The notes under the pieces are model-generated. The model was not told the origin of the DNA. It did no database searches and worked only from the letters and a program-made list of their open reading frames with translations. 64,000 nt of DNA from Nitrosomonas sp. (GTDB lineage Bacteria > Pseudomonadota > Gammaproteobacteria > Burkholderiales > Nitrosomonadaceae). Made by a program: the position numbers and the translations under genes. The DNA is taken from contig JAIETK010000003.1 in the NCBI GenBank assembly GCA_019745325.1, positions 1-64,000 on the forward strand, written 5' to 3'. Positions 1 through 64,000 of this stretch are shown here, piece after piece (positions within the stretch are counted from its first letter, which is position 1; each line of letters opens with the position of its first letter).

Positions 1-54
1 TATCACGAGCCCTAACATCAGCGCCCCTCTCTTCAGCCATCTCTTGGCATTCAT
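1..54 (-). CDS. Start of an unidentified exported or membrane protein, cut by the left edge
   Basis: Only 18 codons are inside the window. They read MNAKRWLKRGALMLGLVI, a basic N-terminus followed by a hydrophobic run, as in a signal peptide or membrane anchor. A good Shine-Dalgarno (AGGAG) lies about 7 bases upstream of the ATG, which is the main reason to believe the start. The leader above it is almost pure purine on this strand and contains a 16-codon ORF whose TGA overlaps this ATG. The function cannot be told from this fragment. Confidence 0.55.
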   Translation of the reverse strand, partial: MNAKRWLKRGALMLGLVI

Positions 55-442
55 CTCTCTCTCCTTTGGTTTTCCATCTTTCTCTCTCCTTTCCTTCCCA
101 TCTTCTTCTTGTTATTAACTACTCCAGTCTTCCTAATCCTTGACCCCTCTCAGGACTCGTCCCCTAGACTACTGAGTCATCCACCCACTGTCAAGATTTT
201 TGGAATGCATAAATAGCAAGCAGAAAGATCAATTTATAAATCTTCCCATTTGACTCAAAAGATTACATTCAGCATGAGAAAGAATCGCATTTGCACTCAA
301 AAATACTGAAAATGCAACCTACAAAAAGCGACCTTGAAGAGCGCTAAATATCGTCCGCTCGTATCGCGCCGAAATCAGGTTTAAATGCTCATTTACCATT
401 CGTAACCAGCACTTTTACCTGATTTCGTCTTTTCAGATTTTT
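55..442. other. Intergenic stretch with purine-rich leader and an 11-bp inverted repeat
   Basis: Bases 55-190 are strongly pyrimidine-rich on the plus strand, so they form a purine-rich leader for the minus-strand gene at the left edge. A perfect 11-bp inverted repeat, CGAAATCAGGT (370-380) and ACCTGATTTCG (417-427), has a 36-nt loop and sits just past the stop of the His-rich gene. It lacks a U-tract in that gene's direction, so it could be a weak terminator or a protein-binding site. No convincing gene was seen here. Confidence 0.45.
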
Positions 443-1219
443 TTAAACCGCCGTTCCTGATGCTTTCTTGCGGCTGTAAAAATAATAGCCTGCACCACCA
501 CCGACAACAAGCAGCAACAATGCAATTTCCATCACGCCAAAGCCGCCATGACTGCCGTGACCGCCACCTTTACCGACATTCAGCGGGATACTCACAACGG
601 TTTTCATGTTGCCAGCACCATCGTCTCTTTCCAGCAAGATATTATATCTGCCGCGTTCGGTCAGATTGGTGGCAATCACAATAATTCCGGATTTATGAAT
701 CATCGGCGGCAAGTAATAATTGTCATGTTCCATGGCGCCATGCGTTGGATCCGCATGTTTGTCACCCGCATGCGTACCGTGATCCATGCCTTCATGATCG
801 GAATGGTCCATACCTTCATGATCCGAGTGGTCCATTTCTTTTTCAGGCGCTTTCTGCTCAGCAGCACCATGCTTGTCACCATGTCCGCCATGCCCTCCTC
901 CGTGCCCTTCCAGAACGACCCGGACAGCCAGAGGCGTATCACGCGCACGCTGATCACGCGGCAACTCAATCGTCAAATTCACTTTACCGGGGCTGGGTAA
1001 GTTCTCGCAATAAGAGTGCATCGGCGGAATATTGCCTTCCGGAACTTCATAGGCACTAAACGTCACCGGAAACTCCCCGGTATTAATCGTACAACCGCCC
1101 GCATCATGATGTCCTTCGTGCGCAAGCATCAATTGTGCCTGTGCCGGCAATGCAAATAATGAAACCAGAACTGCACCGCCTAATTTTGTAGCCCAACCCG
1201 TTTTAGAACCTAACTTCAT
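443..1219 (-). CDS. Histidine-rich secreted protein with C-terminal membrane anchor, probable metal binder
   Basis: The family is not recognised. Residues 1-29 form a cleavable signal peptide ending ALPAQA. Residues 105-165 are extremely rich in His, Asp, Met and Gly, with tandem MDHSDHEG units at about 129-144. A further His/Gly cluster follows at about 217-226. Residues 228-248 form a hydrophobic helix followed by basic YSRKK, giving a periplasmic body anchored by its C-terminus. Cys43 and Cys71 could form a disulfide. The His/Met/Asp composition suggests binding of copper, nickel or zinc in the periplasm. This is an inference; the gene stands alone and no catalytic motif is visible. Confidence 0.75.
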   Translation of the reverse strand: MKLGSKTGWATKLGGAVLVSLFALPAQAQLMLAHEGHHDAGGCTINTGEFPVTFSAYEVPEGNIPPMHSYCENLPSPGKVNLTIELPRDQRARDTPLAVRVVLEGHGGGHGGHGDKHGAAEQKAPEKEMDHSDHEGMDHSDHEGMDHGTHAGDKHADPTHGAMEHDNYYLPPMIHKSGIIVIATNLTERGRYNILLERDDGAGNMKTVVSIPLNVGKGGGHGSHGGFGVMEIALLLLVVGGGAGYYFYSRKKASGTAV

Positions 1220-1371
1220 ATTTTCTCCAAATATTCAAATAAAATAATCTATTAACCACCACACTATCGCATGCTCAGCTTTTCCGCCCGAACAATAAGC
1301 TCGGGATTGTATAACAAATAATTGAGAATATTAAATGAAACGAGCTTTATTCAATCTGCAATCAGCATCCG

Positions 1372-2616
1372 CTATAGTGCTGATAGCCGTTGGTCGATCA
1401 GCTCGATCCAATGCTTCACAGAAATCGCCGTACCATTTTGCAGATGCATCAAACAACCGATATTGGCGGTAGCAATTTGATCGGGTTGACCGGATTCGAG
1501 CGCATCCACTTTATTCTTCAACAATTGCTGCGAAAGCTCGGGTTGCAAAATGGAATAGGTGCCCGCCGATCCGCAGCAAAGATGTCCATTGGGTACGGCT
1601 GTCAAATCAAAACCAGATGAAGACAGTATTTGCTCAACCACGCCGCGAATTTTCATGCCGTGCTGCAATGTGCATGGCGAGTGAAACGCCAGCTTTGTAT
1701 GATTCTCGTTCTTTTTTGATTCGACCAATTTCTGCAACCTGTCTTTCTCGGCAAGCAGTATTTCGCTGATGTCTTTGGTCATGTCCGAAATTGTTGCAGC
1801 TTTCTTCGCGTAGTCCCGATCGTGACTTAGCAAATGACCGTAATCCTTCACCGTAACCCCGCAACCGCTGGCGGTCATCACGATCGCTTCGGCTTTTTCT
1901 TGCTCGACATACGGCCACCACGCATCGATATTGCGCCGCATGTAATCCAGGCCTTCCGTCTGCGCATTCAAATGAAAAGTCACCGCGCCGCAACACCCCG
2001 CTTTTTCAGCCTTGATCAGCGATATTCCCAGCCGATCCAGCACCCGCGCGCAAGCTGCGTTGATATTCGGCGCCAGAGCTGGTTGCACGCAACCGTCGAG
2101 CACCAGCATGGCGCGGGCATGCCGAGCGGCCGGCCAGGTTTGCGAAGCGCCCAATCTTGCCGGGATTTTCTTCTTCAGACTGGATGGCAGCATGGGGCGC
2201 ACCAACTGCCCCGCCTTAAACAATGTATTGAACAGCAATGCATTAGGCAATACCTTGCGCAACGTAAAGCGCATGATCTCTGCACGCAAGTTGCGTTTCA
2301 CTTGTTTCTCGACGATACTGCGGCCAATATCGACCAGCGCGCCGTAACGCACACCCGACGGACACGTGGTTTCGCACGCGCGGCAAGTCAGGCAGCGATC
2401 CAAGTGCAATTGGGTTTTCTCGGTCACCGGCTGCCCTTCGAGCAACTGTTTCATCAAATAAATCCGTCCGCGCGGACTATCCAGTTCATCCCCCAAAAGT
2501 TGGTACGTCGGACAAGTGGCCAAACAGAAACCGCAATGCACGCAACTGCGCAGAATTTCGTCGGCTTCCTGTCCTTCTGGAGAATTCTTGATGAAATCGG
2601 CAAGCTTGGTTTGCAT
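1372..2616 (-). CDS. glcF: Glycolate oxidase iron-sulfur subunit GlcF
   Basis: GlcF carries electrons from the flavin subunits of glycolate oxidase to the respiratory chain. Two ferredoxin-type [4Fe-4S] motifs are visible near the N-terminus: C25-x2-C28-x2-C31-x3-C35-P and C76-x2-C79-x2-C82-x3-C86-P. Two CCG-type domains follow, seen in ...EKAGCCGAVTFH and ...NGHLCCGSAG, as in heterodisulfide-reductase-like proteins. The length of 414 aa is normal for the family. It starts at the base next to the glcE stop codon, so it is the last gene of a tightly coupled glcDEF operon read leftwards. Confidence 0.96.
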   Translation of the reverse strand: MQTKLADFIKNSPEGQEADEILRSCVHCGFCLATCPTYQLLGDELDSPRGRIYLMKQLLEGQPVTEKTQLHLDRCLTCRACETTCPSGVRYGALVDIGRSIVEKQVKRNLRAEIMRFTLRKVLPNALLFNTLFKAGQLVRPMLPSSLKKKIPARLGASQTWPAARHARAMLVLDGCVQPALAPNINAACARVLDRLGISLIKAEKAGCCGAVTFHLNAQTEGLDYMRRNIDAWWPYVEQEKAEAIVMTASGCGVTVKDYGHLLSHDRDYAKKAATISDMTKDISEILLAEKDRLQKLVESKKNENHTKLAFHSPCTLQHGMKIRGVVEQILSSSGFDLTAVPNGHLCCGSAGTYSILQPELSQQLLKNKVDALESGQPDQIATANIGCLMHLQNGTAISVKHWIELIDQRLSAL

Positions 2617-3690
2617 TTATAAATCCGGATAAAGTCTTCCCGGGTTAAAAATTCCCGAGGGGTCGAATTGTTGTTTCAGCGAGCGGTGAATCGCCATCAT
2701 GACCGGTTCGAGCGGATGAAACACCGCTTGGCGCGCTGTGTTGGCTCGAAACAATGTTGCATGTCCGCCCGCATCTTTCGCCAATTTGCGAATCGTTTCC
2801 ACGTCCAAGCCATTATCGCCCGATAACCAGCGTAAACCGCCGTTCCATTCCAGCAGTTGTTTTCCCGGCAATGCCAACGGCGCAGCGGTGGATCGAACCG
2901 ACAAGCGCCACAACGGCTGGCCGGATTGAAAAAAACCGTGCGTTTGCTCGCGCAACGATTGCCAAAATGCTTCACCGTCCGCCATTTCCTCGCCGCCGAG
3001 CTTGACACACGCAGCCCGCACCGTCGATTCCGCGCCGGACAAGCGCACGAACAACTCGCCGCCGGCATGGCAAGTTGCGGAAACCGGCAGCGGCTTACCG
3101 GCCCATTGATTCATTTGCTCGATGGCTGTTGCTTCGTTCATTGAAAATTGCAGCGTCGTTTCAACCGGCGGTTTCGGCAGCACTTTGAGCGATACCTCGA
3201 GTATCACGCCCAAAGTCCCTAATGCACCGGCCATCAAGCGCGACACATCGTAACCGGCGACATTCTTCATCACCTGCCCGCCAAACTGCAAATCCTTGCC
3301 GGTTCCATCGAGCAGGCGCAAGCCCAGCACAAAATCGCGCACCGCTCCGGCAGTGGCGCGGCGGGGGCCGGACAAACCGGCAGCGATGCAACCGCCCAGC
3401 GTCGCAGCCGGGCCGAAATGCGGCGGCTCAAATGCCAGCATTTGCCCATGCTGCGCCAATAATGCTTCGACATCCGCCAGCCGGGTACCGGCGCGCGCGG
3501 TCATCACCAGTTCGGTCGGTTCGTAATCGACAATGCCGTGATACGCGGTGGTATCGAGGAATGCACCCGGTTGCACAGCTGGCGCGTTGCCATAAAAATG
3601 CTTGGTGCCACCACCGCGGATTTGCAACGCGGCTTTATTTTCTGCCGCAGTGCGAATGATGGTCTGATACTGTTCGATGATTGCTTGCAT
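2617..3690 (-). CDS. glcE: Glycolate oxidase FAD-binding subunit GlcE
   Basis: This is the second flavoprotein-like subunit of the glycolate oxidase complex. The 357-aa protein has a PCMH-type FAD-binding fold in its N-terminal half (QIRGGGTKHFYG at about 23-34, then GGCIAAGLSGPRR at about 98-110). The C-terminal cap ends in DPSGIFNPGRLYP, the usual signature of this oxidase class. It begins 5 bases after the glcD stop and abuts glcF, so the three subunits are almost certainly co-translated. Confidence 0.95.
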   Translation of the reverse strand: MQAIIEQYQTIIRTAAENKAALQIRGGGTKHFYGNAPAVQPGAFLDTTAYHGIVDYEPTELVMTARAGTRLADVEALLAQHGQMLAFEPPHFGPAATLGGCIAAGLSGPRRATAGAVRDFVLGLRLLDGTGKDLQFGGQVMKNVAGYDVSRLMAGALGTLGVILEVSLKVLPKPPVETTLQFSMNEATAIEQMNQWAGKPLPVSATCHAGGELFVRLSGAESTVRAACVKLGGEEMADGEAFWQSLREQTHGFFQSGQPLWRLSVRSTAAPLALPGKQLLEWNGGLRWLSGDNGLDVETIRKLAKDAGGHATLFRANTARQAVFHPLEPVMMAIHRSLKQQFDPSGIFNPGRLYPDL

Positions 3691-3695
3691 GATCG

Positions 3696-5150
3696 TCAGA
3701 ACCGCGGCAAATCCGCAAATTTCAGTTCACCGTGATGCACGTGCATCGCGCCCAGTTCCGCGCAACGATGCAGCGTCGGCACCGCTTTGCCGGGATTCAG
3801 CAGCCCCAATGGATCGAATGCCGCTTTCACCGCATGAAATAGCTGCAACTCACCGATTTTGAATTGAATGCACATTTGATTGATCTTTTCCATGCCCACG
3901 CCATGTTCGCCGGTAATCGTACCGCCGGCATGGATGCACATTTCCAGGATTTTGCCGCCGAATTCCTCGGCTTTTTCCAGCTCACCCGGCTGGTTGGCAT
4001 CGTACAAAATCAGCGGATGCAAATTGCCGTCGCCGGCGTGAAACACATTCATGCACCGCAACCCATATTGCTGCGACAGTTGATCGATACCGTGCAGCAC
4101 CTCGGCCAGGCGCTTGCGCGGGATGGTGCCGTCCATGCAGTAATAATCGGGTGATACGCGGCCAGCCGCTGGGAATGCCGCTTTGCGGCCGGCCCAGAGC
4201 TTGAGCCGTTCGGCCTCGTCGCGCGAAGTACGGATGCCGGTCGCACCACTTTGCTGCATGATCGCGTGGATGCGTTCGATTTCATCGGCGACTTCCTCGG
4301 CGCTGCCGTCGGACTCGCACAGCAAAATCGCTGCCGCGTTCAAGTCGTAACCGGCGTGCAAAAATTCCTCGACCGCGTGGACGGTGATTTTATCCATCAT
4401 TTCCATCCCGGCGGGAATAATCCCGGCGGCGATGACATTCGCCACCGCGTTGCCCGCTTTCAGCACATCGTCGAACGCCGCCATCACCAGTTGCGCTTTT
4501 TCCGGTTTCGGGATCAGTTTCACCGTAATTTCGGTGACGATGCCGAGCATGCCCTCGGAACCCGTCATCAACGCCAGCAGATCGTAACCGGCGCTGTCCA
4601 GGCTGTCGCCGCCGATCTCCAGACACTCGCCGCCGATGGTCAGCACGCGCAGTTTAAGAATATTGTGTACCGTGAGTCCGTATTTCAGGCAATGCACGCC
4701 GCCGGAATTTTCCGCGACGTTGCCGCCGATCGAACACGCGATTTGCGAAGAAGGATCCGGCGCGTAATACAAACCATGCGGCGCCGCCGCTTCGCTGATC
4801 GCCAGATTGCGCACGCCGGGCTGCACCCGGGCGGTACGCGCCAGCGGATCGATGGCGATGATGCGATTGAGCTTGGCAAGCGACATCAGCACGCCTTGCG
4901 CATGCGGCAACGCGCCGCCCGACAAACCGGTGCCCGCGCCGCGAGCCACCAGCGGCGTGCGGGTGGCATGGCAAAGCTGCAAAATTTTGACGATCTGTTC
5001 CTCGGTTTGCGGCAACACCACCACCCCCGGCAATTGCCGGTAAGCCGACAAACCGTCGCATTCGTATGGCCGCAGATCCTCGGCTTCGAACAACACCGCT
5101 TCGCGCGGCAGAAACGAACGCAATTGATCGACCAGAGCTTGAGCAGACAT
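3696..5150 (-). CDS. glcD: Glycolate oxidase FAD-linked catalytic subunit GlcD
   Basis: GlcD oxidises glycolate to glyoxylate using FAD. The 484-aa protein shows the PCMH FAD motif ARGAGTGLSGGALP, the HAGDGNLHPLILYD segment with active-site histidines, GEHGVGMEK, and the C-terminal DPLGLLNPGK. The start MSAQALVDQ is chosen because a longer reading (to 5210) would overlap the preceding reductase gene by 56 bases; with this start the gap is 4 bases. In an autotroph this enzyme would remove glycolate made by RuBisCO oxygenation. Confidence 0.96.
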   Translation of the reverse strand: MSAQALVDQLRSFLPREAVLFEAEDLRPYECDGLSAYRQLPGVVVLPQTEEQIVKILQLCHATRTPLVARGAGTGLSGGALPHAQGVLMSLAKLNRIIAIDPLARTARVQPGVRNLAISEAAAPHGLYYAPDPSSQIACSIGGNVAENSGGVHCLKYGLTVHNILKLRVLTIGGECLEIGGDSLDSAGYDLLALMTGSEGMLGIVTEITVKLIPKPEKAQLVMAAFDDVLKAGNAVANVIAAGIIPAGMEMMDKITVHAVEEFLHAGYDLNAAAILLCESDGSAEEVADEIERIHAIMQQSGATGIRTSRDEAERLKLWAGRKAAFPAAGRVSPDYYCMDGTIPRKRLAEVLHGIDQLSQQYGLRCMNVFHAGDGNLHPLILYDANQPGELEKAEEFGGKILEMCIHAGGTITGEHGVGMEKINQMCIQFKIGELQLFHAVKAAFDPLGLLNPGKAVPTLHRCAELGAMHVHHGELKFADLPRF

Positions 5151-5154
5151 GCAG

Positions 5155-6069
5155 TTATTCCGGATATTTGTAAATTTCGTGATTGGCCAGTTTTTCCAGC
5201 ATTTTGACAATGGCGGAATTATCCCATGTTGCGCCGCCGTGCGCGAGACAAGCGGAGAACAATTCGCGCACCGTCGCCGTAGTCGGCAGACTCACGCCCA
5301 GTTCGGCGGCGCTTTGCAACGCGATGTTCAAATCCTTGTGATGCAGTTCGATGCGAAAACCCGGCTCGAAATGCCGTTCGATCATGCGCTGACCATGCAC
5401 TTCCAGCGCCTTCGACGCAGCAAATCCGCCGAGCAACGCTTGCCGCACCTTGGCCGGATCGACACCGGCTTTGGACGCAAACAGCAGCGCTTCGGCCACC
5501 GCTTCGATCGCCGACGACACCACGATCTGATTGGCGACCTTGCACACCTGTCCGGCGCCGACGTCGCCGATATGCGTCACGCTTTTGCCCATCAACGCGA
5601 GAATCGGCTGAATCCGCTCAAACACCGCTTGGCTGGCGCCCACCATGATCGTCAACGTCGCGTTTTGCGCGCCGATATCGCCGCCCGACACCGGCGCATC
5701 GGCGTAATCGTGCCCGAGCGCGTTCAATCGCGCGGCAAATTCGCGCGTCGCCAGCGGCGAAATCGAACTCATATCGACGATGACTTTGCGGTTGCCTGTG
5801 GAAGCCTGCAAACCGTTCGTCACACCGTTGTCGCCGAACAACACCTTTTCCACGTCCGGCGTATCCGGCAGCATGGTGATGACAATCTCCGCCTGCTGCG
5901 CCACCGCTTGCGGCGAAGTCAAAGCGGTTCCGCCCGCCGCGACCAAATCCGCCGGCACGCCGCTGCGCGTATGCAACAGCAAGCGGTGCCCGCCCTTGAG
6001 CAGATGCCCTGCCATGGGCTTGCCCATGATGCCGAGACCGATAAAACCGATAGTGGTCATAGTTGTCAT
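5155..6069 (-). CDS. glxR: Tartronate semialdehyde reductase (2-hydroxy-3-oxopropionate reductase)
   Basis: This is a beta-hydroxyacid dehydrogenase that reduces tartronate semialdehyde to D-glycerate with NAD(P)H. The 304-aa protein has the N-terminal Rossmann motif GFIGLGIMGKPMA, the substrate-binding signature DAPVSGGDIGAQN, and the catalytic lysine at about K177 in GAGQVCKVANQ. It is the first gene of the glycolate operon, 4 bases before glcD, which supports a glycerate pathway from glycolate through glyoxylate. Glyoxylate carboligase is not in this window. The exact symbol (glxR or garR) cannot be settled from sequence alone. Confidence 0.92.
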   Translation of the reverse strand: MTTMTTIGFIGLGIMGKPMAGHLLKGGHRLLLHTRSGVPADLVAAGGTALTSPQAVAQQAEIVITMLPDTPDVEKVLFGDNGVTNGLQASTGNRKVIVDMSSISPLATREFAARLNALGHDYADAPVSGGDIGAQNATLTIMVGASQAVFERIQPILALMGKSVTHIGDVGAGQVCKVANQIVVSSAIEAVAEALLFASKAGVDPAKVRQALLGGFAASKALEVHGQRMIERHFEPGFRIELHHKDLNIALQSAAELGVSLPTTATVRELFSACLAHGGATWDNSAIVKMLEKLANHEIYKYPE

Positions 6070-6095
6070 TTTTTATTTAAGAAATTTCGTACGAT

Positions 6096-6121
6096 GGCGG
6101 ATGACGCTACGCTTATCCGCC
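6096..6121. repeat. Short dispersed-type hairpin in the glxR upstream gap
   Basis: GGCGGAT and ATCCGCC form a 7-bp perfect stem around a 12-nt loop. The surrounding text (GATGACGCTACGCTTATCCGCC) resembles short extragenic repeats common in proteobacteria. Only this copy was seen in the window. It lies between the TIR-SUMF1 gene and glxR and lacks a U-tract, so it may be a repeat rather than a terminator. Confidence 0.4.
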
Positions 6122-6197
6122 CTACAACCCCCAAAATCAAACCCGCAGGGACTCCGCCCCTGCACCCCACAAAGGGCAAAAGCACAAAGAACAAAGG

Positions 6198-7436
6198 TCA
6201 AAAATCCCTGGCGATCCGAAAACCCAGGTTGTTGTTCACGTCATCGGTGCCATACCTACCGCGGCCAGCCGATCGCAGATTCCATGGATCGTAGTTCCAC
6301 GAACCACCCCGAACCACTCGGCCTTTACAATCGCCATCATCCTTTTCCAGCCAAGCGGAACCATCGGTTGGTGCATTGGTGTAATTGTGATGCCAACAAT
6401 CCTGTGTCCATTCCCACACATTACCCGCCGTATCGTATAAACCGAAGGCATTCGATTTGAACGAACCTACCGGCACGGTTTGTTTGCCATCCCATTGATT
6501 GCCACAATCTTTGCAATTGGCATTGTTTTTTCCAATGTCATCGCCCCACCAATAGCGAGTTTGTAAGCCTGCTTTAGCGGCATACTCCCATTCAGCCTCG
6601 GAAGACAAGCGGTACCGTTTACTTGTTTTATCTGACAGCCATTTAACATAGCCTTGCGCATCATGCCAAGAAACATTGATCACCGGCCTCTTGCCACGCC
6701 CCCAACCGCAATCGTTCGGCAATACACACCCAGTAGCGCGGACAAATGCATCATATTCGTCGAATGTCACCGCATATTTGCCGATTTCGAACGCATAACC
6801 GATGATAACCTCATGAACCGGCTGTTCATTCAGTTCACCATCTTTGGAGCCCATCAAGAATTTTCCGGCAGGAATACGCACCATTTCAGGTTCGAAAGGC
6901 AATCTTACTGCTGGCAGTTTTACTTCCGGTGGTTGTGCAGCATCGGGGACGCTGGATGGCTTCGCAGTTTCATTGGCTTGCAAATCTTTTTCCAACACGC
7001 GAATGAGCTTATTAACATCCTCATGAAATCCCCGATCGCTGATTGCATGCGCCTGCCGCCGTGCTAACGCCGCCAAGCTTCCGGGCAGTCGCGACGAATT
7101 GGGCGCATTAGCACCACCCACCAGCAGCGGGATGACGCGGATCTTCCGTGCCAGCAAAGCCTCGATTTCCAGCCGCACCCAATCTTCGGGATTATCCAAG
7201 CGCCGTTGACCGTTAGCATCGGTAATATCCAGCCAGTGCTTACCGATCAACGCCACGGCAACCTGCACCGCTTTCAGTTTTTCCTGAATGACTTCGACGA
7301 AATCCTCACCCGGTTCGATCTGATCGATATCCATGAACACATGTTCACCACCGAAATGTTCGTTCAACCGGTCGTATAACCGGCCTGCATACCCAGCACT
7401 ATCGTCGCGGCGGTAATTGATGAAAATTTTGGCCAT
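6198..7436 (-). CDS. TIR domain fused to a SUMF1/FGE-sulfatase domain
   Basis: Residues 1 to about 150 form a TIR domain (FINYRRDDSAGYAGRLYDRL, then DIDQIEPGEDF, VALIGKHWL and a WVRLEIE segment carrying the likely NADase glutamate at about E91). Residues 178-412 form a formylglycine-generating-enzyme-type fold (FLMGS, WEYAAKAG, GNVWEWTQDC, GGSWNYDP, LGFRIARDF). At the place of the paired FGE cysteines it reads WNYDPWNLRSAGR, so sulfatase-activating chemistry is unlikely; the domain may bind a ligand. TIR-SUMF1 fusions occur among signalling and defence-type proteins. The gene is 128 bases upstream of glxR, in the same direction. Confidence 0.88.
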   Translation of the reverse strand: MAKIFINYRRDDSAGYAGRLYDRLNEHFGGEHVFMDIDQIEPGEDFVEVIQEKLKAVQVAVALIGKHWLDITDANGQRRLDNPEDWVRLEIEALLARKIRVIPLLVGGANAPNSSRLPGSLAALARRQAHAISDRGFHEDVNKLIRVLEKDLQANETAKPSSVPDAAQPPEVKLPAVRLPFEPEMVRIPAGKFLMGSKDGELNEQPVHEVIIGYAFEIGKYAVTFDEYDAFVRATGCVLPNDCGWGRGKRPVINVSWHDAQGYVKWLSDKTSKRYRLSSEAEWEYAAKAGLQTRYWWGDDIGKNNANCKDCGNQWDGKQTVPVGSFKSNAFGLYDTAGNVWEWTQDCWHHNYTNAPTDGSAWLEKDDGDCKGRVVRGGSWNYDPWNLRSAGRGRYGTDDVNNNLGFRIARDF

Positions 7437-7650
7437 GAGGCGGAATGATCGAATACTGTTTTTTCAAACCGGCAATCATACTGGCATTCGATTTTACCGG
7501 TCAAAAAATGTGTTGCGATCTTTCAACTTTTACTTCAAAAGACAGCGAAAATGCCTTGATTTATTTCGATGAACGGTTGTGTCATCGTTTAAAACCTTGT
7601 AAATTGACCGCTGTGGGTCACGCCACTTTTTTTACAATATCATTGATTTT

Positions 7651-8820
7651 ATGAATAAAAATAAATTTTTATATTTGCGTGACGGCCTTGTATACGGTTT
7701 TTGCGCCGGTGTTTTGCTGTTGAGCGGCTGCCAGACTTTCAGCACCCATTCGTTGCCGCCGCCTGCTCCGCGAGTTCAATCGCTGCCGATGCCGGTTGCC
7801 AGCCATGAATTCAATTTCGATGCGGCGCGCGACGACGTCGTCGGCGCGGTGCAGATCGTTACCGCGCAAGCGGACGATACGCTGTCCGACATCGCGCGGC
7901 GGTTTAACGTCGGTTACGAAGAGATTGTCAGCGCCAATCCCGGCGTCGATCCATGGTTGCCGAAAGCCGGTACCCGCGTTGTCGTGCCGACGCAGTTCGT
8001 GCTGCCCGATGCGCCGCGCCAGGGTATCGTCATCAATCTCGCGGCGATGCGGCTGTTTTATTTCCCGAAAGCCAAGCCCGGCGAATTGCAGCGCGTGATC
8101 ACGCATCCGGTCGGCATCGGCCGGGTGGAGTGGAGAACGCCGGTGGGTATCACCCGCGTTGCATCGAAGAAAGCCAATCCGGCGTGGATCCCGACGCCTT
8201 CGATCAGAAAAGAGCATGCCAAGAACGGCAATCCGTTACCCGCGATCGTGCCGCCGGGGCCGGATAATCCGATGGGCACGCATGTGTTGAAACTCGATTG
8301 GCCGAACTACGCCATCCACGGCACCGACAAACCACCGAGCATCGGCCTGCGCGGCAGCCACGGTTGCGTGCGGATGTACCCGGAAGATATTGTCGGTATT
8401 TTTAACAACGTGCCGGTCGGCACGCCGGTTCGCGTGGTCAACCAACCGCGCTTGCTCGGCTGGCGCGGCAACGATTTGTATCTGCAAACGTATGCGATAC
8501 TGGAAGACGATAAGCGCGATCACGGCCAGTTGCTGAAAAAATCACTGCGCACCGTGCGCACCAACGCGAAAGCAAAACGCAACACCCGGCCGCAAGCAAA
8601 AATCAATCAGGCTTTACTGTTGGAAGCTTTAGCCAATCCGCGCGCGGCCGCTGTGCCGATTACGCAAGCGGAAATAACGTTGCAAGCTTATCTCAATCAC
8701 GCCAAGCATGTGCAAAACACGCTGCCGTTCAACGCTACCTGGGACGGTAATATGGAAGGACAATTGACGGCAAGTCAGGTATTGGAGATGGCCGGCGAAG
8801 AGCCGCGGCAGATCCGCTGA
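7651..8820 (+). CDS. L,D-transpeptidase lipoprotein with LysM and YkuD domains
   Basis: This is a cell-wall enzyme expected to form 3-3 peptidoglycan cross-links or attach proteins to peptidoglycan. A lipoprotein signal ends in LLLSGC with the lipidated Cys27. A LysM peptidoglycan-binding domain spans about residues 68-113. The YkuD catalytic domain at about 124-262 contains H223-G-T and S236-H-G-C239-V-R-M, the active-site Cys and His. The C-terminal 120 residues are basic and of unknown role. The 389-aa length fits the ErfK/YbiS group. The gene is monocistronic, with a 214-bp AT-rich upstream region. Confidence 0.94.
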   Translation: MNKNKFLYLRDGLVYGFCAGVLLLSGCQTFSTHSLPPPAPRVQSLPMPVASHEFNFDAARDDVVGAVQIVTAQADDTLSDIARRFNVGYEEIVSANPGVDPWLPKAGTRVVVPTQFVLPDAPRQGIVINLAAMRLFYFPKAKPGELQRVITHPVGIGRVEWRTPVGITRVASKKANPAWIPTPSIRKEHAKNGNPLPAIVPPGPDNPMGTHVLKLDWPNYAIHGTDKPPSIGLRGSHGCVRMYPEDIVGIFNNVPVGTPVRVVNQPRLLGWRGNDLYLQTYAILEDDKRDHGQLLKKSLRTVRTNAKAKRNTRPQAKINQALLLEALANPRAAAVPITQAEITLQAYLNHAKHVQNTLPFNATWDGNMEGQLTASQVLEMAGEEPRQIR

Positions 8821-8822
8821 GT

Positions 8823-8961
8823 AAGCGCTGATTAATTGGCTATACGAGCGAATCACTTCGTTGCGTGGCGCTCGCTTTCTCGCCTATCTTATTGATATGT
8901 CTCGGTTGCTGCGTTCCGTACGCCTCGTGCTTCATCTCGTCCGCCAAATTAATCAGCGCTT
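8823..8961 (+). repeat. MITE-like 139-bp repeat, copy 1
   Basis: The element is bounded by perfect 14-bp terminal inverted repeats, AAGCGCTGATTAAT at 8823-8836 and ATTAATCAGCGCTT at 8948-8961. Its interior matches the copy at 33283-33420 over most of its length, including TATTGATATGTCTCGGT versus TGATTGATTTGTCTCGGT and GCGTTCCGTACGCCTCG versus GCGTTCCGTGCGCCTCG. It has no ORF of its own and lies in an intergenic gap, which is typical of a non-autonomous mobile repeat. Confidence 0.8.
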
Positions 8962-8979
8962 CCCTAACGTTCTAAATGT

Positions 8980-9082
8980 GCGGAAATACCGCTTCCCGAT
9001 GCAAACGATTGTACGGTTGCGCAGCGCCCACACGATACGATTAACGCTGCGCAACGGATACGGCGAAATACTGAATTTCCGC
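8980..9082. repeat. Nested inverted repeat downstream of the ArsR-family gene
   Basis: The outer arms are GCGGAAAT (8980-8987) and ATTTCCGC (9075-9082). The inner arms are GTTGCGCAGCG (9016-9026) and CGCTGCGCAAC (9045-9055), a perfect 11-bp stem with an 18-nt loop. It follows the stop of the minus-strand regulator gene and may act as its terminator, although there is no clear U-tract. It could also be a second short repeat type next to the 139-bp repeat. Confidence 0.45.
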
Positions 9083-9084
9083 GA

Positions 9085-9420
9085 TCAGCTTACCCCTTCG
9101 CACGCTGATTTGCAGTATAAATCAAACAGCGTTTCCATGACCTTGATGGCTTCCTTACTCGCCAACGTGTAATAGATATATTTGCCTTTGCGCTCCGTTT
9201 CAACCAAATTCTCTTCGCGTAACACGGTCAATTGCTGAGACAAAGTCGGTTGATGTATCCCCAGAATTTCCTCCAGTTCCCCTACATTCCGGGTTCCCCT
9301 GCTGAGTTCGCACAGAATCAGCAATCGATCCTCATTAGCCAAAATTTTCAGCAAAGCGCATGCATCCGAGGCTGACGCATGCAATGCTGCCATATCGTTT
9401 AATACCGGTTGTGTTTTCAT
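9085..9420 (-). CDS. ArsR-family repressor of the BigR/SqrR persulfide-sensing type
   Basis: This is a 111-aa winged-helix regulator with recognition helix HQPTLSQQLTVLREENLV at about 56-73. Two cysteines, C37 and C103, are 66 residues apart, the same spacing as the redox pair reported for SqrR (41/107) and BigR (42/108), which forms a tetrasulfide bridge with persulfides. An extra C107 follows. Two sulfur-transport-type YeeE/YedE genes lie just upstream on the same strand, so it probably represses sulfur import or detoxification genes and is relieved by sulfane sulfur. The regulatory role is inferred from the cysteine spacing and the neighbours. Confidence 0.9.
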   Translation of the reverse strand: MKTQPVLNDMAALHASASDACALLKILANEDRLLILCELSRGTRNVGELEEILGIHQPTLSQQLTVLREENLVETERKGKYIYYTLASKEAIKVMETLFDLYCKSACEGVS

Positions 9421-9427
9421 ATTTAGT

Positions 9428-9440
9428 TATCATTATGATA
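9428..9440. promoter_or_regulatory. Candidate operator TATCAT-T-ATGATA upstream of the ArsR-family gene
   Basis: A perfect 6-bp inverted repeat around one base sits 8 to 20 bases upstream of the regulator's start codon in an AT-rich region. Its place and symmetry fit an autorepression site, but no binding evidence exists here. Confidence 0.4.
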
Positions 9441-9524
9441 GTAATTATTAACGAGACCACTAATCCTACAATGACTGCAAGGGCATTTATGCTAATTTAT
9501 TTTCAGGTGATTGTCAGTAGAATC

Positions 9525-9941
9525 TTACCGATGTTTTTTCTCGACAATTTCAAAAATCCCCATACCCAGCAACATTGGTATTAAAAATACAAAAATCTCC
9601 GTTTTTCCGGACCCGGCCAGCACCAGCGCCGGTCCCGGACAAATGCCGGCAATCCCCCAGCCGATACCAAACAGGAAACTCCCTAATAACAAACGCTTGT
9701 CAATCTTTGCCGCAGCAGGCAATTGCATCGGCACCCCGAGAAAGCTGGTTTTCTGTCTTTTTGCCAAAGCAAATGCAACGGAACCGGCTGTAACAGCGCC
9801 GCCCATCACCCAAAGCAGCGAAGCATCCCAATCGCCCGCCACATCCAAAAAGGCCAGCACAATGGCCGGATTAACCATCCCGGACAAAATGAGTCCCATG
9901 CCGAACACAAGACCCGCCAGCAACGCCGTGATCATCATCAT
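9525..9941 (-). CDS. YeeE/YedE-family half-transporter (second subunit)
   Basis: A 138-aa membrane protein with about four hydrophobic helices. GIGWGIAGICPGPALV, at about 92-107, is the signature of the sulfur-transporter fold, with a conserved Cys in GxCPGPA. Full-length YeeE imports thiosulfate; here the protein is split into two ORFs, as in PmpA/PmpB and similar systems. It follows the first subunit by 25 bases and precedes the ArsR-family regulator. Several ATGs are stacked at the start (MMM), so the exact first codon is uncertain. Confidence 0.88.
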   Translation of the reverse strand: MMMITALLAGLVFGMGLILSGMVNPAIVLAFLDVAGDWDASLLWVMGGAVTAGSVAFALAKRQKTSFLGVPMQLPAAAKIDKRLLLGSFLFGIGWGIAGICPGPALVLAGSGKTEIFVFLIPMLLGMGIFEIVEKKHR

Positions 9942-9966
9942 GTTATATCCTCACTCTAATCTCTTG

Positions 9967-10395
9967 TTAAAACCACACGTGGCGCATCCAATAAACCGTT
10001 GCGAAACCCATGGTCATAAAAACAACAGTCGCTGCAATCGATCGCGGCGATCTTCGCGATAAACCGCAGACACCGTGACCGCTGGTACATCCGGAACCCA
10101 GCCGTGTACCGTAACCCACCAGTAAGCCAGCCAGCGCCAACATACCGTAACTGGCCTCGATCTTTATTTCCGGCAGAATCCAAAAAAGCTTCCAAATTGC
10201 CACGGACAGAACAAGCCCTGCTATAAAGGCTACCCGCCAGCCGATGTCGCCTTTCGACATCCGCAACAACCCACCAACAATTCCAGAGATACCGGCAATA
10301 CGCCCGTTAAAGAGCAATAACACCGCAACCGCCAAGCCGATTACCGCGCCGCCGCCGGCGGCATGCCATGGCACCGATTCCAATAAAATATTCAT
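9967..10395 (-). CDS. YeeE/YedE-family half-transporter (first subunit)
   Basis: A 142-aa membrane protein, the N-terminal half of a YeeE/YedE sulfur transporter. It carries the hallmark GSGCTSGHGVCG at about 108-119, whose cysteines line the substrate path in YeeE. It is the first gene of a leftward operon with the second half-transporter and the persulfide-sensor-type repressor. The substrate is probably thiosulfate or another sulfur anion; this rests on the family and the regulator. Confidence 0.9.
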   Translation of the reverse strand: MNILLESVPWHAAGGGAVIGLAVAVLLLFNGRIAGISGIVGGLLRMSKGDIGWRVAFIAGLVLSVAIWKLFWILPEIKIEASYGMLALAGLLVGYGTRLGSGCTSGHGVCGLSRRSPRSIAATVVFMTMGFATVYWMRHVWF

Positions 10396-10447
10396 AATCA
10401 GTTCCTCAAAAACGATTAGTCAGTATATTTAGCTATGATCGATATGC

Positions 10448-10461
10448 TATATTTCAATATA
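10448..10461. promoter_or_regulatory. Candidate AT-rich operator upstream of the sulfur-transport operon
   Basis: TATATT-TC-AATATA is a perfect 6-bp inverted repeat 53-66 bases upstream of the first half-transporter start. BigR-type repressors are known to bind AT-rich palindromes overlapping the -10 region. The assignment rests on position and symmetry only. Confidence 0.35.
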
Positions 10462-10591
10462 TACTATCAATTATTGGAGTAATACTGAACATTTAAATGA
10501 TGCCGGTTATTTTTAAATTCCAATCGGCTTGATTCGAACCATCATCACACGGCCTAGCCATAAAAAATACCGGCGCATCCGTACCGGCAAT

Positions 10592-11611
10592 TCAAACTTG
10601 CAGCGACACGAAATTACCGCGCCGCTGATCGAATCTCGCCGCCAGAAACCGCGTACCGACCGAGAACCCGCCGTTTTCCTGCCGTGTATGCGTGACTTCC
10701 GCCACTGCCTGAAAATTGGGCGCGTCGATTTTGATGATATCGCTTCGATCCAGCATCACATTCGTCAAGAAACGAATCCCGGCGGGTGACAGATCCTGAA
10801 AAACACCTTGACACGGCCTCCCCGGCCAGAACAAATAGAATGTCAATTCCCCTCGCACATTGATACGAGTCAGCATCCGATAGGGTGAATCCAGCTGGTC
10901 TTGCTGGAATGCTGCCAGCGGACTGGAACACTCCAGGCAATTGCCGCTTTGATAGAAACCGGTCTGCGATACATACGGCGTTTTACAAAACGAGCAGTAA
11001 TGCGTGATCACTGCCCGGTAAGGTTCGATTGCAGATGGCGCGGGTCTAAAAAAACTCTCAAACAGCGCCGGAAGCTGGTTTTTTTTGGCTTCCATTTCCT
11101 TTTTGGCCGTCTGCCACATATCGCCGGCCAATAACGCGTCATAATGTTTGCGCGATGCCGGATTGGATAAAATCCGGTAGGCCTCGTCAAGCATGGCATG
11201 ATCGTGCGGTGAATTCTCTCTTAAAGCCCAGTAGCTTGCGGTAATAGTGGTTATTGGCGCATCCGCCTGCACCTGCAAAATCCGGTAATAATTGCGCTGT
11301 CTAAAATTCTCAGTCCCTTCAGCGCGCGAATTTTCCACATCCGGATTCATCGTCGCGGCACCCAGCGCTCCTTGGCTCAGTATCCGGATATGATAGCGCT
11401 TCAATAATTCGCGGTCATATCCGGCGCGCTTATCAGGGTCCCGCAGGGTATCAAAAGCCATATTCAGCAGATCGGCATTCCAATCCGCGCTCTCCAGATC
11501 CGGATGTGTTTTAAGTTTGTGCATCAGCATCCGGTAACTCTCGTTAATCACCGCCATCGGCGCATCGGGCTGGACATGAAGAATACGATAATAATTGCGC
11601 CGTTCAATCAT
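10592..11611 (-). CDS. Two J-like domains, zinc ribbon and PilZ domain protein
   Basis: A 339-aa protein with an unusual domain order. Residues 5-68 resemble a DnaJ J domain with HPD at 36-38. Residues 107-160 are a second J-like unit (NYYRILQVQADAP repeats NYYRILHVQPDAP) in which HPD is lost (SPHD). Residues 206-228 hold paired CxxC motifs (C206/C209, C225/C228), a likely zinc ribbon. Residues 243-339 look like a PilZ domain, with RMLTR (RxxxR) at 245-249 and DLSPAG (DxSxxG) at 273-278, the two c-di-GMP-binding motifs. It could link c-di-GMP to a chaperone partner. The gene stands alone on the minus strand. Confidence 0.82.
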   Translation of the reverse strand: MIERRNYYRILHVQPDAPMAVINESYRMLMHKLKTHPDLESADWNADLLNMAFDTLRDPDKRAGYDRELLKRYHIRILSQGALGAATMNPDVENSRAEGTENFRQRNYYRILQVQADAPITTITASYWALRENSPHDHAMLDEAYRILSNPASRKHYDALLAGDMWQTAKKEMEAKKNQLPALFESFFRPAPSAIEPYRAVITHYCSFCKTPYVSQTGFYQSGNCLECSSPLAAFQQDQLDSPYRMLTRINVRGELTFYLFWPGRPCQGVFQDLSPAGIRFLTNVMLDRSDIIKIDAPNFQAVAEVTHTRQENGGFSVGTRFLAARFDQRRGNFVSLQV

Positions 11612-11946
11612 GATAACTGGAAAAAATGAATCTCAGGTTTATCGGAAAATGACTTTGTTATCAAGCTATTTTCATTGTTTCTCAATGGCTTGCAATGATA
11701 ATCGAAAGTTTGTTCGCAGTATACAAACATCCGCATTCTGTTTACGTAATCCGCGCCCCCTTTCGTCGGCAAAACAGAAATAAGCGGAATTTAATGGAAC
11801 ACCCGCTGCAGCCAAGCTTTCGCGCATAGCAATGCTTTCCCAACCTTCAAAATACCGGCAAGAACTGTTTTTAATCCTCAATTTAGTCCGGTTCCAAACA
11901 TGCTTTACTGTACCGTCACCCTATCCCTGAAGTATGGAGGTTTGTT
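11612..11946. other. Divergent intergenic region without a convincing gene
   Basis: This 335-bp gap separates the J/PilZ gene (leftward) from a small acidic ORF (rightward) and should contain both promoters. A 69-codon minus-strand reading frame inside it has no ribosome-binding site or recognisable content and was not called. No terminator or repeat was seen. Confidence 0.4.
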
Positions 11947-12165
11947 ATGTATGGCAAAAAACTCTCTGCCGAGAAACCTGACGACGCCCAATCCGATGAT
12001 GCCGCTATCGTCGACGAAGGTGTTTTAGCCGATGGCATGATTCCCGACAGCAGGATCGTCAAACTGATCGATGAGCTGGAAACCGGCAGTGATGATTCCG
12101 GTGGAAAAACGTCGACTGGTATCGCGCAAAACCATTTAAAACCGGATCATTGCAACGATCAATAA
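11947..12165 (+). CDS. Small acidic hypothetical protein, 72 aa
   Basis: Unrecognised. A strong Shine-Dalgarno (TATGGAGG) lies about 6 bases before the ATG, which is the best argument that it is real. The product is highly charged and acidic (EKPDDAQSDDAAIVDEG, DELETGSDDSGG), with no hydrophobic segment, so it is probably a soluble, perhaps disordered, cytoplasmic protein. Its neighbours are the J/PilZ gene and a diguanylate cyclase, which does not reveal a function. Confidence 0.55.
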   Translation: MYGKKLSAEKPDDAQSDDAAIVDEGVLADGMIPDSRIVKLIDELETGSDDSGGKTSTGIAQNHLKPDHCNDQ

Positions 12166-12205
12166 TTTTTTCAGATCATGATTTTCTGAGCCACGATCAC
12201 CGGTT

Positions 12206-13906
12206 TCAGGAAAAGTCCGCACACACGCAATTACGCCCTTGTTTTTTAGCTCGATATAATTGTTGATCCGCATTGGCAATCAACTCATCCAGTAACACAT
12301 AATCGTCTTGATTGCTTGCAACGCCGAAACTAGCTGAAATTGCAAGCTTTTCACCTTTCGCGGATGACACTTGCATCGAGCCGATTTTGTTACGCACTCT
12401 TTCCGCAATGGTCACTGCGTCTTGTAATCGTGTTTCCGGTAAAAAAATCAGAAATTCCTCGCCCCCCCAACGCGCCAGAATGTCGCCGCTTCGAGCTTCT
12501 TTCTGCAAGGTTTCCGCTAACTTCACTAAAACCCGGTCGCCCAAGGCATGGCCGTAGCTGTCATTGATGAGTTTGAAATCGTCGATATCCAGCATGATGA
12601 CCGACGTATTGCTTTTACTGCGCAAGCTTATGGACCAGATCGGCTGTACATATTTATAAAACGAACGCCGGTTGTTCAAATTTGTCAGCAAGTCAATTCC
12701 GGCCATTTTCTCGGCAGCCAGTTTTTCACCTTGTGTGATATTGAACCGCGCCGCAAGCGCCAGCGCCAGCAAAATCGCATCGAGCGTCATACCGATATCC
12801 GCGGCGCGGTAAGTCAATCCGCTAAACGGAATAACGCCCCACACGGCATTGGCCGTAATAATGCCGCCGCATATCGTAAGAATCGAAGCGATCAAGAAAT
12901 ATTTCGCAAATTCATTGCCGATTTGCAACGAAACTATTCCGAGAATGACCGCTGCCACATAGAAACTGAAGATAAAAACAATCGATACCCATAAAGCGAT
13001 AACCAGTTCGTCAAGCAGCATCGCTACCAATACCGAGACACAAAAGCCAATGCAGCCAATGACGATAAGACGATACAAGCGCGGCCAGGCCTGCTTGATA
13101 TCCAGAAACTGCAGCATGAATGCAAATCCGCCAGTGGCGCCCGCCGCCATTAGAATGGCGCTGGCCCAGCGCTGCCAGAACGGAGATTCCGGCCACAACC
13201 ACTGATAACCGTGACCGGTATAAGCCAGATTCAAAGCGATAAAACTTAACAGGAAGATCGAATACAGCAGATACGTGTTAATGCGCAAACCGATATACAG
13301 CACCAGATTGTATGCAACCAGCGCGAGAATGGCGCCGTACATCAAGCCGTAGCTATAGGCATCCAGCAAGTCCTTGCTTGCCAGTTGCCCGGTATCGGTA
13401 AAGTAAATAGGGAGAACCATCGCATCATCCGCTTCCACGCGAATCAGAACCAAGGTCTCACCGTGAGTGAATGCATGTTCGATTACGAAGAAACGGTGAT
13501 CGACCGGCCGTTGCGCAAATGGCAGGCTGTCACCGGTATGGAAACTGTTGACCAATTGCGCTTCACGCAAAAAGAATACATCGATTTTATCCAGCCAAGC
13601 ATTTTCAACTAACAGCTTACGCGCCATCGGCTCCGGCTGCGTATTGATGATTTCTAAAGCAAGCCATACCGGCCTTGCTCCAATACCGAAATTCATCACC
13701 TCGGATTGCGATGGCTTGAAGCGGCCGCTCTTGAAAGCACGGAGCGCGTCATCCATGCTGAAATCACTGCCATCAGGCTGAAATATTTGAATATATTGAC
13801 CGATCGCCGCAGGATATACTTCAGTCGCTTGAATGGCAGCCTTGGCGCTCAAACTTGAGATCATCGCTACAAGCACCAGGCTTAGCAGCAGGAATGTGCG
13901 TTTCAT
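12206..13906 (-). CDS. 7TMR-DISM membrane sensor diguanylate cyclase
   Basis: Makes c-di-GMP from two GTP. Of its 566 residues, 1-23 form a signal peptide. About 40-165 are a 7TMR-DISM extracellular sensing domain (PVWLALEI, RPVDHRFFVIEHA), about 185-395 hold seven transmembrane helices, and about 405-565 are a GGDEF domain. The active-site motif is RWGGEEF, and an inhibitory I-site RSGD lies five residues before it, so both activity and product feedback are expected. The ligand is unknown; this module type often senses carbohydrates or envelope signals. Confidence 0.93.
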   Translation of the reverse strand: MKRTFLLLSLVLVAMISSLSAKAAIQATEVYPAAIGQYIQIFQPDGSDFSMDDALRAFKSGRFKPSQSEVMNFGIGARPVWLALEIINTQPEPMARKLLVENAWLDKIDVFFLREAQLVNSFHTGDSLPFAQRPVDHRFFVIEHAFTHGETLVLIRVEADDAMVLPIYFTDTGQLASKDLLDAYSYGLMYGAILALVAYNLVLYIGLRINTYLLYSIFLLSFIALNLAYTGHGYQWLWPESPFWQRWASAILMAAGATGGFAFMLQFLDIKQAWPRLYRLIVIGCIGFCVSVLVAMLLDELVIALWVSIVFIFSFYVAAVILGIVSLQIGNEFAKYFLIASILTICGGIITANAVWGVIPFSGLTYRAADIGMTLDAILLALALAARFNITQGEKLAAEKMAGIDLLTNLNNRRSFYKYVQPIWSISLRSKSNTSVIMLDIDDFKLINDSYGHALGDRVLVKLAETLQKEARSGDILARWGGEEFLIFLPETRLQDAVTIAERVRNKIGSMQVSSAKGEKLAISASFGVASNQDDYVLLDELIANADQQLYRAKKQGRNCVCADFS

Positions 13907-14098
13907 GAAAGATTGAAATAAGACCGGAACAATAAAAAGCTATCTAATTGCTGAATCAGCAGGTTAATCAAACAACCCCATAGACAAAACTGGCGGCGGA
14001 TCATTCGAGAAGCCATACGAAAAAAATCCTAATACAATTGCACATCTTCACCAAGACCAGTAAAAATTGCAACCACAATTCATTTTTTCTTATCAATC

Positions 14099-14884
14099 AT
14101 GAAACCGACAAAAAACAGAAGAAAAAACATTTCCGCACCACCAGCCTCGGTTACCGGCAAGCAGCGATCCGATTTAACCGCCCGGAGCATGAAAATGGCG
14201 GTACTTGCCGCCATCCTTGCTGCACTAGCAATCATTTGCCACCGTCTGGATCTGATCGATTACCGTGTGGCTTTGCCAGGACTTGTTCTGAGCGCCGTCT
14301 GCGGAGTGCTCGCAATTATTTCCGGAGCAATCGGCACCTGGCGCGCCAAGCAGGCCAAGGAACCGGAACTTGCCGCAACGCTTGGCGGTTCGACACTTGC
14401 GTTGTTGATCGTGGTTCCGCTACTTGCAACCGTTTTAACCGGTATCGGCAAGCCGATGATTCATGATATCTCCACCGACTTGCAGAATCCCCCGGAATTT
14501 TTTGCCGTTCCAGCGCTTCGAACAACACGCGATAATTCATTGGATCGCTCCGATCCGGAAAACCTAGTCAACCTGCAGCGAGAACACTACCCGGATTTGA
14601 ACACGCTATTCATTGACCGGCCTTTCGAACAGGTTTTCGACCAGGCAGTCGCGTTAGTCAAGAAACGAGGATGGGAAATTGCCTTGGTATCCCCCGCCAA
14701 TGGCCGGATCGAAGCGACCGACACCACGCTCGTAATGGGTTTTAAGGATGACGTTGCCATCCGGATTCAAATCGAAGGCAACCAAACACGCGTCGATATG
14801 CGGTCAGTATCCAGAGTCGGCAAAGGCGATCTTGGCGTAAATGCTGAACGTATCCGGTCTTTTCTGGCGGAATTGCGCCAGTAG
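14099..14884 (+). CDS. DUF1499 membrane protein
   Basis: A 261-aa protein with two or three hydrophobic segments at about 30-50, 60-80 and 98-118. A soluble DUF1499-type domain follows at about 130-260 (DLQNPPEFFAVPALR, RPFEQVFDQAVALVKKRGW, RIEATDTTLVMGFKDDVAIRI, VDMRSVSRVGKGDLGVNAERI). The family is widespread in proteobacteria with no settled biochemical function. It ends 70 bases before an antiporter-like gene in the same direction, so co-expression is possible. Confidence 0.85.
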   Translation: MKPTKNRRKNISAPPASVTGKQRSDLTARSMKMAVLAAILAALAIICHRLDLIDYRVALPGLVLSAVCGVLAIISGAIGTWRAKQAKEPELAATLGGSTLALLIVVPLLATVLTGIGKPMIHDISTDLQNPPEFFAVPALRTTRDNSLDRSDPENLVNLQREHYPDLNTLFIDRPFEQVFDQAVALVKKRGWEIALVSPANGRIEATDTTLVMGFKDDVAIRIQIEGNQTRVDMRSVSRVGKGDLGVNAERIRSFLAELRQ

Positions 14885-14954
14885 CTGCCGGTAGTAATGT
14901 TATCATTACCCCCACTCGCAATAGCGATTCTCACTTCACAATATCCTAATTATC

Positions 14955-16217
14955 ATGATGAATCCCACAACTATTCAAATCATTGCCGCCATGCTGTTCG
15001 CGTTAGCGATCATCCATACCTTCTCGACCAAGTATTTTGAGCACCTGGCCCATGTTCAGCCCAAGCATGCCGGCGTCTGGCATTTGTTGGGTGAAGTGGA
15101 AGTGGTTTTCGGCTTCTGGGCCATGCTATTGATACTGGCGATGCTGGCCTTGAGCGGCAAATACGAGGCGATGAGTTATCTCGATTCTCGCAATTTCACC
15201 GAGCCGATGTTCGTTTTTGTCATCATGGTCATTGCCGGTACGCGCCCCATTCTGGATTTTACCGCCGCATCGGTAAAGTGGATTGCCAATTACATGCCGG
15301 TCAACCGCGGCATGGCGATGTATTTCCTGGTATTGGCGTTCGTGCCGCTGCTCGGTTCCTTCATTACCGAACCGGCGGCCATGACATTGGCCGCATTGAT
15401 GCTGCGCGATACCCTGTTCAGTAAGGAAGTTTCCACCAAACTCAAATATGTGACCGTCGGCGTTTTGTTCGTCAATATCTCCATCGGCGGTACGTTAACG
15501 CCGTTTGCCGCACCGCCGGTATTGATGGTTGCCGCTAAATGGAATTGGGATTTGTGGTTTATGGTTTCGACGTTCGGTTGGAAAGCCGCCGTGGCTGTTT
15601 TCATCAACGCAGCCTCGGCAATGTTGCTGTTCCGGCGTGAATTAGGTCACATGAGTCAGAAAACCACCGATAGCAATGAACCTAAAATGCCGGTTTCTAT
15701 TGTTCTGATACATTTGATTTTTCTTACCTTGGTGGTTGTTTTTGCGCATCACCCGGCAGCCTTTATGGGCATCTTTCTGTTCTTCCTGGGATTTACCACA
15801 GCTTACCAGCAATATCAAAATCCTTTGATTCTGCGAGAAGCATTATTGGTAGCATTCTTTCTGGCGGGTCTGGTAGTACTCGGCGGGCAGCAGCAGTGGT
15901 GGCTGCAGCCATTACTGATGGATATGGACGATACCGCAGTATTCTTCGGCGCAGCGGCTTTAACAGCGATTACCGATAACGCGGCATTAACGTATTTGGG
16001 TTCACTGGTGGAGGGATTGACCGATGAATTCAAAGTGGCACTGGTCGCAGGTGCAGTCACCGGCGGCGGTTTGACGGTGATCGCCAATGCACCGAATCCT
16101 GCCGGTTTTGCGATTCTGCGCGGCAAGTTCGAGGAACAAACGATTCATCCGCTAGGGTTGCTGATTGCCGCTCTGCCGCCTACGATCGTGACAATCATTG
16201 CATTCCGGGTGCTATAA
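14955..16217 (+). CDS. Putative Na+/H+ antiporter-type membrane protein
   Basis: A 420-aa inner-membrane protein with about 11 hydrophobic helices, resembling the family named 'putative Na+/H+ antiporter' within the ion-transporter superfamily. Visible features are FITEPAAMTLAALMLRD, GGTLTPFAAPPVLMVAA and ITDNAALTYLGSLVEG, where paired re-entrant segments with conserved Thr, Asp and Asn are typical. The ion specificity cannot be read from the sequence. It converges on the RND efflux operon; a hairpin between them ends that operon. Confidence 0.8.
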   Translation: MMNPTTIQIIAAMLFALAIIHTFSTKYFEHLAHVQPKHAGVWHLLGEVEVVFGFWAMLLILAMLALSGKYEAMSYLDSRNFTEPMFVFVIMVIAGTRPILDFTAASVKWIANYMPVNRGMAMYFLVLAFVPLLGSFITEPAAMTLAALMLRDTLFSKEVSTKLKYVTVGVLFVNISIGGTLTPFAAPPVLMVAAKWNWDLWFMVSTFGWKAAVAVFINAASAMLLFRRELGHMSQKTTDSNEPKMPVSIVLIHLIFLTLVVVFAHHPAAFMGIFLFFLGFTTAYQQYQNPLILREALLVAFFLAGLVVLGGQQQWWLQPLLMDMDDTAVFFGAAALTAITDNAALTYLGSLVEGLTDEFKVALVAGAVTGGGLTVIANAPNPAGFAILRGKFEEQTIHPLGLLIAALPPTIVTIIAFRVL

Positions 16218-16254
16218 AAAAGCAGCACTGCAATGAATGATATTACAGTGCTGC
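16216..16254 (-). terminator. Rho-independent terminator of the RND efflux operon
   Basis: GCAGCACTG (16222-16230) and CAGTGCTGC (16246-16254) form a perfect 9-bp stem with a 15-nt loop. On the minus strand the hairpin is followed directly by TTTTTT (16221-16216). It overlaps the stop of the plus-strand antiporter gene. Confidence 0.85.
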
Positions 16255-16278
16255 AACAGGCTACCAATTAAAATAAAA

Positions 16279-19200
16279 TCAGGAGTTCTTAACAGAATTT
16301 TGTCCTTCACCAGCCAAAGATAAAAGCTCGGGTTGATTATCGGATTCAGGCACCTTTTTGTCCGGTATATCGTCAAACCAGCGGTAGAGCATCGGCATTA
16401 CCACCATGGTCATCATGGTTGCGGTTGTCAGACCACAGATCACCACAATTGCAAGCGGTTTCTGAACTTCCGATCCCAGTCCGGTGGCTGCGAGAAACGG
16501 CGCCAGGCCGAGTACCGTGGTAGCGGCGGTCATCATCACCGGACGGAAGCGCTGCGAGCAGGCTTTTCTGACGGCTTCTTCCACACTGAAGCCTTTCTCG
16601 CGCAATTCACGCACAAACGAGATCAGCACCACGCCGTTCAGAATCGATGTACCCCACACCGCAATAAACCCCACCGAAGCCGGAACGGATAAGTACTGAC
16701 CGGTCACAAATAAACCGACCACGCCGCCGACTGACGCAAACGGCAATACCAGATAAATCAGTACCGCCTGCTTGACTGAGTTAAACAGCATGAACAACAG
16801 AAAAAATATCGCCGCCAATGTAACCGGCACGATCACGCCAAGTGTCGCCATCGCACGCTGCATGTTTTCAAATTGCCCGCCCCAGACGAAATAATAACCG
16901 GATGGCAACTTGATTTCTTTTGCAGTCCGTTGCTGCAATTCTTCGACAAAACCTCCCATATCACGGCCGTAGACGTTAGCGCCGACGACCACGCGCCGTT
17001 TGGCAAATTCTCGCGAAATGATCGCCGGCCCGTCGACCACTTTGATATCGGCCACCGCACTGAGCGGTACTAGTGCGCCGCCTTGCGCCATACCGTTTTG
17101 CGCTGCCGCATTGACCGGTCTCAACAGCAGATCCTTAATCGCTTCAACGTCATGCCGGAAATGTTCGGGAAAACGTAACAGCAGTGTAAAGCGCCGCTCA
17201 CCCTCAAAAACCTGTGTTACTGCTTTACCGCCGATTGCCGTAGAGATCAACTCGTTGACGTCGGAAACGTTGATACCGTGGCGTGCAATAGCGCGCCGGT
17301 CGATGTTGATGGTCAATTCCTGTTGACCGGACAAGCGCTCAATACGGATATCCCTGGCACCCGGTGTCGATTTGACGATACGCGCGACCTGTTCGGAGAG
17401 TTTGCGCAATTGCTCCAGATCATCGCCGAAAATTTTGATCGCCACTTGTGAACGCACACCGGTAACCATTTCGTCGACACGTTGCGCGATCGGCTGCGAT
17501 AACACGATATTTACACCCGGTAACACGCTGAGCGCCTTACGGATATCTTCTTCGATTTCTTCCTGAGTACGGCCCGATCCTTCCAGATCCAAATCGGCAA
17601 TCGGGTCGGATTCGTTTTGCGAAGCCGGATCAGCGGGCGTATCACCGCGCCCGAGCTTGGAAACTACGGATTTCACACCCGGCACGGCAGCAACCAGTTT
17701 CATCGCTTCGGTTTCCAGTTTGATCGCTTCTTCCAGAGAAATCGACGGCGCGCGAATGATCACGGGTGTGGTGGCACCCTCCTTCATAATAGGAATAAAG
17801 GATGTTCCTAGGAATGGGAATAGCACGAAAGCGCCCATCAAACAGGAAACGGCAATGATCATGGTTTTTTTCTGATTGTGCATGGCCAGATTGAACACAC
17901 GCAAATAAGCGCCTTTCAGCACGGCAACGATTTTGGTATCTTGCTCACTGCCGCCTTTGAGCAGATAATCGCTCAGTACCGGGGACAGCAGCAACGAGAC
18001 AAATAGCGCAACCAACAGCGCAATGGCGATGGTAACCGCCAGCGGACTGAAAGTTTTTCCTTCCATGCCTTCCAGCGTCATCAGCGGCAGAAACACCAGG
18101 ATGGTCACGAAGACACCGAAAATGACCGGTGTACCCACTTCTGAAACGGCATCGACGATCACCTGGAATTTGGATTTTCCGGTATCTTTCGCTTCGCCAA
18201 GGCGTTGGTAGATGTTCTCTACCACAACCACGGTCGGATCGACCATCATACCCAACGCAATGGTTAGCCCACCCAGTGACATCAAGTTAGCGGGCATACC
18301 GTAATAATTCATCACCATGAAAGTGACCAGCGGGGTGATAATCAGCGTAAAACAGACGACGATACTGGTACGGACAGTACCCAGAAAAATAGACAACACC
18401 ACGATCACCAGAATCAACGACTCCATCAAAGTACTTTGCACCGTCGACAATGCGCCATCAACCAAATCGGTGCGATCGTAGAACGGTACGATTTGCAAAC
18501 CATTCGGCAGTATTCCGCGCTCATTAATCTCGGTCACTTTTTCTTTGATGCGCCCGACAATTTCCTTGGCATTGCCGCCACGCAGCATCATCACAATGCC
18601 GGCGACCGATTCGGTATCGCCGTTTTTAATGCTCGCGCCTTGCCTTACCTCACCGCCGAAAGTCACTTCGGCGACGTCACGCACGTAAACCGGAACACCG
18701 TCCATTTCGCGCAATACAATGTTGCGGATGTCGTCCAACGTAGCGATCAAACCGACGCCACGGATCAAATATTGCTCATAATGCAAAGCCAGAATATTAC
18801 CGCTGGCGTTAGCGTTGTTACTGGCCAAAGCGCGATCCACATCGGTCAGTGTCAAATCATAATGCCGGAGTTTATTAGGGTCGGCATAGACTTGATATTC
18901 CTTGACATGGCCACCCATCGAGTTGATTTCCGCCACACCGCGGATCGCGCGCAGCATCGGACGCACCACCCAATCTTGTATCGTGCGACGCTCCATCAGT
19001 TCTTCGAACGTCAATGCACGTTTACCGTCGTCGGGATGCTCAATCGTATATTGATACACCTCGCCCAACCCCGTTGAAACCGGACCCAAAACCGGTGTAA
19101 TGCCGGGAATCAGGCGCGGCGTCACGTCAATGATACGCTCCATCACCAGCTGCCGCGCAAAATAGACATCGGTTTGATCGGTGAAAACCAGCGTAATCAA

Positions 19201-19470
19201 AGACAATCCGCTCTTGTTCATGGAGCGCATTTCGACCAATCCAGGCAGTCCGGTCATCGCAATCTCGACCGGGACTGTCACCAGTCTTTCCATTTCTTCG
19301 GGACTACGCCCGATGGCTACTGTGGCTACTTGAACTTGAATATTGGTGACATCAGGAAAGGCGTCGACCGATAGATTCTTCGCGGCAAATCCGCCAGCCA
19401 CGCAAAGCATGATTCCGATAACTAAAACCAGCAGACGCTGGTTTAACATAGCACGTACGATAGCGGACAT
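16279..19470 (-). CDS. HME-type RND heavy-metal efflux pump permease (CusA/CzcA family)
   Basis: The inner-membrane proton-driven pump of a tripartite efflux system, 1063 aa with 12 expected helices and two large periplasmic loops. Family motifs include VDAFPDVTNIQVQ, GLSLITLVFTD, GLGEVYQYTIE and the TM4 segment ALGMMVDPTVVVVEN. In TM4 the first Asp of the CzcA-type DFGxxxDGAVV motif is replaced by Ala while the second Asp and the Glu remain, which is closer to CusA-like than to CzcA-like members. The metal cannot be fixed from this. It is the last gene of the operon, 5 bases after the adaptor. Confidence 0.92.
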   Translation of the reverse strand: MSAIVRAMLNQRLLVLVIGIMLCVAGGFAAKNLSVDAFPDVTNIQVQVATVAIGRSPEEMERLVTVPVEIAMTGLPGLVEMRSMNKSGLSLITLVFTDQTDVYFARQLVMERIIDVTPRLIPGITPVLGPVSTGLGEVYQYTIEHPDDGKRALTFEELMERRTIQDWVVRPMLRAIRGVAEINSMGGHVKEYQVYADPNKLRHYDLTLTDVDRALASNNANASGNILALHYEQYLIRGVGLIATLDDIRNIVLREMDGVPVYVRDVAEVTFGGEVRQGASIKNGDTESVAGIVMMLRGGNAKEIVGRIKEKVTEINERGILPNGLQIVPFYDRTDLVDGALSTVQSTLMESLILVIVVLSIFLGTVRTSIVVCFTLIITPLVTFMVMNYYGMPANLMSLGGLTIALGMMVDPTVVVVENIYQRLGEAKDTGKSKFQVIVDAVSEVGTPVIFGVFVTILVFLPLMTLEGMEGKTFSPLAVTIAIALLVALFVSLLLSPVLSDYLLKGGSEQDTKIVAVLKGAYLRVFNLAMHNQKKTMIIAVSCLMGAFVLFPFLGTSFIPIMKEGATTPVIIRAPSISLEEAIKLETEAMKLVAAVPGVKSVVSKLGRGDTPADPASQNESDPIADLDLEGSGRTQEEIEEDIRKALSVLPGVNIVLSQPIAQRVDEMVTGVRSQVAIKIFGDDLEQLRKLSEQVARIVKSTPGARDIRIERLSGQQELTINIDRRAIARHGINVSDVNELISTAIGGKAVTQVFEGERRFTLLLRFPEHFRHDVEAIKDLLLRPVNAAAQNGMAQGGALVPLSAVADIKVVDGPAIISREFAKRRVVVGANVYGRDMGGFVEELQQRTAKEIKLPSGYYFVWGGQFENMQRAMATLGVIVPVTLAAIFFLLFMLFNSVKQAVLIYLVLPFASVGGVVGLFVTGQYLSVPASVGFIAVWGTSILNGVVLISFVRELREKGFSVEEAVRKACSQRFRPVMMTAATTVLGLAPFLAATGLGSEVQKPLAIVVICGLTTATMMTMVVMPMLYRWFDDIPDKKVPESDNQPELLSLAGEGQNSVKNS

Positions 19471-19475
19471 GGCGG

Positions 19476-20627
19476 TTATTCCAATTCAGCAAGCTTGCGC
19501 TCGCTATCTAAATGAAAAGCATTTTCCAACACAATCTGGTGGTGAATCGTCAACCCATTCAGCACTGGACGAAAATCCGCCACTTCATGGCCCAGTTCAA
19601 CAGGCACACGCTGAAAACGATTGTCGCCGGTCGCGACAAATACATAATCCTGGTTTAACTCGCGCACCACAGCTGCTTCCGGCACTACCAGCGTTTTATG
19701 TTGTGAGTCGGTAATGTGCATATTGGCCAACATATCCGGTTTTAACTTGCGTTCCGGATTTTCCACCATGACACGCGTCATCACGGTACGCGTTAGCCGG
19801 TTCACCGTATCGGAGACAAAAATGATGATACCGTCAAAATCGGCATCGCCGATTGCCGGCACATTGATTTCCACATGCTGATTCAACCGCACATCGCGCG
19901 CGATCTGCTCCGGCACATCGCCGACTACCCAGACATGCGACAAATCGGCAACCTGAAACAGCGGATCGGAAGGTTGCACCACTTGACCGACGATCACGTT
20001 ACGAGCAATCACATAACCTTCCCGGGTCGCTTTGATATCCAGCCAAGGCAGTACTTTTCCCTTCCGCCTCAGCTCTTTCAACTCTGAATCCCCCATCCCG
20101 AATAATCGCAATTGATCAGCGGCGGCTGCAAGCTCGGCTTGCGCAATTTCGGCGTCGGATTGGCGTCGTTCAACCTCTGCCAGCGGAATGGCATCGGCAA
20201 CCAGCAAGTGATTAGCACGTTCCATAGCTTTTGTGGTGACGACGACTCGCGATAACGCACGTAAAAAAGCCAATTGAGAATTCGTCAAATCCGGACTGGT
20301 AATCCGCGCCAGCGGCTGCCCCGGTTTGACATAGTCGCCTAAAATGATAAATAGCTCGATAATCCGGCCGGTGACATAGGAACCGATTTGCGCGGTTCTT
20401 TCTTCATCGACTTGAACCCGGCTGGGAACCAGTATTTTGTCGGTCAGATCGATCAAAAGCGGATTACCGATTTTTAACCGGCTGAGCAATTCCGGCCGCA
20501 CTTCAATCGTATTAATGTCCCGCTCTTCGTCAGATTGCCGGGAAACTTGTTCGTCGTCTTTTCCTCCGCAAGCGGATAGCAACAATGCCGCTAACAACGA
20601 GCCGATGATTATCGGGTTGATTTTCAT
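19476..20627 (-). CDS. RND efflux periplasmic adaptor (CusB/CzcB family) lipoprotein
   Basis: Membrane-fusion protein that joins the RND pump to the outer-membrane channel. The 383-aa protein has a lipoprotein signal ending in LLLSACGG. A lipoyl/barrel-sandwich region follows (QIGSYVTGRIIELFIILGDYV and WLDIKATREGYVIARNVIVG), with a long helical hairpin between at about 120-180. Beta-barrel segments occupy about 225-320. It lacks an obvious Met-rich N-terminal metal site of the CusB kind. Its start overlaps the end of the channel gene by 4 bases, showing translational coupling. Confidence 0.92.
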   Translation of the reverse strand: MKINPIIIGSLLAALLLSACGGKDDEQVSRQSDEERDINTIEVRPELLSRLKIGNPLLIDLTDKILVPSRVQVDEERTAQIGSYVTGRIIELFIILGDYVKPGQPLARITSPDLTNSQLAFLRALSRVVVTTKAMERANHLLVADAIPLAEVERRQSDAEIAQAELAAAADQLRLFGMGDSELKELRRKGKVLPWLDIKATREGYVIARNVIVGQVVQPSDPLFQVADLSHVWVVGDVPEQIARDVRLNQHVEINVPAIGDADFDGIIIFVSDTVNRLTRTVMTRVMVENPERKLKPDMLANMHITDSQHKTLVVPEAAVVRELNQDYVFVATGDNRFQRVPVELGHEVADFRPVLNGLTIHHQIVLENAFHLDSERKLAELE

Positions 20628-22042
20628 TCTGGAACTAACTCCTTAGGATAATGGGCGCGCAGGCGATCGATTTCGGCTGCTGCTGCATGAAGATCGAAAC
20701 GGGCTTGCAAGGCATCGAACAGAATTCCCCGGAGGATCCGTTGCGAATCGAGGAACTCAATCAAACTGCGCTCGCCGAATTTATACGCGGCTTCGGCGAC
20801 TCGAACCGCATTCTCCGCCTCCTTGATCAAACCGCCGTCAAACATCGCAACCCGCTGCATAGCAATTTGGTAAGCCTGCCAGGCTGCTTCGAATATTTGT
20901 CCGATTTCGTAACGGCGATATTCGAGCGATTCGCGGATTCGTGCGGAATCATGGATCGCGGTATCGATTTCACCCTTACGGCGATACCAGATCGGGATTC
21001 TGACGCTCAAGCCGGCAGTGTTGGAGTGAAATTGCTGGTCCTGATAATTGGAATACATCACGTTCACCGACGGCAAAATTGAGGCCCGCTCCTGGCTGAT
21101 ACGTTGATTGGCGCGTTCTTGCTCGGCTTCCAAACGCACCACGTCCGGATTGACTTTGACCACTTGCTGGCGTAGATCATCGAGCAATGGTAATTCAATC
21201 GGGTCTTTGAGCGAACCTTTCACTTGAAAATTGGCGGGTAAAACTCCGGCTGTAAGCTGCATCAAAAAAACCTTGGCGCGTTCGGCGTTCAACCGCGCCG
21301 CTTCCTTACGATTGGCCGCACTTTGCAATTCCGTATCGGCACGAATCAGTTCGAAGCGGGCTACTTCGCCATGCTCCACATTGGCCGCAATACGCTGCCG
21401 GACAACATTCAATAAGTCGTAGATCGATTGCTCCAACTCTGCCTGATCCTGTCGCAATAACAACTCGTAAGCACGGACGCGCAGCAGTGCCGCAAGATCG
21501 GTACTGACTTGATCCAAGCTGGCGCGGCTGGCGTCAACAATCGCCTCTGATGCGGCAATACGCGCGCTTCGCATGAATGGATTTTCGATGGGCTGAATCA
21601 CCGTGACCGACCGCTGATCATTGGAAGGCCCTGTTAATTCAACCGGTAACCGCCTGTCCATTGGTCCCATCATGAACATCACTTCAGGATTGAGATAAGC
21701 CGTGGCGGCGATAACGCCGCCTTTCGCCATACCCACTTGCGAACGCGCCGCGAGGACTAAACCATTCGCTTGCAAACCCAATCGCTGTATCTCTTCGATG
21801 GTATAAAGCACAACCGGCCCTTGCGGTACACCTGCCGGCAACGGCACATCCGATTTAGGTAGCTCACTTCTGAATGGCGCCATGGATGGCGTTACTTCTC
21901 GAACGGACGGTGATGACGACTCAGGTTGTCTTAATGAATCCGCCCCTAAAGGAAGGGGAGCCATCGGTTGCGCTACAGTGATCTTTGATGCGACTATGAC
22001 GATTAAGCCTAAAAACAGATGCTTAAATAAATAAGTTTGCAT
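20624..22042 (-). CDS. TolC-family outer-membrane channel of the RND efflux system
   Basis: Outer-membrane factor, 472 aa from the chosen start. That start (MQTYLFKHLFLG) has a good Shine-Dalgarno (AAAGGATG) and a signal peptide ending TVAQP; an upstream in-frame ATG at 22090 lacks these. Two OEP repeats of alpha-helical coiled coil are visible (about 75-260 and 290-470), including ERANQRISQERASILPSVNV and FGERSLIEFLDSQRIL. It is the first gene of the CBA operon. An additional Pro-rich linker of about 50 residues follows the signal peptide. Confidence 0.92.
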   Translation of the reverse strand: MQTYLFKHLFLGLIVIVASKITVAQPMAPLPLGADSLRQPESSSPSVREVTPSMAPFRSELPKSDVPLPAGVPQGPVVLYTIEEIQRLGLQANGLVLAARSQVGMAKGGVIAATAYLNPEVMFMMGPMDRRLPVELTGPSNDQRSVTVIQPIENPFMRSARIAASEAIVDASRASLDQVSTDLAALLRVRAYELLLRQDQAELEQSIYDLLNVVRQRIAANVEHGEVARFELIRADTELQSAANRKEAARLNAERAKVFLMQLTAGVLPANFQVKGSLKDPIELPLLDDLRQQVVKVNPDVVRLEAEQERANQRISQERASILPSVNVMYSNYQDQQFHSNTAGLSVRIPIWYRRKGEIDTAIHDSARIRESLEYRRYEIGQIFEAAWQAYQIAMQRVAMFDGGLIKEAENAVRVAEAAYKFGERSLIEFLDSQRILRGILFDALQARFDLHAAAAEIDRLRAHYPKELVPE

Positions 22043-22092
22043 AACATCCTTTGAAAAAACTATGATGCTCTTCACATTCTCTTCACACAAAA

Positions 22093-22146
22093 TAAGCTGA
22101 TCATCATATATGAAATCAACAATTTCATAGTATTAATATCAGCTTA
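22093..22146. promoter_or_regulatory. Nested inverted repeat in the divergent efflux/cytochrome promoter region
   Basis: Outer arms TAAGCTGAT (22093-22101) and ATCAGCTTA (22138-22146) enclose inner arms ATGAAAT (22110-22116) and ATTTCAT (22122-22128). All are perfect. The site lies between the start of the efflux operon (leftward) and the di-heme cytochrome gene (rightward), in AT-rich DNA, so it is a candidate operator for one or both. The regulator is unknown; none is encoded next to it. Confidence 0.45.
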
Positions 22147-22271
22147 AATAGGGTCTTTTATCGTTGCTTAGAAACAACACATGAACTTCGGAAACAACGG
22201 ACCAGCAAAAATTGCACTGGATTTAAACAAACGAAACCTGAACGTTTGCTGAACAATGACACCAATCCGAT

Positions 22272-24341
22272 ATGAACCTCAGACTTAGCAGCAATCGCTT
22301 CTCAAAAAGATTATCATTAACAATCATGGCATTAATGATTACATGGTTAGTCATTGGCATTTCCTGGCGTTTGTATGAATTACGCGACAGCGATACTGAT
22401 CGGGGAGCGATTACGAGCGGAACAGATAAATTCGGCGATCATTTTTCTCGAACCGTTTATCTTGATCAAGGTTGGTCAGCAGCCGATAGCCTGTGGTTCT
22501 ATACCGTCACGCAAGGCTCCAATTTATTGCCGTACAGCTTTTTTCTAGCACTTGAACAAGCGGATTCCACGGCATTGTTTCGCAGCAATGAAAATATGGA
22601 TCGTTACGGTTATCTGCCGCAGCGGCCAACCGCCAGCAATCCGGACGGCCTTCCTGCCGGTATGGTGCGTGATGACTATCAAGGTAAAGCTTATATGGGA
22701 TTCACTTGCGCGGCTTGCCACACCACTCAGATCAATTATCAAAGCACTGGCATTCGCATCGACGGTGGCCCCGCAAATTCCGATATGGAAACCTTCATGG
22801 TTGATCTGGCAACCGCCATGCAGGTTACATTGGAAAACCCTGAAAAACGTGACCGTTTCGTGGCTAATGTATTGAAGCATGGCCATTACAACAACGCCAG
22901 CGACATCCTGGCCGATCTCACGAAATACGCGCAGCGCATTAAAACATACACCATTGTCAACTCCCCGCGGGATAGCAAACGTCCGCTGACGCGTTATGGT
23001 TACGCCCGGCTGGATGCATTTGGCCGTATTTATAATCGTGTGTTGGAACATATTATGAGCGCGCAACAACTGCGCGAATTGCTGGCGGACATTCTGTCCG
23101 AGGATGAACTGACAACGGTTATGTTCAATGTTGAACCGGTTTTAAGCAGCCATGATCGCGATCACATCATTGAGAAAATTCAAGATTATCTGACCAGCAA
23201 GCAACTCATCCGGTTACGCAACAAAATCTATAACCCGGCCGACGCGCCTGTCAGTTATCCGTTCCTTTGGGATGTTCCGCAGCACGACTATATTCAATGG
23301 AATGGCCGGGTCGACAATAGCGGACTAGGACCGATGGCCCGCAACGCCGGGCAGGTCATCGGCGTTTTCGCGACATTGGATTGGCAGGAGAAGGACGGTT
23401 TCACTTTATCTTCGGTATTGGGCGGACAAGGATTCGGCGCTAAACATATCGATTTCCAATCCTCGATCGATATCCGTAATTTGCGCCGGGTGGAAAACCA
23501 TTTACGCAAATTGACATCCCCACGATGGCCTGAGCATATCCTACCGCACCTCGATAAGGCGCGGATGGCAAGAGGCGCGGAAATTTATTCGAAATACTGC
23601 GCCGTTTGTCACGAGCTTATCAAGCATAACGACCCGGAACGGCGGGTTGTCGCTAGAATGATTTCGGTTTCATCAGTCGGAACGGATTCAAAAATGGCCA
23701 CAAATGCAGTTGAATTTCTCGGGTATAGCGGTATCTTGAGAAATCAGTATGTCGGCGTCAGCACAGGAAATATCTTATTGCAGCAACAAGCGCCTGCTGT
23801 GGCATTGTTAACGGCGGCAACCCGCAACGTCGTCACCACTCCCGATAGCGATAAATGGATTATCCGCCGGTGGCTCGAGCGGTCTTTCGATTTTGCTTAC
23901 ACCTTTTTTGATAACGAAGTGCAATCATCGCTGAAGAATGGCTACTATACCCCCGACAGCACCGTTTCTCCTTTTGCGTCGGCAATGGCCTATAAGGCCC
24001 GGCCTCTGAACGGTATCTGGGCTACCGCGCCTTATTTGCATAACGGTTCTGTTCCAACGCTCTATGATTTGCTATTGCCTAAAAAGCGTCCCGGCGATCC
24101 TGCTGACGGTGAATATCGGCCGGACGAATTCATGACCGGCTCGCGTGAATTCGATCCGGAAAAAGTTGGTTTTAAGACATCAGGATACCCGGGATTTTTA
24201 TTCCGTACCCATATCTGGGGTAATCATAACGAGGGCCATGAGTATGCATCCGGCCGGACGCCGCTGCCCGACGGCTCCATTCTGCCGGTATTGAATAGAG
24301 AACAGCGATTGGATTTGATTGAGTTTCTTAAATCGCTTTGA
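22272..24341 (+). CDS. RoxA-like di-heme c-type cytochrome (cytochrome c peroxidase/MauG superfamily)
   Basis: A 689-aa exported protein with an N-terminal anchor or signal at about 14-31 and two covalent heme sites, C146-A-A-C-H150 and C443-A-V-C-H447. Length, heme spacing and the C-terminal block (KARPLNGIWATAPYLHNGSVPTLYDLL, then GYPGFLFRTHIWGNHNEGHEY) match the RoxA/RoxB branch of di-heme peroxidases rather than the 350-aa CcpA type. RoxA itself is a rubber dioxygenase, but most relatives have no known substrate, so only periplasmic redox or oxygenase activity is proposed. It is divergent from the efflux operon. Confidence 0.85.
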   Translation: MNLRLSSNRFSKRLSLTIMALMITWLVIGISWRLYELRDSDTDRGAITSGTDKFGDHFSRTVYLDQGWSAADSLWFYTVTQGSNLLPYSFFLALEQADSTALFRSNENMDRYGYLPQRPTASNPDGLPAGMVRDDYQGKAYMGFTCAACHTTQINYQSTGIRIDGGPANSDMETFMVDLATAMQVTLENPEKRDRFVANVLKHGHYNNASDILADLTKYAQRIKTYTIVNSPRDSKRPLTRYGYARLDAFGRIYNRVLEHIMSAQQLRELLADILSEDELTTVMFNVEPVLSSHDRDHIIEKIQDYLTSKQLIRLRNKIYNPADAPVSYPFLWDVPQHDYIQWNGRVDNSGLGPMARNAGQVIGVFATLDWQEKDGFTLSSVLGGQGFGAKHIDFQSSIDIRNLRRVENHLRKLTSPRWPEHILPHLDKARMARGAEIYSKYCAVCHELIKHNDPERRVVARMISVSSVGTDSKMATNAVEFLGYSGILRNQYVGVSTGNILLQQQAPAVALLTAATRNVVTTPDSDKWIIRRWLERSFDFAYTFFDNEVQSSLKNGYYTPDSTVSPFASAMAYKARPLNGIWATAPYLHNGSVPTLYDLLLPKKRPGDPADGEYRPDEFMTGSREFDPEKVGFKTSGYPGFLFRTHIWGNHNEGHEYASGRTPLPDGSILPVLNREQRLDLIEFLKSL

Positions 24342-24370
24342 TGAATTTACAGAAAATGACTGGGTTTGTT

Positions 24371-24787
24371 TCAGCGGGGTAGATTTTTGAACAGCGATCG
24401 CGCTTTCCATTGATGCAGCAGCAACGCCAAGATCCAGCTTCCCAGGGACCATACGACTTCTGCTTGTTCAATCGTTTCTTCCACAGTTTCTTCGAGAGCA
24501 ATGCTTTTTCCAGCGGGAATAATTTGGAGCCGGTTATTAGCCGCAAAATCCATAATGAATTGGTAGTGTGTTTTGTTGATACTGCTTAACGAAGTCCGCA
24601 CTCGAACAGCCGCCTTGCTCTCAAAAATAACCGGTTGTGCATAATCGGAATACTCCCAGCGCCCCTTATCGTTATAGCTTGCAAGCGCTCCGCAAAGCCT
24701 TTCCGTCCAGTCACTTGGACGGAATATCCGGCCTTCTGAAGTAATTCCCAAAATCAGCCACTCTTCTGTCGTTATTTTCATCTTCAA
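24371..24787 (-). CDS. DUF3579 family protein
   Basis: A 138-aa cytoplasmic protein whose first 100 residues match the DUF3579 pattern (LILGITSEGRIFRPSDWTERLCGALA, then DYAQPVIFESKAAVRV and YQFIMDFAANNRLQI). The family is largely beta-proteobacterial and has no known function. The C-terminal 40 residues (EETVEETIEQAEVVW and a hydrophobic stretch) are less typical. It converges on the cytochrome gene with 29 bases between. Confidence 0.8.
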   Translation of the reverse strand: MKMKITTEEWLILGITSEGRIFRPSDWTERLCGALASYNDKGRWEYSDYAQPVIFESKAAVRVRTSLSSINKTHYQFIMDFAANNRLQIIPAGKSIALEETVEETIEQAEVVWSLGSWILALLLHQWKARSLFKNLPR

Positions 24788-25057
24788 TATTCGCAGTATC
24801 TAAGAAACATGAAAGGAGACAGCATCGCTTGAATTTTCCTTTTAAATACGGATATTTATTTCGGCAACATCGGTAAAAAATTTATAGCTGTTAACAAGCA
24901 GCACTAGCACCCCCGGAATTAATCAAGAAAAATAAAATCTGATTACCACATTGCCAAAATTGCGTAGGTACGATCAAACCCGGTTGAGAAGAAATTCTGA
25001 AAAATAGCTAAAATGTCCAATAGACGCGTCAATTTTTTAATCCCATCGCATTCACCC
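24788..25057. other. AT-rich divergent promoter gap
   Basis: This gap holds the upstream regions of the DUF3579 gene (leftward) and the aminopeptidase gene (rightward). No repeat, hairpin or clear promoter could be singled out. An in-frame ATG at 25013 is an alternative start for the aminopeptidase. Confidence 0.3.
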
Positions 25058-26155
25058 ATGAACGTGGTATCTCGAAATTTCAGTCATTTCAGATTCGTCA
25101 TTACCCTAGTCTCCGTTACCTGGCTCAGTGCATGCGCGAATCTTCCTTATTATGCGCAAGCGATCGACGGACATCTGGAAGTTCTGCGTCGAGCGCAACC
25201 AATCAGTACCATTATCGAAAATCCGGATACCGATCAGAATTTAAAAAATTCGCTAACCAAAATCGTTCAGTTGCGGAAATTTGCGAGCCGTGAATTAAAA
25301 TTGCCGGATAACCGGAGTTACACAAGCTATGCAAATCTGGAACGCCCCTTTGTCGTCTGGAATGTTTTCGCATCCCCGGAATTGTCCCTTCAGCTTAAAG
25401 AATGGTGCTTTCTGAAAGTTGGCTGTGTGAATTACCGTGGCTTTTTTTCTCAAGCCAAGGCGGAACGCTACGCGGAAGAACTCAGGAATGAAGGCTATGA
25501 TGTCCACGTCGGCGGAGTTCGCGCCTATTCGACGTTGGGCTGGTTCAGTGATCCGGTTCTCAATACTTTCATCAGCTATTCTGAAATAAATCTGGCACGG
25601 TTGATTTTTCATGAGCTGGCGCATCAAGTTGTTTATGTGCCTGGCGACACCGTCTTCAACGAATCTTTTGCAACGGCGGTCGAACAAGAAGGCATTAAGC
25701 GCTGGTTCGCTCATAGCGGTACCGTTCTGCAACAATCCGCATTAAACGCCCGGCGGGAACGGGAAACAATTTTCACCGATCTGATTTTCAAACACCGTAA
25801 GCACTTACAGGATTTATTCCAATCGGACCTCAGCGAAGCAGAAAAGCGTGCCGGGAAAGCACGGATATTTGATGAATTGCGCGGAGAATTCGCTGACTTG
25901 AAAACAAATGATCCGGAACTCAGTCTCTATGATTCATGGTTCTCCCAGCCTTTGAATAATGCATTACTGGCGACGGTTTCGATTTATTCTCAATTGGTGC
26001 CGGCATTTCAGGCAATTCTTGTACAAAACGACCAGGACATGAATAAATTTTTTGATGCCGTCACAAAAATTAGTAAACTTCCCAAAGAAGAAAGAAATTC
26101 TGTCCTACAGAAAGCTACTGAAGACCACCGACGATGGACGATGGTCGAACGTTAA
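25058..26155 (+). CDS. Predicted zinc aminopeptidase lipoprotein (COG4324 type)
   Basis: An exported putative metallopeptidase, about 365 aa. The chosen start gives a lipoprotein signal ending WLSAC; the ATG 45 bases upstream would add 15 residues, and neither has a clear ribosome-binding site. The zinc-binding motif IFHELAHQ (HExxH) is followed by the downstream glutamate region NESFATAVEQEG. The family is labelled aminopeptidase by homology only. It lies 64 bases upstream of the chromate transporter in the same direction, but a link is not obvious. Confidence 0.85.
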   Translation: MNVVSRNFSHFRFVITLVSVTWLSACANLPYYAQAIDGHLEVLRRAQPISTIIENPDTDQNLKNSLTKIVQLRKFASRELKLPDNRSYTSYANLERPFVVWNVFASPELSLQLKEWCFLKVGCVNYRGFFSQAKAERYAEELRNEGYDVHVGGVRAYSTLGWFSDPVLNTFISYSEINLARLIFHELAHQVVYVPGDTVFNESFATAVEQEGIKRWFAHSGTVLQQSALNARRERETIFTDLIFKHRKHLQDLFQSDLSEAEKRAGKARIFDELRGEFADLKTNDPELSLYDSWFSQPLNNALLATVSIYSQLVPAFQAILVQNDQDMNKFFDAVTKISKLPKEERNSVLQKATEDHRRWTMVER

Positions 26156-26219
26156 TCCCCCGCCTCTGCCAATCGGGGCCGCATTTTGGCAGTTATCGCA
26201 AACTCATTGAAGGAACTTA

Positions 26220-27581
26220 ATGTCTGAAACGACCGAGCATGCCCCCGCTCCACCTGCCCCGGTATCCTTTTGGGAAGCATTCCGGTATTGGCTTAAGCTC
26301 GGTTTCATCAGTTTCGGCGGGCCAGCCGGCCAAATCAGCTTGATGCATCAAGAATTGGTCGAACGACGGCGTTGGATTTCTGAACAACGCTTTATGCATG
26401 CGTTGAATTATACGATGGTATTACCCGGCCCGGAGGCTCAGCAATTGGCGATTTACATCGGCTGGCTGATGCATGGCACTTGGGGCGGAATTGTTGCCGG
26501 CACGTTATTTGTATTACCGTCTCTGTTCATTTTAATGGCTCTGACATGGATATACTTAATTTACAGCGAGATTCCAGCGGTTGCCGGAATTTTGTACGGT
26601 ATCAAACCCGCGGTAACCGCCATTATTATTTTCGCGGCTTATCGTATCGGTTCCAGAGCTTTAAGAAACAACCTATTGCGTATTATCGCAATATTAGCCT
26701 TTGTCGCGATCTTTGTTTTTGATCTTCCCTTTCCTTACATCGTGTTGTCGGCTGGTTTGATTGGTTATACCGGCGCTCATTTTATGCCGGATAAATTTCA
26801 GGCCGGCAAGCACGCTATCGATTCAAGCCATAGCTACGGCCCCGCAGTAATCGATAACAATACACCGGTTCCCGAACACGCTCGCTTCAAATGGAGCCGT
26901 TTCATTGTCTTTGCGTTGACCGGACTCTCAAGCTGGTTCGCAGTAATGTCTCTGTTAGCCGTTCAATTTGACTGGGATGGCACCTTGACACAAATGGGTT
27001 GGTTTTTCACCAAAGCAGCCTTAATGACATTTGGCGGCGCTTATGCAGTCTTGCCATATGTTTTTCAAGGCGGCGTCGAGCACTACGCTTGGTTGAGCGC
27101 AACGCAAATGATCGATGGATTGGCTTTGGGTGAAACAACGCCGGGACCGCTCATCATGATTGTTGCTTTTGTAGGATTCGTCGGCGGCTGGACAAAAGCG
27201 CTCTTTGGAGGGGATTTACTGTATCTGGCAGGTATTGCCGGTGCAATTACTGCAACATTTTTTACGTTTCTACCGTCTTTTCTTTTTATCTTGCTGGGCG
27301 CTCCCGCAGTCGAAGCTACCCGGCACGACATCAAATTCACAGCGCCGCTGACCGGCATCACCGCGGCCGTGGTCGGTGTTATTGTGAATCTGGCGGTTTT
27401 CTTTGCTTACCATGTTCTCTGGCCAAACGGTTTTGGAGGGTCATTTGAATGGTTTTCGGCCGTGATCGGTATCCTGACATTCTTTGCCTTATTCAAATTC
27501 AAAGTTGGAATTGTGACCGCCATCTGCGCCTGTGCAACTGTAGGATTTGGGTATTCCATTTTACTAACACATATCAGTTGA
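26220..27581 (+). CDS. chrA: Chromate transporter ChrA
   Basis: A CHR-family inner-membrane transporter of 453 aa with two homologous halves. The first starts WEAFRYWLKLGFISFGGPAGQISLMH and the second FFTKAALMTFGGAYAVLPYV; both carry the family's FGGPxxQ/FGGAY signature, and GLALGETTPGPLIM is the second-half Pro-Gly motif. It exports chromate, giving resistance. A good Shine-Dalgarno (GAAGGAAC) precedes the ATG. The neighbouring efflux pump and oxidase suggest a metal-stress region. Confidence 0.93.
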   Translation: MSETTEHAPAPPAPVSFWEAFRYWLKLGFISFGGPAGQISLMHQELVERRRWISEQRFMHALNYTMVLPGPEAQQLAIYIGWLMHGTWGGIVAGTLFVLPSLFILMALTWIYLIYSEIPAVAGILYGIKPAVTAIIIFAAYRIGSRALRNNLLRIIAILAFVAIFVFDLPFPYIVLSAGLIGYTGAHFMPDKFQAGKHAIDSSHSYGPAVIDNNTPVPEHARFKWSRFIVFALTGLSSWFAVMSLLAVQFDWDGTLTQMGWFFTKAALMTFGGAYAVLPYVFQGGVEHYAWLSATQMIDGLALGETTPGPLIMIVAFVGFVGGWTKALFGGDLLYLAGIAGAITATFFTFLPSFLFILLGAPAVEATRHDIKFTAPLTGITAAVVGVIVNLAVFFAYHVLWPNGFGGSFEWFSAVIGILTFFALFKFKVGIVTAICACATVGFGYSILLTHIS

Positions 27582-27640
27582 AACCGGATTGCAAAATCTA
27601 TTTTTATCCGATATCGAGCAACCCGCACGGCTAACGACAT

Positions 27641-27667
27641 TAAAGAAACTTAATTTTAATTCGTTAA
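27641..27667 (+). promoter_or_regulatory. Candidate sigma-28 (FliA) promoter for the flagellinolysin gene
   Basis: TAAA, then exactly 15 bases, then TTCGTTAA resembles the flagellar class-3 consensus TAAA-N15-GCCGATAA. The spacing is exact and five of eight bases match in the -10 part. It ends 31 bases before the flagellin start codon, a typical place. Confidence 0.5.
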
Positions 27668-27698
27668 TTAGCGATACTTATGTTGCTATCAAAAGAAA

Positions 27699-29420
27699 AT
27701 GGCTTTATCGATTAATACAAATTTGGGTGCGCTGAATACTTCACGGTATTTGTCGGCAACCACCACGGATCTTAGCCGCTCCTTAGAGCGGCTATCATCG
27801 GGTATACGTATTAATAGCGCTAGAGACGATGCGGCCGGTCTCGCGATTTCAGAGCGAATGACCGCTCAGATACGCGGCTTGACTCAAGCCACCAGAAATG
27901 CCAATGATGGAATTTCGATGCTGCAAACAGCTGATGGCGCATTGACTTCCATGACTTCCTCATTGCAGCGTATTCGTGAATTATCCATCCAAGCTGCCAA
28001 CTCAACCAATAGCCTTGCCGACAAAAAAGCGCTTCAGGAAGAAGCCAATCAGCTGATCCAAGAATTAGAAAAGGTTTCGACGACCAGCATCTTTAACGGC
28101 GATAAAATTTTCGACTTTTCCGGAAGCAGTGTTCTCGGCGATTCCAATCAGTTAGCGGTAGTCTACGGACTGCAGTATGGTTGGCTCGAAGAAGCGGAAA
28201 ATATGATACAGCAGTATTTTGGAATTTCTGCGGATGGCGCTGATATGAATATCGAACTGACGACTTTCACCGACGGCGCCGGTGGTACTGCGGCCCGGGT
28301 TGTCGGTTCAATACCCGGCACTTACACAGGTAAAGCAACGGATGTTAAGCTCCAAATTGATATGAGCGATTTTACACCGCCTAATTTGCCAAACGGTGGC
28401 ACTGCGCCATTTTACAACGATCGTATTATTGCGCATGAAATGGTGCACGCCGTGATGTACCGCAGCATGAATATCGGTTCAATGTTCAATCCAGTAGTCG
28501 ATCAAACCTGGTTTCTGGAAGGTGCCGCCGAATTTATTCATGGCGCCGATGAACGTTTGCAATCCTCGATTGGTAGTGTCGGTATCGGTGGTGTTATGGC
28601 TAGAGCCGCAACTTTTGGTTCAGCAGGCGCAGCCTGGGGAGGGTCATCGGATGATTATTCCGCCGCTTATTCAGCAGTCCGTTACTTGCACCAAGTCATC
28701 AAAGATAACGGCGGTTCCGGTATCAGCGATGTTATGGTTTATTTGAACCAGAATCAGAGCGCCACCTTAAGCGATGCGATCAGTGCCGCTACCAGCGGTC
28801 TGTATGCAAACGCCGACGCTTTTAATGCAGACTTTGTTGCAAATGGCGCAGCCTATATTGCAAGTATGAACCTTACCGACAGCGATACCGGAGCAATTGG
28901 CGGTTCGAATGCCGATGGCGGCTCCGTTAAAACTGCTGAAAGCGTTGTCGCTGATACCGGTTCACGTGGCGGAACCAATCCAACCAGCGGATTCAATGAA
29001 ATCTGGGAAGACATCGAAGCAGCAACATTCGGAAACAACAAGCGTTTGCAAGTCGGTGCAAATAAAGCCGACACCCTGGATATCAGCATGGGCGCAGTCA
29101 ACACGGGGGCACTCAGTATTCAAGATCTGGATTTGATCAACAATGCCGGATTCACGACTTTTAAGGTTGATCTGGCGCTCAATCACATTAACGAAGAGCG
29201 ATCGAAAATCGGCGCACAATTAAACCGTTTGCAGTCAGTCATCAACAATAATCAAACCAGCGTGGAGTCGGCGGTTGCCAGCAAGTCACGAATACAAGAT
29301 ACCGACTATGCTGTTGAAACAACTTCGCTCACAAAAACACAAATCATGCAACAAGCTGCCACTGCGGTGCTAGCACAGGCAAATTCTTCCCCGCAAATGC
29401 TATTAGCGCTGCTTTCTTGA
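27699..29420 (+). CDS. Flagellinolysin: flagellin with an inserted zinc metalloprotease domain
   Basis: A 573-aa protein. Residues 1 to about 145 are a canonical flagellin N-terminus (MALSINTNLGALNTSRYL, LSSGIRINSARDDAAGLAIS) and about 475-573 a flagellin C-terminus (ending LAQANSSPQMLLALLS). The variable central region, normally exposed on the filament, holds a gluzincin-type protease domain with H246-E-M-V-H250 and the third ligand region WFLEGAAEF, E274, 28 residues after the catalytic E247. This architecture matches the reported flagellinolysin family, whose filaments are proteolytic. No other flagellar gene is adjacent. Confidence 0.92.
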   Translation: MALSINTNLGALNTSRYLSATTTDLSRSLERLSSGIRINSARDDAAGLAISERMTAQIRGLTQATRNANDGISMLQTADGALTSMTSSLQRIRELSIQAANSTNSLADKKALQEEANQLIQELEKVSTTSIFNGDKIFDFSGSSVLGDSNQLAVVYGLQYGWLEEAENMIQQYFGISADGADMNIELTTFTDGAGGTAARVVGSIPGTYTGKATDVKLQIDMSDFTPPNLPNGGTAPFYNDRIIAHEMVHAVMYRSMNIGSMFNPVVDQTWFLEGAAEFIHGADERLQSSIGSVGIGGVMARAATFGSAGAAWGGSSDDYSAAYSAVRYLHQVIKDNGGSGISDVMVYLNQNQSATLSDAISAATSGLYANADAFNADFVANGAAYIASMNLTDSDTGAIGGSNADGGSVKTAESVVADTGSRGGTNPTSGFNEIWEDIEAATFGNNKRLQVGANKADTLDISMGAVNTGALSIQDLDLINNAGFTTFKVDLALNHINEERSKIGAQLNRLQSVINNNQTSVESAVASKSRIQDTDYAVETTSLTKTQIMQQAATAVLAQANSSPQMLLALLS

Positions 29421-29604
29421 TTCACCCGTTTTCGGCATCCCGCCTTCTGTATCCAGAAATTTTCTAACACTCAATCACTTAAGCATAAAGTAGATTACTT
29501 GTCATGTTTGAACTGATACACTGATTATTGTGTTTCAGATAAATCATGCGCTGCGTTGTTGGTCGCGTACAGTTTTTATCTCACTGATGGATAGGAGATT
29601 AATC

Positions 29605-31227
29605 ATGACAAATATTAATTATAAAAGACGTCAATTCATACAATACGCAGCAGCAAGCACACTTGCCGCAACAATCCCGGAATTGAGTTTTGCAAGAACG
29701 CAAGGAAGCAACATGACACCCAATCCTTCGTTCAAAGCCGATGTAGAAATCGCACTGAATGCTCAAACTGCCGATGTTTCCATTTTGCCCGGTCCGCTCA
29801 CGCATGTCTTTAAATACACTGGCAAACTGCTCAAAGGACCTTCATCTACGCTCAAAGAGTTGCCGGGTTATTTAGGCCCTATTCTTAATTTCGAGCGAGG
29901 TCAGAAAGTTCGAATCTATTTCAGCAACCAATTGCCGGAGCCCTGCATTACGCACTGGCACGGCATGCATGTTCCTCAGCCGATGGACGGGCATCCGATG
30001 TATGCCATTCACCGGGACGAACAGTATATCTATGAATTTGAGGTAGCCAACCCTGCTGGAACCAATTGGTATCATTCGCATACCCACGAATTAACCGCGC
30101 CGCAAGTTTATCAAGGCTTAGCAGGACTTATCACGGTATCCGATGAAATTGAACGGAAATTAGGCCTGCCCAGCGGCGAATTCGATGTCCCGCTAATCAT
30201 TCAGGATCGCAGCTTCTCCAGCAATAATCAACTTCGCTACATTCTAGGCATGCACCAAAGAATGCGGGGTTTTCATGGGGATGTCATTCTAGTGAACGGA
30301 CAGAAAGACTATTCCATTCCAGTAAAAACCAGAGCCTATCGCTTGCGCATTTTGAATGGATCTAACGCAAGGATTTATAAACTCGGCTGGAGCGATGGCA
30401 CACCGGTTACAGCAATTGCTACCGACGGCGGTTTACTGGAAAAGCCGCAAAACTTGCCCTATGTGATGCTTGCTCCGGCTGAACGTATAGAGTTGTGGAT
30501 TGATTTCAGCGGCCGCGAACCGGGTTCTGATGTCACGTTGCAGAGCTTGGTTTTTGGCGACTCATCTCATATGGAAAGCGGCATGCGGGGAGGGATGCGC
30601 CGTGGCATGGGAGGCGGCGGGATGGGCATGATGGGTGCTGCCTTTGGTCAGGATGAAGCAATCACCATCGCAAAATTCCAGATTACCGAACAGATCGGCG
30701 ACTCGCCGAAGTTACCGGAAACATTAGTCTCCATGCCTCGTTTCACGCTTCAAGATGTCACCCATTCTGACAGAATCGTTCCAATCGCCATCGGCATGCG
30801 GCATATGTCGTTCCAGCTAAACGGCAGAACATTCGACATGTACGACTACATGGAAACTGAGAAAATTCCGGTTAATACCATTCAGAGAATCAAGATATTT
30901 CACGACAACCTGGGAATGGGCGGCGGCATGCGCCGCGGCGGACGCGGTGGAGGCATGGGGATGATGATGTCGATACCTCATCCCATCCATTTACATGGCC
31001 AGCAGTTTCAGATCCTCTCGCGGACGCAAATACATCAGGATAGCGGTTACGAAACTGTGAAACACGGTTTTATCAACAGCGGTTGGAAAGATACCGTTTT
31101 GGTAATGCCCGGAGAAGAAATTGAGATTATCAAGCCATTCAATGATTTCAAAGGCTTTTTTCTTTACCATTGCCACAATCTCGAACACGAAGATATGGGT
31201 ATGATGCGAAATTTCTATGTTAGCTGA
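29605..31227 (+). CDS. Tat-exported Met-rich multicopper oxidase
   Basis: A periplasmic laccase-like oxidase, 540 aa. The start MTNINYKRRQF is preceded by a good Shine-Dalgarno (TAGGAGA) and gives a twin-arginine signal; a longer frame upstream is rejected. All four copper motifs are present: HWHG (about 117), HSH (about 157), HPIHLHG, and HCHNLEHEDMGM with the type-1 Cys, two His and an axial Met. Two Gly-Met-Arg-rich loops (GGMRRGMGGGGMGMMG and GGGMRRGGRGGGMGMMM) resemble the Met-rich segments that bind Cu(I) in CueO-type oxidases. A copper-detoxifying role is likely. Confidence 0.93.
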   Translation: MTNINYKRRQFIQYAAASTLAATIPELSFARTQGSNMTPNPSFKADVEIALNAQTADVSILPGPLTHVFKYTGKLLKGPSSTLKELPGYLGPILNFERGQKVRIYFSNQLPEPCITHWHGMHVPQPMDGHPMYAIHRDEQYIYEFEVANPAGTNWYHSHTHELTAPQVYQGLAGLITVSDEIERKLGLPSGEFDVPLIIQDRSFSSNNQLRYILGMHQRMRGFHGDVILVNGQKDYSIPVKTRAYRLRILNGSNARIYKLGWSDGTPVTAIATDGGLLEKPQNLPYVMLAPAERIELWIDFSGREPGSDVTLQSLVFGDSSHMESGMRGGMRRGMGGGGMGMMGAAFGQDEAITIAKFQITEQIGDSPKLPETLVSMPRFTLQDVTHSDRIVPIAIGMRHMSFQLNGRTFDMYDYMETEKIPVNTIQRIKIFHDNLGMGGGMRRGGRGGGMGMMMSIPHPIHLHGQQFQILSRTQIHQDSGYETVKHGFINSGWKDTVLVMPGEEIEIIKPFNDFKGFFLYHCHNLEHEDMGMMRNFYVS

Positions 31228-31244
31228 AGTGTGAGAACTTTCAA

Positions 31245-31942
31245 GATTTCTCTTCAGCTTATCATATTGTGTCGCAATTGCCCGATACTGTTTTAACCGG
31301 GCAAAAGCATTCTCCACCAAATGCCGGTATCTGTATAAGCTCCAATCCATATCTTCATTACCCTCCAGCGAGTTGCGCTTTCCCGGTATTACAACCTAAG
31401 CTCCTTGCTCCGTTATCTGCTCGCGCATACACTCACTGTCATAGCCCTTGTCCGCAACAATCGTCTTCGCGTCAGGCAGCCTGGCTATCAAATTAGGTGC
31501 TGCGGAGCAGTCATTGACTGCTCCGCCGGTGATTTCAAACTCAACTGGCAAGCCATGACCATCGACCGCAAAATGGATCTTTGTGGTATTGCCCGCACGG
31601 CTTTTCCCGATGGCTTGCGATTGTTGGCCTGCCGCTCCCGTATTATGCTGGTTGCCTTGACATAGCTGCCATCAAAAATTCCCACTCCCAATCCAGATCA
31701 ATAGTCAACGCCTTGAAAATCCTTAACCATTTGCTGCTAAACGACCACACGTTGAATCTTTTATAGATGGAATTCCAGCAACCGAACGCCTCAGGCAGAT
31801 CTCGCCACGGGCAACCTACACGCATTCGATACAGTATGCCTTCTACTGTCATACGCAGATTGCGCTTGTTATAAATCGCTTCTTGAAACAGAATCTTCTC
31901 CAGCTTCGACCAGAACTCATCATTGAGCATCAATCGGGGCAT
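31245..31942 (-). pseudogene. Decayed IS5-family transposase
   Basis: The N-terminal part (MPRLMLNDEFWSKLEKILF, GCPWRDLPEAFG) and the DDE part (DGSYVKA, SQAIGKSRAGNTTKIHFAVD, ADKGYDSE, then DMDWSLYRYRHLVENAFARL) lie on the minus strand in different frames. After DGSYVKA a single-base loss shifts the frame. A TAG stops it in ITEQGA*VVIPG. The last 15 or so residues after YDKLKRN are missing, 20-odd bases from the multicopper oxidase stop. The element is dead; its terminal repeats were not clearly identified. Confidence 0.85.
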
Positions 31943-32231
31943 CACAAACTCGTTTTGTTGTTGGTATAGGAACCTCAATATTACGAGTTTGCTTCTTTCT
32001 ATGAAATACTTATCTCTAAATGCCAACAGATTCTATAGTGTGGCAGGAAGGAAATAATACAGGACAAGTGTACTACTTAATCAGTAGTAATATCCTATAT
32101 ATTTCCTATCCGATTGGACTTATCTTCTTGATAGATATTAAACAACCAGTTTCTAATTTTTCAGTTTTTTAATATCGGCAGAAGGAAACTAGCTTCTGTA
32201 ATTATAAAATTCTCAAAGGGGGCAATACATT

Positions 32232-32867
32232 ATGCGTACTTTAATGATTATGAGTTTACTTGCTTTGACAAGTGGTCCGGTTGCCGCTGCGTCTTGGCAA
32301 ATTGGTGATAACGATGGATATGGCATTGGCATTTGCGACAATTGTTCTCACCCATTTAATGGTGCTACGGCAAATTTTGATGGTAGAAGCGCAGCGGAAA
32401 TGGCGGCAACCGATGGTGCGCAATATACTGATACTTATAGCACTACGCATCCCGGTTACAGCCCGCATGGCTCTGAAACTGTAGCCACATTCCATTTCAC
32501 TGGACTGGGAAGCGGATGGGCTTTAGGCCATTTGGAAATTGATATGGCTGATTTTCAAGCAACTGCGTTTGGCCCAGTCATAACAACATTTAATGGCATC
32601 GTGCAAGACTTTTCGTATAACGATGGTTTCCCGAATACGTTGATCCATTACTATACATTGACGGGCGCTGTGCTTGATTCAATCAATGCCACGGGAGAAT
32701 TGACAATTGTTGTTGACCGCAACGCATCAGTAGATTTTTATGGTTTTGACTATCTAAAACTAAGTGATGTAGCAGCACCACCAGTACCAGAACCCGAAAC
32801 CTATGTCATGTTATTGATGGGTTTAGGATTATTGGGATTTTCATTACGCAATAAAAAACTAGCTTAG
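32232..32867 (+). CDS. PEP-CTERM-anchored exported protein
   Basis: A 211-aa protein with a signal peptide (MRTLMIMSLLALTSGPVAAA) and a classic C-terminal sorting signal: VPEPETYVMLLMGLGLLGFS followed by a basic tail (RNKKLA). Such proteins are processed by an exosortase and usually linked to exopolysaccharide export; the exosortase is not in this window. The body is Gly/Asp/Thr-rich and looks beta-structured (DNCSHPFNGATANFDG, ATFHFTGLGSGWALGHLEID). A ribosome-binding site AAAGGGGG precedes the ATG. The function of the body is unknown. Confidence 0.88.
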   Translation: MRTLMIMSLLALTSGPVAAASWQIGDNDGYGIGICDNCSHPFNGATANFDGRSAAEMAATDGAQYTDTYSTTHPGYSPHGSETVATFHFTGLGSGWALGHLEIDMADFQATAFGPVITTFNGIVQDFSYNDGFPNTLIHYYTLTGAVLDSINATGELTIVVDRNASVDFYGFDYLKLSDVAAPPVPEPETYVMLLMGLGLLGFSLRNKKLA

Positions 32868-32877
32868 TAATAACCCC

Positions 32878-32906
32878 AAAACTGCCTGGTTTTACCGGGC
32901 AGTTTT
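32878..32906 (+). terminator. Rho-independent terminator after the PEP-CTERM gene
   Basis: AAAACTGCCTGG (32878-32889) pairs with CCGGGCAGTTTT (32895-32906), a 12-bp stem with one G-T pair and a 5-nt loop, ending in a T-run. It lies 10 bases after the PEP-CTERM stop codon and may serve both strands. Confidence 0.9.
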
Positions 32907-32909
32907 CAT

Positions 32910-33172
32910 TTAACCGTTTGTATCCGACATTACCTCAATCAGCGGAAAGCAAGTTTTTCTCAATGTTTCATACTGAATCACTACTCGTTGCGCGTCTGCG
33001 GCAAGCTCCCAAAGATCCTGTTCAATCTGACCGGGAAGTCTGATTCTTTCGGCTCCGTCACCGGAGATTCCGGCACTCTGAGTTTCTTTTATTGCTCCAG
33101 CGGCACGATCTGCACAGTTCTGGGCGTCGATCCACAGCCCGCGAATACCAGCGAAATTATTATTAAGAGACC
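32910..33172 (-). pseudogene. Frameshifted remnant of an Rz1/LysC-like spanin lipoprotein
   Basis: In one minus frame the sequence reads LLIIISLVFAGCGSTPRTVQ and continues IVPLEQ to a TAA at 33089-33091, a lipobox (FAGC) and TPR-TVQIVP pattern typical of phage outer-membrane spanins. Another frame then reads RLPGQIEQDLWELAADAQ and QYETLRKTC to 32910, resembling the helical tail of such spanins. There is no start codon in the lipoprotein frame. The upstream edge is GAGACCTTTGCAAAA-like sequence that could be an insertion-element end. An intact 89-codon frame from a TTG spans the region but mixes the two frames' content. Confidence 0.4.
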
Positions 33173-33282
33173 TTTGCAAAATGACGCAAATTTGCCATTT
33201 CAGAGTAACTTCGGATTAATCTGTGAAGAGATTGGTTAGTTGTAGTCATTTTTTCGCAAATAAGCCAAGAATAATATGAGAG

Positions 33283-33420
33283 AAACACTGATTAATAAGT
33301 ACACAAGCGGACTGCCTTGTTGCGCGGCACTCGCTCCCTCGCCTATCTGATTGATTTGTCTCGGTCACTGCGTTCCGTGCGCCTCGCCCTTCATCGCATT
33401 CGCCGAATTAATCAGCGCTT
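33283..33420 (+). repeat. MITE-like 138-bp repeat, copy 2
   Basis: Ends AAACACTGATTAAT (33283-33296) and ATTAATCAGCGCTT (33407-33420) are the same terminal inverted repeats as copy 1, the left one with two changes. The interior aligns with copy 1 (CGCCTATCTGATTGATTTG, GCGTTCCGTGCGCCTCG, TTCATCGCATTCGCCG). It lies between the spanin remnant and the response-regulator gene. Confidence 0.8.
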
Positions 33421-33448
33421 CCTTGAAAGAACTTAACGCGAAACAAAC

Positions 33449-35089
33449 TTAAACAAGTCCATTCAATGACGCCATCAATCGTTTAAAGCGGGGTTCTCCC
33501 GGAGATAGTTCGTTTGCCGCCGTAAGGCTGTTGCGCGCTTCCTCAACGAGGTCGGGTACGGAGCCGTTTTTTTGTATATAGGCAACAATTACATGCGCCA
33601 AATTCAATAATACCCGTACATTGGTCGGCATTGCGGCACGAGCTTCGCGCATTGCACCAAGCGCTTCTTCGTATTGTCCTTTACTAACCAGCAGTACCCC
33701 GCGATTCATCACGAGCATCGCTTCCTGGCGGGTGGATTCGATCAGTTGGCTGCCTTCCTCTTGCATCCCGGCTTGCTCGAATATTTCTGAAACATCTTTA
33801 TGCAAAGCCGTGTTCTCCGGATTATTCTTGATTTCGCTTTGCAACAATCGAATCGCTTTTTCCTTATCCCCAGCAACAAGCAATAAATGAGCGACTTCCA
33901 GCGATTCCTCGCTGGTTAAAGGACGCTCATCCTGGTTAGGCAATGATTGATCCAACTCTAAAGCGATCTGCGCGGCTTTCTCCACGTCACCGCTCTGATG
34001 GTGAATTATTCCCGCTGCAGCCAAAGCCCTGCGGCGAACATCATCACCGTTAAAATTCTTGGTAAGCTGTCCCAACACTCTCAGCGCTTCATCAGGATTT
34101 TTCTTTGTGCCGCATACTTTGACCAGCCCAAGATAACTATCCGCTTTCTTCAAAGCTGAGTTTTCACCCAGTGCAATACTTTTACGGAACGCACGTTCGG
34201 CATTTTCCAGCTTTCCAATTTTTAAAGATAAGCTCCCCAAATTCTGTTGCCGCATTACAGAATTGGGTGACAATTTGGTTGCGCGTTCCAGCACATCATT
34301 CGCACCTTCCAAATCATCCATCGCCTGTAGCGTTTGCGCCAGGAGATCATGGGCTTCAATATATGCCGGATTGAGTTCGATGGTTTCCTCCAACAGGGTC
34401 TTAGCTTGATCCCATTCATTCTTTTTGAGAAAAATTCTTGCCAACGCTACCTTGCTCCATGGTAACTCGCGCTTTGAGAGAATTTCTTCCAACAAATTCT
34501 GGGCTCGATCCAGCTCTCCCGTCATCCCTAGTAAATTGCATTTCGTGCGCAGTAAATCGAAGGTATTCGCTTTATCGGATACCAGTTTTTGATCACATAA
34601 ATTCAATGCTTCATCATAATTCGAACGCTTGATCGCCTGGTGAATCTCGGCAAAAACTTTCTTTCTCACCCAGATCTTTTCCAGCCGTGTGCATAAACTC
34701 ATTTCCGTAACCGGCTTAATCAAATACGCATCGGGTTGAAATTCCGCTGCACCGGTAACAGCTTCCGCGGCTTTCTCGGCGGAAATCATTACCCACAAAC
34801 AAGAAGAATCTACAAGCGAAAGATACTTCGCTTCCTCAAGCACTTGCTGACCATTTTTTCCCGCACCTAATACTAGATCGCACAAAACCACATCAAATTG
34901 CACTTTCTTCAGTATCGCAATGGCTTCTTCTCCCGTCGCAACCATATGCATTTTCTTAACATCGGCGCCGAGATTGCGAAAAATATCGCGCAAGATTGTA
35001 CGCATCTCCTGATAGTCATCGACAATCAGAATATTCTTTCCGGATAGATTCAAACTAACGGGAGAAAAATTGATAGAGCTCGTTATCAT
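33449..35089 (-). CDS. Response regulator with a receiver domain and TPR repeats
   Basis: Of 546 residues, about 15-135 form a CheY-like receiver with acidic D24/D25, phosphoacceptor D71 (DVVLCDLVLG) and K125 (YLIKP). The rest, about 150-546, is a series of TPR-like helix pairs (DRAQNLLEEILS, DQAKTLLEETIELNPAYIEAHDLL, NAERAFRKSIALG, EEALGAMREARAAMP). There is no DNA-binding or enzymatic output domain, so it should signal through protein contacts. It lies 21 bases after a histidine kinase on the same strand and is probably its partner; both follow the metallophore cluster. Confidence 0.9.
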   Translation of the reverse strand: MITSSINFSPVSLNLSGKNILIVDDYQEMRTILRDIFRNLGADVKKMHMVATGEEAIAILKKVQFDVVLCDLVLGAGKNGQQVLEEAKYLSLVDSSCLWVMISAEKAAEAVTGAAEFQPDAYLIKPVTEMSLCTRLEKIWVRKKVFAEIHQAIKRSNYDEALNLCDQKLVSDKANTFDLLRTKCNLLGMTGELDRAQNLLEEILSKRELPWSKVALARIFLKKNEWDQAKTLLEETIELNPAYIEAHDLLAQTLQAMDDLEGANDVLERATKLSPNSVMRQQNLGSLSLKIGKLENAERAFRKSIALGENSALKKADSYLGLVKVCGTKKNPDEALRVLGQLTKNFNGDDVRRRALAAAGIIHHQSGDVEKAAQIALELDQSLPNQDERPLTSEESLEVAHLLLVAGDKEKAIRLLQSEIKNNPENTALHKDVSEIFEQAGMQEEGSQLIESTRQEAMLVMNRGVLLVSKGQYEEALGAMREARAAMPTNVRVLLNLAHVIVAYIQKNGSVPDLVEEARNSLTAANELSPGEPRFKRLMASLNGLV

Positions 35090-35110
35090 GGTTTCAGATC
35101 TTGAAATTTA

Positions 35111-35833
35111 TTAAGGAAGAAACAGGAGAAAGCAAGCACCTTTCATAGGACCGCCGTTTTCCAGCTTCAATTTCCCGGACACTCCCTGGTTCCGATGCAT
35201 CCGCGCAACCTTGTCCGAAAAATAAAAACCCAATCCAGTGCTATTTTCCAAAGGATCTACGCGGCGCATTGAATCATAGCTGTCCTGCAGCATTGCAACC
35301 GGATAGCCGCGCCCATTGTCTTCTATACGCAGCAACAATTGCCCATTCTGTTCTTCGGCGGCAATGCGAATACAATCCCGGGTATAACGGATTGCATTAT
35401 TGATGGCATTGCCGACAACCGCATTGATCAAATCCTCGTCAAAGTACCAATGCAACTCCGGATCGACATGGGCTTCCAGGGTAATTTGACGGAATTGCAG
35501 CAAATCGGAATATTGCGCAACGATCCCGGCTATAAAATCCCTCAAACTGACATATTGCACATCAAAAGGATAGACTCTTTGGCCGACTTTATAGAGCGTC
35601 AACAATTGAACCAGGCTATTGTTAACGCGTTTTGCTTCGGCATTCACTCGCACCAGTTCAGCATGCGCGGCAAGTTGACTTGCATCGGCATTTGCCAGCG
35701 TTTTTTCCAGGCTGTTCAATAACAGGCACACCGAATTTTTCGTATCGTGAATCGAAGAAACCAGGAAATTCATCAGATCCGGTTCAACGGGGAGGTTACC
35801 CGTGTCCGGGTTATTGTTCTCAGATAGGCTCAT
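35111..35833 (-). CDS. Sensor histidine kinase without transmembrane segments
   Basis: About 240 aa from the ATG (MSLSENNN); a TTG start 45 bases further upstream is possible, and neither has a clear ribosome-binding site. The likely phosphoacceptor is in VSSIHDTKNSVCLLL, where HDTKN replaces the usual H-E/D-x-x-N/P context. The HATPase_c domain shows the N box (NAVVGNAINNAIRYT), G1 (IEDNGRGYP) and G2 (STGLGFYFSDKVAR). No sensor domain or membrane helix is present, so it must receive its signal in the cytoplasm or from a partner. It pairs with the downstream TPR response regulator. Confidence 0.85.
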   Translation of the reverse strand: MSLSENNNPDTGNLPVEPDLMNFLVSSIHDTKNSVCLLLNSLEKTLANADASQLAAHAELVRVNAEAKRVNNSLVQLLTLYKVGQRVYPFDVQYVSLRDFIAGIVAQYSDLLQFRQITLEAHVDPELHWYFDEDLINAVVGNAINNAIRYTRDCIRIAAEEQNGQLLLRIEDNGRGYPVAMLQDSYDSMRRVDPLENSTGLGFYFSDKVARMHRNQGVSGKLKLENGGPMKGACFLLFLP

Positions 35834-35931
35834 TTTGATATGCCGCAAACCAGCGTCCTCATCATTTTTCTTACGCAACTTAACGGCAAGACACCCTGAA
35901 TCTGTAGTTTTACAATCAAAATCAGAGAGTT

Positions 35932-36717
35932 CTATGGCAAACGATAAACTACTCCACGTTTCCTGAGATCGTTCAGAATTTGAATACCACCCTGAACAAC
36001 CGTCTCGGGTTGCGGGTGGTTCATTTCTGCGGCTACTTGATGCAACAACGTCAAACCGGATTTGGCGGCACTCTCACCGGCCAAATGCAGCAAGCGCGCT
36101 GTTATTTTATTAATCTCAATAAATTGCACATTAAAATCCTGATCCCGGTAAACGATCAGATTCGTCTTTGATGCGTCAGCTCTATCGGGCTGAAAATCCG
36201 GAGTTATCCGGTGGACAGGAAACGAGTAGCCGAGTACCCATGCCAACGGCGAAATTGCCGGAACTCCCTCCAGTAAATCGCCAGCAGAATCCGTTGCGGC
36301 TTCCGTCATGCTTTCATCGAAGATAGCGAGCGCGAGTTCCACCCACTCATAGTGCGCCAATTCAAACAGAAAAGGCGGATCATCAGCACAGGGTTTCCGC
36401 TCGGATTCGAGGTATTTCAAAAACTCCCGGGGTATCTCCGGAAACAACGGGGTATGCGACACATGATGGGCGAAATAATCCCGGATGAGTGCATGCCAAT
36501 GGCTATCGGGCATAATCTTCCGTAACACTGGAAAGGTATTGGCAATTAAATCCTCCACGTTGTTATAAAACAATTCGCAGTAGATTTTCATGCGCCGTTC
36601 CTCCACACCTTGTGGATGCGGTTTCTTTTCCGGGTCACGAATGTGCGCTGCAAATGCATATTGCTGCCGCACAAAATCCGGCCGGTCAGGCGTGTTGTAA
36701 GTAACCGCCGGCTTCAT
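35932..36717 (-). CDS. bufC: DUF2063 partner protein of an MNIO RiPP enzyme (BufC/HvfC type)
   Basis: A 261-aa protein of the DUF2063 'putative DNA-binding' family, in fact the usual partner of DUF692 enzymes. Visible are the N-terminal helical domain ([39 protein letters not shown]) and [13 protein letters not shown], then a beta-rich C-terminal half. In studied systems this protein delivers the precursor peptide to the oxidase. Its start overlaps the end of the oxidase gene by 32 bases, indicating tight coupling. The gene name is by cluster analogy. Confidence 0.9.
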
Positions 36718-37552
36718 TGCGCCATTTGGTTTGAAGAGAATGAATCGTTGCTACCTCACGCAACAAATCGGCAATCGGTGGAATATTGAAATCGCGCTCA
36801 AGCAAGGTTGGAATAACACCCAAGCGCTGGTAGGTTTTATCGAGCAATTGCCATACCGGATCGATGACATCGGCACCGTGCGTATCGACGATCAGATCGG
36901 CTGCTTCCTGATAGTGTCCAGCCACATGAAGATAGCGGATACGCTCCGCCGGCAAGCGCAGCAGAAATGCCTCGGCGTCGTAATCGTGGTTGATGCTGTT
37001 GACATAAATATTATTCACATCCAATAGCAAATCGCAATCGGCTTCCTGCAGTATCGCGTTGATGAAGTCGGCTTCCTCCAACTGCTTTCCAGGCGCCGCA
37101 TAATAAGAAACATTCTCGATTGCGATACGTTGTTCAAGGATTTCTTGAACGCGCCGGATCCGGCTTGCTACATAAAAAACCGCTTCTTCGGTAAACGGGA
37201 TTGGCAGCAAATCGTATAAATGACCGTCATCGCTGCAATAACTTAAATGCTCGCTGTAAGTGCGGATATGATGATCTTTCAGGAAACGCTTGAGCTTGTG
37301 CAAGAAAGCTTCGTCAAGCGGTGACGGACCGCCGATCGACAACGAAAGTCCGTGGCAGATAAAAGGAAATCGCTCGGTTAGCTGTCGAAATTGGTGGCCG
37401 TACCGGCCACCGACACCAATCCAGTTTTCCGGAGCCACTTCCCAGAAATCGACGGATTGCGTGGCCTGATCCGTCAGCGAGCTCAGCATCGAACGCCGCA
37501 GACCCAGGCCCGCGCCATGAACAGGAAATGATCGGCTGCTCATGGGTTGCAT
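36686..37552 (-). CDS. bufB: DUF692 multinuclear non-heme iron oxidase (MNIO), BufB/HvfB type
   Basis: A TIM-barrel-like iron enzyme of 288 aa that modifies cysteines in a ribosomal peptide. Conserved metal-ligand regions are visible: [59 protein letters not shown] and DTHGADV. In characterised members the enzyme turns Cys of EGKCG motifs into oxazolone/thioamide or thiooxazole groups that bind copper. It starts 3 bases after the precursor gene and overlaps the partner gene, so all three form one operon. Confidence 0.93.
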
Positions 37553-37555
37553 TGG

Positions 37556-37894
37556 TTACTTTTTAGAAGAACCGCATTTGCCTTCGCCGCATTTACCTTC
37601 TTGTTCGGCCTTCTTACCGCCGCACTTGCCTTCCATGTTTTGCTTCATCTCGGTTTTGCCGCCACACTTGCCTTCGCCGCATTTACCTTCCATATTTTGT
37701 TTGGATTCTTTACCGCCTTCTTGCGCCGGTTTATTGGCGCTGCTGGCATCGGCCAGTTGCATGTAACCGCCGGATAATTCATTCATCGCAAACGGATTGG
37801 CGCTGCTATCCGCCAGCAAATCACCGGCACCAAGACTGGTGACCAATGCAGCGCTAACCGCGAGTGAAACTGGTTTAACTGATTTTTTCGACAT
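37556..37894 (-). CDS. bufA: EGKCG-repeat RiPP metallophore precursor (BufA/HvfA type)
   Basis: A 112-aa exported precursor. Residues 1 to about 29 form a signal peptide (LAVSAALVTSLGAGDLLA). A conserved leader-like NPFAMNELSGGYMQLAD lies at about 33-49. The C-terminal core is low-complexity, with five EGKCG motifs bearing all five cysteines (C72, C77, C91, C102, C107), in the pattern EGKCGEGKCG, EGKCGG, EGKCGEGKCG. These cysteines are the expected targets of the adjacent MNIO enzyme. The mature product would be a periplasmic or secreted copper-binding peptide. Confidence 0.92.
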   Translation of the reverse strand: MSKKSVKPVSLAVSAALVTSLGAGDLLADSSANPFAMNELSGGYMQLADASSANKPAQEGGKESKQNMEGKCGEGKCGGKTEMKQNMEGKCGGKKAEQEGKCGEGKCGSSKK

Positions 37895-37960
37895 CTTTTA
37901 TCTCCATAAAAAATTAAAACAACGACAATCGATGATGATAACGCCGAATTAAAACAAAGG

Positions 37961-38099
37961 AAACGCTTATCAATTCACCGGGCAAGATGAGATGCAAGGC
38001 GGATGAAGCGCAAGGAACGAGATATATCAATGCGATAGACAAGTTTCTGAGCACCGCCCAACGCAGCAAATCGCTTGCGCGGACAATTAATCAATGCTT
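37961..38099 (-). repeat. MITE-like 139-bp repeat, copy 3 (inverted, diverged)
   Basis: The ends AAACGCTTATCAAT (37961-37974) and ATTAATCAATGCTT (38086-38099) are degenerate forms of the terminal repeats of copies 1 and 2. Read on the minus strand the interior aligns with them (TTGCTGCGTTGGGCGGTGCTC, TATCGCATTGATATATCTCG, CTTGCGCTTCATCCGCC). It sits between the precursor gene and an orphan gene. Confidence 0.7.
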
Positions 38100-38197
38100 C
38101 CCTATCCTATCTTTCTTTTTTTGAATGCGCCTCTCTGATAAACTCAGCGCTTCGAAAATTATTATAAAAATACGCCTGCTAACTTAAGGAGTTCCGA

Positions 38198-38920
38198 ATG
38201 TTTGACAAACCTAACCAGATTATTTTTTACATCAACATCGTCATGCTTGCCTTTGGTGTGTTCGTCGCACTGGCGACCGATTTCATAGCGATCGGATTGA
38301 TTTTTGCTCTTTGCGCCGCGCTGCTGATCGCCGACCAAATCAGACAAAACAAGTTTGCATTTTCCATCTCGGATTTAAGAAAAATACTGACCGTGCATGA
38401 TACCTGCGGAAAAAAAGCAACTGTGACACAAACACAAATGACCACCGCATGCCATAGCGATAATTCAGAATACTGGTTCAAAAATATCCGCGCCATCGGC
38501 AGCATCAGCAATTTCCGCATCAATAATGGCGATCCGGCTGAACAAAGAAAAGAAAACGACAGCTACCATGTCTGCATGAAATTCCCGCCTGAGTTGAAAG
38601 TGATTGACGGTTCCGATTTAACTTTGACGTATCAATGCGAAGGTGCTTTCACCCAAAACGAAGGCATACTGTCGCATGTCGTCGACGACGATACACAACG
38701 CTTGCACATGACCGTCGAACTGCCTTCAGGACGCGCCATTGCAACTGCGCGTTTTTTCTGCATCCATGACGGTAAAGAAGAAGCGTTATTGCCTCCCGTA
38801 ATCTCCGGAAACACAAAAATCGATGCGGAAGTGAAAAACCCGAAACGGGGCGCGGAATATTGCCTGCAGTGGAATTGGGAAGAAGAAGGTCTGCTGAAGA
38901 AAGTCAGTTGCCTTTTTTAG
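38198..38920 (+). CDS. Hypothetical membrane-anchored protein, 240 aa
   Basis: Unrecognised. A strong ribosome-binding site (TAAGGAG) precedes the ATG. Residues 8-50 contain two closely spaced hydrophobic segments (IIFYINIVMLAFGVFVALA and FIAIGLIFALCAALLIA). The remainder is soluble, mixed alpha/beta, with six cysteines in the soluble part (about 68, 82, 116, 136, 180, 212 and a terminal one near 238). The repeated pattern of beta strands with Cys could suggest disulfides if the domain is periplasmic, but the topology is not clear. A hairpin follows the gene. Confidence 0.7.
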   Translation: MFDKPNQIIFYINIVMLAFGVFVALATDFIAIGLIFALCAALLIADQIRQNKFAFSISDLRKILTVHDTCGKKATVTQTQMTTACHSDNSEYWFKNIRAIGSISNFRINNGDPAEQRKENDSYHVCMKFPPELKVIDGSDLTLTYQCEGAFTQNEGILSHVVDDDTQRLHMTVELPSGRAIATARFFCIHDGKEEALLPPVISGNTKIDAEVKNPKRGAEYCLQWNWEEEGLLKKVSCLF

Positions 38921-38969
38921 ATTGTCTTCCCTATCCAATTACACAGTCACAAAATTAAATCACTCGTAC

Positions 38970-38995
38970 CAGGCTGGATTGAAAAATCCAGCCTG
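38970..38995 (+). terminator. Hairpin after the orphan membrane protein gene
   Basis: CAGGCTGGATT (38970-38980) and AATCCAGCCTG (38985-38995) form a perfect 11-bp stem closed by a GAAA tetraloop. No T-run follows, so termination efficiency is uncertain, but its position 50 bases after the stop and before murJ fits a terminator. Confidence 0.55.
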
Positions 38996-39041
38996 CAGTT
39001 ATCACACCGTTGCCCACTACTAGCATCAATATCTCAAGCCG

Positions 39042-40580
39042 TTGAATCTCCTTAAAGCCCTCGCCGCGGTCAGCAGTATGACTTTCGTGTCACGCATCCT
39101 CGGTTTCGTGCGCGACATCCTGATCGCACGGATTTTTGGCGCAGGAATGGCAACCGATGCTTTTTTTGTCGCGTTTCGCATCCCCAACCTGCTGCGGCGG
39201 CTGTTCGCCGAAGGGGCTTTTTCGCAGGCTTTCGTTCCGATCCTCGCCGAATATAAAAACACCCGCACGCATGAAGAAACCCGCAGCTTGATCGATCACA
39301 TCGCGATGCTGCTTGGCGTCGTTTTGTTCATCGTCACGGCTCTCGGTATTATCGCGGCACCGTTGATCATTTACGCCAGCGCGCCCGGATTCTCTGCCGA
39401 TCCGGAAAAATTCGATTTAACCGTGCAACTGCTGCAAATCACATTTCCCTATATTTTGTTCATTTCGCTGGTGGCATTAGCCGGTGGCATTCTTAACACT
39501 TACGGGAAATTCAATGTACCGGCCATCACACCGGCGCTTTTGAACTTGTCTTTCATCGGTTGCGCATTCTGGTTGACGCCCTTGATCGATCCGCCCGTTG
39601 TGGCGCTTGCTTGGGCGGTTTTTATCGGCGGCATTTTACAATTGGCGTTTCAAATTCCATTTTTGTTGAAACTCAGATTAATGCCGCGTATCCAGTTCCG
39701 CAATCCGGATACCGGCGCGTGGCGCGTGCTCAAACTCATGGGACCGGCGATTTTCGGCGTATCGGTCAGCCAGCTCAGCCTGTTGATCAATACCATATTC
39801 GCTTCGTTGCTGGTAACCGGCAGCGTTTCCTGGATGTATTACGCCGACCGGCTGATGGAATTTCCCGCCGGTCTGCTCGGCGTCGCGCTCGGCACCATTT
39901 TGCTGCCGTCACTGGCCAAGCATTACAGCACCAACAGCAACGATGAATATTCCCGGCTGCTCGACTGGGGCTTGCGCATGACCATGCTGCTGACGCTCCC
40001 GGCCGCACTCGCGCTCGCTTTGTTGTCGGTACCGCTGATCACCACCCTGTTTTATCATGGCGCCTTCACCGAGCACGATGTTTGGATGACACGCGAAGCC
40101 CTGGTCGCGTATAGCGTCGGTTTGCTCGGCATCATCCTGGTAAAAGTGCTCGCACCGGGATTCTATGCCCGCCAGAACATCAAAACACCGGTCAAAATCG
40201 CCGTCATCACCTTGATCGCCACGCAACTGATGAACCTGATTTTCATCACGCCGCTGCAGCACGCCGGGCTGGCGCTGGCGATCGGACTCGGCGCTTGCTT
40301 GAATGCAGGATTGTTGTTTTACCAACTGCGTAAGCAAGCCATTTACCAACCGCAACCCGGCTGGCTGGTTTTCTTTGCCAAAATACTGCTGGCGCTGGCG
40401 GTCATGGGCATCGTGCTGTGGTTCACCGCTGGCAATGACGCAACCTGGCTGACCGGCTCGGCATTGTCCCGCGCCACGCAGCTTAGCGGCGTAGTATTAG
40501 CCGGCGCCGCCAGCTATTTCGCCGCGCTCTGGCTGCTCGGATTCCGCCTGAAAGACTTCACCCAACGGCAGACGTTGTAG
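39042..40580 (+). CDS. murJ: Lipid II flippase MurJ
   Basis: Flips the peptidoglycan precursor lipid II across the inner membrane. The 512-aa protein has about 14 helices, with the family N-terminus [19 protein letters not shown] followed by LGFVRD, the [23 protein letters not shown] motif, and [26 protein letters not shown]. It begins with TTG, chosen because the residues it adds match the conserved family start; the next ATG (39078) would remove them. No operon partner is obvious. Confidence 0.95.
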
Positions 40581-40734
40581 TCCGCTTAGCCGGTTAGCAC
40601 GTCAGTCAGTTTTATTTGCTTCCGCTAAAGAGGTAAACTGCAGACTTCTCATAGACCGAAACGCTCTCGGTTGAATGGAAGAATTGTCTATCAAAATGAG
40701 ACAATTACATTCTAGTTCGATTAGGGGAAGTGCA

Positions 40735-43422
40735 ATGAACTTACCGCAACAATCAAAACATTACGTTGAGCAAATTGCCAAGGATGCACTAGATCAGTTC
40801 GAAAAGGTGTCTACAGCAGCCAAAACTGCAATTTTCAATGCACTCAATCTCGGCACTGACGCGCTGGCAGCGGTCAATACAATGACTGATGGATCTGCTC
40901 TTCAACGGCTAGGGCAGATCAGTCAGGCAAACCTTGAAAGTTACCAAATTCTCGCTCGGGAACCGGCCATTGCGCGGGTTGCGGTACTTGATGAGGATGG
41001 TCGGCAGCGCGTCTATTACATTTGCCGCACAACGCCCATCACTGGCGTTTCTAACCTTGCCAGCTATCGCGCCCCGGTGGGCCGGTTGGCTTCGCTGCCT
41101 GTCGGCACAGAGTTTTCAATACCCAACGTCGGTATCGTTGAGGTTGTTGGACGCACCCAGCTACGACCATCACACCTCGCCGAGGGTTGGGATTCCCGCG
41201 ACACAATTATCGAAGCGGATGATCTTGGCTCCTTCACGATCGAGTCACTTCGCTCTCTACTCTACAAGGCTGCCGGAGAGGAAGTTACCGAAGATCGGCT
41301 GAAACAACTCCTGGCAGAAGAAAGCGAAACCGCCAACATCATTGAGGGCGTGCGCCGCAGTGTCATCACAAAGATGGGGCTCCGCGACCAACCGATTCTC
41401 GACCAATACCAAGATGAGATTTTTCGGTTGCCTCTCGATCAACGGCTGCTGATTCTTGGCCCTCCAGGAACGGGGAAAACCACGACACTGATTCGCCGTC
41501 TCGGCCAAAAGCTCGACATTGCCTTCCTCGAGGAAGAAGAACTCCGGACAGTCGAAAGCGTCACCAGCGCAACTGGGGGGTCGCACGCGAATAGCTGGGT
41601 GATGTTCACCCCGACGGAATTGCTCAAGCAGTACCTCAAAGAGGCATTTGCCCGTGAGGGCGTTCCAGCACCCGACATGCGGATTCGCACCTGGGCAGAC
41701 TATCGACGCGAACTGGGTCGCAGCACCTTCGGCGTTCTGCGCACTGCAAGTGGCGGCGGAGCATTCGTCCTAAAGGAGGCCGCCGAGACATTACTCCCCG
41801 AAGCATCCGATACACCAATCAAATGGTTTGAGGATTTCGATGCCTGGCAGAAAACCACGTTCATCAATGATCTGCGCCAGGCAGCCGCTGGTCTGAGTGA
41901 AAACTCATCCTCCAATATCGCATCAGTGGGTCGGCGACTGGTTGAGACTCTTGACCGCGCCAACACTAACAATCTGGCGACGACTTTCTCCGCACTTATC
42001 GGCGAGGTCAGTGGTATTCAATCCCTCGTGACAGGTCTCAAGGAGGCTACTGACGAGAAGATTAAGGGTGTCCTTAATCTCCAACTCAGCCGAGACATGG
42101 GATTCATCGATTCGTTGGCAAAATTCATCGATGGACTGCAGAAGGCTCCGGATATTGACGCCGAGGATCCGGATGATCTTGATGCGGATGAGGAAGAAGC
42201 AACCTCTCCACGGACTGGTCGTACGGCAACGGTAACCACCTACATGCAGGCGGTTCGTGCCCAGGCTCGGACCCAAGCCCGCAAGCGCCCGCTGGGGAAG
42301 AACACTCGTAACGGGAAGATCATCGAATGGCTCGGAGATCGTGGTCTCGGCGAGTCGGACAGGGCTGAAGTGGGAGCAAGTCTGCTGATCCAGGCTAGCG
42401 CCCGTCGTTTTACCAATCCGGTGAAGCGCTACCTAGATGCGATCCCCCGCCGCTACCGCGCTTATCGCCGACTGCGCCAAGAAGAGGGACGCTGGTATCG
42501 CAAGGATGGGTTTAACCCGACCGATCTCCATCCTCTGGAACTGGATGCCATTCTTCTCGGCATCCTCCGTGGGGCGAACGAGTTGTTGAGTCGTGCAACC
42601 ATCGTTCGCGACATCGATCTCCCGGTCTGGTCGTCACTGAAGCCGGTTCTGGACTTACACAAGAATCAGGTCGTCGTGGACGAGGCGACGGACTTTTCGC
42701 CTATCCAATTGGCTTGTATGGCAGCCCTTGCCAATCCGAAGATCCAATCCTTTTTTGCATGTGGCGACTTTAACCAGCGACTGACGACGTGGGGTAGCCG
42801 CTCGATCGACGATGTGAAATGGGTCTTTCCGGAAATCGACATCAAGGAAATCACAGTTTCCTACCGCCAGAGCCGAAAACTCAACGATCTAGCCAGAGCA
42901 ATTATTGTGGCAACCAGCGGTACTGATAGTGACGTAATGCTTCCCGCGCACGTCGACAACGAAGGCGTTCCACCCACACTGCTGGAGAACGCTCCAGAGC
43001 AGACCGAAGTAGTGGATTGGATGGCCCAACGGATCCGCGAGATTGAGCAGTTTCTTGAGCAAATGCCCTCTATCGCAGTATTTGTTGAGAGCGAAGCCGA
43101 GGTTCAGCCTCTTGCAGATGCGCTGAATAAAGCGCTGGCTGCGGAGAATGCCCAGGTTGTCGCCTGCCCAAAGGGGCAAGTCATGGGCCAGGATAACGAT
43201 GTCCGAGTTTTCGATGTCCAGCACATAAAGGGATTGGAATTCGAAGCCGTGTTTTTCGTCGGCGTCGATCGGCTAGCCTCGATTCACCCACAACTTTTCG
43301 ACAAATATCTCTACGTTGGAACGACTCGGGCCGCCACTTATCTCGGCTGGACTTGCGATCAAGCGATACCAGAGAAAATCGCATCGTTACGGCCGATGTT
43401 TAAAATGAACTGGCAACAGTAA
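40735..43422 (+). CDS. Large solitary SF1 (UvrD/Rep-like) helicase with an unusual N-terminal domain
   Basis: An 895-aa ATP-dependent helicase from an ATG with ribosome-binding site AGGGGAAG; an earlier in-frame ATG lacks one. Walker A is GPPGTGKTT at about 242-250, Walker B VVDEATDFSPIQ at about 645, followed by FFACGDFNQRL, VSYRQSRKLNDLA and the C-terminal HIKGLEFEAVFFVG and YVGTTRAATYL. The first 240 residues include YRAPVGRLASLPVGTEFSIP-like text that resembles the C-terminal fold of GreA/GreB factors. An acidic linker (DAEDPDDLDADEEEA) is central. No nuclease motif was seen. It stands alone; a role in transcription-linked repair or phage defence is possible. Confidence 0.85.
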   Translation: MNLPQQSKHYVEQIAKDALDQFEKVSTAAKTAIFNALNLGTDALAAVNTMTDGSALQRLGQISQANLESYQILAREPAIARVAVLDEDGRQRVYYICRTTPITGVSNLASYRAPVGRLASLPVGTEFSIPNVGIVEVVGRTQLRPSHLAEGWDSRDTIIEADDLGSFTIESLRSLLYKAAGEEVTEDRLKQLLAEESETANIIEGVRRSVITKMGLRDQPILDQYQDEIFRLPLDQRLLILGPPGTGKTTTLIRRLGQKLDIAFLEEEELRTVESVTSATGGSHANSWVMFTPTELLKQYLKEAFAREGVPAPDMRIRTWADYRRELGRSTFGVLRTASGGGAFVLKEAAETLLPEASDTPIKWFEDFDAWQKTTFINDLRQAAAGLSENSSSNIASVGRRLVETLDRANTNNLATTFSALIGEVSGIQSLVTGLKEATDEKIKGVLNLQLSRDMGFIDSLAKFIDGLQKAPDIDAEDPDDLDADEEEATSPRTGRTATVTTYMQAVRAQARTQARKRPLGKNTRNGKIIEWLGDRGLGESDRAEVGASLLIQASARRFTNPVKRYLDAIPRRYRAYRRLRQEEGRWYRKDGFNPTDLHPLELDAILLGILRGANELLSRATIVRDIDLPVWSSLKPVLDLHKNQVVVDEATDFSPIQLACMAALANPKIQSFFACGDFNQRLTTWGSRSIDDVKWVFPEIDIKEITVSYRQSRKLNDLARAIIVATSGTDSDVMLPAHVDNEGVPPTLLENAPEQTEVVDWMAQRIREIEQFLEQMPSIAVFVESEAEVQPLADALNKALAAENAQVVACPKGQVMGQDNDVRVFDVQHIKGLEFEAVFFVGVDRLASIHPQLFDKYLYVGTTRAATYLGWTCDQAIPEKIASLRPMFKMNWQQ

Positions 43423-43771
43423 ATTGGTGTTGTTACATTTTGACAGACAATCTTCTTAACTCTCTAGGCAGCTGCTCGAGATTTTTTACCTGACGAAACC
43501 AAGTTTATTATCTGCTGGCCAAAATTCACGAGGCGAGCTGTTTTACGGCTTTCATTGTTCTTAATAAGATCATAATACGTTCACTCAAAGAAGGAGGGCA
43601 TCCGTCCAGCTTCAGATCTCTCGCCTGATAACCAAAGAGAAATTCAAAACTCATAGCTACCGACTCTTTTCACTTACACCCCCCAAACTGCTTGAAATCC
43701 CCCCTTGATTCGTTTATGGTCTCTATTCACTGCCAATCGACAAACCGGATTTTCCATCAAGGGTTAGCGCC
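43423..43771. other. Gap after the helicase gene with no convincing gene
   Basis: This 349-bp stretch contains a 42-codon minus-strand frame (43526-43654, beginning MSFEFLFGYQARD) without a ribosome-binding site, which may be a fragment of a lost gene. The promoter of the SRPBCC gene should lie in its right half. No repeat or clear terminator was found. Confidence 0.35.
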
Positions 43772-44263
43772 ATGTTCAATTTAGGTTCCATGCTCAATCT
43801 GGGTTCGACCGATCCGGTCATCGGCCGGGCGAATACGATCGTATCCTGTCCGGCGGCTGAATTATTCCGCTTTCTCGGGGACGGTCTGTTTGACAATTAC
43901 CCGAAATGGTCGCCGGAAGTCAAAGAGCTGGAGCAGTTGACGCCGGGGCCGGTCCGGCTCGGCACCGAAGGCCGGCAGGTGCGCGTCGATCAAGGGCGGC
44001 GCTCGGAATCGAAGTTTAAAATTTCAACCTTCGAGCCGGGTCAGCGCATTACGCTGGTTGGCGTATCCGATCCATTCCGCTGCACTTACGAGTTGCAGGA
44101 AATCAATCCGTCGCAGTCAACCAAGCTGACATTTTCTTTTGAGTTGCTGGAAATTCTGGCGATTATGCGGCCTTTTGAAGGATTGGTTCGTGTCGCCATC
44201 AAAGATGGCGCGGAACGTACGGTGCAAAACATCAAACGTTTGGTCGAAGCGGAAAAATCATGA
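43772..44263 (+). CDS. SRPBCC-fold protein (polyketide cyclase/START-like)
   Basis: A 163-aa small ligand-binding-type protein of the SRPBCC superfamily (VSCPAAELFRFLGDG, YPKWSPEVKELEQL, LGTEGRQVRVD, SKFKISTFEPGQRITLVG, KDGAERTVQNIKRLVE). Such proteins hold hydrophobic ligands or act as cyclases; no specific activity can be assigned. The short repeated Leu-Gly-Ser N-terminus (FNLGSMLNLGS) precedes the fold. It lies 76 bases upstream of an O-methyltransferase gene in the same direction, hinting at shared small-molecule metabolism. Confidence 0.82.
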   Translation: MFNLGSMLNLGSTDPVIGRANTIVSCPAAELFRFLGDGLFDNYPKWSPEVKELEQLTPGPVRLGTEGRQVRVDQGRRSESKFKISTFEPGQRITLVGVSDPFRCTYELQEINPSQSTKLTFSFELLEILAIMRPFEGLVRVAIKDGAERTVQNIKRLVEAEKS

Positions 44264-44339
44264 GAGCGCCAGCCGTCTCCGGATGTTTTGTTTTACGCGA
44301 TAACTGTTTCATAAACCGGATAGGATCAAAGGAGCACTG

Positions 44340-45374
44340 ATGACACAAAATACTTCTCCCAATATTCCAATACCTCGCGTCGATGATCGTCCGGTATGGG
44401 ACGTGGTGTTCGCGGTTTATGGTTATCCGGCTTTATTGCTGGCGCACCGGCTCAAAGTCTTTGCTTTGCTGGCGGATAATCCGCGCACGCTGACGGAGAT
44501 TTGCGATGCGCTCAATATCAAACCGCGCCCGGCAGAAGCCATACTGACCGTCGCGACTTCGCTGGGCTTCTTGTCGCTACAGCAAGGACGTTATGCGCTC
44601 ACTGCGGTATCAGAAGAATATCTGCTGCAGACGAGCCCCAATTATTTCGGTTTTCTCTGGGACCTGATGATCGACAATTATCAGGTCTGTTCCTTCACCA
44701 GCCTGGAAAAAGCAATTCTGACCGATTCGCCGCAGACATACGGCGGAGGCAATATTTATCAATCGCACGAAGAGCAGATTGAGTTGCTGCATCGTTTCAC
44801 CAGCGGCATGCACAGCATGAGCATGGCTTCAGCGCTGGTTTGGCCGGGGGTTCTGGATTTTTCTCAGCACCGCATCATGCTGGATATCGGTGGTAGTTCC
44901 GGTGCGCATTCGATCGGCGCGGCTTTGCGATTGCCTGATCTGCAGGCGATTGTTCTGGATTTTCCTCCGGTATGCGAAGTGGCCGAAGGATACATAGTTG
45001 AATATAACCTGCAAGAGCGCATTAAAACCTGCGGCGCGAATATCTGGAATGATCATTGGCCATCCGCCGATCTGCATTTCTTCTCGAATATGTATCATGA
45101 CTGGCCGCCGGAAAAATGCCATTTCTTAACTGCAAAAAGCTTCCGGTACCTGGAATGCGGCGGACGTATCGTGATTCATGAAATGTTGTGCAACGACGAT
45201 AAAACCGGCCCGTTTGCACCGGCGGCATTCGGCATGATGATGATGGGCTGGACCGAGGGTAAGCAATATTCGGGATTGGAATTATCGGCGATGTTGCAGG
45301 AAATCGGCTTTACCGACATCCAGATTCACAAGGCGTTCGGTTACTACAGCATCGTGACCGGCCGCAAACCTTGA
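44340..45374 (+). CDS. SAM-dependent O-methyltransferase with dimerisation domain (COMT/ASMT type)
   Basis: A 344-aa methyltransferase. Residues about 20-95 form a winged-helix dimerisation domain (VVFAVYGYPALLLAHRLKVF, LTEICDALNIKPRPAEAIL). Residues about 175-340 are the Rossmann SAM domain with motif I LDIGGSSGAHS, the catalytic-type SNMYHDWPPEKC region (His of the HDW motif) and GGRIVIHEML. The substrate, probably a small aromatic or quinone-like hydroxyl, is unknown. A good ribosome-binding site (AAAGGAG) precedes the ATG. Confidence 0.88.
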   Translation: MTQNTSPNIPIPRVDDRPVWDVVFAVYGYPALLLAHRLKVFALLADNPRTLTEICDALNIKPRPAEAILTVATSLGFLSLQQGRYALTAVSEEYLLQTSPNYFGFLWDLMIDNYQVCSFTSLEKAILTDSPQTYGGGNIYQSHEEQIELLHRFTSGMHSMSMASALVWPGVLDFSQHRIMLDIGGSSGAHSIGAALRLPDLQAIVLDFPPVCEVAEGYIVEYNLQERIKTCGANIWNDHWPSADLHFFSNMYHDWPPEKCHFLTAKSFRYLECGGRIVIHEMLCNDDKTGPFAPAAFGMMMMGWTEGKQYSGLELSAMLQEIGFTDIQIHKAFGYYSIVTGRKP

Positions 45375-45392
45375 ACTGGCGCGGTCGGGAAA

Positions 45393-46478
45393 TTAGCGAC
45401 CGGTGTCGATCTGCCCGGCCAGATCATTTGCTAATGCCAGCAATACCGGCGCATTTTCCAGCCCGTCAAGAAACCGTTGCGGAATCCCGGACAAACCGGC
45501 CTGCGCCCCAACTAATGCACCAGTCAGGATAGCGCGCGCCAAATTCTGCCCGCCACCGTTGACCGCATGCAGTACCGCGGACTCAAAATCGCTGCGGAAG
45601 CGGGATGCCAGATAATACGCGGCGGGCAGTTGATGATAAATGGCGCACGGCATCCCGTACACCACCGAAACTTTCCACGCCGGTTCAATCGAAATCGCGG
45701 GATCGGCGGCCGCCGCCGCGATGCACGAAGGCGTCAGTAATGCATCCGGCGACGCGAAGCGCCCGGCGCGCGGCGGATCGGGATCCCCCGGACGCGGGGG
45801 TTGCAAGTCGTCTACCGTGACTACGTGAAACGGCAATTGACCGGTTTTGACCAGTTGCATCAGCTTGCCGGATAAGGTTTCGTCCAGCGCGTGCCCTTGC
45901 ACCAGCATACCCAGCACAGCGGCATAAGCCACCGTCATCGACAGCACGGTATCATCGATTTGCGTCAGGCGTGCGTTGCTAGCGACAAAGACAGCCAATC
46001 GATTGGGTTGCAACGCGTAACGCACGGCAATCGCCAATGTACGCTCGATCGCTTCGGTGGTGTCGGCATGTCCGCCTGTTTGTCCCCACGGCAGCCGTTG
46101 TTCCACCCGGCAGCGCCAGGCATGCCGGATCGACTGGCTGGTATAGCCGCCCGGCCCGCAGACCGGTGTGCCATCGAGTAACGGAAAGAGTTCTTCGTCC
46201 AGGCGGCGGCAGAAATCGGCTTCGTCGTAGCCGTTGTGCTCGACGAGGGAATGCAGCATCAATGTGAGGATGAACCCGGCTTGCGACAGTTGACCGGCTC
46301 TGCAGCCGCTGTGATAGCGGTTTGGTTTGGGGTCGGTGTAAGTGGTAATCCAATCACCGTAATCGCGGCGCATTTGCGCGAGATCGTAATACCAGTGCGG
46401 ACCAAGCGCCAAAGCATCGCCGATGAAAGCGCCCATGATCGCGCCAGCGGCACGATCCCGGATCGCGTTATTTATCAT
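45393..46478 (-). CDS. ADP-ribosylglycohydrolase-fold protein lacking the C-terminal DxDT metal motif
   Basis: A 361-aa protein of the ADP-ribosyl-glycohydrolase/crystallin J1 family: AAGAIMGAFIGDALALGPHW at the N-terminus and LTQIDDTVLSMTVAYAAV in the middle. Where typical enzymes have G-x-DTDT-xA binding two magnesium ions, it reads AVNGGGQNLARAILTGALVG, so those metal ligands are missing and classical hydrolase activity is doubtful. Related homologues may form a separate subgroup. It lies downstream of folE2 on the same strand, behind a hairpin. Its partner substrate is not evident. Confidence 0.85.
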   Translation of the reverse strand: MINNAIRDRAAGAIMGAFIGDALALGPHWYYDLAQMRRDYGDWITTYTDPKPNRYHSGCRAGQLSQAGFILTLMLHSLVEHNGYDEADFCRRLDEELFPLLDGTPVCGPGGYTSQSIRHAWRCRVEQRLPWGQTGGHADTTEAIERTLAIAVRYALQPNRLAVFVASNARLTQIDDTVLSMTVAYAAVLGMLVQGHALDETLSGKLMQLVKTGQLPFHVVTVDDLQPPRPGDPDPPRAGRFASPDALLTPSCIAAAAADPAISIEPAWKVSVVYGMPCAIYHQLPAAYYLASRFRSDFESAVLHAVNGGGQNLARAILTGALVGAQAGLSGIPQRFLDGLENAPVLLALANDLAGQIDTGR

Positions 46479-46494
46479 TGCTCTTCTCCGTTGG

Positions 46495-46523
46495 AATCCG
46501 GTTAATCGACTGCTAACCGGATT
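46495..46523 (-). terminator. Hairpin between folE2 and the ADP-ribosylglycohydrolase-like gene
   Basis: AATCCGGTTA (46495-46504) and TAACCGGATT (46514-46523) form a perfect 10-bp stem with a 9-nt loop. On the minus strand it follows folE2 and comes just before the GGAGAAG ribosome-binding site of the next gene. It lacks a U-tract, so it may attenuate or protect rather than terminate. Confidence 0.45.
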
Positions 46524-46572
46524 TGAATCGCAGCACTAAAACAGCACAGCAGCAGTTACCGCCGCGCTGCAA

Positions 46573-47379
46573 TCAAGCACGCTGGTTTTTATCGTTCTGA
46601 ATCAGCGCGTACGCCGAATGGTTATGGATTGATTCGAAGTTTTCCGATTCGACAACATAAGCATCGACACGGTCATCGTGATTGAGCACTTCAGCGATGT
46701 CCCTGACGATGTCCTCGACAAACTTTGGATTGTCGTAAGCCCGCTCCGTCACATACTTCTCATCGGGACGTTTCAGCAAGCCGTACAATTCGCAGGAGGC
46801 ATTCATCTCGGCAATGCGGATAATGTCTTCGATCCACACGAAACTATTGGTACGCACCGAAATGGTCACGTGCGAGCGTTGATTATGCGCACCGTAATCG
46901 GATATTTTCTTGGAACACGGACACAAGCTGGTCACCGGCACCTGCACTTTCATCGTGAAAAAATATTCACCGCTTTTAATCTCGCCAATGAAGGTCACTT
47001 CGTAATCCAGTAAGCTTTTTACTTTGGAAACCGGCGCCGATTTATTGATGAAATACGGAAAAGTCATTTCGATATGGCCGGAATCCGTTTCCAATCTTTC
47101 GATCATTTCCCGCAAGATAATCTGAAAGGATTCAACCGATATTTCCCGTTCGTGGCTGTTGAGAATTTCGACGAAACGCGACATGTGCGTTCCCTTGAAA
47201 TTATGCGGCAAATTCACGTACATATTAAAAACCGCGATGGTATGCTGCACGCCGTCGCTTTTGTCCGCCACAACGACTGGGTGGCGGATGGCTTTGATTC
47301 CCACCCGGTCAATCGCAATACGCCGGGTATCGGGTGAACTTTGCACGTCGGCAATCGGTAAATCTATTTCTTTATTCAT
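46573..47379 (-). CDS. folE2: GTP cyclohydrolase FolE2 (type IB)
   Basis: Converts GTP to 7,8-dihydroneopterin triphosphate, the first step of folate and related pterin synthesis. The 268-aa protein has the type IB metal-site cysteine region [21 protein letters not shown] and the typical N-terminus [19 protein letters not shown]. FolE2 uses metals other than zinc and is often used under zinc limitation. It follows dxs on the same strand by 71 bases, an arrangement that may be one operon with xseB-ispA-dxs. Confidence 0.95.
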
Positions 47380-47450
47380 GTTTTATCTCCTGTGCGGCGA
47401 GGCCGGATTCATTTACCGCCGGATCTGATGATTCACCGATCCCGGTAAAG

Positions 47451-49295
47451 TTATGCAGGTATTATTGCGCGCACTGATTGAATGATTCCACTCTTGTCTA
47501 ATCCGCAGTCCGCCAGCATCTGCGCATGATCGCCTTGATCGATGAAAACATCCGGCAAACCGAGCTGCAACACTTCGACTTTAATCCCCTGGCTGTTGAG
47601 CGATTCCGTCACGGCGCCGCCCGCGCCGCCCAGCACGGTATTTTCTTCCACCGTTACCAGTAACTCATGACTCGCCGCCAACGATGCAATCAGATCATCG
47701 TCTAACGGCTTGATGAACCGCATGTTAGCAACGGTCGCGTTCAATTCCTCGGCGGCTTGCAGGCATGGCGTCAACATACTGCCGAACGCCAGCAATGCGA
47801 TCTTTCCACCTTGACGCCGCACTTCACCGCGTCCGACCGGCAATGCCTGCATTTCCTTTTGAACCTCAACACCCGGTCCGGTTCCGCGCGGGTAGCGGAC
47901 TGCCGATGGCGTATCGAGTTGAAACGCAGTATACAACATCTGCCGGCATTCATTTTCATCCGCCGGCGCCATCACCGTCATGTTGGGAATGCAGCGCAAA
48001 TAGGACAAGTCAAAACTGCCAGCATGCGTCGGTCCATCCGCGCCGACCAAACCGGCCCGGTCAATCGCAAATACCACCGGCAGATTCTGAATTGCAACAT
48101 CATGAATCAGTTGATCGTAAGCGCGCTGTAAAAAGGTCGAGTAGATTGCCACCACCGGTTTCAGCCCGTCGCACGCCGCACCGGCGGCAAAAGTGACGGC
48201 ATGTTGCTCAGCAATGCCGACATCGAAATAGCGGTCGGGATATTCCTGGGAAAAACGCACCAATCCGGAACCTTCCCGCATCGCCGGCGTAATTCCGATC
48301 AAGCGTGAATCCTGCGCCGCCATGTCGCATAACCAATCACCAAATATCTGAGTATAAGCCGGTTTGCCACTCGCTTTCGTGACGATGCCTTTCTTCGGAT
48401 CGAACTTGCCGACCCCGTGATACAAAATCGGATCTTCTTCCGCCACCTTGTAACCGGCGCCTTTCCGGGTCACTACGTGCAAAAATTGCGGGCCGTCCAG
48501 CTCCTTGATGTTATTCAGCGTGGTAACCAACACCTCCAGATCGTGACCATCGATCGGTCCGATATAGTTGAATCCGAATTCTTCAAACAAGGTCCCCGGG
48601 GTTACCATGCCTTTGACATGTTCTTCGGCTCGCTTGGCCAGCTCCAATACCGGCGGCACGACCCCCAGCACTTTCTCGCCGGCCCGCCGGGCAGTGGCAT
48701 AGAATTTTCCCGACATCAACTTGGCCAGATAATTATTCAGCGCACCAACCGGCCGGGAAATCGACATATCGTTGTCGTTCAGAATCACCAACAAGTTGGC
48801 ATCCATGACTCCGGCGTTGTTCAACGCTTCGAAAGCCATGCCGGCGCTCATCGCGCCGTCGCCGATAATGGCGATGGCGCGTCGGCCGGTGTTATTGAGC
48901 CGCGCTGCAACCGCCATTCCCAGCGCAGCGCTGATCGAAGTGCTGGAATGCGCGGTACCGAAGGCATCGTATTCGCTTTCATCGCGGCGCGGAAATCCGG
49001 CGATTCCGCCGTGCATGCGCAGCTTGCTCATGCCTTCGCGCCGCCCCGTCAGAATTTTGTGCGCATAGGTTTGATGTCCGACATCCCACACCAATTGGTC
49101 GTAAGGGGTATTGAACACATAATGCAGCGCGACCGTTAATTCGACAGTCCCCAAATTAGATGATAAGTGCCCACCGGTCTGTGCTACCGAATCAATCAGA
49201 AAGTTACGTAACTCATTGGAGAGTTGCGGTAATTTTTTTTGATCCAGTTCGCGTAATTGGGATGGTGAGTTAATGGTATCTAACAGTGGATACAT
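47451..49295 (-). CDS. dxs: 1-deoxy-D-xylulose-5-phosphate synthase
   Basis: Condenses pyruvate and glyceraldehyde 3-phosphate in the first step of the MEP isoprenoid pathway. The 614-aa protein shows the thiamine diphosphate motif [18 protein letters not shown] ending in N-D-ND, plus [27 protein letters not shown], the second-domain [15 protein letters not shown] and [17 protein letters not shown]. It follows ispA by 35 bases, so precursor and chain-elongation enzymes are co-expressed. Confidence 0.97.
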
Positions 49296-49330
49296 TCAAT
49301 GCCTGAAAATAAAAAGTGTGAAAAAAACAA

Positions 49331-50224
49331 TCAGAATTTACGTTTAATAATAAAATCGGCTACCTGCCGCAATCTTAACGCAGAATCACCGAATTCATTA
49401 AGTGCCTGGTGCGCATCGTGCTGGAGTTTCTCGGCCAATTCACGGGCTTGGTTGACCCCCAGAATACTGACATACGTTGGCTTATTATTGACCGCATCTT
49501 TTCCAGCAGTCTTGCCAAGCGTCGCGGTCGTCGCTTCGGAATCAAGTAAATCGTCAACGACTTGAAAGGCTAAACCGACACATTTGGCAAAATGATCCAA
49601 TTTCGCCAATTGGTCGTCACGCAAATAACTACTGCAACGCGCTCCCAGCATCACCGCGGCACGAATCAACGCTCCGGTTTTGTGAATATGCATGAATTCC
49701 AATTCCGGAAGACTGAGCATCTTGCCAACGCTATCCAAATCAAAGGCTTGCCCGCCCGCCATGCCGCGCGAACCGGAGGCCAGCGCCAATTGCGTAATCA
49801 TCTCCAATTGCGTTTCCGCGGCGTCAGCGATACGCTTTTCCGCTAATAACTCAAACGCAAGGGTTTGCAAACTATCTCCGGTCAATAACGCCGTCGCTTC
49901 ATCGAATTCAACATGGCAAGTCGGCTTGCCGCGACGCAAGATATCATCATCCATGCACGGCAAATCATCATGCACCAATGAATACGCATGGATCAGCTCC
50001 ACCGCCGCAGCCACGATCGTGACGCGTTCAACATCCGCTACCGCAAGTTCTCCTGCTGCGAATGATAATAACGGCCGGACCCGTTTACCACCTCCCAGCA
50101 CAGAATAGCGCATGGCCTTATGTAAGCGTTCGGGAACGCAATCCGAGGCCGGTAATCTTGCTTCCAGAAAGGCTTCAATCCGCGCCTGACAGCTGCTGGC
50201 CCAGTTTTGAAAATCATTGTTCAT
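49331..50224 (-). CDS. ispA: Farnesyl diphosphate synthase IspA
   Basis: Builds farnesyl diphosphate from isopentenyl and dimethylallyl diphosphates. The 297-aa protein has the first aspartate-rich motif DDLPCMDDDILRRG and the second DDLLDSEA, plus GGGKRVRPLL. The first motif has the bacterial FPP-synthase spacing of DDxxxxD. It overlaps the end of xseB by 11 bases. Confidence 0.96.
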   Translation of the reverse strand: MNNDFQNWASSCQARIEAFLEARLPASDCVPERLHKAMRYSVLGGGKRVRPLLSFAAGELAVADVERVTIVAAAVELIHAYSLVHDDLPCMDDDILRRGKPTCHVEFDEATALLTGDSLQTLAFELLAEKRIADAAETQLEMITQLALASGSRGMAGGQAFDLDSVGKMLSLPELEFMHIHKTGALIRAAVMLGARCSSYLRDDQLAKLDHFAKCVGLAFQVVDDLLDSEATTATLGKTAGKDAVNNKPTYVSILGVNQARELAEKLQHDAHQALNEFGDSALRLRQVADFIIKRKF

Positions 50225-50468
50225 CGCTATCCGATTTTGATAAATTTTTTAACATGCCGGATTCTAATACCCGCACTTGTTGTTGCGCATCTTGAAGTTT
50301 GCCCTGACAATACTTTATTAATTCCGCACCGCGCTGATAGGCTGATAGTGAGTCTTCCAATGACATTTGTCCTGCTTCCATGGCTGCCACTATTTTTTCG
50401 AGTTCAGCCGACGCCGCTTCAAAACTCTCTGGTTGAGCCGAAGCAGTTTGCTTCGATGATTTGGTCAT
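50214..50468 (-). CDS. xseB: Exodeoxyribonuclease VII small subunit
   Basis: An 84-aa subunit of exonuclease VII, a single-strand DNA exonuclease. Matches the family core SFEAASAELEKIVAAMEAGQ and LEDSLSAYQRGAELIKYCQ with a C-terminal coiled coil. It is the first gene of the xseB-ispA-dxs block; the large subunit XseA is not in this window. Confidence 0.94.
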   Translation of the reverse strand: MTKSSKQTASAQPESFEAASAELEKIVAAMEAGQMSLEDSLSAYQRGAELIKYCQGKLQDAQQQVRVLESGMLKNLSKSDSDEQ

Positions 50469-50883
50469 AAAAACGTAAGCCAGCTAATAAAACCGATAGA
50501 GACCATATATATTAATGGTTCATTTATAAAAATGGGTAAAAATAACGCAATAAGCCGTATCAGGTCAATGCAAATTTAGGAAAACACTGGAACAGCAATC
50601 CAAAGGTTTTTTTCAATAGCCCGCCGAGGTTGAATGACATCGGTGGATGAAGTATCCGTTTCGTTTAACGAATGCCATCCATAGCCGCGATATTGATACA
50701 TGAAACCGACTATGGCAAGATACAGACCTGAGCTAGCATGAGCGGAAGTCTATTAATTTCTTTCATAAATCTTCCGGAACATTGCTTCTCATTCAGTGAA
50801 CCGCTAATCTCCCTATGTTTTTCAGGTAGAGATTCTTACAAACAGAGTCAATTGAATAACCATTAACATTTATTGAGACGATC
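50469..50883. other. 415-bp divergent intergenic region
   Basis: It separates the xseB block (leftward) from a small membrane protein gene (rightward) and should hold both promoters. AT-rich stretches occur near 50490-50590 and 50790-50880. No terminator, repeat or recognisable small RNA could be supported. Confidence 0.35.
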
Positions 50884-51354
50884 TTGAACGAATTTTTTGA
50901 ACAAATCGCCGGATATTTTGAGACCGTTCCGTTGTGGCCTTTTTTAATTTTTGGCTTCTTGGGAGTGGTGGCATTGATGATCGACATCGTCAACCGCAAA
51001 CGGCGCACTTATGCCATCGAAAACTTCCGTGCCACTATTGAGGAGGAGCTGGCGGATATGTACCCTGTGCATAAGCGCTGGCCCAAAAATATCAATCATT
51101 ACCTCACCGCCCGGTTACCGGAAATGCATCAAAATTTTGAAGTGCTCCGCGTGTTCGTTCCTCAAAAGAACTTGCCCGAATATAATGCCGATTGGAACAA
51201 TTTCCGGGATTTCTGCCGCAATCTCACCGATGAAAAGATTGCCGCGGCGGAGCAATCTCCGGTATCCGGCCAACCGCCAAGCAATGAGCCGGATCTCAAA
51301 GAAGTTTTTCATAAGTTGATCGAAAACTTACTGAAACACACGCATTTTAAATAA
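50884..51354 (+). CDS. Small single-pass membrane protein of unknown function, 156 aa
   Basis: Unrecognised. It begins with TTG (MNEFFEQIAGYF), since no ATG lies before the membrane helix. Residues about 17-38 are a transmembrane helix (LWPFLIFGFLGVVALMIDIV) followed by basic NRKRR, placing the rest in the cytoplasm. The soluble part has WPKNINHYLTARLPEMHQNFEVL and WNNFRDFCRNL, with a Pro/Ser linker and a final helix. It is 126 bases upstream of the GNAT gene in the same direction. Confidence 0.65.
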   Translation: MNEFFEQIAGYFETVPLWPFLIFGFLGVVALMIDIVNRKRRTYAIENFRATIEEELADMYPVHKRWPKNINHYLTARLPEMHQNFEVLRVFVPQKNLPEYNADWNNFRDFCRNLTDEKIAAAEQSPVSGQPPSNEPDLKEVFHKLIENLLKHTHFK

Positions 51355-51480
51355 TTTCGTTATCGCGCCGGGCTGCTGTATTTACCCGTTGTTAATCATC
51401 AGAATCATTTCGTTACCCAGTGAATAGATTATCGCTCGCGGTTCGTTGCAATATTTACCAGAAACGGTGCTCCATCATCG

Positions 51481-52632
51481 ATGAGTAATCACCCGATGCC
51501 GGCCAATTCCCGCATAACCGTCAAACCGGTTATGTCATATCGGGATATGGGTAAGTTTATCGATGTCCCATGGCACGTCTATGCCGATGACCCGATGTGG
51601 GTGCCGCCGTTACGTCTCGAACGCCGTTTTCATTTTTCCCGTTTCAATCCTTATTTTAAACATGGCGAATGGCAAGCCTGGGTCGCATACCGGAACGATC
51701 AACCCGTTGGCCGGATCAGTGCGCAAATCGACAAGCTGCATCAGGAACGCTACGGTTCCGGCAGCGGCCATTTCGGCCTGCTCGAATGTATCGACGATTC
51801 CGAGGTATTCTCCGCCCTGATTCTGAATGCGGAAGCTTGGCTGGCAGCGAGGGAGATCCGCCAAGTCAGCGGCCCGTTCAATCTGTCGATCAATCAGGAA
51901 TGCGGCATTCTGGTCGAAGGTTTCGACACACCGCCGGTTATCATGATGCCGCATTCCGCGCGCTGGTATGGCCGGCTGCTTGAAGAACAAGGCTATCATC
52001 CGGCAAAAGATTTATTGGCGTATAAAATTGAAGTCGACTTTGAGATACCGGCTGTCATGCAAATGATCATCCGGCGCTTCTCCCCGCAAATTCGCTTGAG
52101 AACCTTGCAGCGTGACCGCTTCGACGAGGAAATCGAAACCTTGCGTAGCATTTTTAACGATGCCTGGTCGGAAAACTGGGGGTTTATCCCGTTCACTGAA
52201 GAAGAATTCGCCGAACTGGGCAACAGTTTGCGCCTGCTGCTGCCGGATGAATTTATCCAAATTGCCGAGATTGACGGAAAACCCGCGGCATTCATGGTGG
52301 GATTACCGAACTTGAACGAAGTATTAAAGGAATTAAACGGCCGTCTTCTTCCTTTCGGCTGGCTCAAACTTATCAATCGCGTCAGGAAACGGCAAATCCG
52401 TTCCGGACGCATCCCGCTAATGGGCGTCCGCAAACAATATCACAATACGCCGGTCGGGCTGGCGTTAGCCTGTCTCGTCATTGATGCCCCCAGGCAAGCC
52501 GGTCTCGCAAGAGGCATCGAAGAAGTTGAATTATCATGGATCCTGGAAGATAACATGGCGATGCGTCATATCCTCGACAAAATCGGCTGCGAGCAATACA
52601 AACGTTACCGGATTTATCAGAAACTGTTATGA
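51481..52632 (+). CDS. GNAT-like N-acyltransferase family protein, 383 aa
   Basis: A large protein with a GNAT acyltransferase-like fold. The N-terminal part reads YRDMGKFIDVPWHVYADDPMWVPPL and GRISAQIDKLHQE, the centre GPFNLSINQECGILVEGFD and HSARWYGRLLEEQGY, and the C-terminal GNAT core FIQIAEIDGKPAAFMVGLPNLNE and LALACLVIDAP, ending MRHILDKIGCEQYKRYRIYQK. This layout is common in large uncharacterised proteins labelled N-acetyltransferase; the substrate is unknown. It directly precedes lptF. Confidence 0.8.
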   Translation: MSNHPMPANSRITVKPVMSYRDMGKFIDVPWHVYADDPMWVPPLRLERRFHFSRFNPYFKHGEWQAWVAYRNDQPVGRISAQIDKLHQERYGSGSGHFGLLECIDDSEVFSALILNAEAWLAAREIRQVSGPFNLSINQECGILVEGFDTPPVIMMPHSARWYGRLLEEQGYHPAKDLLAYKIEVDFEIPAVMQMIIRRFSPQIRLRTLQRDRFDEEIETLRSIFNDAWSENWGFIPFTEEEFAELGNSLRLLLPDEFIQIAEIDGKPAAFMVGLPNLNEVLKELNGRLLPFGWLKLINRVRKRQIRSGRIPLMGVRKQYHNTPVGLALACLVIDAPRQAGLARGIEEVELSWILEDNMAMRHILDKIGCEQYKRYRIYQKLL

Positions 52633-52702
52633 GTAATCCATTAGCCGCGTGCCTTACGCTCCTTCGGAGCCATTGGCTTCGAAACATTGCCAGCTTGAAT
52701 CG

Positions 52703-53782
52703 ATGAAATTGATCGAACGGTATATCGCGCGGGAAATCATGTTGCCATTCACGGTAGTGGCGCTCATTCTGATCGGCTTGTTCGCCAGTTTCAGCAGCGC
52801 CCGCCTGCTGGCCGGCGCGGTCACGGAAACCTTGGGAATCGCAGCATTGATCAAACTGGTATTTCTCAAGACGCTCATCGCGCTGGAAGTATTGATTCCC
52901 ATCGCGCTCTATATTTCGGTCATCATCGGTCTGGGCAGGCTCAACAAGGATCATGAATTGATTGTGATGCGCACCTTCGGTTTGAGCGGCTCGCGCATGG
53001 TGTTGACCGTCCTGGCCGTAGCAATCCCGGTCGGTATTCTAAGCGGCATGCTGTCGTCGTATGTCCGGCCCTGGGCTTATAGCGAAAGCTACATCCTGGA
53101 CGCGCAAGCGAAAGCGGAGTTGAATACCAACCGCTTTCAAGCCGGCCGCTTTTACGGCAGCGAAAAATCCGGCAGGATTGTATATGTGCGGACCAAAGAC
53201 GAATTCAACAAGGAAATGCAGAATATTTTTCATTTCATGAGAAAACCGGATAGCAGCGAAATCGTATTCGCTCAAAAAGCGCACCAGATCCAGCCGACGG
53301 CACAAGAACCGAGGCCGAACATCCAATTATCCGAAGGCGTGGTTTATCAATTGACCAATGCGGCTACCGTGGATGACGTCATTCACTTCAAAAGCATGAC
53401 TTACTTTATCGATAATGACACCGCACTTAACTACCGGCGGAAAGCGGCGGCAACCCGGACTCTATGGGAGTCGGATCAACCGCGCGACATCGCTGAACTG
53501 CAATGGCGGATTTCCCGTCCTCTCGCCACCATTCTGCTGGCTTTGATCGCCATGACATTTATCCGCTTGTCACCGCGCCAGGACAAAACCGAGCGGACTT
53601 ATTTATTCGCCGCGCTGGCTTTCGCGGCTTATTACAACCTGAGCGGATTGGCTAAAACCTGGGTGGAACAAGGCGTGGTCGGCAACGTGCCGGGAGTTTG
53701 GTGGCTGGAATCCTTGATGTTGCTCGCCCTTATCACTTACGCATGGATCGCAAGCAATAAAAAACAGCCGCGTCAGCCATGA
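52703..53782 (+). CDS. lptF: LPS export permease LptF
   Basis: Inner-membrane permease of the Lpt machine that moves lipopolysaccharide to the outer membrane with LptB, LptG and LptC. The start MKLIERYIAREIM is chosen as the family's N-terminus; an upstream GTG frame overhangs with non-homologous sequence. The 359-aa protein has six helices (three plus three) around a periplasmic jelly-roll domain at about 100-260. It overlaps lptG by 4 bases. Confidence 0.94.
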   Translation: MKLIERYIAREIMLPFTVVALILIGLFASFSSARLLAGAVTETLGIAALIKLVFLKTLIALEVLIPIALYISVIIGLGRLNKDHELIVMRTFGLSGSRMVLTVLAVAIPVGILSGMLSSYVRPWAYSESYILDAQAKAELNTNRFQAGRFYGSEKSGRIVYVRTKDEFNKEMQNIFHFMRKPDSSEIVFAQKAHQIQPTAQEPRPNIQLSEGVVYQLTNAATVDDVIHFKSMTYFIDNDTALNYRRKAAATRTLWESDQPRDIAELQWRISRPLATILLALIAMTFIRLSPRQDKTERTYLFAALAFAAYYNLSGLAKTWVEQGVVGNVPGVWWLESLMLLALITYAWIASNKKQPRQP

Positions 53783-54840
53783 TCCTCTATCGTTATATCA
53801 GCTACCAAGTCATCACCGGTTTCATAATCGCCACCGCGGTTTTGTTACCGCTCTTCAGTTTTTTTGATTTACTGGACCAGCTGGAGGATGTCGGCAAAGG
53901 CACCTACCGCGTCAGCGATGCGTTTTTCTATACCGCCATGCTGTTGCCGCGCCGGTTCATTCAAATCGCACCCTTTATCGCGTTGATCGGTACCGTGATC
54001 GCACTTGGAAAGCTGGCAGTGCACTCGGAATTGATCGCCATGCGGGTCGCCAGCCTGTCGCCGCTGCGAATCAGCTTGGCGCCGCTCAGCATCGGGATCG
54101 TACTGTTGCTCGGCGTTGCGATTCTGGAACAATTTGTAGCCCCGCAGTTGCAGCAGAAGGCGATCACTTACCGGGCCAATGCATTGGAATTGACGGTTGA
54201 GCTAGGCAGGAATCTCGGTATCTGGACCCGCAACGAGCACAGCATTTTGCGCATCGGCCAAATCGTTCATAACACCAGAGCCGCGGATATCGAACTGCTG
54301 CAACTCGATCCGGATGGTTTTTTACAATCGCACACGCTGGCACAATATGCCGATATCATCGATGACGAAGTGTGGCAACTCAGCAATGTCACCATCCGCA
54401 CGTTTACAGACGATCAAATAACCGTCACTCGCGCCGAGGCAATCAACTGGAATTCGTTTGTCAAACCCGACGACATCGCGACGTTGACCAAACCGCCGGA
54501 GAGTTTGTCGCCGGTTGAATTGGCCCGGCATGTGGAATTTTTGCGCAGCACCGGCCAGGATGCGGATTCTTATGCATTGGCGCTATGGCGCAAAATCGGC
54601 AGCGCCTTGATGACGATCGCCATGTTGTTGCTATCGATACCATTCGTGTTCGGATCAATCCGTACCGGCCTTAGCAACAAACTAGTACTCGCCACTCTGA
54701 TCGGAATCGCGGTTTACTTGCTCGATCAAATCATTGCCAACACCGGTCTGATCCTGCGGATAAATACCACCGTCATTGCATTGATACCCAGCATTGTGAT
54801 GATTCTGATCGCCAGTTTATGGTTGCGCCGGACTTTTTAG
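53779..54840 (+). CDS. lptG: LPS export permease LptG
   Basis: Second permease of the LptBFG transporter, 353 aa. The N-terminus reads MILYRYISYQVITGF with the family's FFDLLDQLEDVGKGTY, followed by FIALIGTVIALGKLA and HSELIAMRVASLS coupling-helix text. A periplasmic domain lies in the middle and three C-terminal helices follow. Its ATG overlaps the lptF stop (ATGA), the usual coupled arrangement. Confidence 0.95.
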   Translation: MILYRYISYQVITGFIIATAVLLPLFSFFDLLDQLEDVGKGTYRVSDAFFYTAMLLPRRFIQIAPFIALIGTVIALGKLAVHSELIAMRVASLSPLRISLAPLSIGIVLLLGVAILEQFVAPQLQQKAITYRANALELTVELGRNLGIWTRNEHSILRIGQIVHNTRAADIELLQLDPDGFLQSHTLAQYADIIDDEVWQLSNVTIRTFTDDQITVTRAEAINWNSFVKPDDIATLTKPPESLSPVELARHVEFLRSTGQDADSYALALWRKIGSALMTIAMLLLSIPFVFGSIRTGLSNKLVLATLIGIAVYLLDQIIANTGLILRINTTVIALIPSIVMILIASLWLRRTF

Positions 54841-54956
54841 CGATAAGCTATTATTGTTGCTGGAAAACCTCTAAAATCGCAGGGTCTCGCAAGACTCGAT
54901 CCATTTTTCCCGGAATCGGACGGTCAAATTAGAATAACACCCTTGAGCTATCACAC

Positions 54957-56189
54957 ATGCCGACTTCAACCTACATTTACATTTTCGGTGAAGATGAAAT
55001 AACCATTTGGGGACTCACCGGGCGCGAACGCTTGGCGCGGATGCTGAAACCTTACCCGCACTTGAAATTCACCGGCGATGCCGAAAAAATCCCGGTCAGC
55101 GCTCAGGCGCTGTTTTTGAACGCCAATTTCCTGTTTGACGCACGCGTATTGAAAGCTTTGCTCGAACAGGATAAAAAAGTTGCGTTATACAATGACGAAG
55201 GTTGTCCCGCTGCGATCCTGACCGATGGCAGCTATGCGCCGCAGTTATTGCGCAATCTCAACAACAATAAAGACCATAACTATAAATTCGCGTTGCTGAC
55301 CATCCCGCGCATCGGTTTGAGAGACCTGAAAATCGATGTGCAGCAAAATCTGAAAAAGAAAGATCCGCCGTATATTTTGCCGGTCAGTCTGGAAAACAAG
55401 CCGTTGCTCGAAAAAGAACTGTTTTCCGGATCGTATAAAGGCGTCACCGATTTCGTTACCAAGTGGGTCTGGCCGCTGCCGGCATATTGGGCAACGCATT
55501 ACTGCGTGCGCCGGGGCTGGCAACCGAACCATGTCACTTACGCCAGCGTCGTTTTCGCCGTGCTGGCGGGTGTCGCGTTCTGGTACGGATTGTTCGGAAC
55601 CGGTTTGCTGATGGGTTGGTTCATGACCTTTCTCGATACCGTCGACGGCAAGCTGGCGCGGGTCACCGTCACGTCGAGCCGCTTGGGCGATGTATTGGAT
55701 CACGGCCTGGATATCGTGCACCCGCCGCTGTGGTATGTGGCTTGGGGCGTCGGCTTGGCGGGCACTGCAACGCCGCTGACCGGACTGGGCGTCCTGATGA
55801 CGTTGATGTTTCTCGGTTATGTCGGCGGACGCCTGTGCGAAGGCGCATTCCAGTTCGGCTTGGCGTCATTCGATATGTTTATCTGGAAAAAACTGGACTC
55901 GTTCAACCGCCTCATAACAGCGCGGCGCAACCCGAATCTGGTATTACTCAGCTACGGCTGGCTCACTGACCAACCCGATCTCGGATTGCTGATGGTGGTT
56001 GTCTGGCATCTGGCTTCCACCGCATTCCTGCTCTGGCGCGTCGTCACCGCATGGAAAATCAAGCTGCAAGGTGGCACTCTGACATCCTGGCTGCAGGATA
56101 TCGACCCGGCGCGCGACCGGGATATCTTGGCGGTCAGAATTTTCACGCGCGCCCCGGTCGATCTGAGAAAACCATTTCCGTTGTCATAA
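54957..56189 (+). CDS. CDP-alcohol phosphatidyltransferase with N-terminal extension
   Basis: Joins a CDP-activated lipid to an alcohol. The catalytic signature is complete: D227-x2-D-G-x2-A-R235-x8-G244-x3-D248-x3-D252. Around it are about six hydrophobic helices. Residues 1-150 form a soluble N-terminal domain (YIYIFGEDEITIWGLTGRERL, LFLNANFLFDARVLKALLEQD) that is not a standard IMP-cytidylyltransferase, since no GG..RL nucleotide loop is seen. The product lipid is unknown. The gene is followed by a lipid-kinase-like gene and a Tam41-like gene, suggesting a phospholipid branch. Confidence 0.9.
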   Translation: MPTSTYIYIFGEDEITIWGLTGRERLARMLKPYPHLKFTGDAEKIPVSAQALFLNANFLFDARVLKALLEQDKKVALYNDEGCPAAILTDGSYAPQLLRNLNNNKDHNYKFALLTIPRIGLRDLKIDVQQNLKKKDPPYILPVSLENKPLLEKELFSGSYKGVTDFVTKWVWPLPAYWATHYCVRRGWQPNHVTYASVVFAVLAGVAFWYGLFGTGLLMGWFMTFLDTVDGKLARVTVTSSRLGDVLDHGLDIVHPPLWYVAWGVGLAGTATPLTGLGVLMTLMFLGYVGGRLCEGAFQFGLASFDMFIWKKLDSFNRLITARRNPNLVLLSYGWLTDQPDLGLLMVVVWHLASTAFLLWRVVTAWKIKLQGGTLTSWLQDIDPARDRDILAVRIFTRAPVDLRKPFPLS

Positions 56190-56215
56190 CTTTAACTAGC
56201 CGCCAGACTACCCTC

Positions 56216-57205
56216 ATGACGCTGACCACGCGCATCAGCCGCCTGCAAGCCGGAACAGCCAAAGTTGGCTGCCTGCTCAATCCGCTGGGCGGCCAGGTGC
56301 GCAAGCGGGCAACCGCTATCCGGGACGCATTGCAGGCCATACCGGACTTGATGGTGTGCGAAGCGCAGGATGCACTGACTTTCAAAACCGCCGTCGAACA
56401 ATTGCTGCAAGCGGATATCGATCTACTTGTGATCGTCGCCGGTGACGGCACCACGCATGCAATTTTCAGTCATTTATTCGCGACCCGCGCGCCTGCTGAC
56501 TGGCCGTTGATCATGATCGTTCCCGGCGGCACCACCAACATGACGCCGCTGGACTTAGGTATGCAAGGCAAGCCCGAACAAATCATTCAGCGCTTGCATC
56601 ATTATCTGTGCCAACCAACAGCGCCCCATCTGGTGCAACGCCCGGTACTGCGGATCGAACAAGCAGGTATTCCGGCAATTTACGGCATGTTCTTCGCGGT
56701 CGGCCTGGTCGCGCGCGGCGTTAAATTCTCGCGCAGCCCGGTCAAGCAAATCGGCATCACCGGCGGCATTTTCACCGCATTGATCATGCTGCGTTCATTG
56801 TTCGGTATGTTGTTCGGCCGTCAGCAAAGCGCCTGGTCGCCGGTCACCATGACCTTGACCGAAGCCAACGGACGGATGCATCGCGGCACTTACCTGTTCG
56901 CCCTGGTCAGCGCGCTGCACAGCTTATTGCTCAATATCCGCCCGTATTGGGGCAAAGAGCCGGAGCCATTACACGTCACGCTGGTCGATCAGCAGCACAA
57001 GCGCCTGTGGCGCTCGCTGTGGCCGCTGTTATCGGGTGGAGGACATGTGCTGCAGGAACAAGAGGGTTATTACAGTCATAATACCGCCCGCTTGACGATC
57101 GAAATGGACGACGAATACATCGTCGACGGCGAACTGTACCGTTCGGCGCCGCAATCGCCGGTCACCATCGCCGCTACCGATCCGGTCACGTTTCTGGTGT
57201 TGTAG
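56216..57205 (+). CDS. Diacylglycerol-kinase-family protein
   Basis: A 329-aa lipid or sphingosine-kinase-like protein, probably phosphorylating diacylglycerol to phosphatidate. Visible are VGCLLNPLGGQVRKR, the nucleotide loop IVAGDGTTHAIFSHL (Ala in place of the first Gly of GGDGT) and MIVPGGTTNMTPLDLG. The start MTLTTRISRL is chosen because upstream in-frame sequence overlaps the preceding gene. It lies 26 bases after the phosphatidyltransferase gene and 7 bases before the Tam41-like gene. Confidence 0.85.
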   Translation: MTLTTRISRLQAGTAKVGCLLNPLGGQVRKRATAIRDALQAIPDLMVCEAQDALTFKTAVEQLLQADIDLLVIVAGDGTTHAIFSHLFATRAPADWPLIMIVPGGTTNMTPLDLGMQGKPEQIIQRLHHYLCQPTAPHLVQRPVLRIEQAGIPAIYGMFFAVGLVARGVKFSRSPVKQIGITGGIFTALIMLRSLFGMLFGRQQSAWSPVTMTLTEANGRMHRGTYLFALVSALHSLLLNIRPYWGKEPEPLHVTLVDQQHKRLWRSLWPLLSGGGHVLQEQEGYYSHNTARLTIEMDDEYIVDGELYRSAPQSPVTIAATDPVTFLVL

Positions 57206-57212
57206 GAACCTC

Positions 57213-58184
57213 ATGACTCTCGCGCCTGCCACCCACGAACCATTGCCCGCCGAGTTGCTCAATGCCGTCGCGGCGGAAAGCGATCAGCCGGTCTCGCCGG
57301 ATTTTGCGCCGCTGGTCGATGCGCTGGTTCAGCGTTTTGGCGAATCGCTCGATGCCGTCGTGCTGTACGGTTCCTGCTTGCATTCCGCGATCAGTCTCGA
57401 TGAAGGCATCGTCGATCTGTACGTGGTTGTCGGCGACTACCGTAAAGCTTATCCGCAGCGTCATTTAGCGGTTCTGAATGCATGGCTGCCGCCGAATGTG
57501 TTTTATCTGGAAGTGCCGCATCAGGAAAAAACCCTGCGCGCCAAGTACGCGGTCATTTCCACCGCCGATTTTGAGGCCGGTGCGCACCGGTGGTTTCATT
57601 CGTATATTTGGGCGCGTTTCGCGCAACCATCGCGGCTGCTGTTCGCACGCGACGACACCGTCCGCCGGCGGCTGTACGCGGCGATGGCGCATTCGGTGCT
57701 GACTTTTCTGCGAACCGGCGCGGCGGCGCTCGAAGCGGGTGACTACACTGTTGAACAACTGTGGACTCGCTGCTTGCTGTTGACTTACGCCGCCGAGCTG
57801 CGCGCCGAGAAAGCGGGCCGCGCCAGTCATCTGGCAAATGCCAACCTCGCCGCCTTCACCGGCCTGACCACCGCGGCCAGCCCGCTGTTGCGGAATGTTC
57901 TGGAACCACAAGCGGATGGTTGCTACCGGTGCCTGACCGATCCGGCAACCCAAAAGCAGGCTTTATGGCACTGGCGCGTGCGCCGCTGGCAAGGCCGGGT
58001 TCTGTCGATCCTGCGCCTGGCCAAAGCCACGATGACGTTCGCCAACAGCGTCGACTACGCCGCCTGGAAAATCGAGCGCCACACTGGCGTGCGCGTCGAA
58101 GTCACGCCGCTGCTGCGCCGCCATCCGATTCTGTGGGGCTTGAAAGTCGCCAGCCGGTTAATACGCCGCGGCGTGTTACGCTAA
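57213..58184 (+). CDS. Tam41-like protein, possible CDP-diacylglycerol synthase
   Basis: A 323-aa nucleotidyltransferase-fold protein resembling mitochondrial Tam41 (Mmp37), which makes CDP-diacylglycerol. The nucleotidyltransferase loop is VVLYGSC (G53, S54) with acidic D68 in IVDLYVVV. The block KYAVISTADFEAGAHRW and SYIWARFAQPSRLLF matches the Tam41 region KYGVIST-x-W-LY-GRLxKP. The start is 7 bases after the kinase-like gene, so the trio kinase, Tam41-like and phosphatidyltransferase would form a lipid pathway. The enzymatic role is inferred by family and context. Confidence 0.72.
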   Translation: MTLAPATHEPLPAELLNAVAAESDQPVSPDFAPLVDALVQRFGESLDAVVLYGSCLHSAISLDEGIVDLYVVVGDYRKAYPQRHLAVLNAWLPPNVFYLEVPHQEKTLRAKYAVISTADFEAGAHRWFHSYIWARFAQPSRLLFARDDTVRRRLYAAMAHSVLTFLRTGAAALEAGDYTVEQLWTRCLLLTYAAELRAEKAGRASHLANANLAAFTGLTTAASPLLRNVLEPQADGCYRCLTDPATQKQALWHWRVRRWQGRVLSILRLAKATMTFANSVDYAAWKIERHTGVRVEVTPLLRRHPILWGLKVASRLIRRGVLR

Positions 58185-58235
58185 CAATTGTTTTGCAATT
58201 AAAATTTCAACAAACACTTCAATGGAGACATACCT

Positions 58236-58883
58236 ATGAACCATTTCAGCCGCTTACTCATGCTTGCCACATTCTTGATGCTCACCGCCTGCACCACGAT
58301 GTATCTCGAAGGCCTGGAAAAAGTCGGTATCCCGAAACGCGACGTGATGGTGTACCGCGTTGAAAAAGCCCGCGACACCCAGCAGGAAACCAAGGAACAA
58401 TTCAAATCGGCGTTGGAGCAATTCACCGCCGCCACTAACTTTCAGGGCGGCGATCTGGAAGCGACTTACAAGCGGTTGAACGAGGCGTATGAAGCGAGCC
58501 TGAGCAAAGCCGAAGAAGTCCGCAGCCGCATCGCCGATATCGAAAGCGTCTCGGAAGCGTTATTCACCGAATGGAAACAGGAAATCACGCAATACAGCAA
58601 CGCCTCCATGCGGCAAAACAGCCAGCGCAAACTCGATGCCACACAAACGCATTACCATCAGCTCATCTCGTCGATGAAACAGGCGGAAAGCAAAATCCAG
58701 CCGATCCTGACGGTATTCAACGATCAGGTCATGTACCTCAAGCACAACCTCAACGCCCGCGCCATCGCGTCGCTCAAAGGCGAATTGGGCAACATCAAAT
58801 CCGACGTATCGTCGCTGATCGCCTCGATGGAACGCTCGATCAACGAAGCCAATGCTTTCATCAGCACCATGGACAGCAAGTAA
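58236..58883 (+). CDS. DUF2959 lipoprotein
   Basis: A 215-aa exported lipoprotein with signal ending MLTAC. The body is almost all alpha-helical with long coiled coils (EKARDTQQETKEQFKSALEQF, EASLSKAEEVRSRIADIESVSEALF) and matches the DUF2959 pattern (EKVGIPKRDVMVYRV and MYLKHNLNARAIASLKGEL). A ribosome-binding site (AATGGAG) precedes the ATG. No function is known. It is 51 bases after the Tam41-like gene. Confidence 0.88.
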   Translation: MNHFSRLLMLATFLMLTACTTMYLEGLEKVGIPKRDVMVYRVEKARDTQQETKEQFKSALEQFTAATNFQGGDLEATYKRLNEAYEASLSKAEEVRSRIADIESVSEALFTEWKQEITQYSNASMRQNSQRKLDATQTHYHQLISSMKQAESKIQPILTVFNDQVMYLKHNLNARAIASLKGELGNIKSDVSSLIASMERSINEANAFISTMDSK

Positions 58884-58916
58884 TCCCGAAATGCGCGCCC
58901 GTTTTGAACCTGCGCT

Positions 58917-59762
58917 TCACGCGAAGCGCATCGACAAATCCACCGCTTGCACGTTCTTGGTCAGGCTGCCGATCGAAATCCGGTCAACCCCGGTTTCCGC
59001 GACTTGCCGCACGTTTTCCAGCGTGATATTGCCGGAGGCCTCCAGGATCACCGAAGCGCCGGCTTGCTGGCGGGTCAGCGCCACGGCATCGGCTAATTGA
59101 GCGAGTGCAAAATTGTCCAGCAGCACCATGCGAGCACCCGCTGCCAATGCTTCCTGCAATTCCTGCAACGATTCCACTTCAATCTGGATAAACACACCCG
59201 GCGGCGCAATTTCGCGCGCTTTGCATAACGCCGGTTGAATCCCTCCGGCGGCGATGATGTGGTTCTCCTTGATCAGAATCCCGTCGTACAAGCCAATGCG
59301 ATGATTGACGCCGCCACCGCACGCCACCGCGTATTTCTGCGCCAGCCGCAACCCCGGCAAGGTTTTGCGGGTATCGACGATCACCGCGCCGGTTCCGGCG
59401 ACAGCATCGGTATACCGCCGGGTTTGCGTGGCCACGGCGGATAGCAGTTGCAGGAAGTTCAACGCCGAACGCTCCGCCGTCAGCAGCGTGCGGGCATTTC
59501 CCTTGATCTCGCATAATGTCTGCCCGGCCTGAATTGCATCACCATCCTTGGCGAGCCACTCAATCTCGGTGTCCGCCGCCAGCGATACAAAACACGCCGT
59601 GAACCACTGCGTACCGCATAACACGGCGTTTTCCCGGCTGATCACCGTGACTTGCAGGATTTTATCAGCAGGTATCAACAACGCCGTCAAATCACCGCTA
59701 CCGATATCCTCTTGCAGCGCCTGTGCGACGTTAGCGCGAATTTCATTGTGCAAATCTTGCAA
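58917..59762 (-). CDS. nadC: Nicotinate-nucleotide pyrophosphorylase (quinolinate phosphoribosyltransferase)
   Basis: Makes nicotinate mononucleotide from quinolinate and PRPP in NAD synthesis. The 281-aa protein shows [72 protein letters not shown] and MVLLDNF. Its 3' end carries a perfect 8-bp hairpin (58911-58930) near the stop. It converges on the DUF2959 gene and is divergent from the next gene. Confidence 0.96.
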   Translation of the reverse strand: [281 protein letters not shown]

Positions 59763-59871
59763 TTTTTATCCTTTTGGGCTGTCAAGCCGTGCATTATAGT
59801 GCACGCAAGTTGTTCACTTACTTTCTTCGAACAGCTAGTATAGCGATTGGCCCGCGAAATAAGGAGACGAC

Positions 59872-61365
59872 ATGTCCGGCGCATTCGACTTTATCTTTTA
59901 TAGTATCGCCACGATGCTGGGGGTGGCCCTTGTCGGCTTGATCGTCGTCTGGTTCATCCAGGACGTCACGCAGAAGAAACATTCAATTCTGCGCAATTAT
60001 CCGGTCATTGGCCGGTTGCGCTATTTCTTTGAAATCCAGGGCAAATACTTCCGGCAATATTTTTTCGCCAACGATCGCGACGAGATGCCGTTCAATCGCG
60101 CCACGCGCGGTTGGATCTACAAAAATTCCAAGAATAAGGGCAGTCTGGTCGGCTTCGGTTCAACCAACGATTTGCGCCAGCCGGGTTCGATCATTTTCGT
60201 CAACGCGGCTTTTCCGATTCAGGAAGAAGATCAGCTGCCGACACCGTCGCTGCGAATCGGCGAAGGCTACTGCGAGCAGCCGTTTGAAGCCAAGTCGATC
60301 ATCAATATCAGCGGCATGAGCTACGGCGCGATTTCCAAACCGGCGGTGCGGGCGTTATCGCTCGGCGCCGCGCAGGCGGGTTGCTGGTTGAATACTGGCG
60401 AAGGCGGCTTGGCGCCGTATCATTTGGAAGGCGATTGCGATGTGATCATGCAGATCGGCACCGCGAAGTACGGCATTCGCGACGAGCAGGGAAATTTCTC
60501 GCCGCAACGCGCAAAAGAATTGAGCAAGGTGGTCAAGGCGTTTGAAATCAAGTTATCCCAAGGCGCAAAACCCGGCAAGGGCGGCTTGCTACCGGCGGGC
60601 AAGGTTCATGAGGAGATCGCCTCGATTCGCGGCATTCCGGTGCATCAGGATTCGATCAGCCCGAATCGCCACAAGGACATCAACAATATCGACGAGCTGC
60701 TCGATAAAATCCATTACATCCGTGAACTGACCGGCCGCCCGGTCGGCGTTAAAACCGCGATCGGCGGCTGGAATTTCATCAATGAGCTGTGCGACAGCAT
60801 CAACCGCCGCGGATTGGAATACGCGCCGGATTTTCTCACCATCGACGGCGGCGAAGGCGGCAGCGGCGCGGCGCCGCAAACGCTGATGGATCACGTCAGC
60901 CTGCCGATCGCCGAAGCCTTGCCTCGGGTAGTCGATGCGTTGCTGCAAGCGGATTTGAAAAAACGCATTATCGTCATTGCTGCCGGTAAGCTGGTGACAT
61001 CGGCGGAAGGCGCCTGGGCGCTTTGCGCCGGGGCGGATTTCGTCAACACCGCGCGCGGTTTCATGTTTTCACTCGGTTGTATCCAGGCAATGCGATGCCA
61101 TCTGAATACCTGCCCGACCGGCATTACAACGCACGATCAGCGGCTGCAAAATGGCCTGGTGGTGGAAGAAAAATATTTGCGTGTCGCCAACTACGCCCGG
61201 AATGTTAACAAAGAAATCAACATGATCGCGCATTCGTGCGGGCTTCGTCATGCACGCGAATTCAGACGTGAACATGTGCGTGTCGTCGAAACCGCCGGTA
61301 AGAGCGTGGCACTGAATATTTTGTATCCCTACCCGGAAGCCGCTAAGAAAAGAAATTCGGATTAA
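59872..61365 (+). CDS. FMN-binding glutamate-synthase-domain membrane protein
   Basis: A 497-aa protein with one N-terminal membrane helix (about 7-29) followed by a glutamate synthase alpha-subunit-like FMN domain. Visible are ISGMSYGAISKPAVRALSLGA, EGGLAPYH, SQGAKPGKGGLLPAGKV, TIDGGEGGSGAAP and, near the C-terminus, the iron-sulfur ligand region CIQAMRCHLNTCPTGITT. Such stand-alone membrane-linked proteins are common in proteobacteria; the substrate is not known. A good ribosome-binding site (AAGGAG) precedes the ATG. It is divergent from nadC. Confidence 0.9.
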   Translation: MSGAFDFIFYSIATMLGVALVGLIVVWFIQDVTQKKHSILRNYPVIGRLRYFFEIQGKYFRQYFFANDRDEMPFNRATRGWIYKNSKNKGSLVGFGSTNDLRQPGSIIFVNAAFPIQEEDQLPTPSLRIGEGYCEQPFEAKSIINISGMSYGAISKPAVRALSLGAAQAGCWLNTGEGGLAPYHLEGDCDVIMQIGTAKYGIRDEQGNFSPQRAKELSKVVKAFEIKLSQGAKPGKGGLLPAGKVHEEIASIRGIPVHQDSISPNRHKDINNIDELLDKIHYIRELTGRPVGVKTAIGGWNFINELCDSINRRGLEYAPDFLTIDGGEGGSGAAPQTLMDHVSLPIAEALPRVVDALLQADLKKRIIVIAAGKLVTSAEGAWALCAGADFVNTARGFMFSLGCIQAMRCHLNTCPTGITTHDQRLQNGLVVEEKYLRVANYARNVNKEINMIAHSCGLRHAREFRREHVRVVETAGKSVALNILYPYPEAAKKRNSD

Positions 61366-61474
61366 CCGGACAAGTTGCCGACAGTAATCATCGTAATCTT
61401 AAAGCCGCAATCACTGCCCCGTCCCGCTGCAAAACTGCATTGTTAGAATTGAGCGGAAAAAACCATCCAAATGC

Positions 61475-61486
61475 ATACTTAAGTAT
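61475..61486. promoter_or_regulatory. 12-bp perfect palindrome ATACTTAAGTAT upstream of the GGDEF-EAL gene
   Basis: A perfect palindrome 71-83 bases upstream of the GGDEF-EAL start codon in AT-rich DNA. It could be an operator; no regulator is evident. Confidence 0.3.
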
Positions 61487-61557
61487 TGTGTAGAATAACC
61501 GATAATACATGCCTTTGAATCGATTCCAAAACTTCATACAACAGGCAATCACAGGCA

Positions 61558-64000
61558 ATGCTTCGTTTCTTCAGCAATCAGGGCAACACAAAAACAATTG
61601 TAATAAGTGGCTTGACACTGACAACATTGATTATTCTGACGGGCCTGTCGGTTTATACCGTCATGCAGCGGCAGATCGAAACCATGACAGCTACCGGACT
61701 CAAAGCCACCTTGGAAAATACCGTTAAACTGATCGAAAATCAGATCACGCATTCGGTTGCAAATACCAGAGCCACTTCCACGCGCATTTTTTTAATACAA
61801 AGCCTGGAAAAAGTTTATTCGGATGATTCAAGATCCGAAGGCATTGCCGGATTACGGGAATCCGCGGAAAAAATCCTTACAACGCATTTCTCAAGCATCC
61901 GCATTTACGATTCCAATGACAATCTGGTGATCACGGATGGTAACGTCGCAGAGCGAGCCACGCTTCCCGTGGAGTTAAACACCCATTCCGATGTCCACAC
62001 CTTATTGTTCTGGAATCAAGGCTTTATATTACAAAACTCGATCCGGCTGTTTAATCAGGACCGCCAATTCATTGGCCGCATTACCACGGAAGAGCAATTG
62101 CCGGATCTCACACGGATCTTTACGGAAGCGCCTCTGATAGGCGAAACCGGCGATTTTTTACTGTGCGCGCCGGTGACAGGCAATAATCTCGAGATGGATT
62201 GTTTTTCACGCGCTTTTGACGGCAATCAATTTAAGCGGATACAACGCATTATCAATAACAAACCGTTACCGATCCATTTTGCATTGAACGGTGAAACAGG
62301 CACGAAATTTATCAAGGATTACCGGCAAGTCGATGTCGTCGCGGCGCATTCACCTGTCGCCTACGGACTCGGCGCTGTTCTGAAAATCGATAAAGATGAG
62401 CTCAATAGCTATCTCACGCATCAAGTTAAAATCATCGTCACCTTTCTGGTTTTGATTTTATTGTTTGGAATCGCAGTCATTCACTGGTTGACTTTGCCTT
62501 TCATTCAGCGATCGATTAAACAAAAAGAGTCTTATCTGAACGAGCGGCTAAAGGAAAATGTTTGCCTGCAGAAAATCAGAAATTGTTTGACACAAGATCA
62601 AAGCATCGAAGAGACCTGCAAAAATATTTTAGGTTTCTTGTTGTCAGCTTTTGAAAACCAGGATACGGCGGTCGCCAAAATCAGCCTCGAGAACAAGCAG
62701 ATGACCACTCCGGGATACCAGGATCATTTGCCCGATTATATTGAAGCCGCCGTGATCGCGAACGGCCAGCAGTGCGGATCGCTGCAAGTGGCCTTCATGC
62801 ACGATGCGCCGCATGGATTGGTTTATCAGCAAAACCTGATCGGGACCATCGCTCATGACCTAGGCAGATGGTATGAACGCAAAGAAGCCGAGAAGCGCAT
62901 CATCGAAATGGCAACGCACGATGCATTAACCGGCTTGCCGAACCGTCACTTGTTACAGGATCGGGTTGAGCAGGCCCTGGCTCATGATTCACGACGGCAA
63001 CGGCAAATGGCAGTACTTTTTATCGATCTGGATCATTTCAAAACAATTAACGATTCACTCGGGCACGATATCGGCGATTTATTGCTGAAAGCAGTCGCCA
63101 ATCGCTTGAAATTTTGTGTCCGTAACGAAGATACCGTAGCGCGCCAAGGCGGTGATGAATTTATTGTCGTGCTCAATTCCATCGCCGAATCGCTCGATGC
63201 CGCAAAGGTTGCACAAAAAATTCTGGATTCTTTGTTGCAGCCTTTTTATATCCATGGCAACGAACTTCACATCGGCGGCAGCATCGGCATTGCGGTATTT
63301 CCCAATGATGGCGGAACCGCCGAAATGTTGCTGAGAAACAGTGATGTCGCCATGTATCATGCCAAGGAGAACGGCCGGAACAATTACCAATTCTTCACCG
63401 ATGAGCTAAACAAATCCGCGTATGAAAGACACACTTTAAGCCTGGATCTGCGTTACGCGATGGAACGGAACGAGCTGATACTGCATTACCAGCCCGTCAT
63501 GGATATGCCTAATTACCACCTGTATGGACTCGAAGCTTTGCTGCGTTGGCGGCATCCGGTGCATCAGCTGGTATCGCCGGATAAATTTATCAATCTGGCG
63601 GAAGAAACAGGATTGATTATTCCCATCGGCGAATGGGTCTTGAAAACTGTCTGTTTACAGATCAAGGCATGGCAAAACCAAGGCCTATACGTACCGCGCA
63701 TTGCAATTAACTTATCTGCCCGGCAATTCCGCGATAAGGATTTAATTACCAATATCTCACGAATCCTAAATGAAACCGGGGTCGATGCGAAATATATCAC
63801 GCTGGAAATCACCGAGAGCATGCTGATCGACAATATTGCGAAAGTCGTGGAAACGCTCAATCGTCTGCACGCAATGGGTCTGCATATTTCCATTGACGAT
63901 TTCGGAACCGGTTATTCAAGTCTCAGTTATCTAAAACAATTCCCCATTCATACACTTAAGATTGATCGTTCATTTGTTCGCGATATTGTTACCGATAAAA
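61558..64000 (+). CDS. Membrane sensor GGDEF-EAL c-di-GMP enzyme, cut by the right edge
   Basis: At least 814 residues; the frame is open to the end of the window. The start MLRFFSNQGN gives an N-terminal helix (TLTTLIILTGLSVYTVM), a periplasmic Cache-like domain (about 40-280), a second helix (FLVLILLFGIAVIHWL), a short GAF-like stretch, then GGDEF and EAL. GGDEF is intact (ARQGGDEF) with I-site RNED five residues before. The EAL domain reads YGLEALLRWRHP, then EETGLIIPIGEWV, INLSARQF, EITESMLID and IDDFGTGYSSLSYLK, consistent with an active phosphodiesterase. Net activity depends on the missing C-terminus. Confidence 0.93.
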   Translation, partial: MLRFFSNQGNTKTIVISGLTLTTLIILTGLSVYTVMQRQIETMTATGLKATLENTVKLIENQITHSVANTRATSTRIFLIQSLEKVYSDDSRSEGIAGLRESAEKILTTHFSSIRIYDSNDNLVITDGNVAERATLPVELNTHSDVHTLLFWNQGFILQNSIRLFNQDRQFIGRITTEEQLPDLTRIFTEAPLIGETGDFLLCAPVTGNNLEMDCFSRAFDGNQFKRIQRIINNKPLPIHFALNGETGTKFIKDYRQVDVVAAHSPVAYGLGAVLKIDKDELNSYLTHQVKIIVTFLVLILLFGIAVIHWLTLPFIQRSIKQKESYLNERLKENVCLQKIRNCLTQDQSIEETCKNILGFLLSAFENQDTAVAKISLENKQMTTPGYQDHLPDYIEAAVIANGQQCGSLQVAFMHDAPHGLVYQQNLIGTIAHDLGRWYERKEAEKRIIEMATHDALTGLPNRHLLQDRVEQALAHDSRRQRQMAVLFIDLDHFKTINDSLGHDIGDLLLKAVANRLKFCVRNEDTVARQGGDEFIVVLNSIAESLDAAKVAQKILDSLLQPFYIHGNELHIGGSIGIAVFPNDGGTAEMLLRNSDVAMYHAKENGRNNYQFFTDELNKSAYERHTLSLDLRYAMERNELILHYQPVMDMPNYHLYGLEALLRWRHPVHQLVSPDKFINLAEETGLIIPIGEWVLKTVCLQIKAWQNQGLYVPRIAINLSARQFRDKDLITNISRILNETGVDAKYITLEITESMLIDNIAKVVETLNRLHAMGLHISIDDFGTGYSSLSYLKQFPIHTLKIDRSFVRDIVTDK

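Follow-up and report, generated by a model that had tools for sequence, protein, structure and literature searches.

A flagellinolysin of mostly vertical descent in Nitrosomonas, a probable filament-borne metalloprotease kept under selection

Introduction

Why does an ammonia-oxidising bacterium carry a flagellin gene with a zinc-protease motif in its middle, and is the product likely to act as an enzyme on the flagellar filament? The question is raised by an open reading frame in a stretch of Nitrosomonas DNA of 64,000 nucleotides, here called the window. A preliminary description of this DNA had read the gene as a flagellinolysin transcribed from a sigma-28-like promoter, and had considered such a protein unexpected in an ammonia-oxidiser-like organism.

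The flagellinolysin family is scattered over bacteria (PMC5595980). For C. haemolyticum, filament assembly and filament-borne activity have been demonstrated, and the protease flagellin can account for as much as 10% of the filament subunits (PMC5595980). The isolated domain of the Hylemonella gracilis flagellinolysin, HgrFlaMP, has been tested biochemically; its cleavage sites precede large hydrophobic residues, and a recombinant flagellin is among the proteins it degrades (PMC7643111). Here we place the window gene in its family, compare it across the genus, and weigh what its product may do.

Results

Family and active site

The NCBIfam model NF033876 'flagellinolysin' matches residues 112-504 of the 573-residue product at E 5.9e-128, so the HExxH of this protein is no chance motif. 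H246, E247, H250 and E274, the four residues on which the preliminary description had built its reading, all stand where it placed them, and both flagellin ends, Flagellin_N at residues 5-139 and Flagellin_C at residues 489-572, score over their Pfam cut-offs (Table 1). The family model, the domain architecture and the catalytic residues together support the identification. Judged from its sequence, the gene product is a flagellinolysin, of a family already known and named by NCBI in Nitrosomonas; a Nitrosomonas protein 91% identical to it (P0005) carries the NCBI name "flagellinolysin" already. At a probability of about 0.9, we consider the product to be a second flagellin in which an M9-like gluzincin metalloprotease replaces the usual variable domain, and to form a filament-borne protease that is old, mostly vertically inherited and selectively kept.

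Table 1 Features of the flagellinolysin gene and its product in the window.
Feature	Position	Strand	Evidence
Sigma-28-like promoter element, TAAAGAAA-N11-TTCGTTAA	27641-27667	+	58 bases upstream of the start codon; conserved in the genus
Flagellinolysin gene	27699-29420	+	Open reading frame, ATG start, 573 aa; NF033876 score 427.6 bits, model cut-off 205
Flagellin_N domain, residues 5-139 (filament core)	27711-28115	+	PF00669 E 6e-41, over cut-off
Central exposed region with putative metalloprotease domain, residues 140-448	28116-29042	+	NF033876 match 112-504; profile match to solved M1 aminopeptidases; dN/dS
D221, candidate calcium ligand, positional counterpart of C. haemolyticum FliA(H) Asp206	28359-28361	+	D in 68/73 relatives
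HEMVH, residues 246-250: two predicted zinc-ligand histidines and predicted general base E247	28434-28448	+	H246, E247 and H250 in 73/73 aligned
E274-G-A-A277: predicted third zinc ligand and hydrophobic 'basement' alanine	28518-28529	+	E274 and A277 in 73/73; E274 aligned with the WLNEG glutamate of solved M1 peptidases
Y320, invariant tyrosine, candidate transition-state residue	28656-28658	+	73/73; in register with the tyrosine of YSKG in M1 aminopeptidases
Flagellin_C domain, residues 489-572 (filament core)	29163-29414	+	PF00700 E 3.1e-19, over cut-off

The host is an ammonia oxidiser, as had been suspected. Its assembly (3.02 Mb, rated 99.98% complete) contains an ammonia/methane monooxygenase subunit gene, and the closest named loci with a flagellinolysin gene are from Nitrosomonas, the nearest belonging to a Nitrosomonas sp. 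and being 91% identical.

Conservation of the active site was read from an alignment (A1, n = 73) of the window protein, 55 of 120 listed proteins and 17 loci, chosen from the search matches and excluding one broken copy (G055, see below). A search of solved structures with the product as single sequence gave no match at E ≤10. A profile of 18 protease regions, with identity to that of the window down to 30%, matched 40 distinct solved sequences at the same threshold. Of these, 37 are aminopeptidases (best E 3.6e-4) and one is the collagenase ColG (E 0.11); the other two, at E 0.022 and 0.52, are unrelated proteins. In the best profile alignments, HEMVH lies on HELVH or HELAH and WFxEG on WLNEG, and Y320 pairs with the YSKG tyrosine. 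In M1 enzymes, the residues of these motifs are the zinc ligands, the base and the transition-state tyrosine. H246, H250 and E274 therefore appear to fall in the zinc-ligand positions of solved gluzincins, the match being modest. The likeness to M1 gluzincin aminopeptidases (4kx7, 8sw0) consists of HExxH, WxxEG and YSKG in register, and the active-site core alone aligns; the M1 enzymes are exopeptidases with other domains.

We rejected membership of the M9 collagenases, because Peptidase_M9 (PF01752) matches residues 245-332 with only 19.2 bits, under the Pfam cut-off of 26. With the clostridial collagenase peptidase domain the product shares this weak sequence match and that to ColG (7z5u); it differs in its flagellin ends and may differ in the spacing of glycines. 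Collagenases have a double glycine about 30 residues upstream of HExxH; the product has none at that spacing, but G233-G234 lies nearer, as read from the sequence only.

PMC5595980 names the base, the basement alanine and all three ligands of flagellinolysin. The main text of that report contains 'tyr' once only, within a reference, so proposing Y320 as a candidate catalytic residue perhaps adds a little to that description. FliA(H) of C. haemolyticum shares with the window product the flagellin ends around a gluzincin domain, the HExxH and the basement alanine, and its third glutamate follows the second histidine by 25 residues, compared with 24 in the window product (PMC5595980). The calcium role of FliA(H) Asp206 is modelled (PMC5595980), and D221 matches this aspartate by position only, standing 25 residues before H246 where Asp206 stands 27 before His233, as judged by spacing.

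Selection on the protease region

We estimated dN/dS for 11 chosen pairs among 18 of the 21 full-length Nitrosomonas genes (573 codons). For residues 150-440 the ratio is 0.031-0.121 in 11/11 pairs; the N end gives 0.032-0.068 and the C end 0-0.114. The protease region is thus kept under strong selection, like the filament ends. Across 15 genomes, flagellinolysins have a mean pairwise identity of 85% at the N end, 85% in the centre, 72% over residues 441-488 and 78% at the C end. The ordinary flagellins, at 93% (N end), 80% (centre) and 92% (C end), are most variable in the centre; the ordinary flagellin of G029 was missed by the search expression, and that of G075 was cut by a contig end. A flagellin whose centre is as conserved as its ends agrees with the prediction of selection on the enzyme.

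The same values bear on whether the protein works in the filament. It could act mainly as a protease outside the filament, whether the flagellar apparatus secretes it or self-cleavage frees the domain; we regard this as unlikely. The H. gracilis flagellinolysin does self-cleave and its authors raise the secreted option (PMC7643111), and the lower conservation of residues 441-488, beside the domain, is what a loose linker would show. However, the constraint on both flagellin ends would be needless for a purely secreted enzyme, and the filaments of C. haemolyticum contain the full-length protein (PMC5595980).

Distribution and broken copies

NF033876 scores over its cut-off in 24/85 Nitrosomonas genomes and in 0/40 other genomes of the family Nitrosomonadaceae. 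Twenty-one of the 24 genes are full length, two are split across contigs (G052 and G020), and the remaining one (G055) is frame-broken with H250 changed. Below the cut-off, G017 retains residues 423-573 alone, with a stop, and G045 retains fragments at the same site. In two further genomes only the beginning of a gene is left before a contig end: 125 residues in G015 and, in G077, 81 residues of a flagellin 68% matching that of the window, so 24 carriers is a lower bound. With broken copies in three genomes, some of which may be errors of draft assemblies, and with several relatives lacking the gene, it seems dispensable in some settings. A protease flagellin is nevertheless not the surprise in an ammonia oxidiser that it had been taken for, given its presence in 24/85 genomes, its mostly vertical inheritance (see below) and the name it already bears in a Nitrosomonas record.

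These copies also speak to whether the centre might be a structural surface domain that keeps its zinc site without useful proteolysis. Among the 24 genes over the cut-off, 23 read HEMVH and WFxEG, and the G055 copy, with HEMVP, shows that an altered HExxH exists. But that copy is also frame-broken and no other Flagellin_N match was found in its genome, so it looks decaying (or reflects a draft-assembly error). HEMVH, WFxEG and the YS tyrosine are kept in 21/21 full-length Nitrosomonas copies, and E247 and Y320 are invariant in the alignment. A purely structural domain is, in our judgement, very improbable.

Descent and genomic site

The flagellinolysin tree comprised 22 carriers, the first piece of the G055 gene and 21 other picked rows, of which two from Spongiibacter (L009 and P0064) proved identical; the gene of G020 and the remnants of G017, G045, G015 and G077 were left out. 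The rpoB tree covered 74/85 genomes, leaving out seven without a match and four with only pieces. Nitrosomonas genes form one group in the flagellinolysin tree, except that the database proteins P0031 and P0033 fall inside it. Over the 21 genomes shared by the two trees, 15/18 splits are common (≤5 in 1000 label shuffles), and the three differing splits fall among close relatives. G032 was excluded from this comparison, its rpoB being on a very long branch and probably foreign. We note that this rpoB (L134) is probably from a contaminating organism, though the G032 flagellinolysin fits the genus. The presence of the gene on the rpoB tree, with G045, G015 and G077 scored as absent, requires at least 10 changes, compared with a shuffled mean near 20. 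Because 15/18 splits are shared with rpoB, the gene appears to have descended mostly vertically, with repeated loss, and transfers among close relatives may remain.

That this species alone acquired the gene recently by lateral transfer is hardly credible. The scattered family (PMC5595980), the isolated gene and the several relatives without it at the same site might suggest such an arrival, but the agreement with rpoB and the gene remnants that G017 and G045 keep at this site contradict it. An older transfer, into an ancestor inside the genus or preceding it, may have taken place.

No flagellar gene was found among the 12 neighbours scanned (22272-40577). The gene adjoins a multicopper oxidase gene in the window and in 12/19 other widely read carrier loci, and these 13 form one clade of the flagellinolysin tree. 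A PF10023 gene and a chromate transporter gene precede it, as in the window, in 8/12 of these loci; the multicopper oxidase comes first in G029 and G075, and the PF10023 and chromate transporter genes were not found in the stretch read in G042 and G057. None of the three neighbours lies within the stretch read in the remaining seven carrier loci; in G012 the neighbours are presumably threonine synthase and homoserine dehydrogenase. The oxidase locus was also read in eight non-carriers. G059, G061, G074, G078, G023 and G084 join the PF10023 gene and the oxidase with no trace of flagellinolysin between them; in G037 and G076 the stretch read contained no PF10023 gene. The PF10023 gene, the chromate transporter and the multicopper oxidase were considered as needed partners and rejected, since they occur together without a flagellinolysin gene in other genomes.

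Several neighbours in the window are described here in their own right. The PF10023 putative aminopeptidase (25013-26155, +), two genes upstream, has its own HExxH (HELAH) and also occurs where flagellinolysin is absent. The multicopper oxidase (29530-31227, +) has matches in 83/85 genomes (E ≤0.001, often several); some of its close copies (G035, G033 and G076) have one in-frame stop in the aligned stretch, perhaps because the start codon in the window is placed too far upstream. An IS4/5-type transposase piece with a DUF4096 match (31643-32026, -) and an open reading frame whose start reads like a transposase tail, with no Pfam match (30991-31350, -), probably form a decayed insertion element beside the oxidase (30991-32026, -). 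Further along, a MbnB/TglH/ChrH-family enzyme (36686-37552, -), a DUF2063 protein (35932-36717, -) and, just upstream, a 112-residue open reading frame with repeated GKCGEGKCG-like motifs (37556-37894, -) look like a copper-related RiPP operon (35932-37894, -), which we take to be bufferin-like.

Ordinary flagellin and promoter

When the genome of the window was searched for other flagellins, an ordinary flagellin of 483 residues was found elsewhere, flanked by genes that we take to be FlaG, FliD and FliS. A third Flagellin_N match resembles FlgL, and FliA and FlhA are also encoded elsewhere in the genome. An ordinary flagellin is likewise present in 21/21 full-length flagellinolysin carriers, which makes a mixed filament likeliest. 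Flagellinolysin as the only flagellin of G048 and G051, with one match each, was considered and rejected, as an ordinary flagellin was found in both. An intact flagellinolysin occurs in 0/15 genomes without an ordinary flagellin and in 22/68 genomes having one (chance 0.006, uncorrected for kinship, with G020 and G077 excluded as unclear); eight of the 15 have no Flagellin_N match, five have FlgL-like matches only, G068 has weak matches only, and G055 has the broken copy only.

Upstream of the start codon, the form TAAAGAA(A/T)-N11-NTCGTTAA occurs at -56 to -62 in 13/13 genes of the clade of the window, found with a search expression that was written after the sequences had been inspected. The 13 genes are related, so the conservation is partly kinship. 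A matrix built from them found a similar site at -62 to -66 in 5/8 held-out genes (≤28 of 1000 single-base shuffles, which preserve base make-up only); it failed in G001, G051 and G047, of which G047 fits with a 12-base spacer. Scored against the E. coli sigma-28 consensus, the best upstream site is another than the conserved element and reaches 11/16, equalled in 50/200 shuffles, which is not significant. Among the 17 flagellinolysin genes scored in this way, which omits four rows that the matrix test included, only G070 (6/200 shuffles) and G047 (7/200) are low, whereas 10/18 ordinary flagellins score strongly (14/16, 0/200 shuffles). The ordinary flagellin of the same genome carries TAAACTTT-N11-TCCGATAA. 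The sigma-28-like promoter of the preliminary description thus stands as a variant element conserved across the genus, while the gene's own best site against the E. coli consensus is no better than chance. A weaker element at the flagellinolysin gene would suit a minor subunit.

Discussion

Among the papers searched we found none linking flagellinolysin or proteolytic flagellin to Nitrosomonas or ammonia oxidisers; 'nitroso' is absent from the main texts of PMC5595980 and PMC7643111, and the species table of PMC5595980 may include Nitrosomonas. As far as this search reaches, three findings are apparently new: that ammonia oxidisers have passed the gene down vertically, that its protease is under constraint, and that an element upstream of it is conserved. 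FliA(H) is encoded inside a flagellar gene cluster (PMC7643111), whereas the window gene is solitary, belongs to an ammonia oxidiser and has descended vertically across a genus. HgrFlaMP shares the architecture and a location away from flagellar genes in a Gram-negative host, a member of the Comamonadaceae (PMC7643111).

From these comparisons we infer expression, assembly, activity and substrate as follows. The gene would be expressed late in flagellar assembly from the sigma-28-like promoter, and its product would be exported via the flagellar channel. Co-polymerised through its intact ends as a minority subunit among ordinary flagellins, it would place many active sites on the filament surface. 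With E247 as the base, a zinc ion bound by H246, H250 and E274 would activate water, and external proteins would be cut, before large hydrophobic residues by analogy with the two tested relatives. The activity of the C. haemolyticum and H. gracilis proteins may, on the same analogy, extend to Nitrosomonas. The likeliest use would be local cutting of matrix or neighbour proteins, foreign flagella included, in aggregates and biofilms.

Flagellin was unexpressed in N. europaea and made up 0.006% in N. ureae under the conditions used (PMC5960693). Filaments may be rare, because these proteomics saw little or no flagellin in two Nitrosomonas. Expression of flagellar genes goes up when N. mobilis begins to aggregate (PMC7308568), so a role in aggregates is worth testing.

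Of the two characterised flagellinolysins, one belongs to an animal pathogen and the other to a freshwater bacterium, and infection or nutrition could account for them. H. gracilis is a heterotroph, and Nitrosomonas are autotrophs, which do not live on protein. With somewhat less than even confidence, we suggest that the genus Nitrosomonas had filaments bearing this protease from its ancestor onwards and that selection has maintained them. Their role in these autotrophs would then not be mainly nutritional and would point to matrix remodelling, aggregate dispersal or attack on the flagella or surface proteins of neighbours. In this ammonia-oxidising lineage the protease is kept under strong selection, yet some members have lost it, so that carriers can be set against close non-carriers to look for a function other than nutrition in the biofilms and aggregates of nitrifiers.
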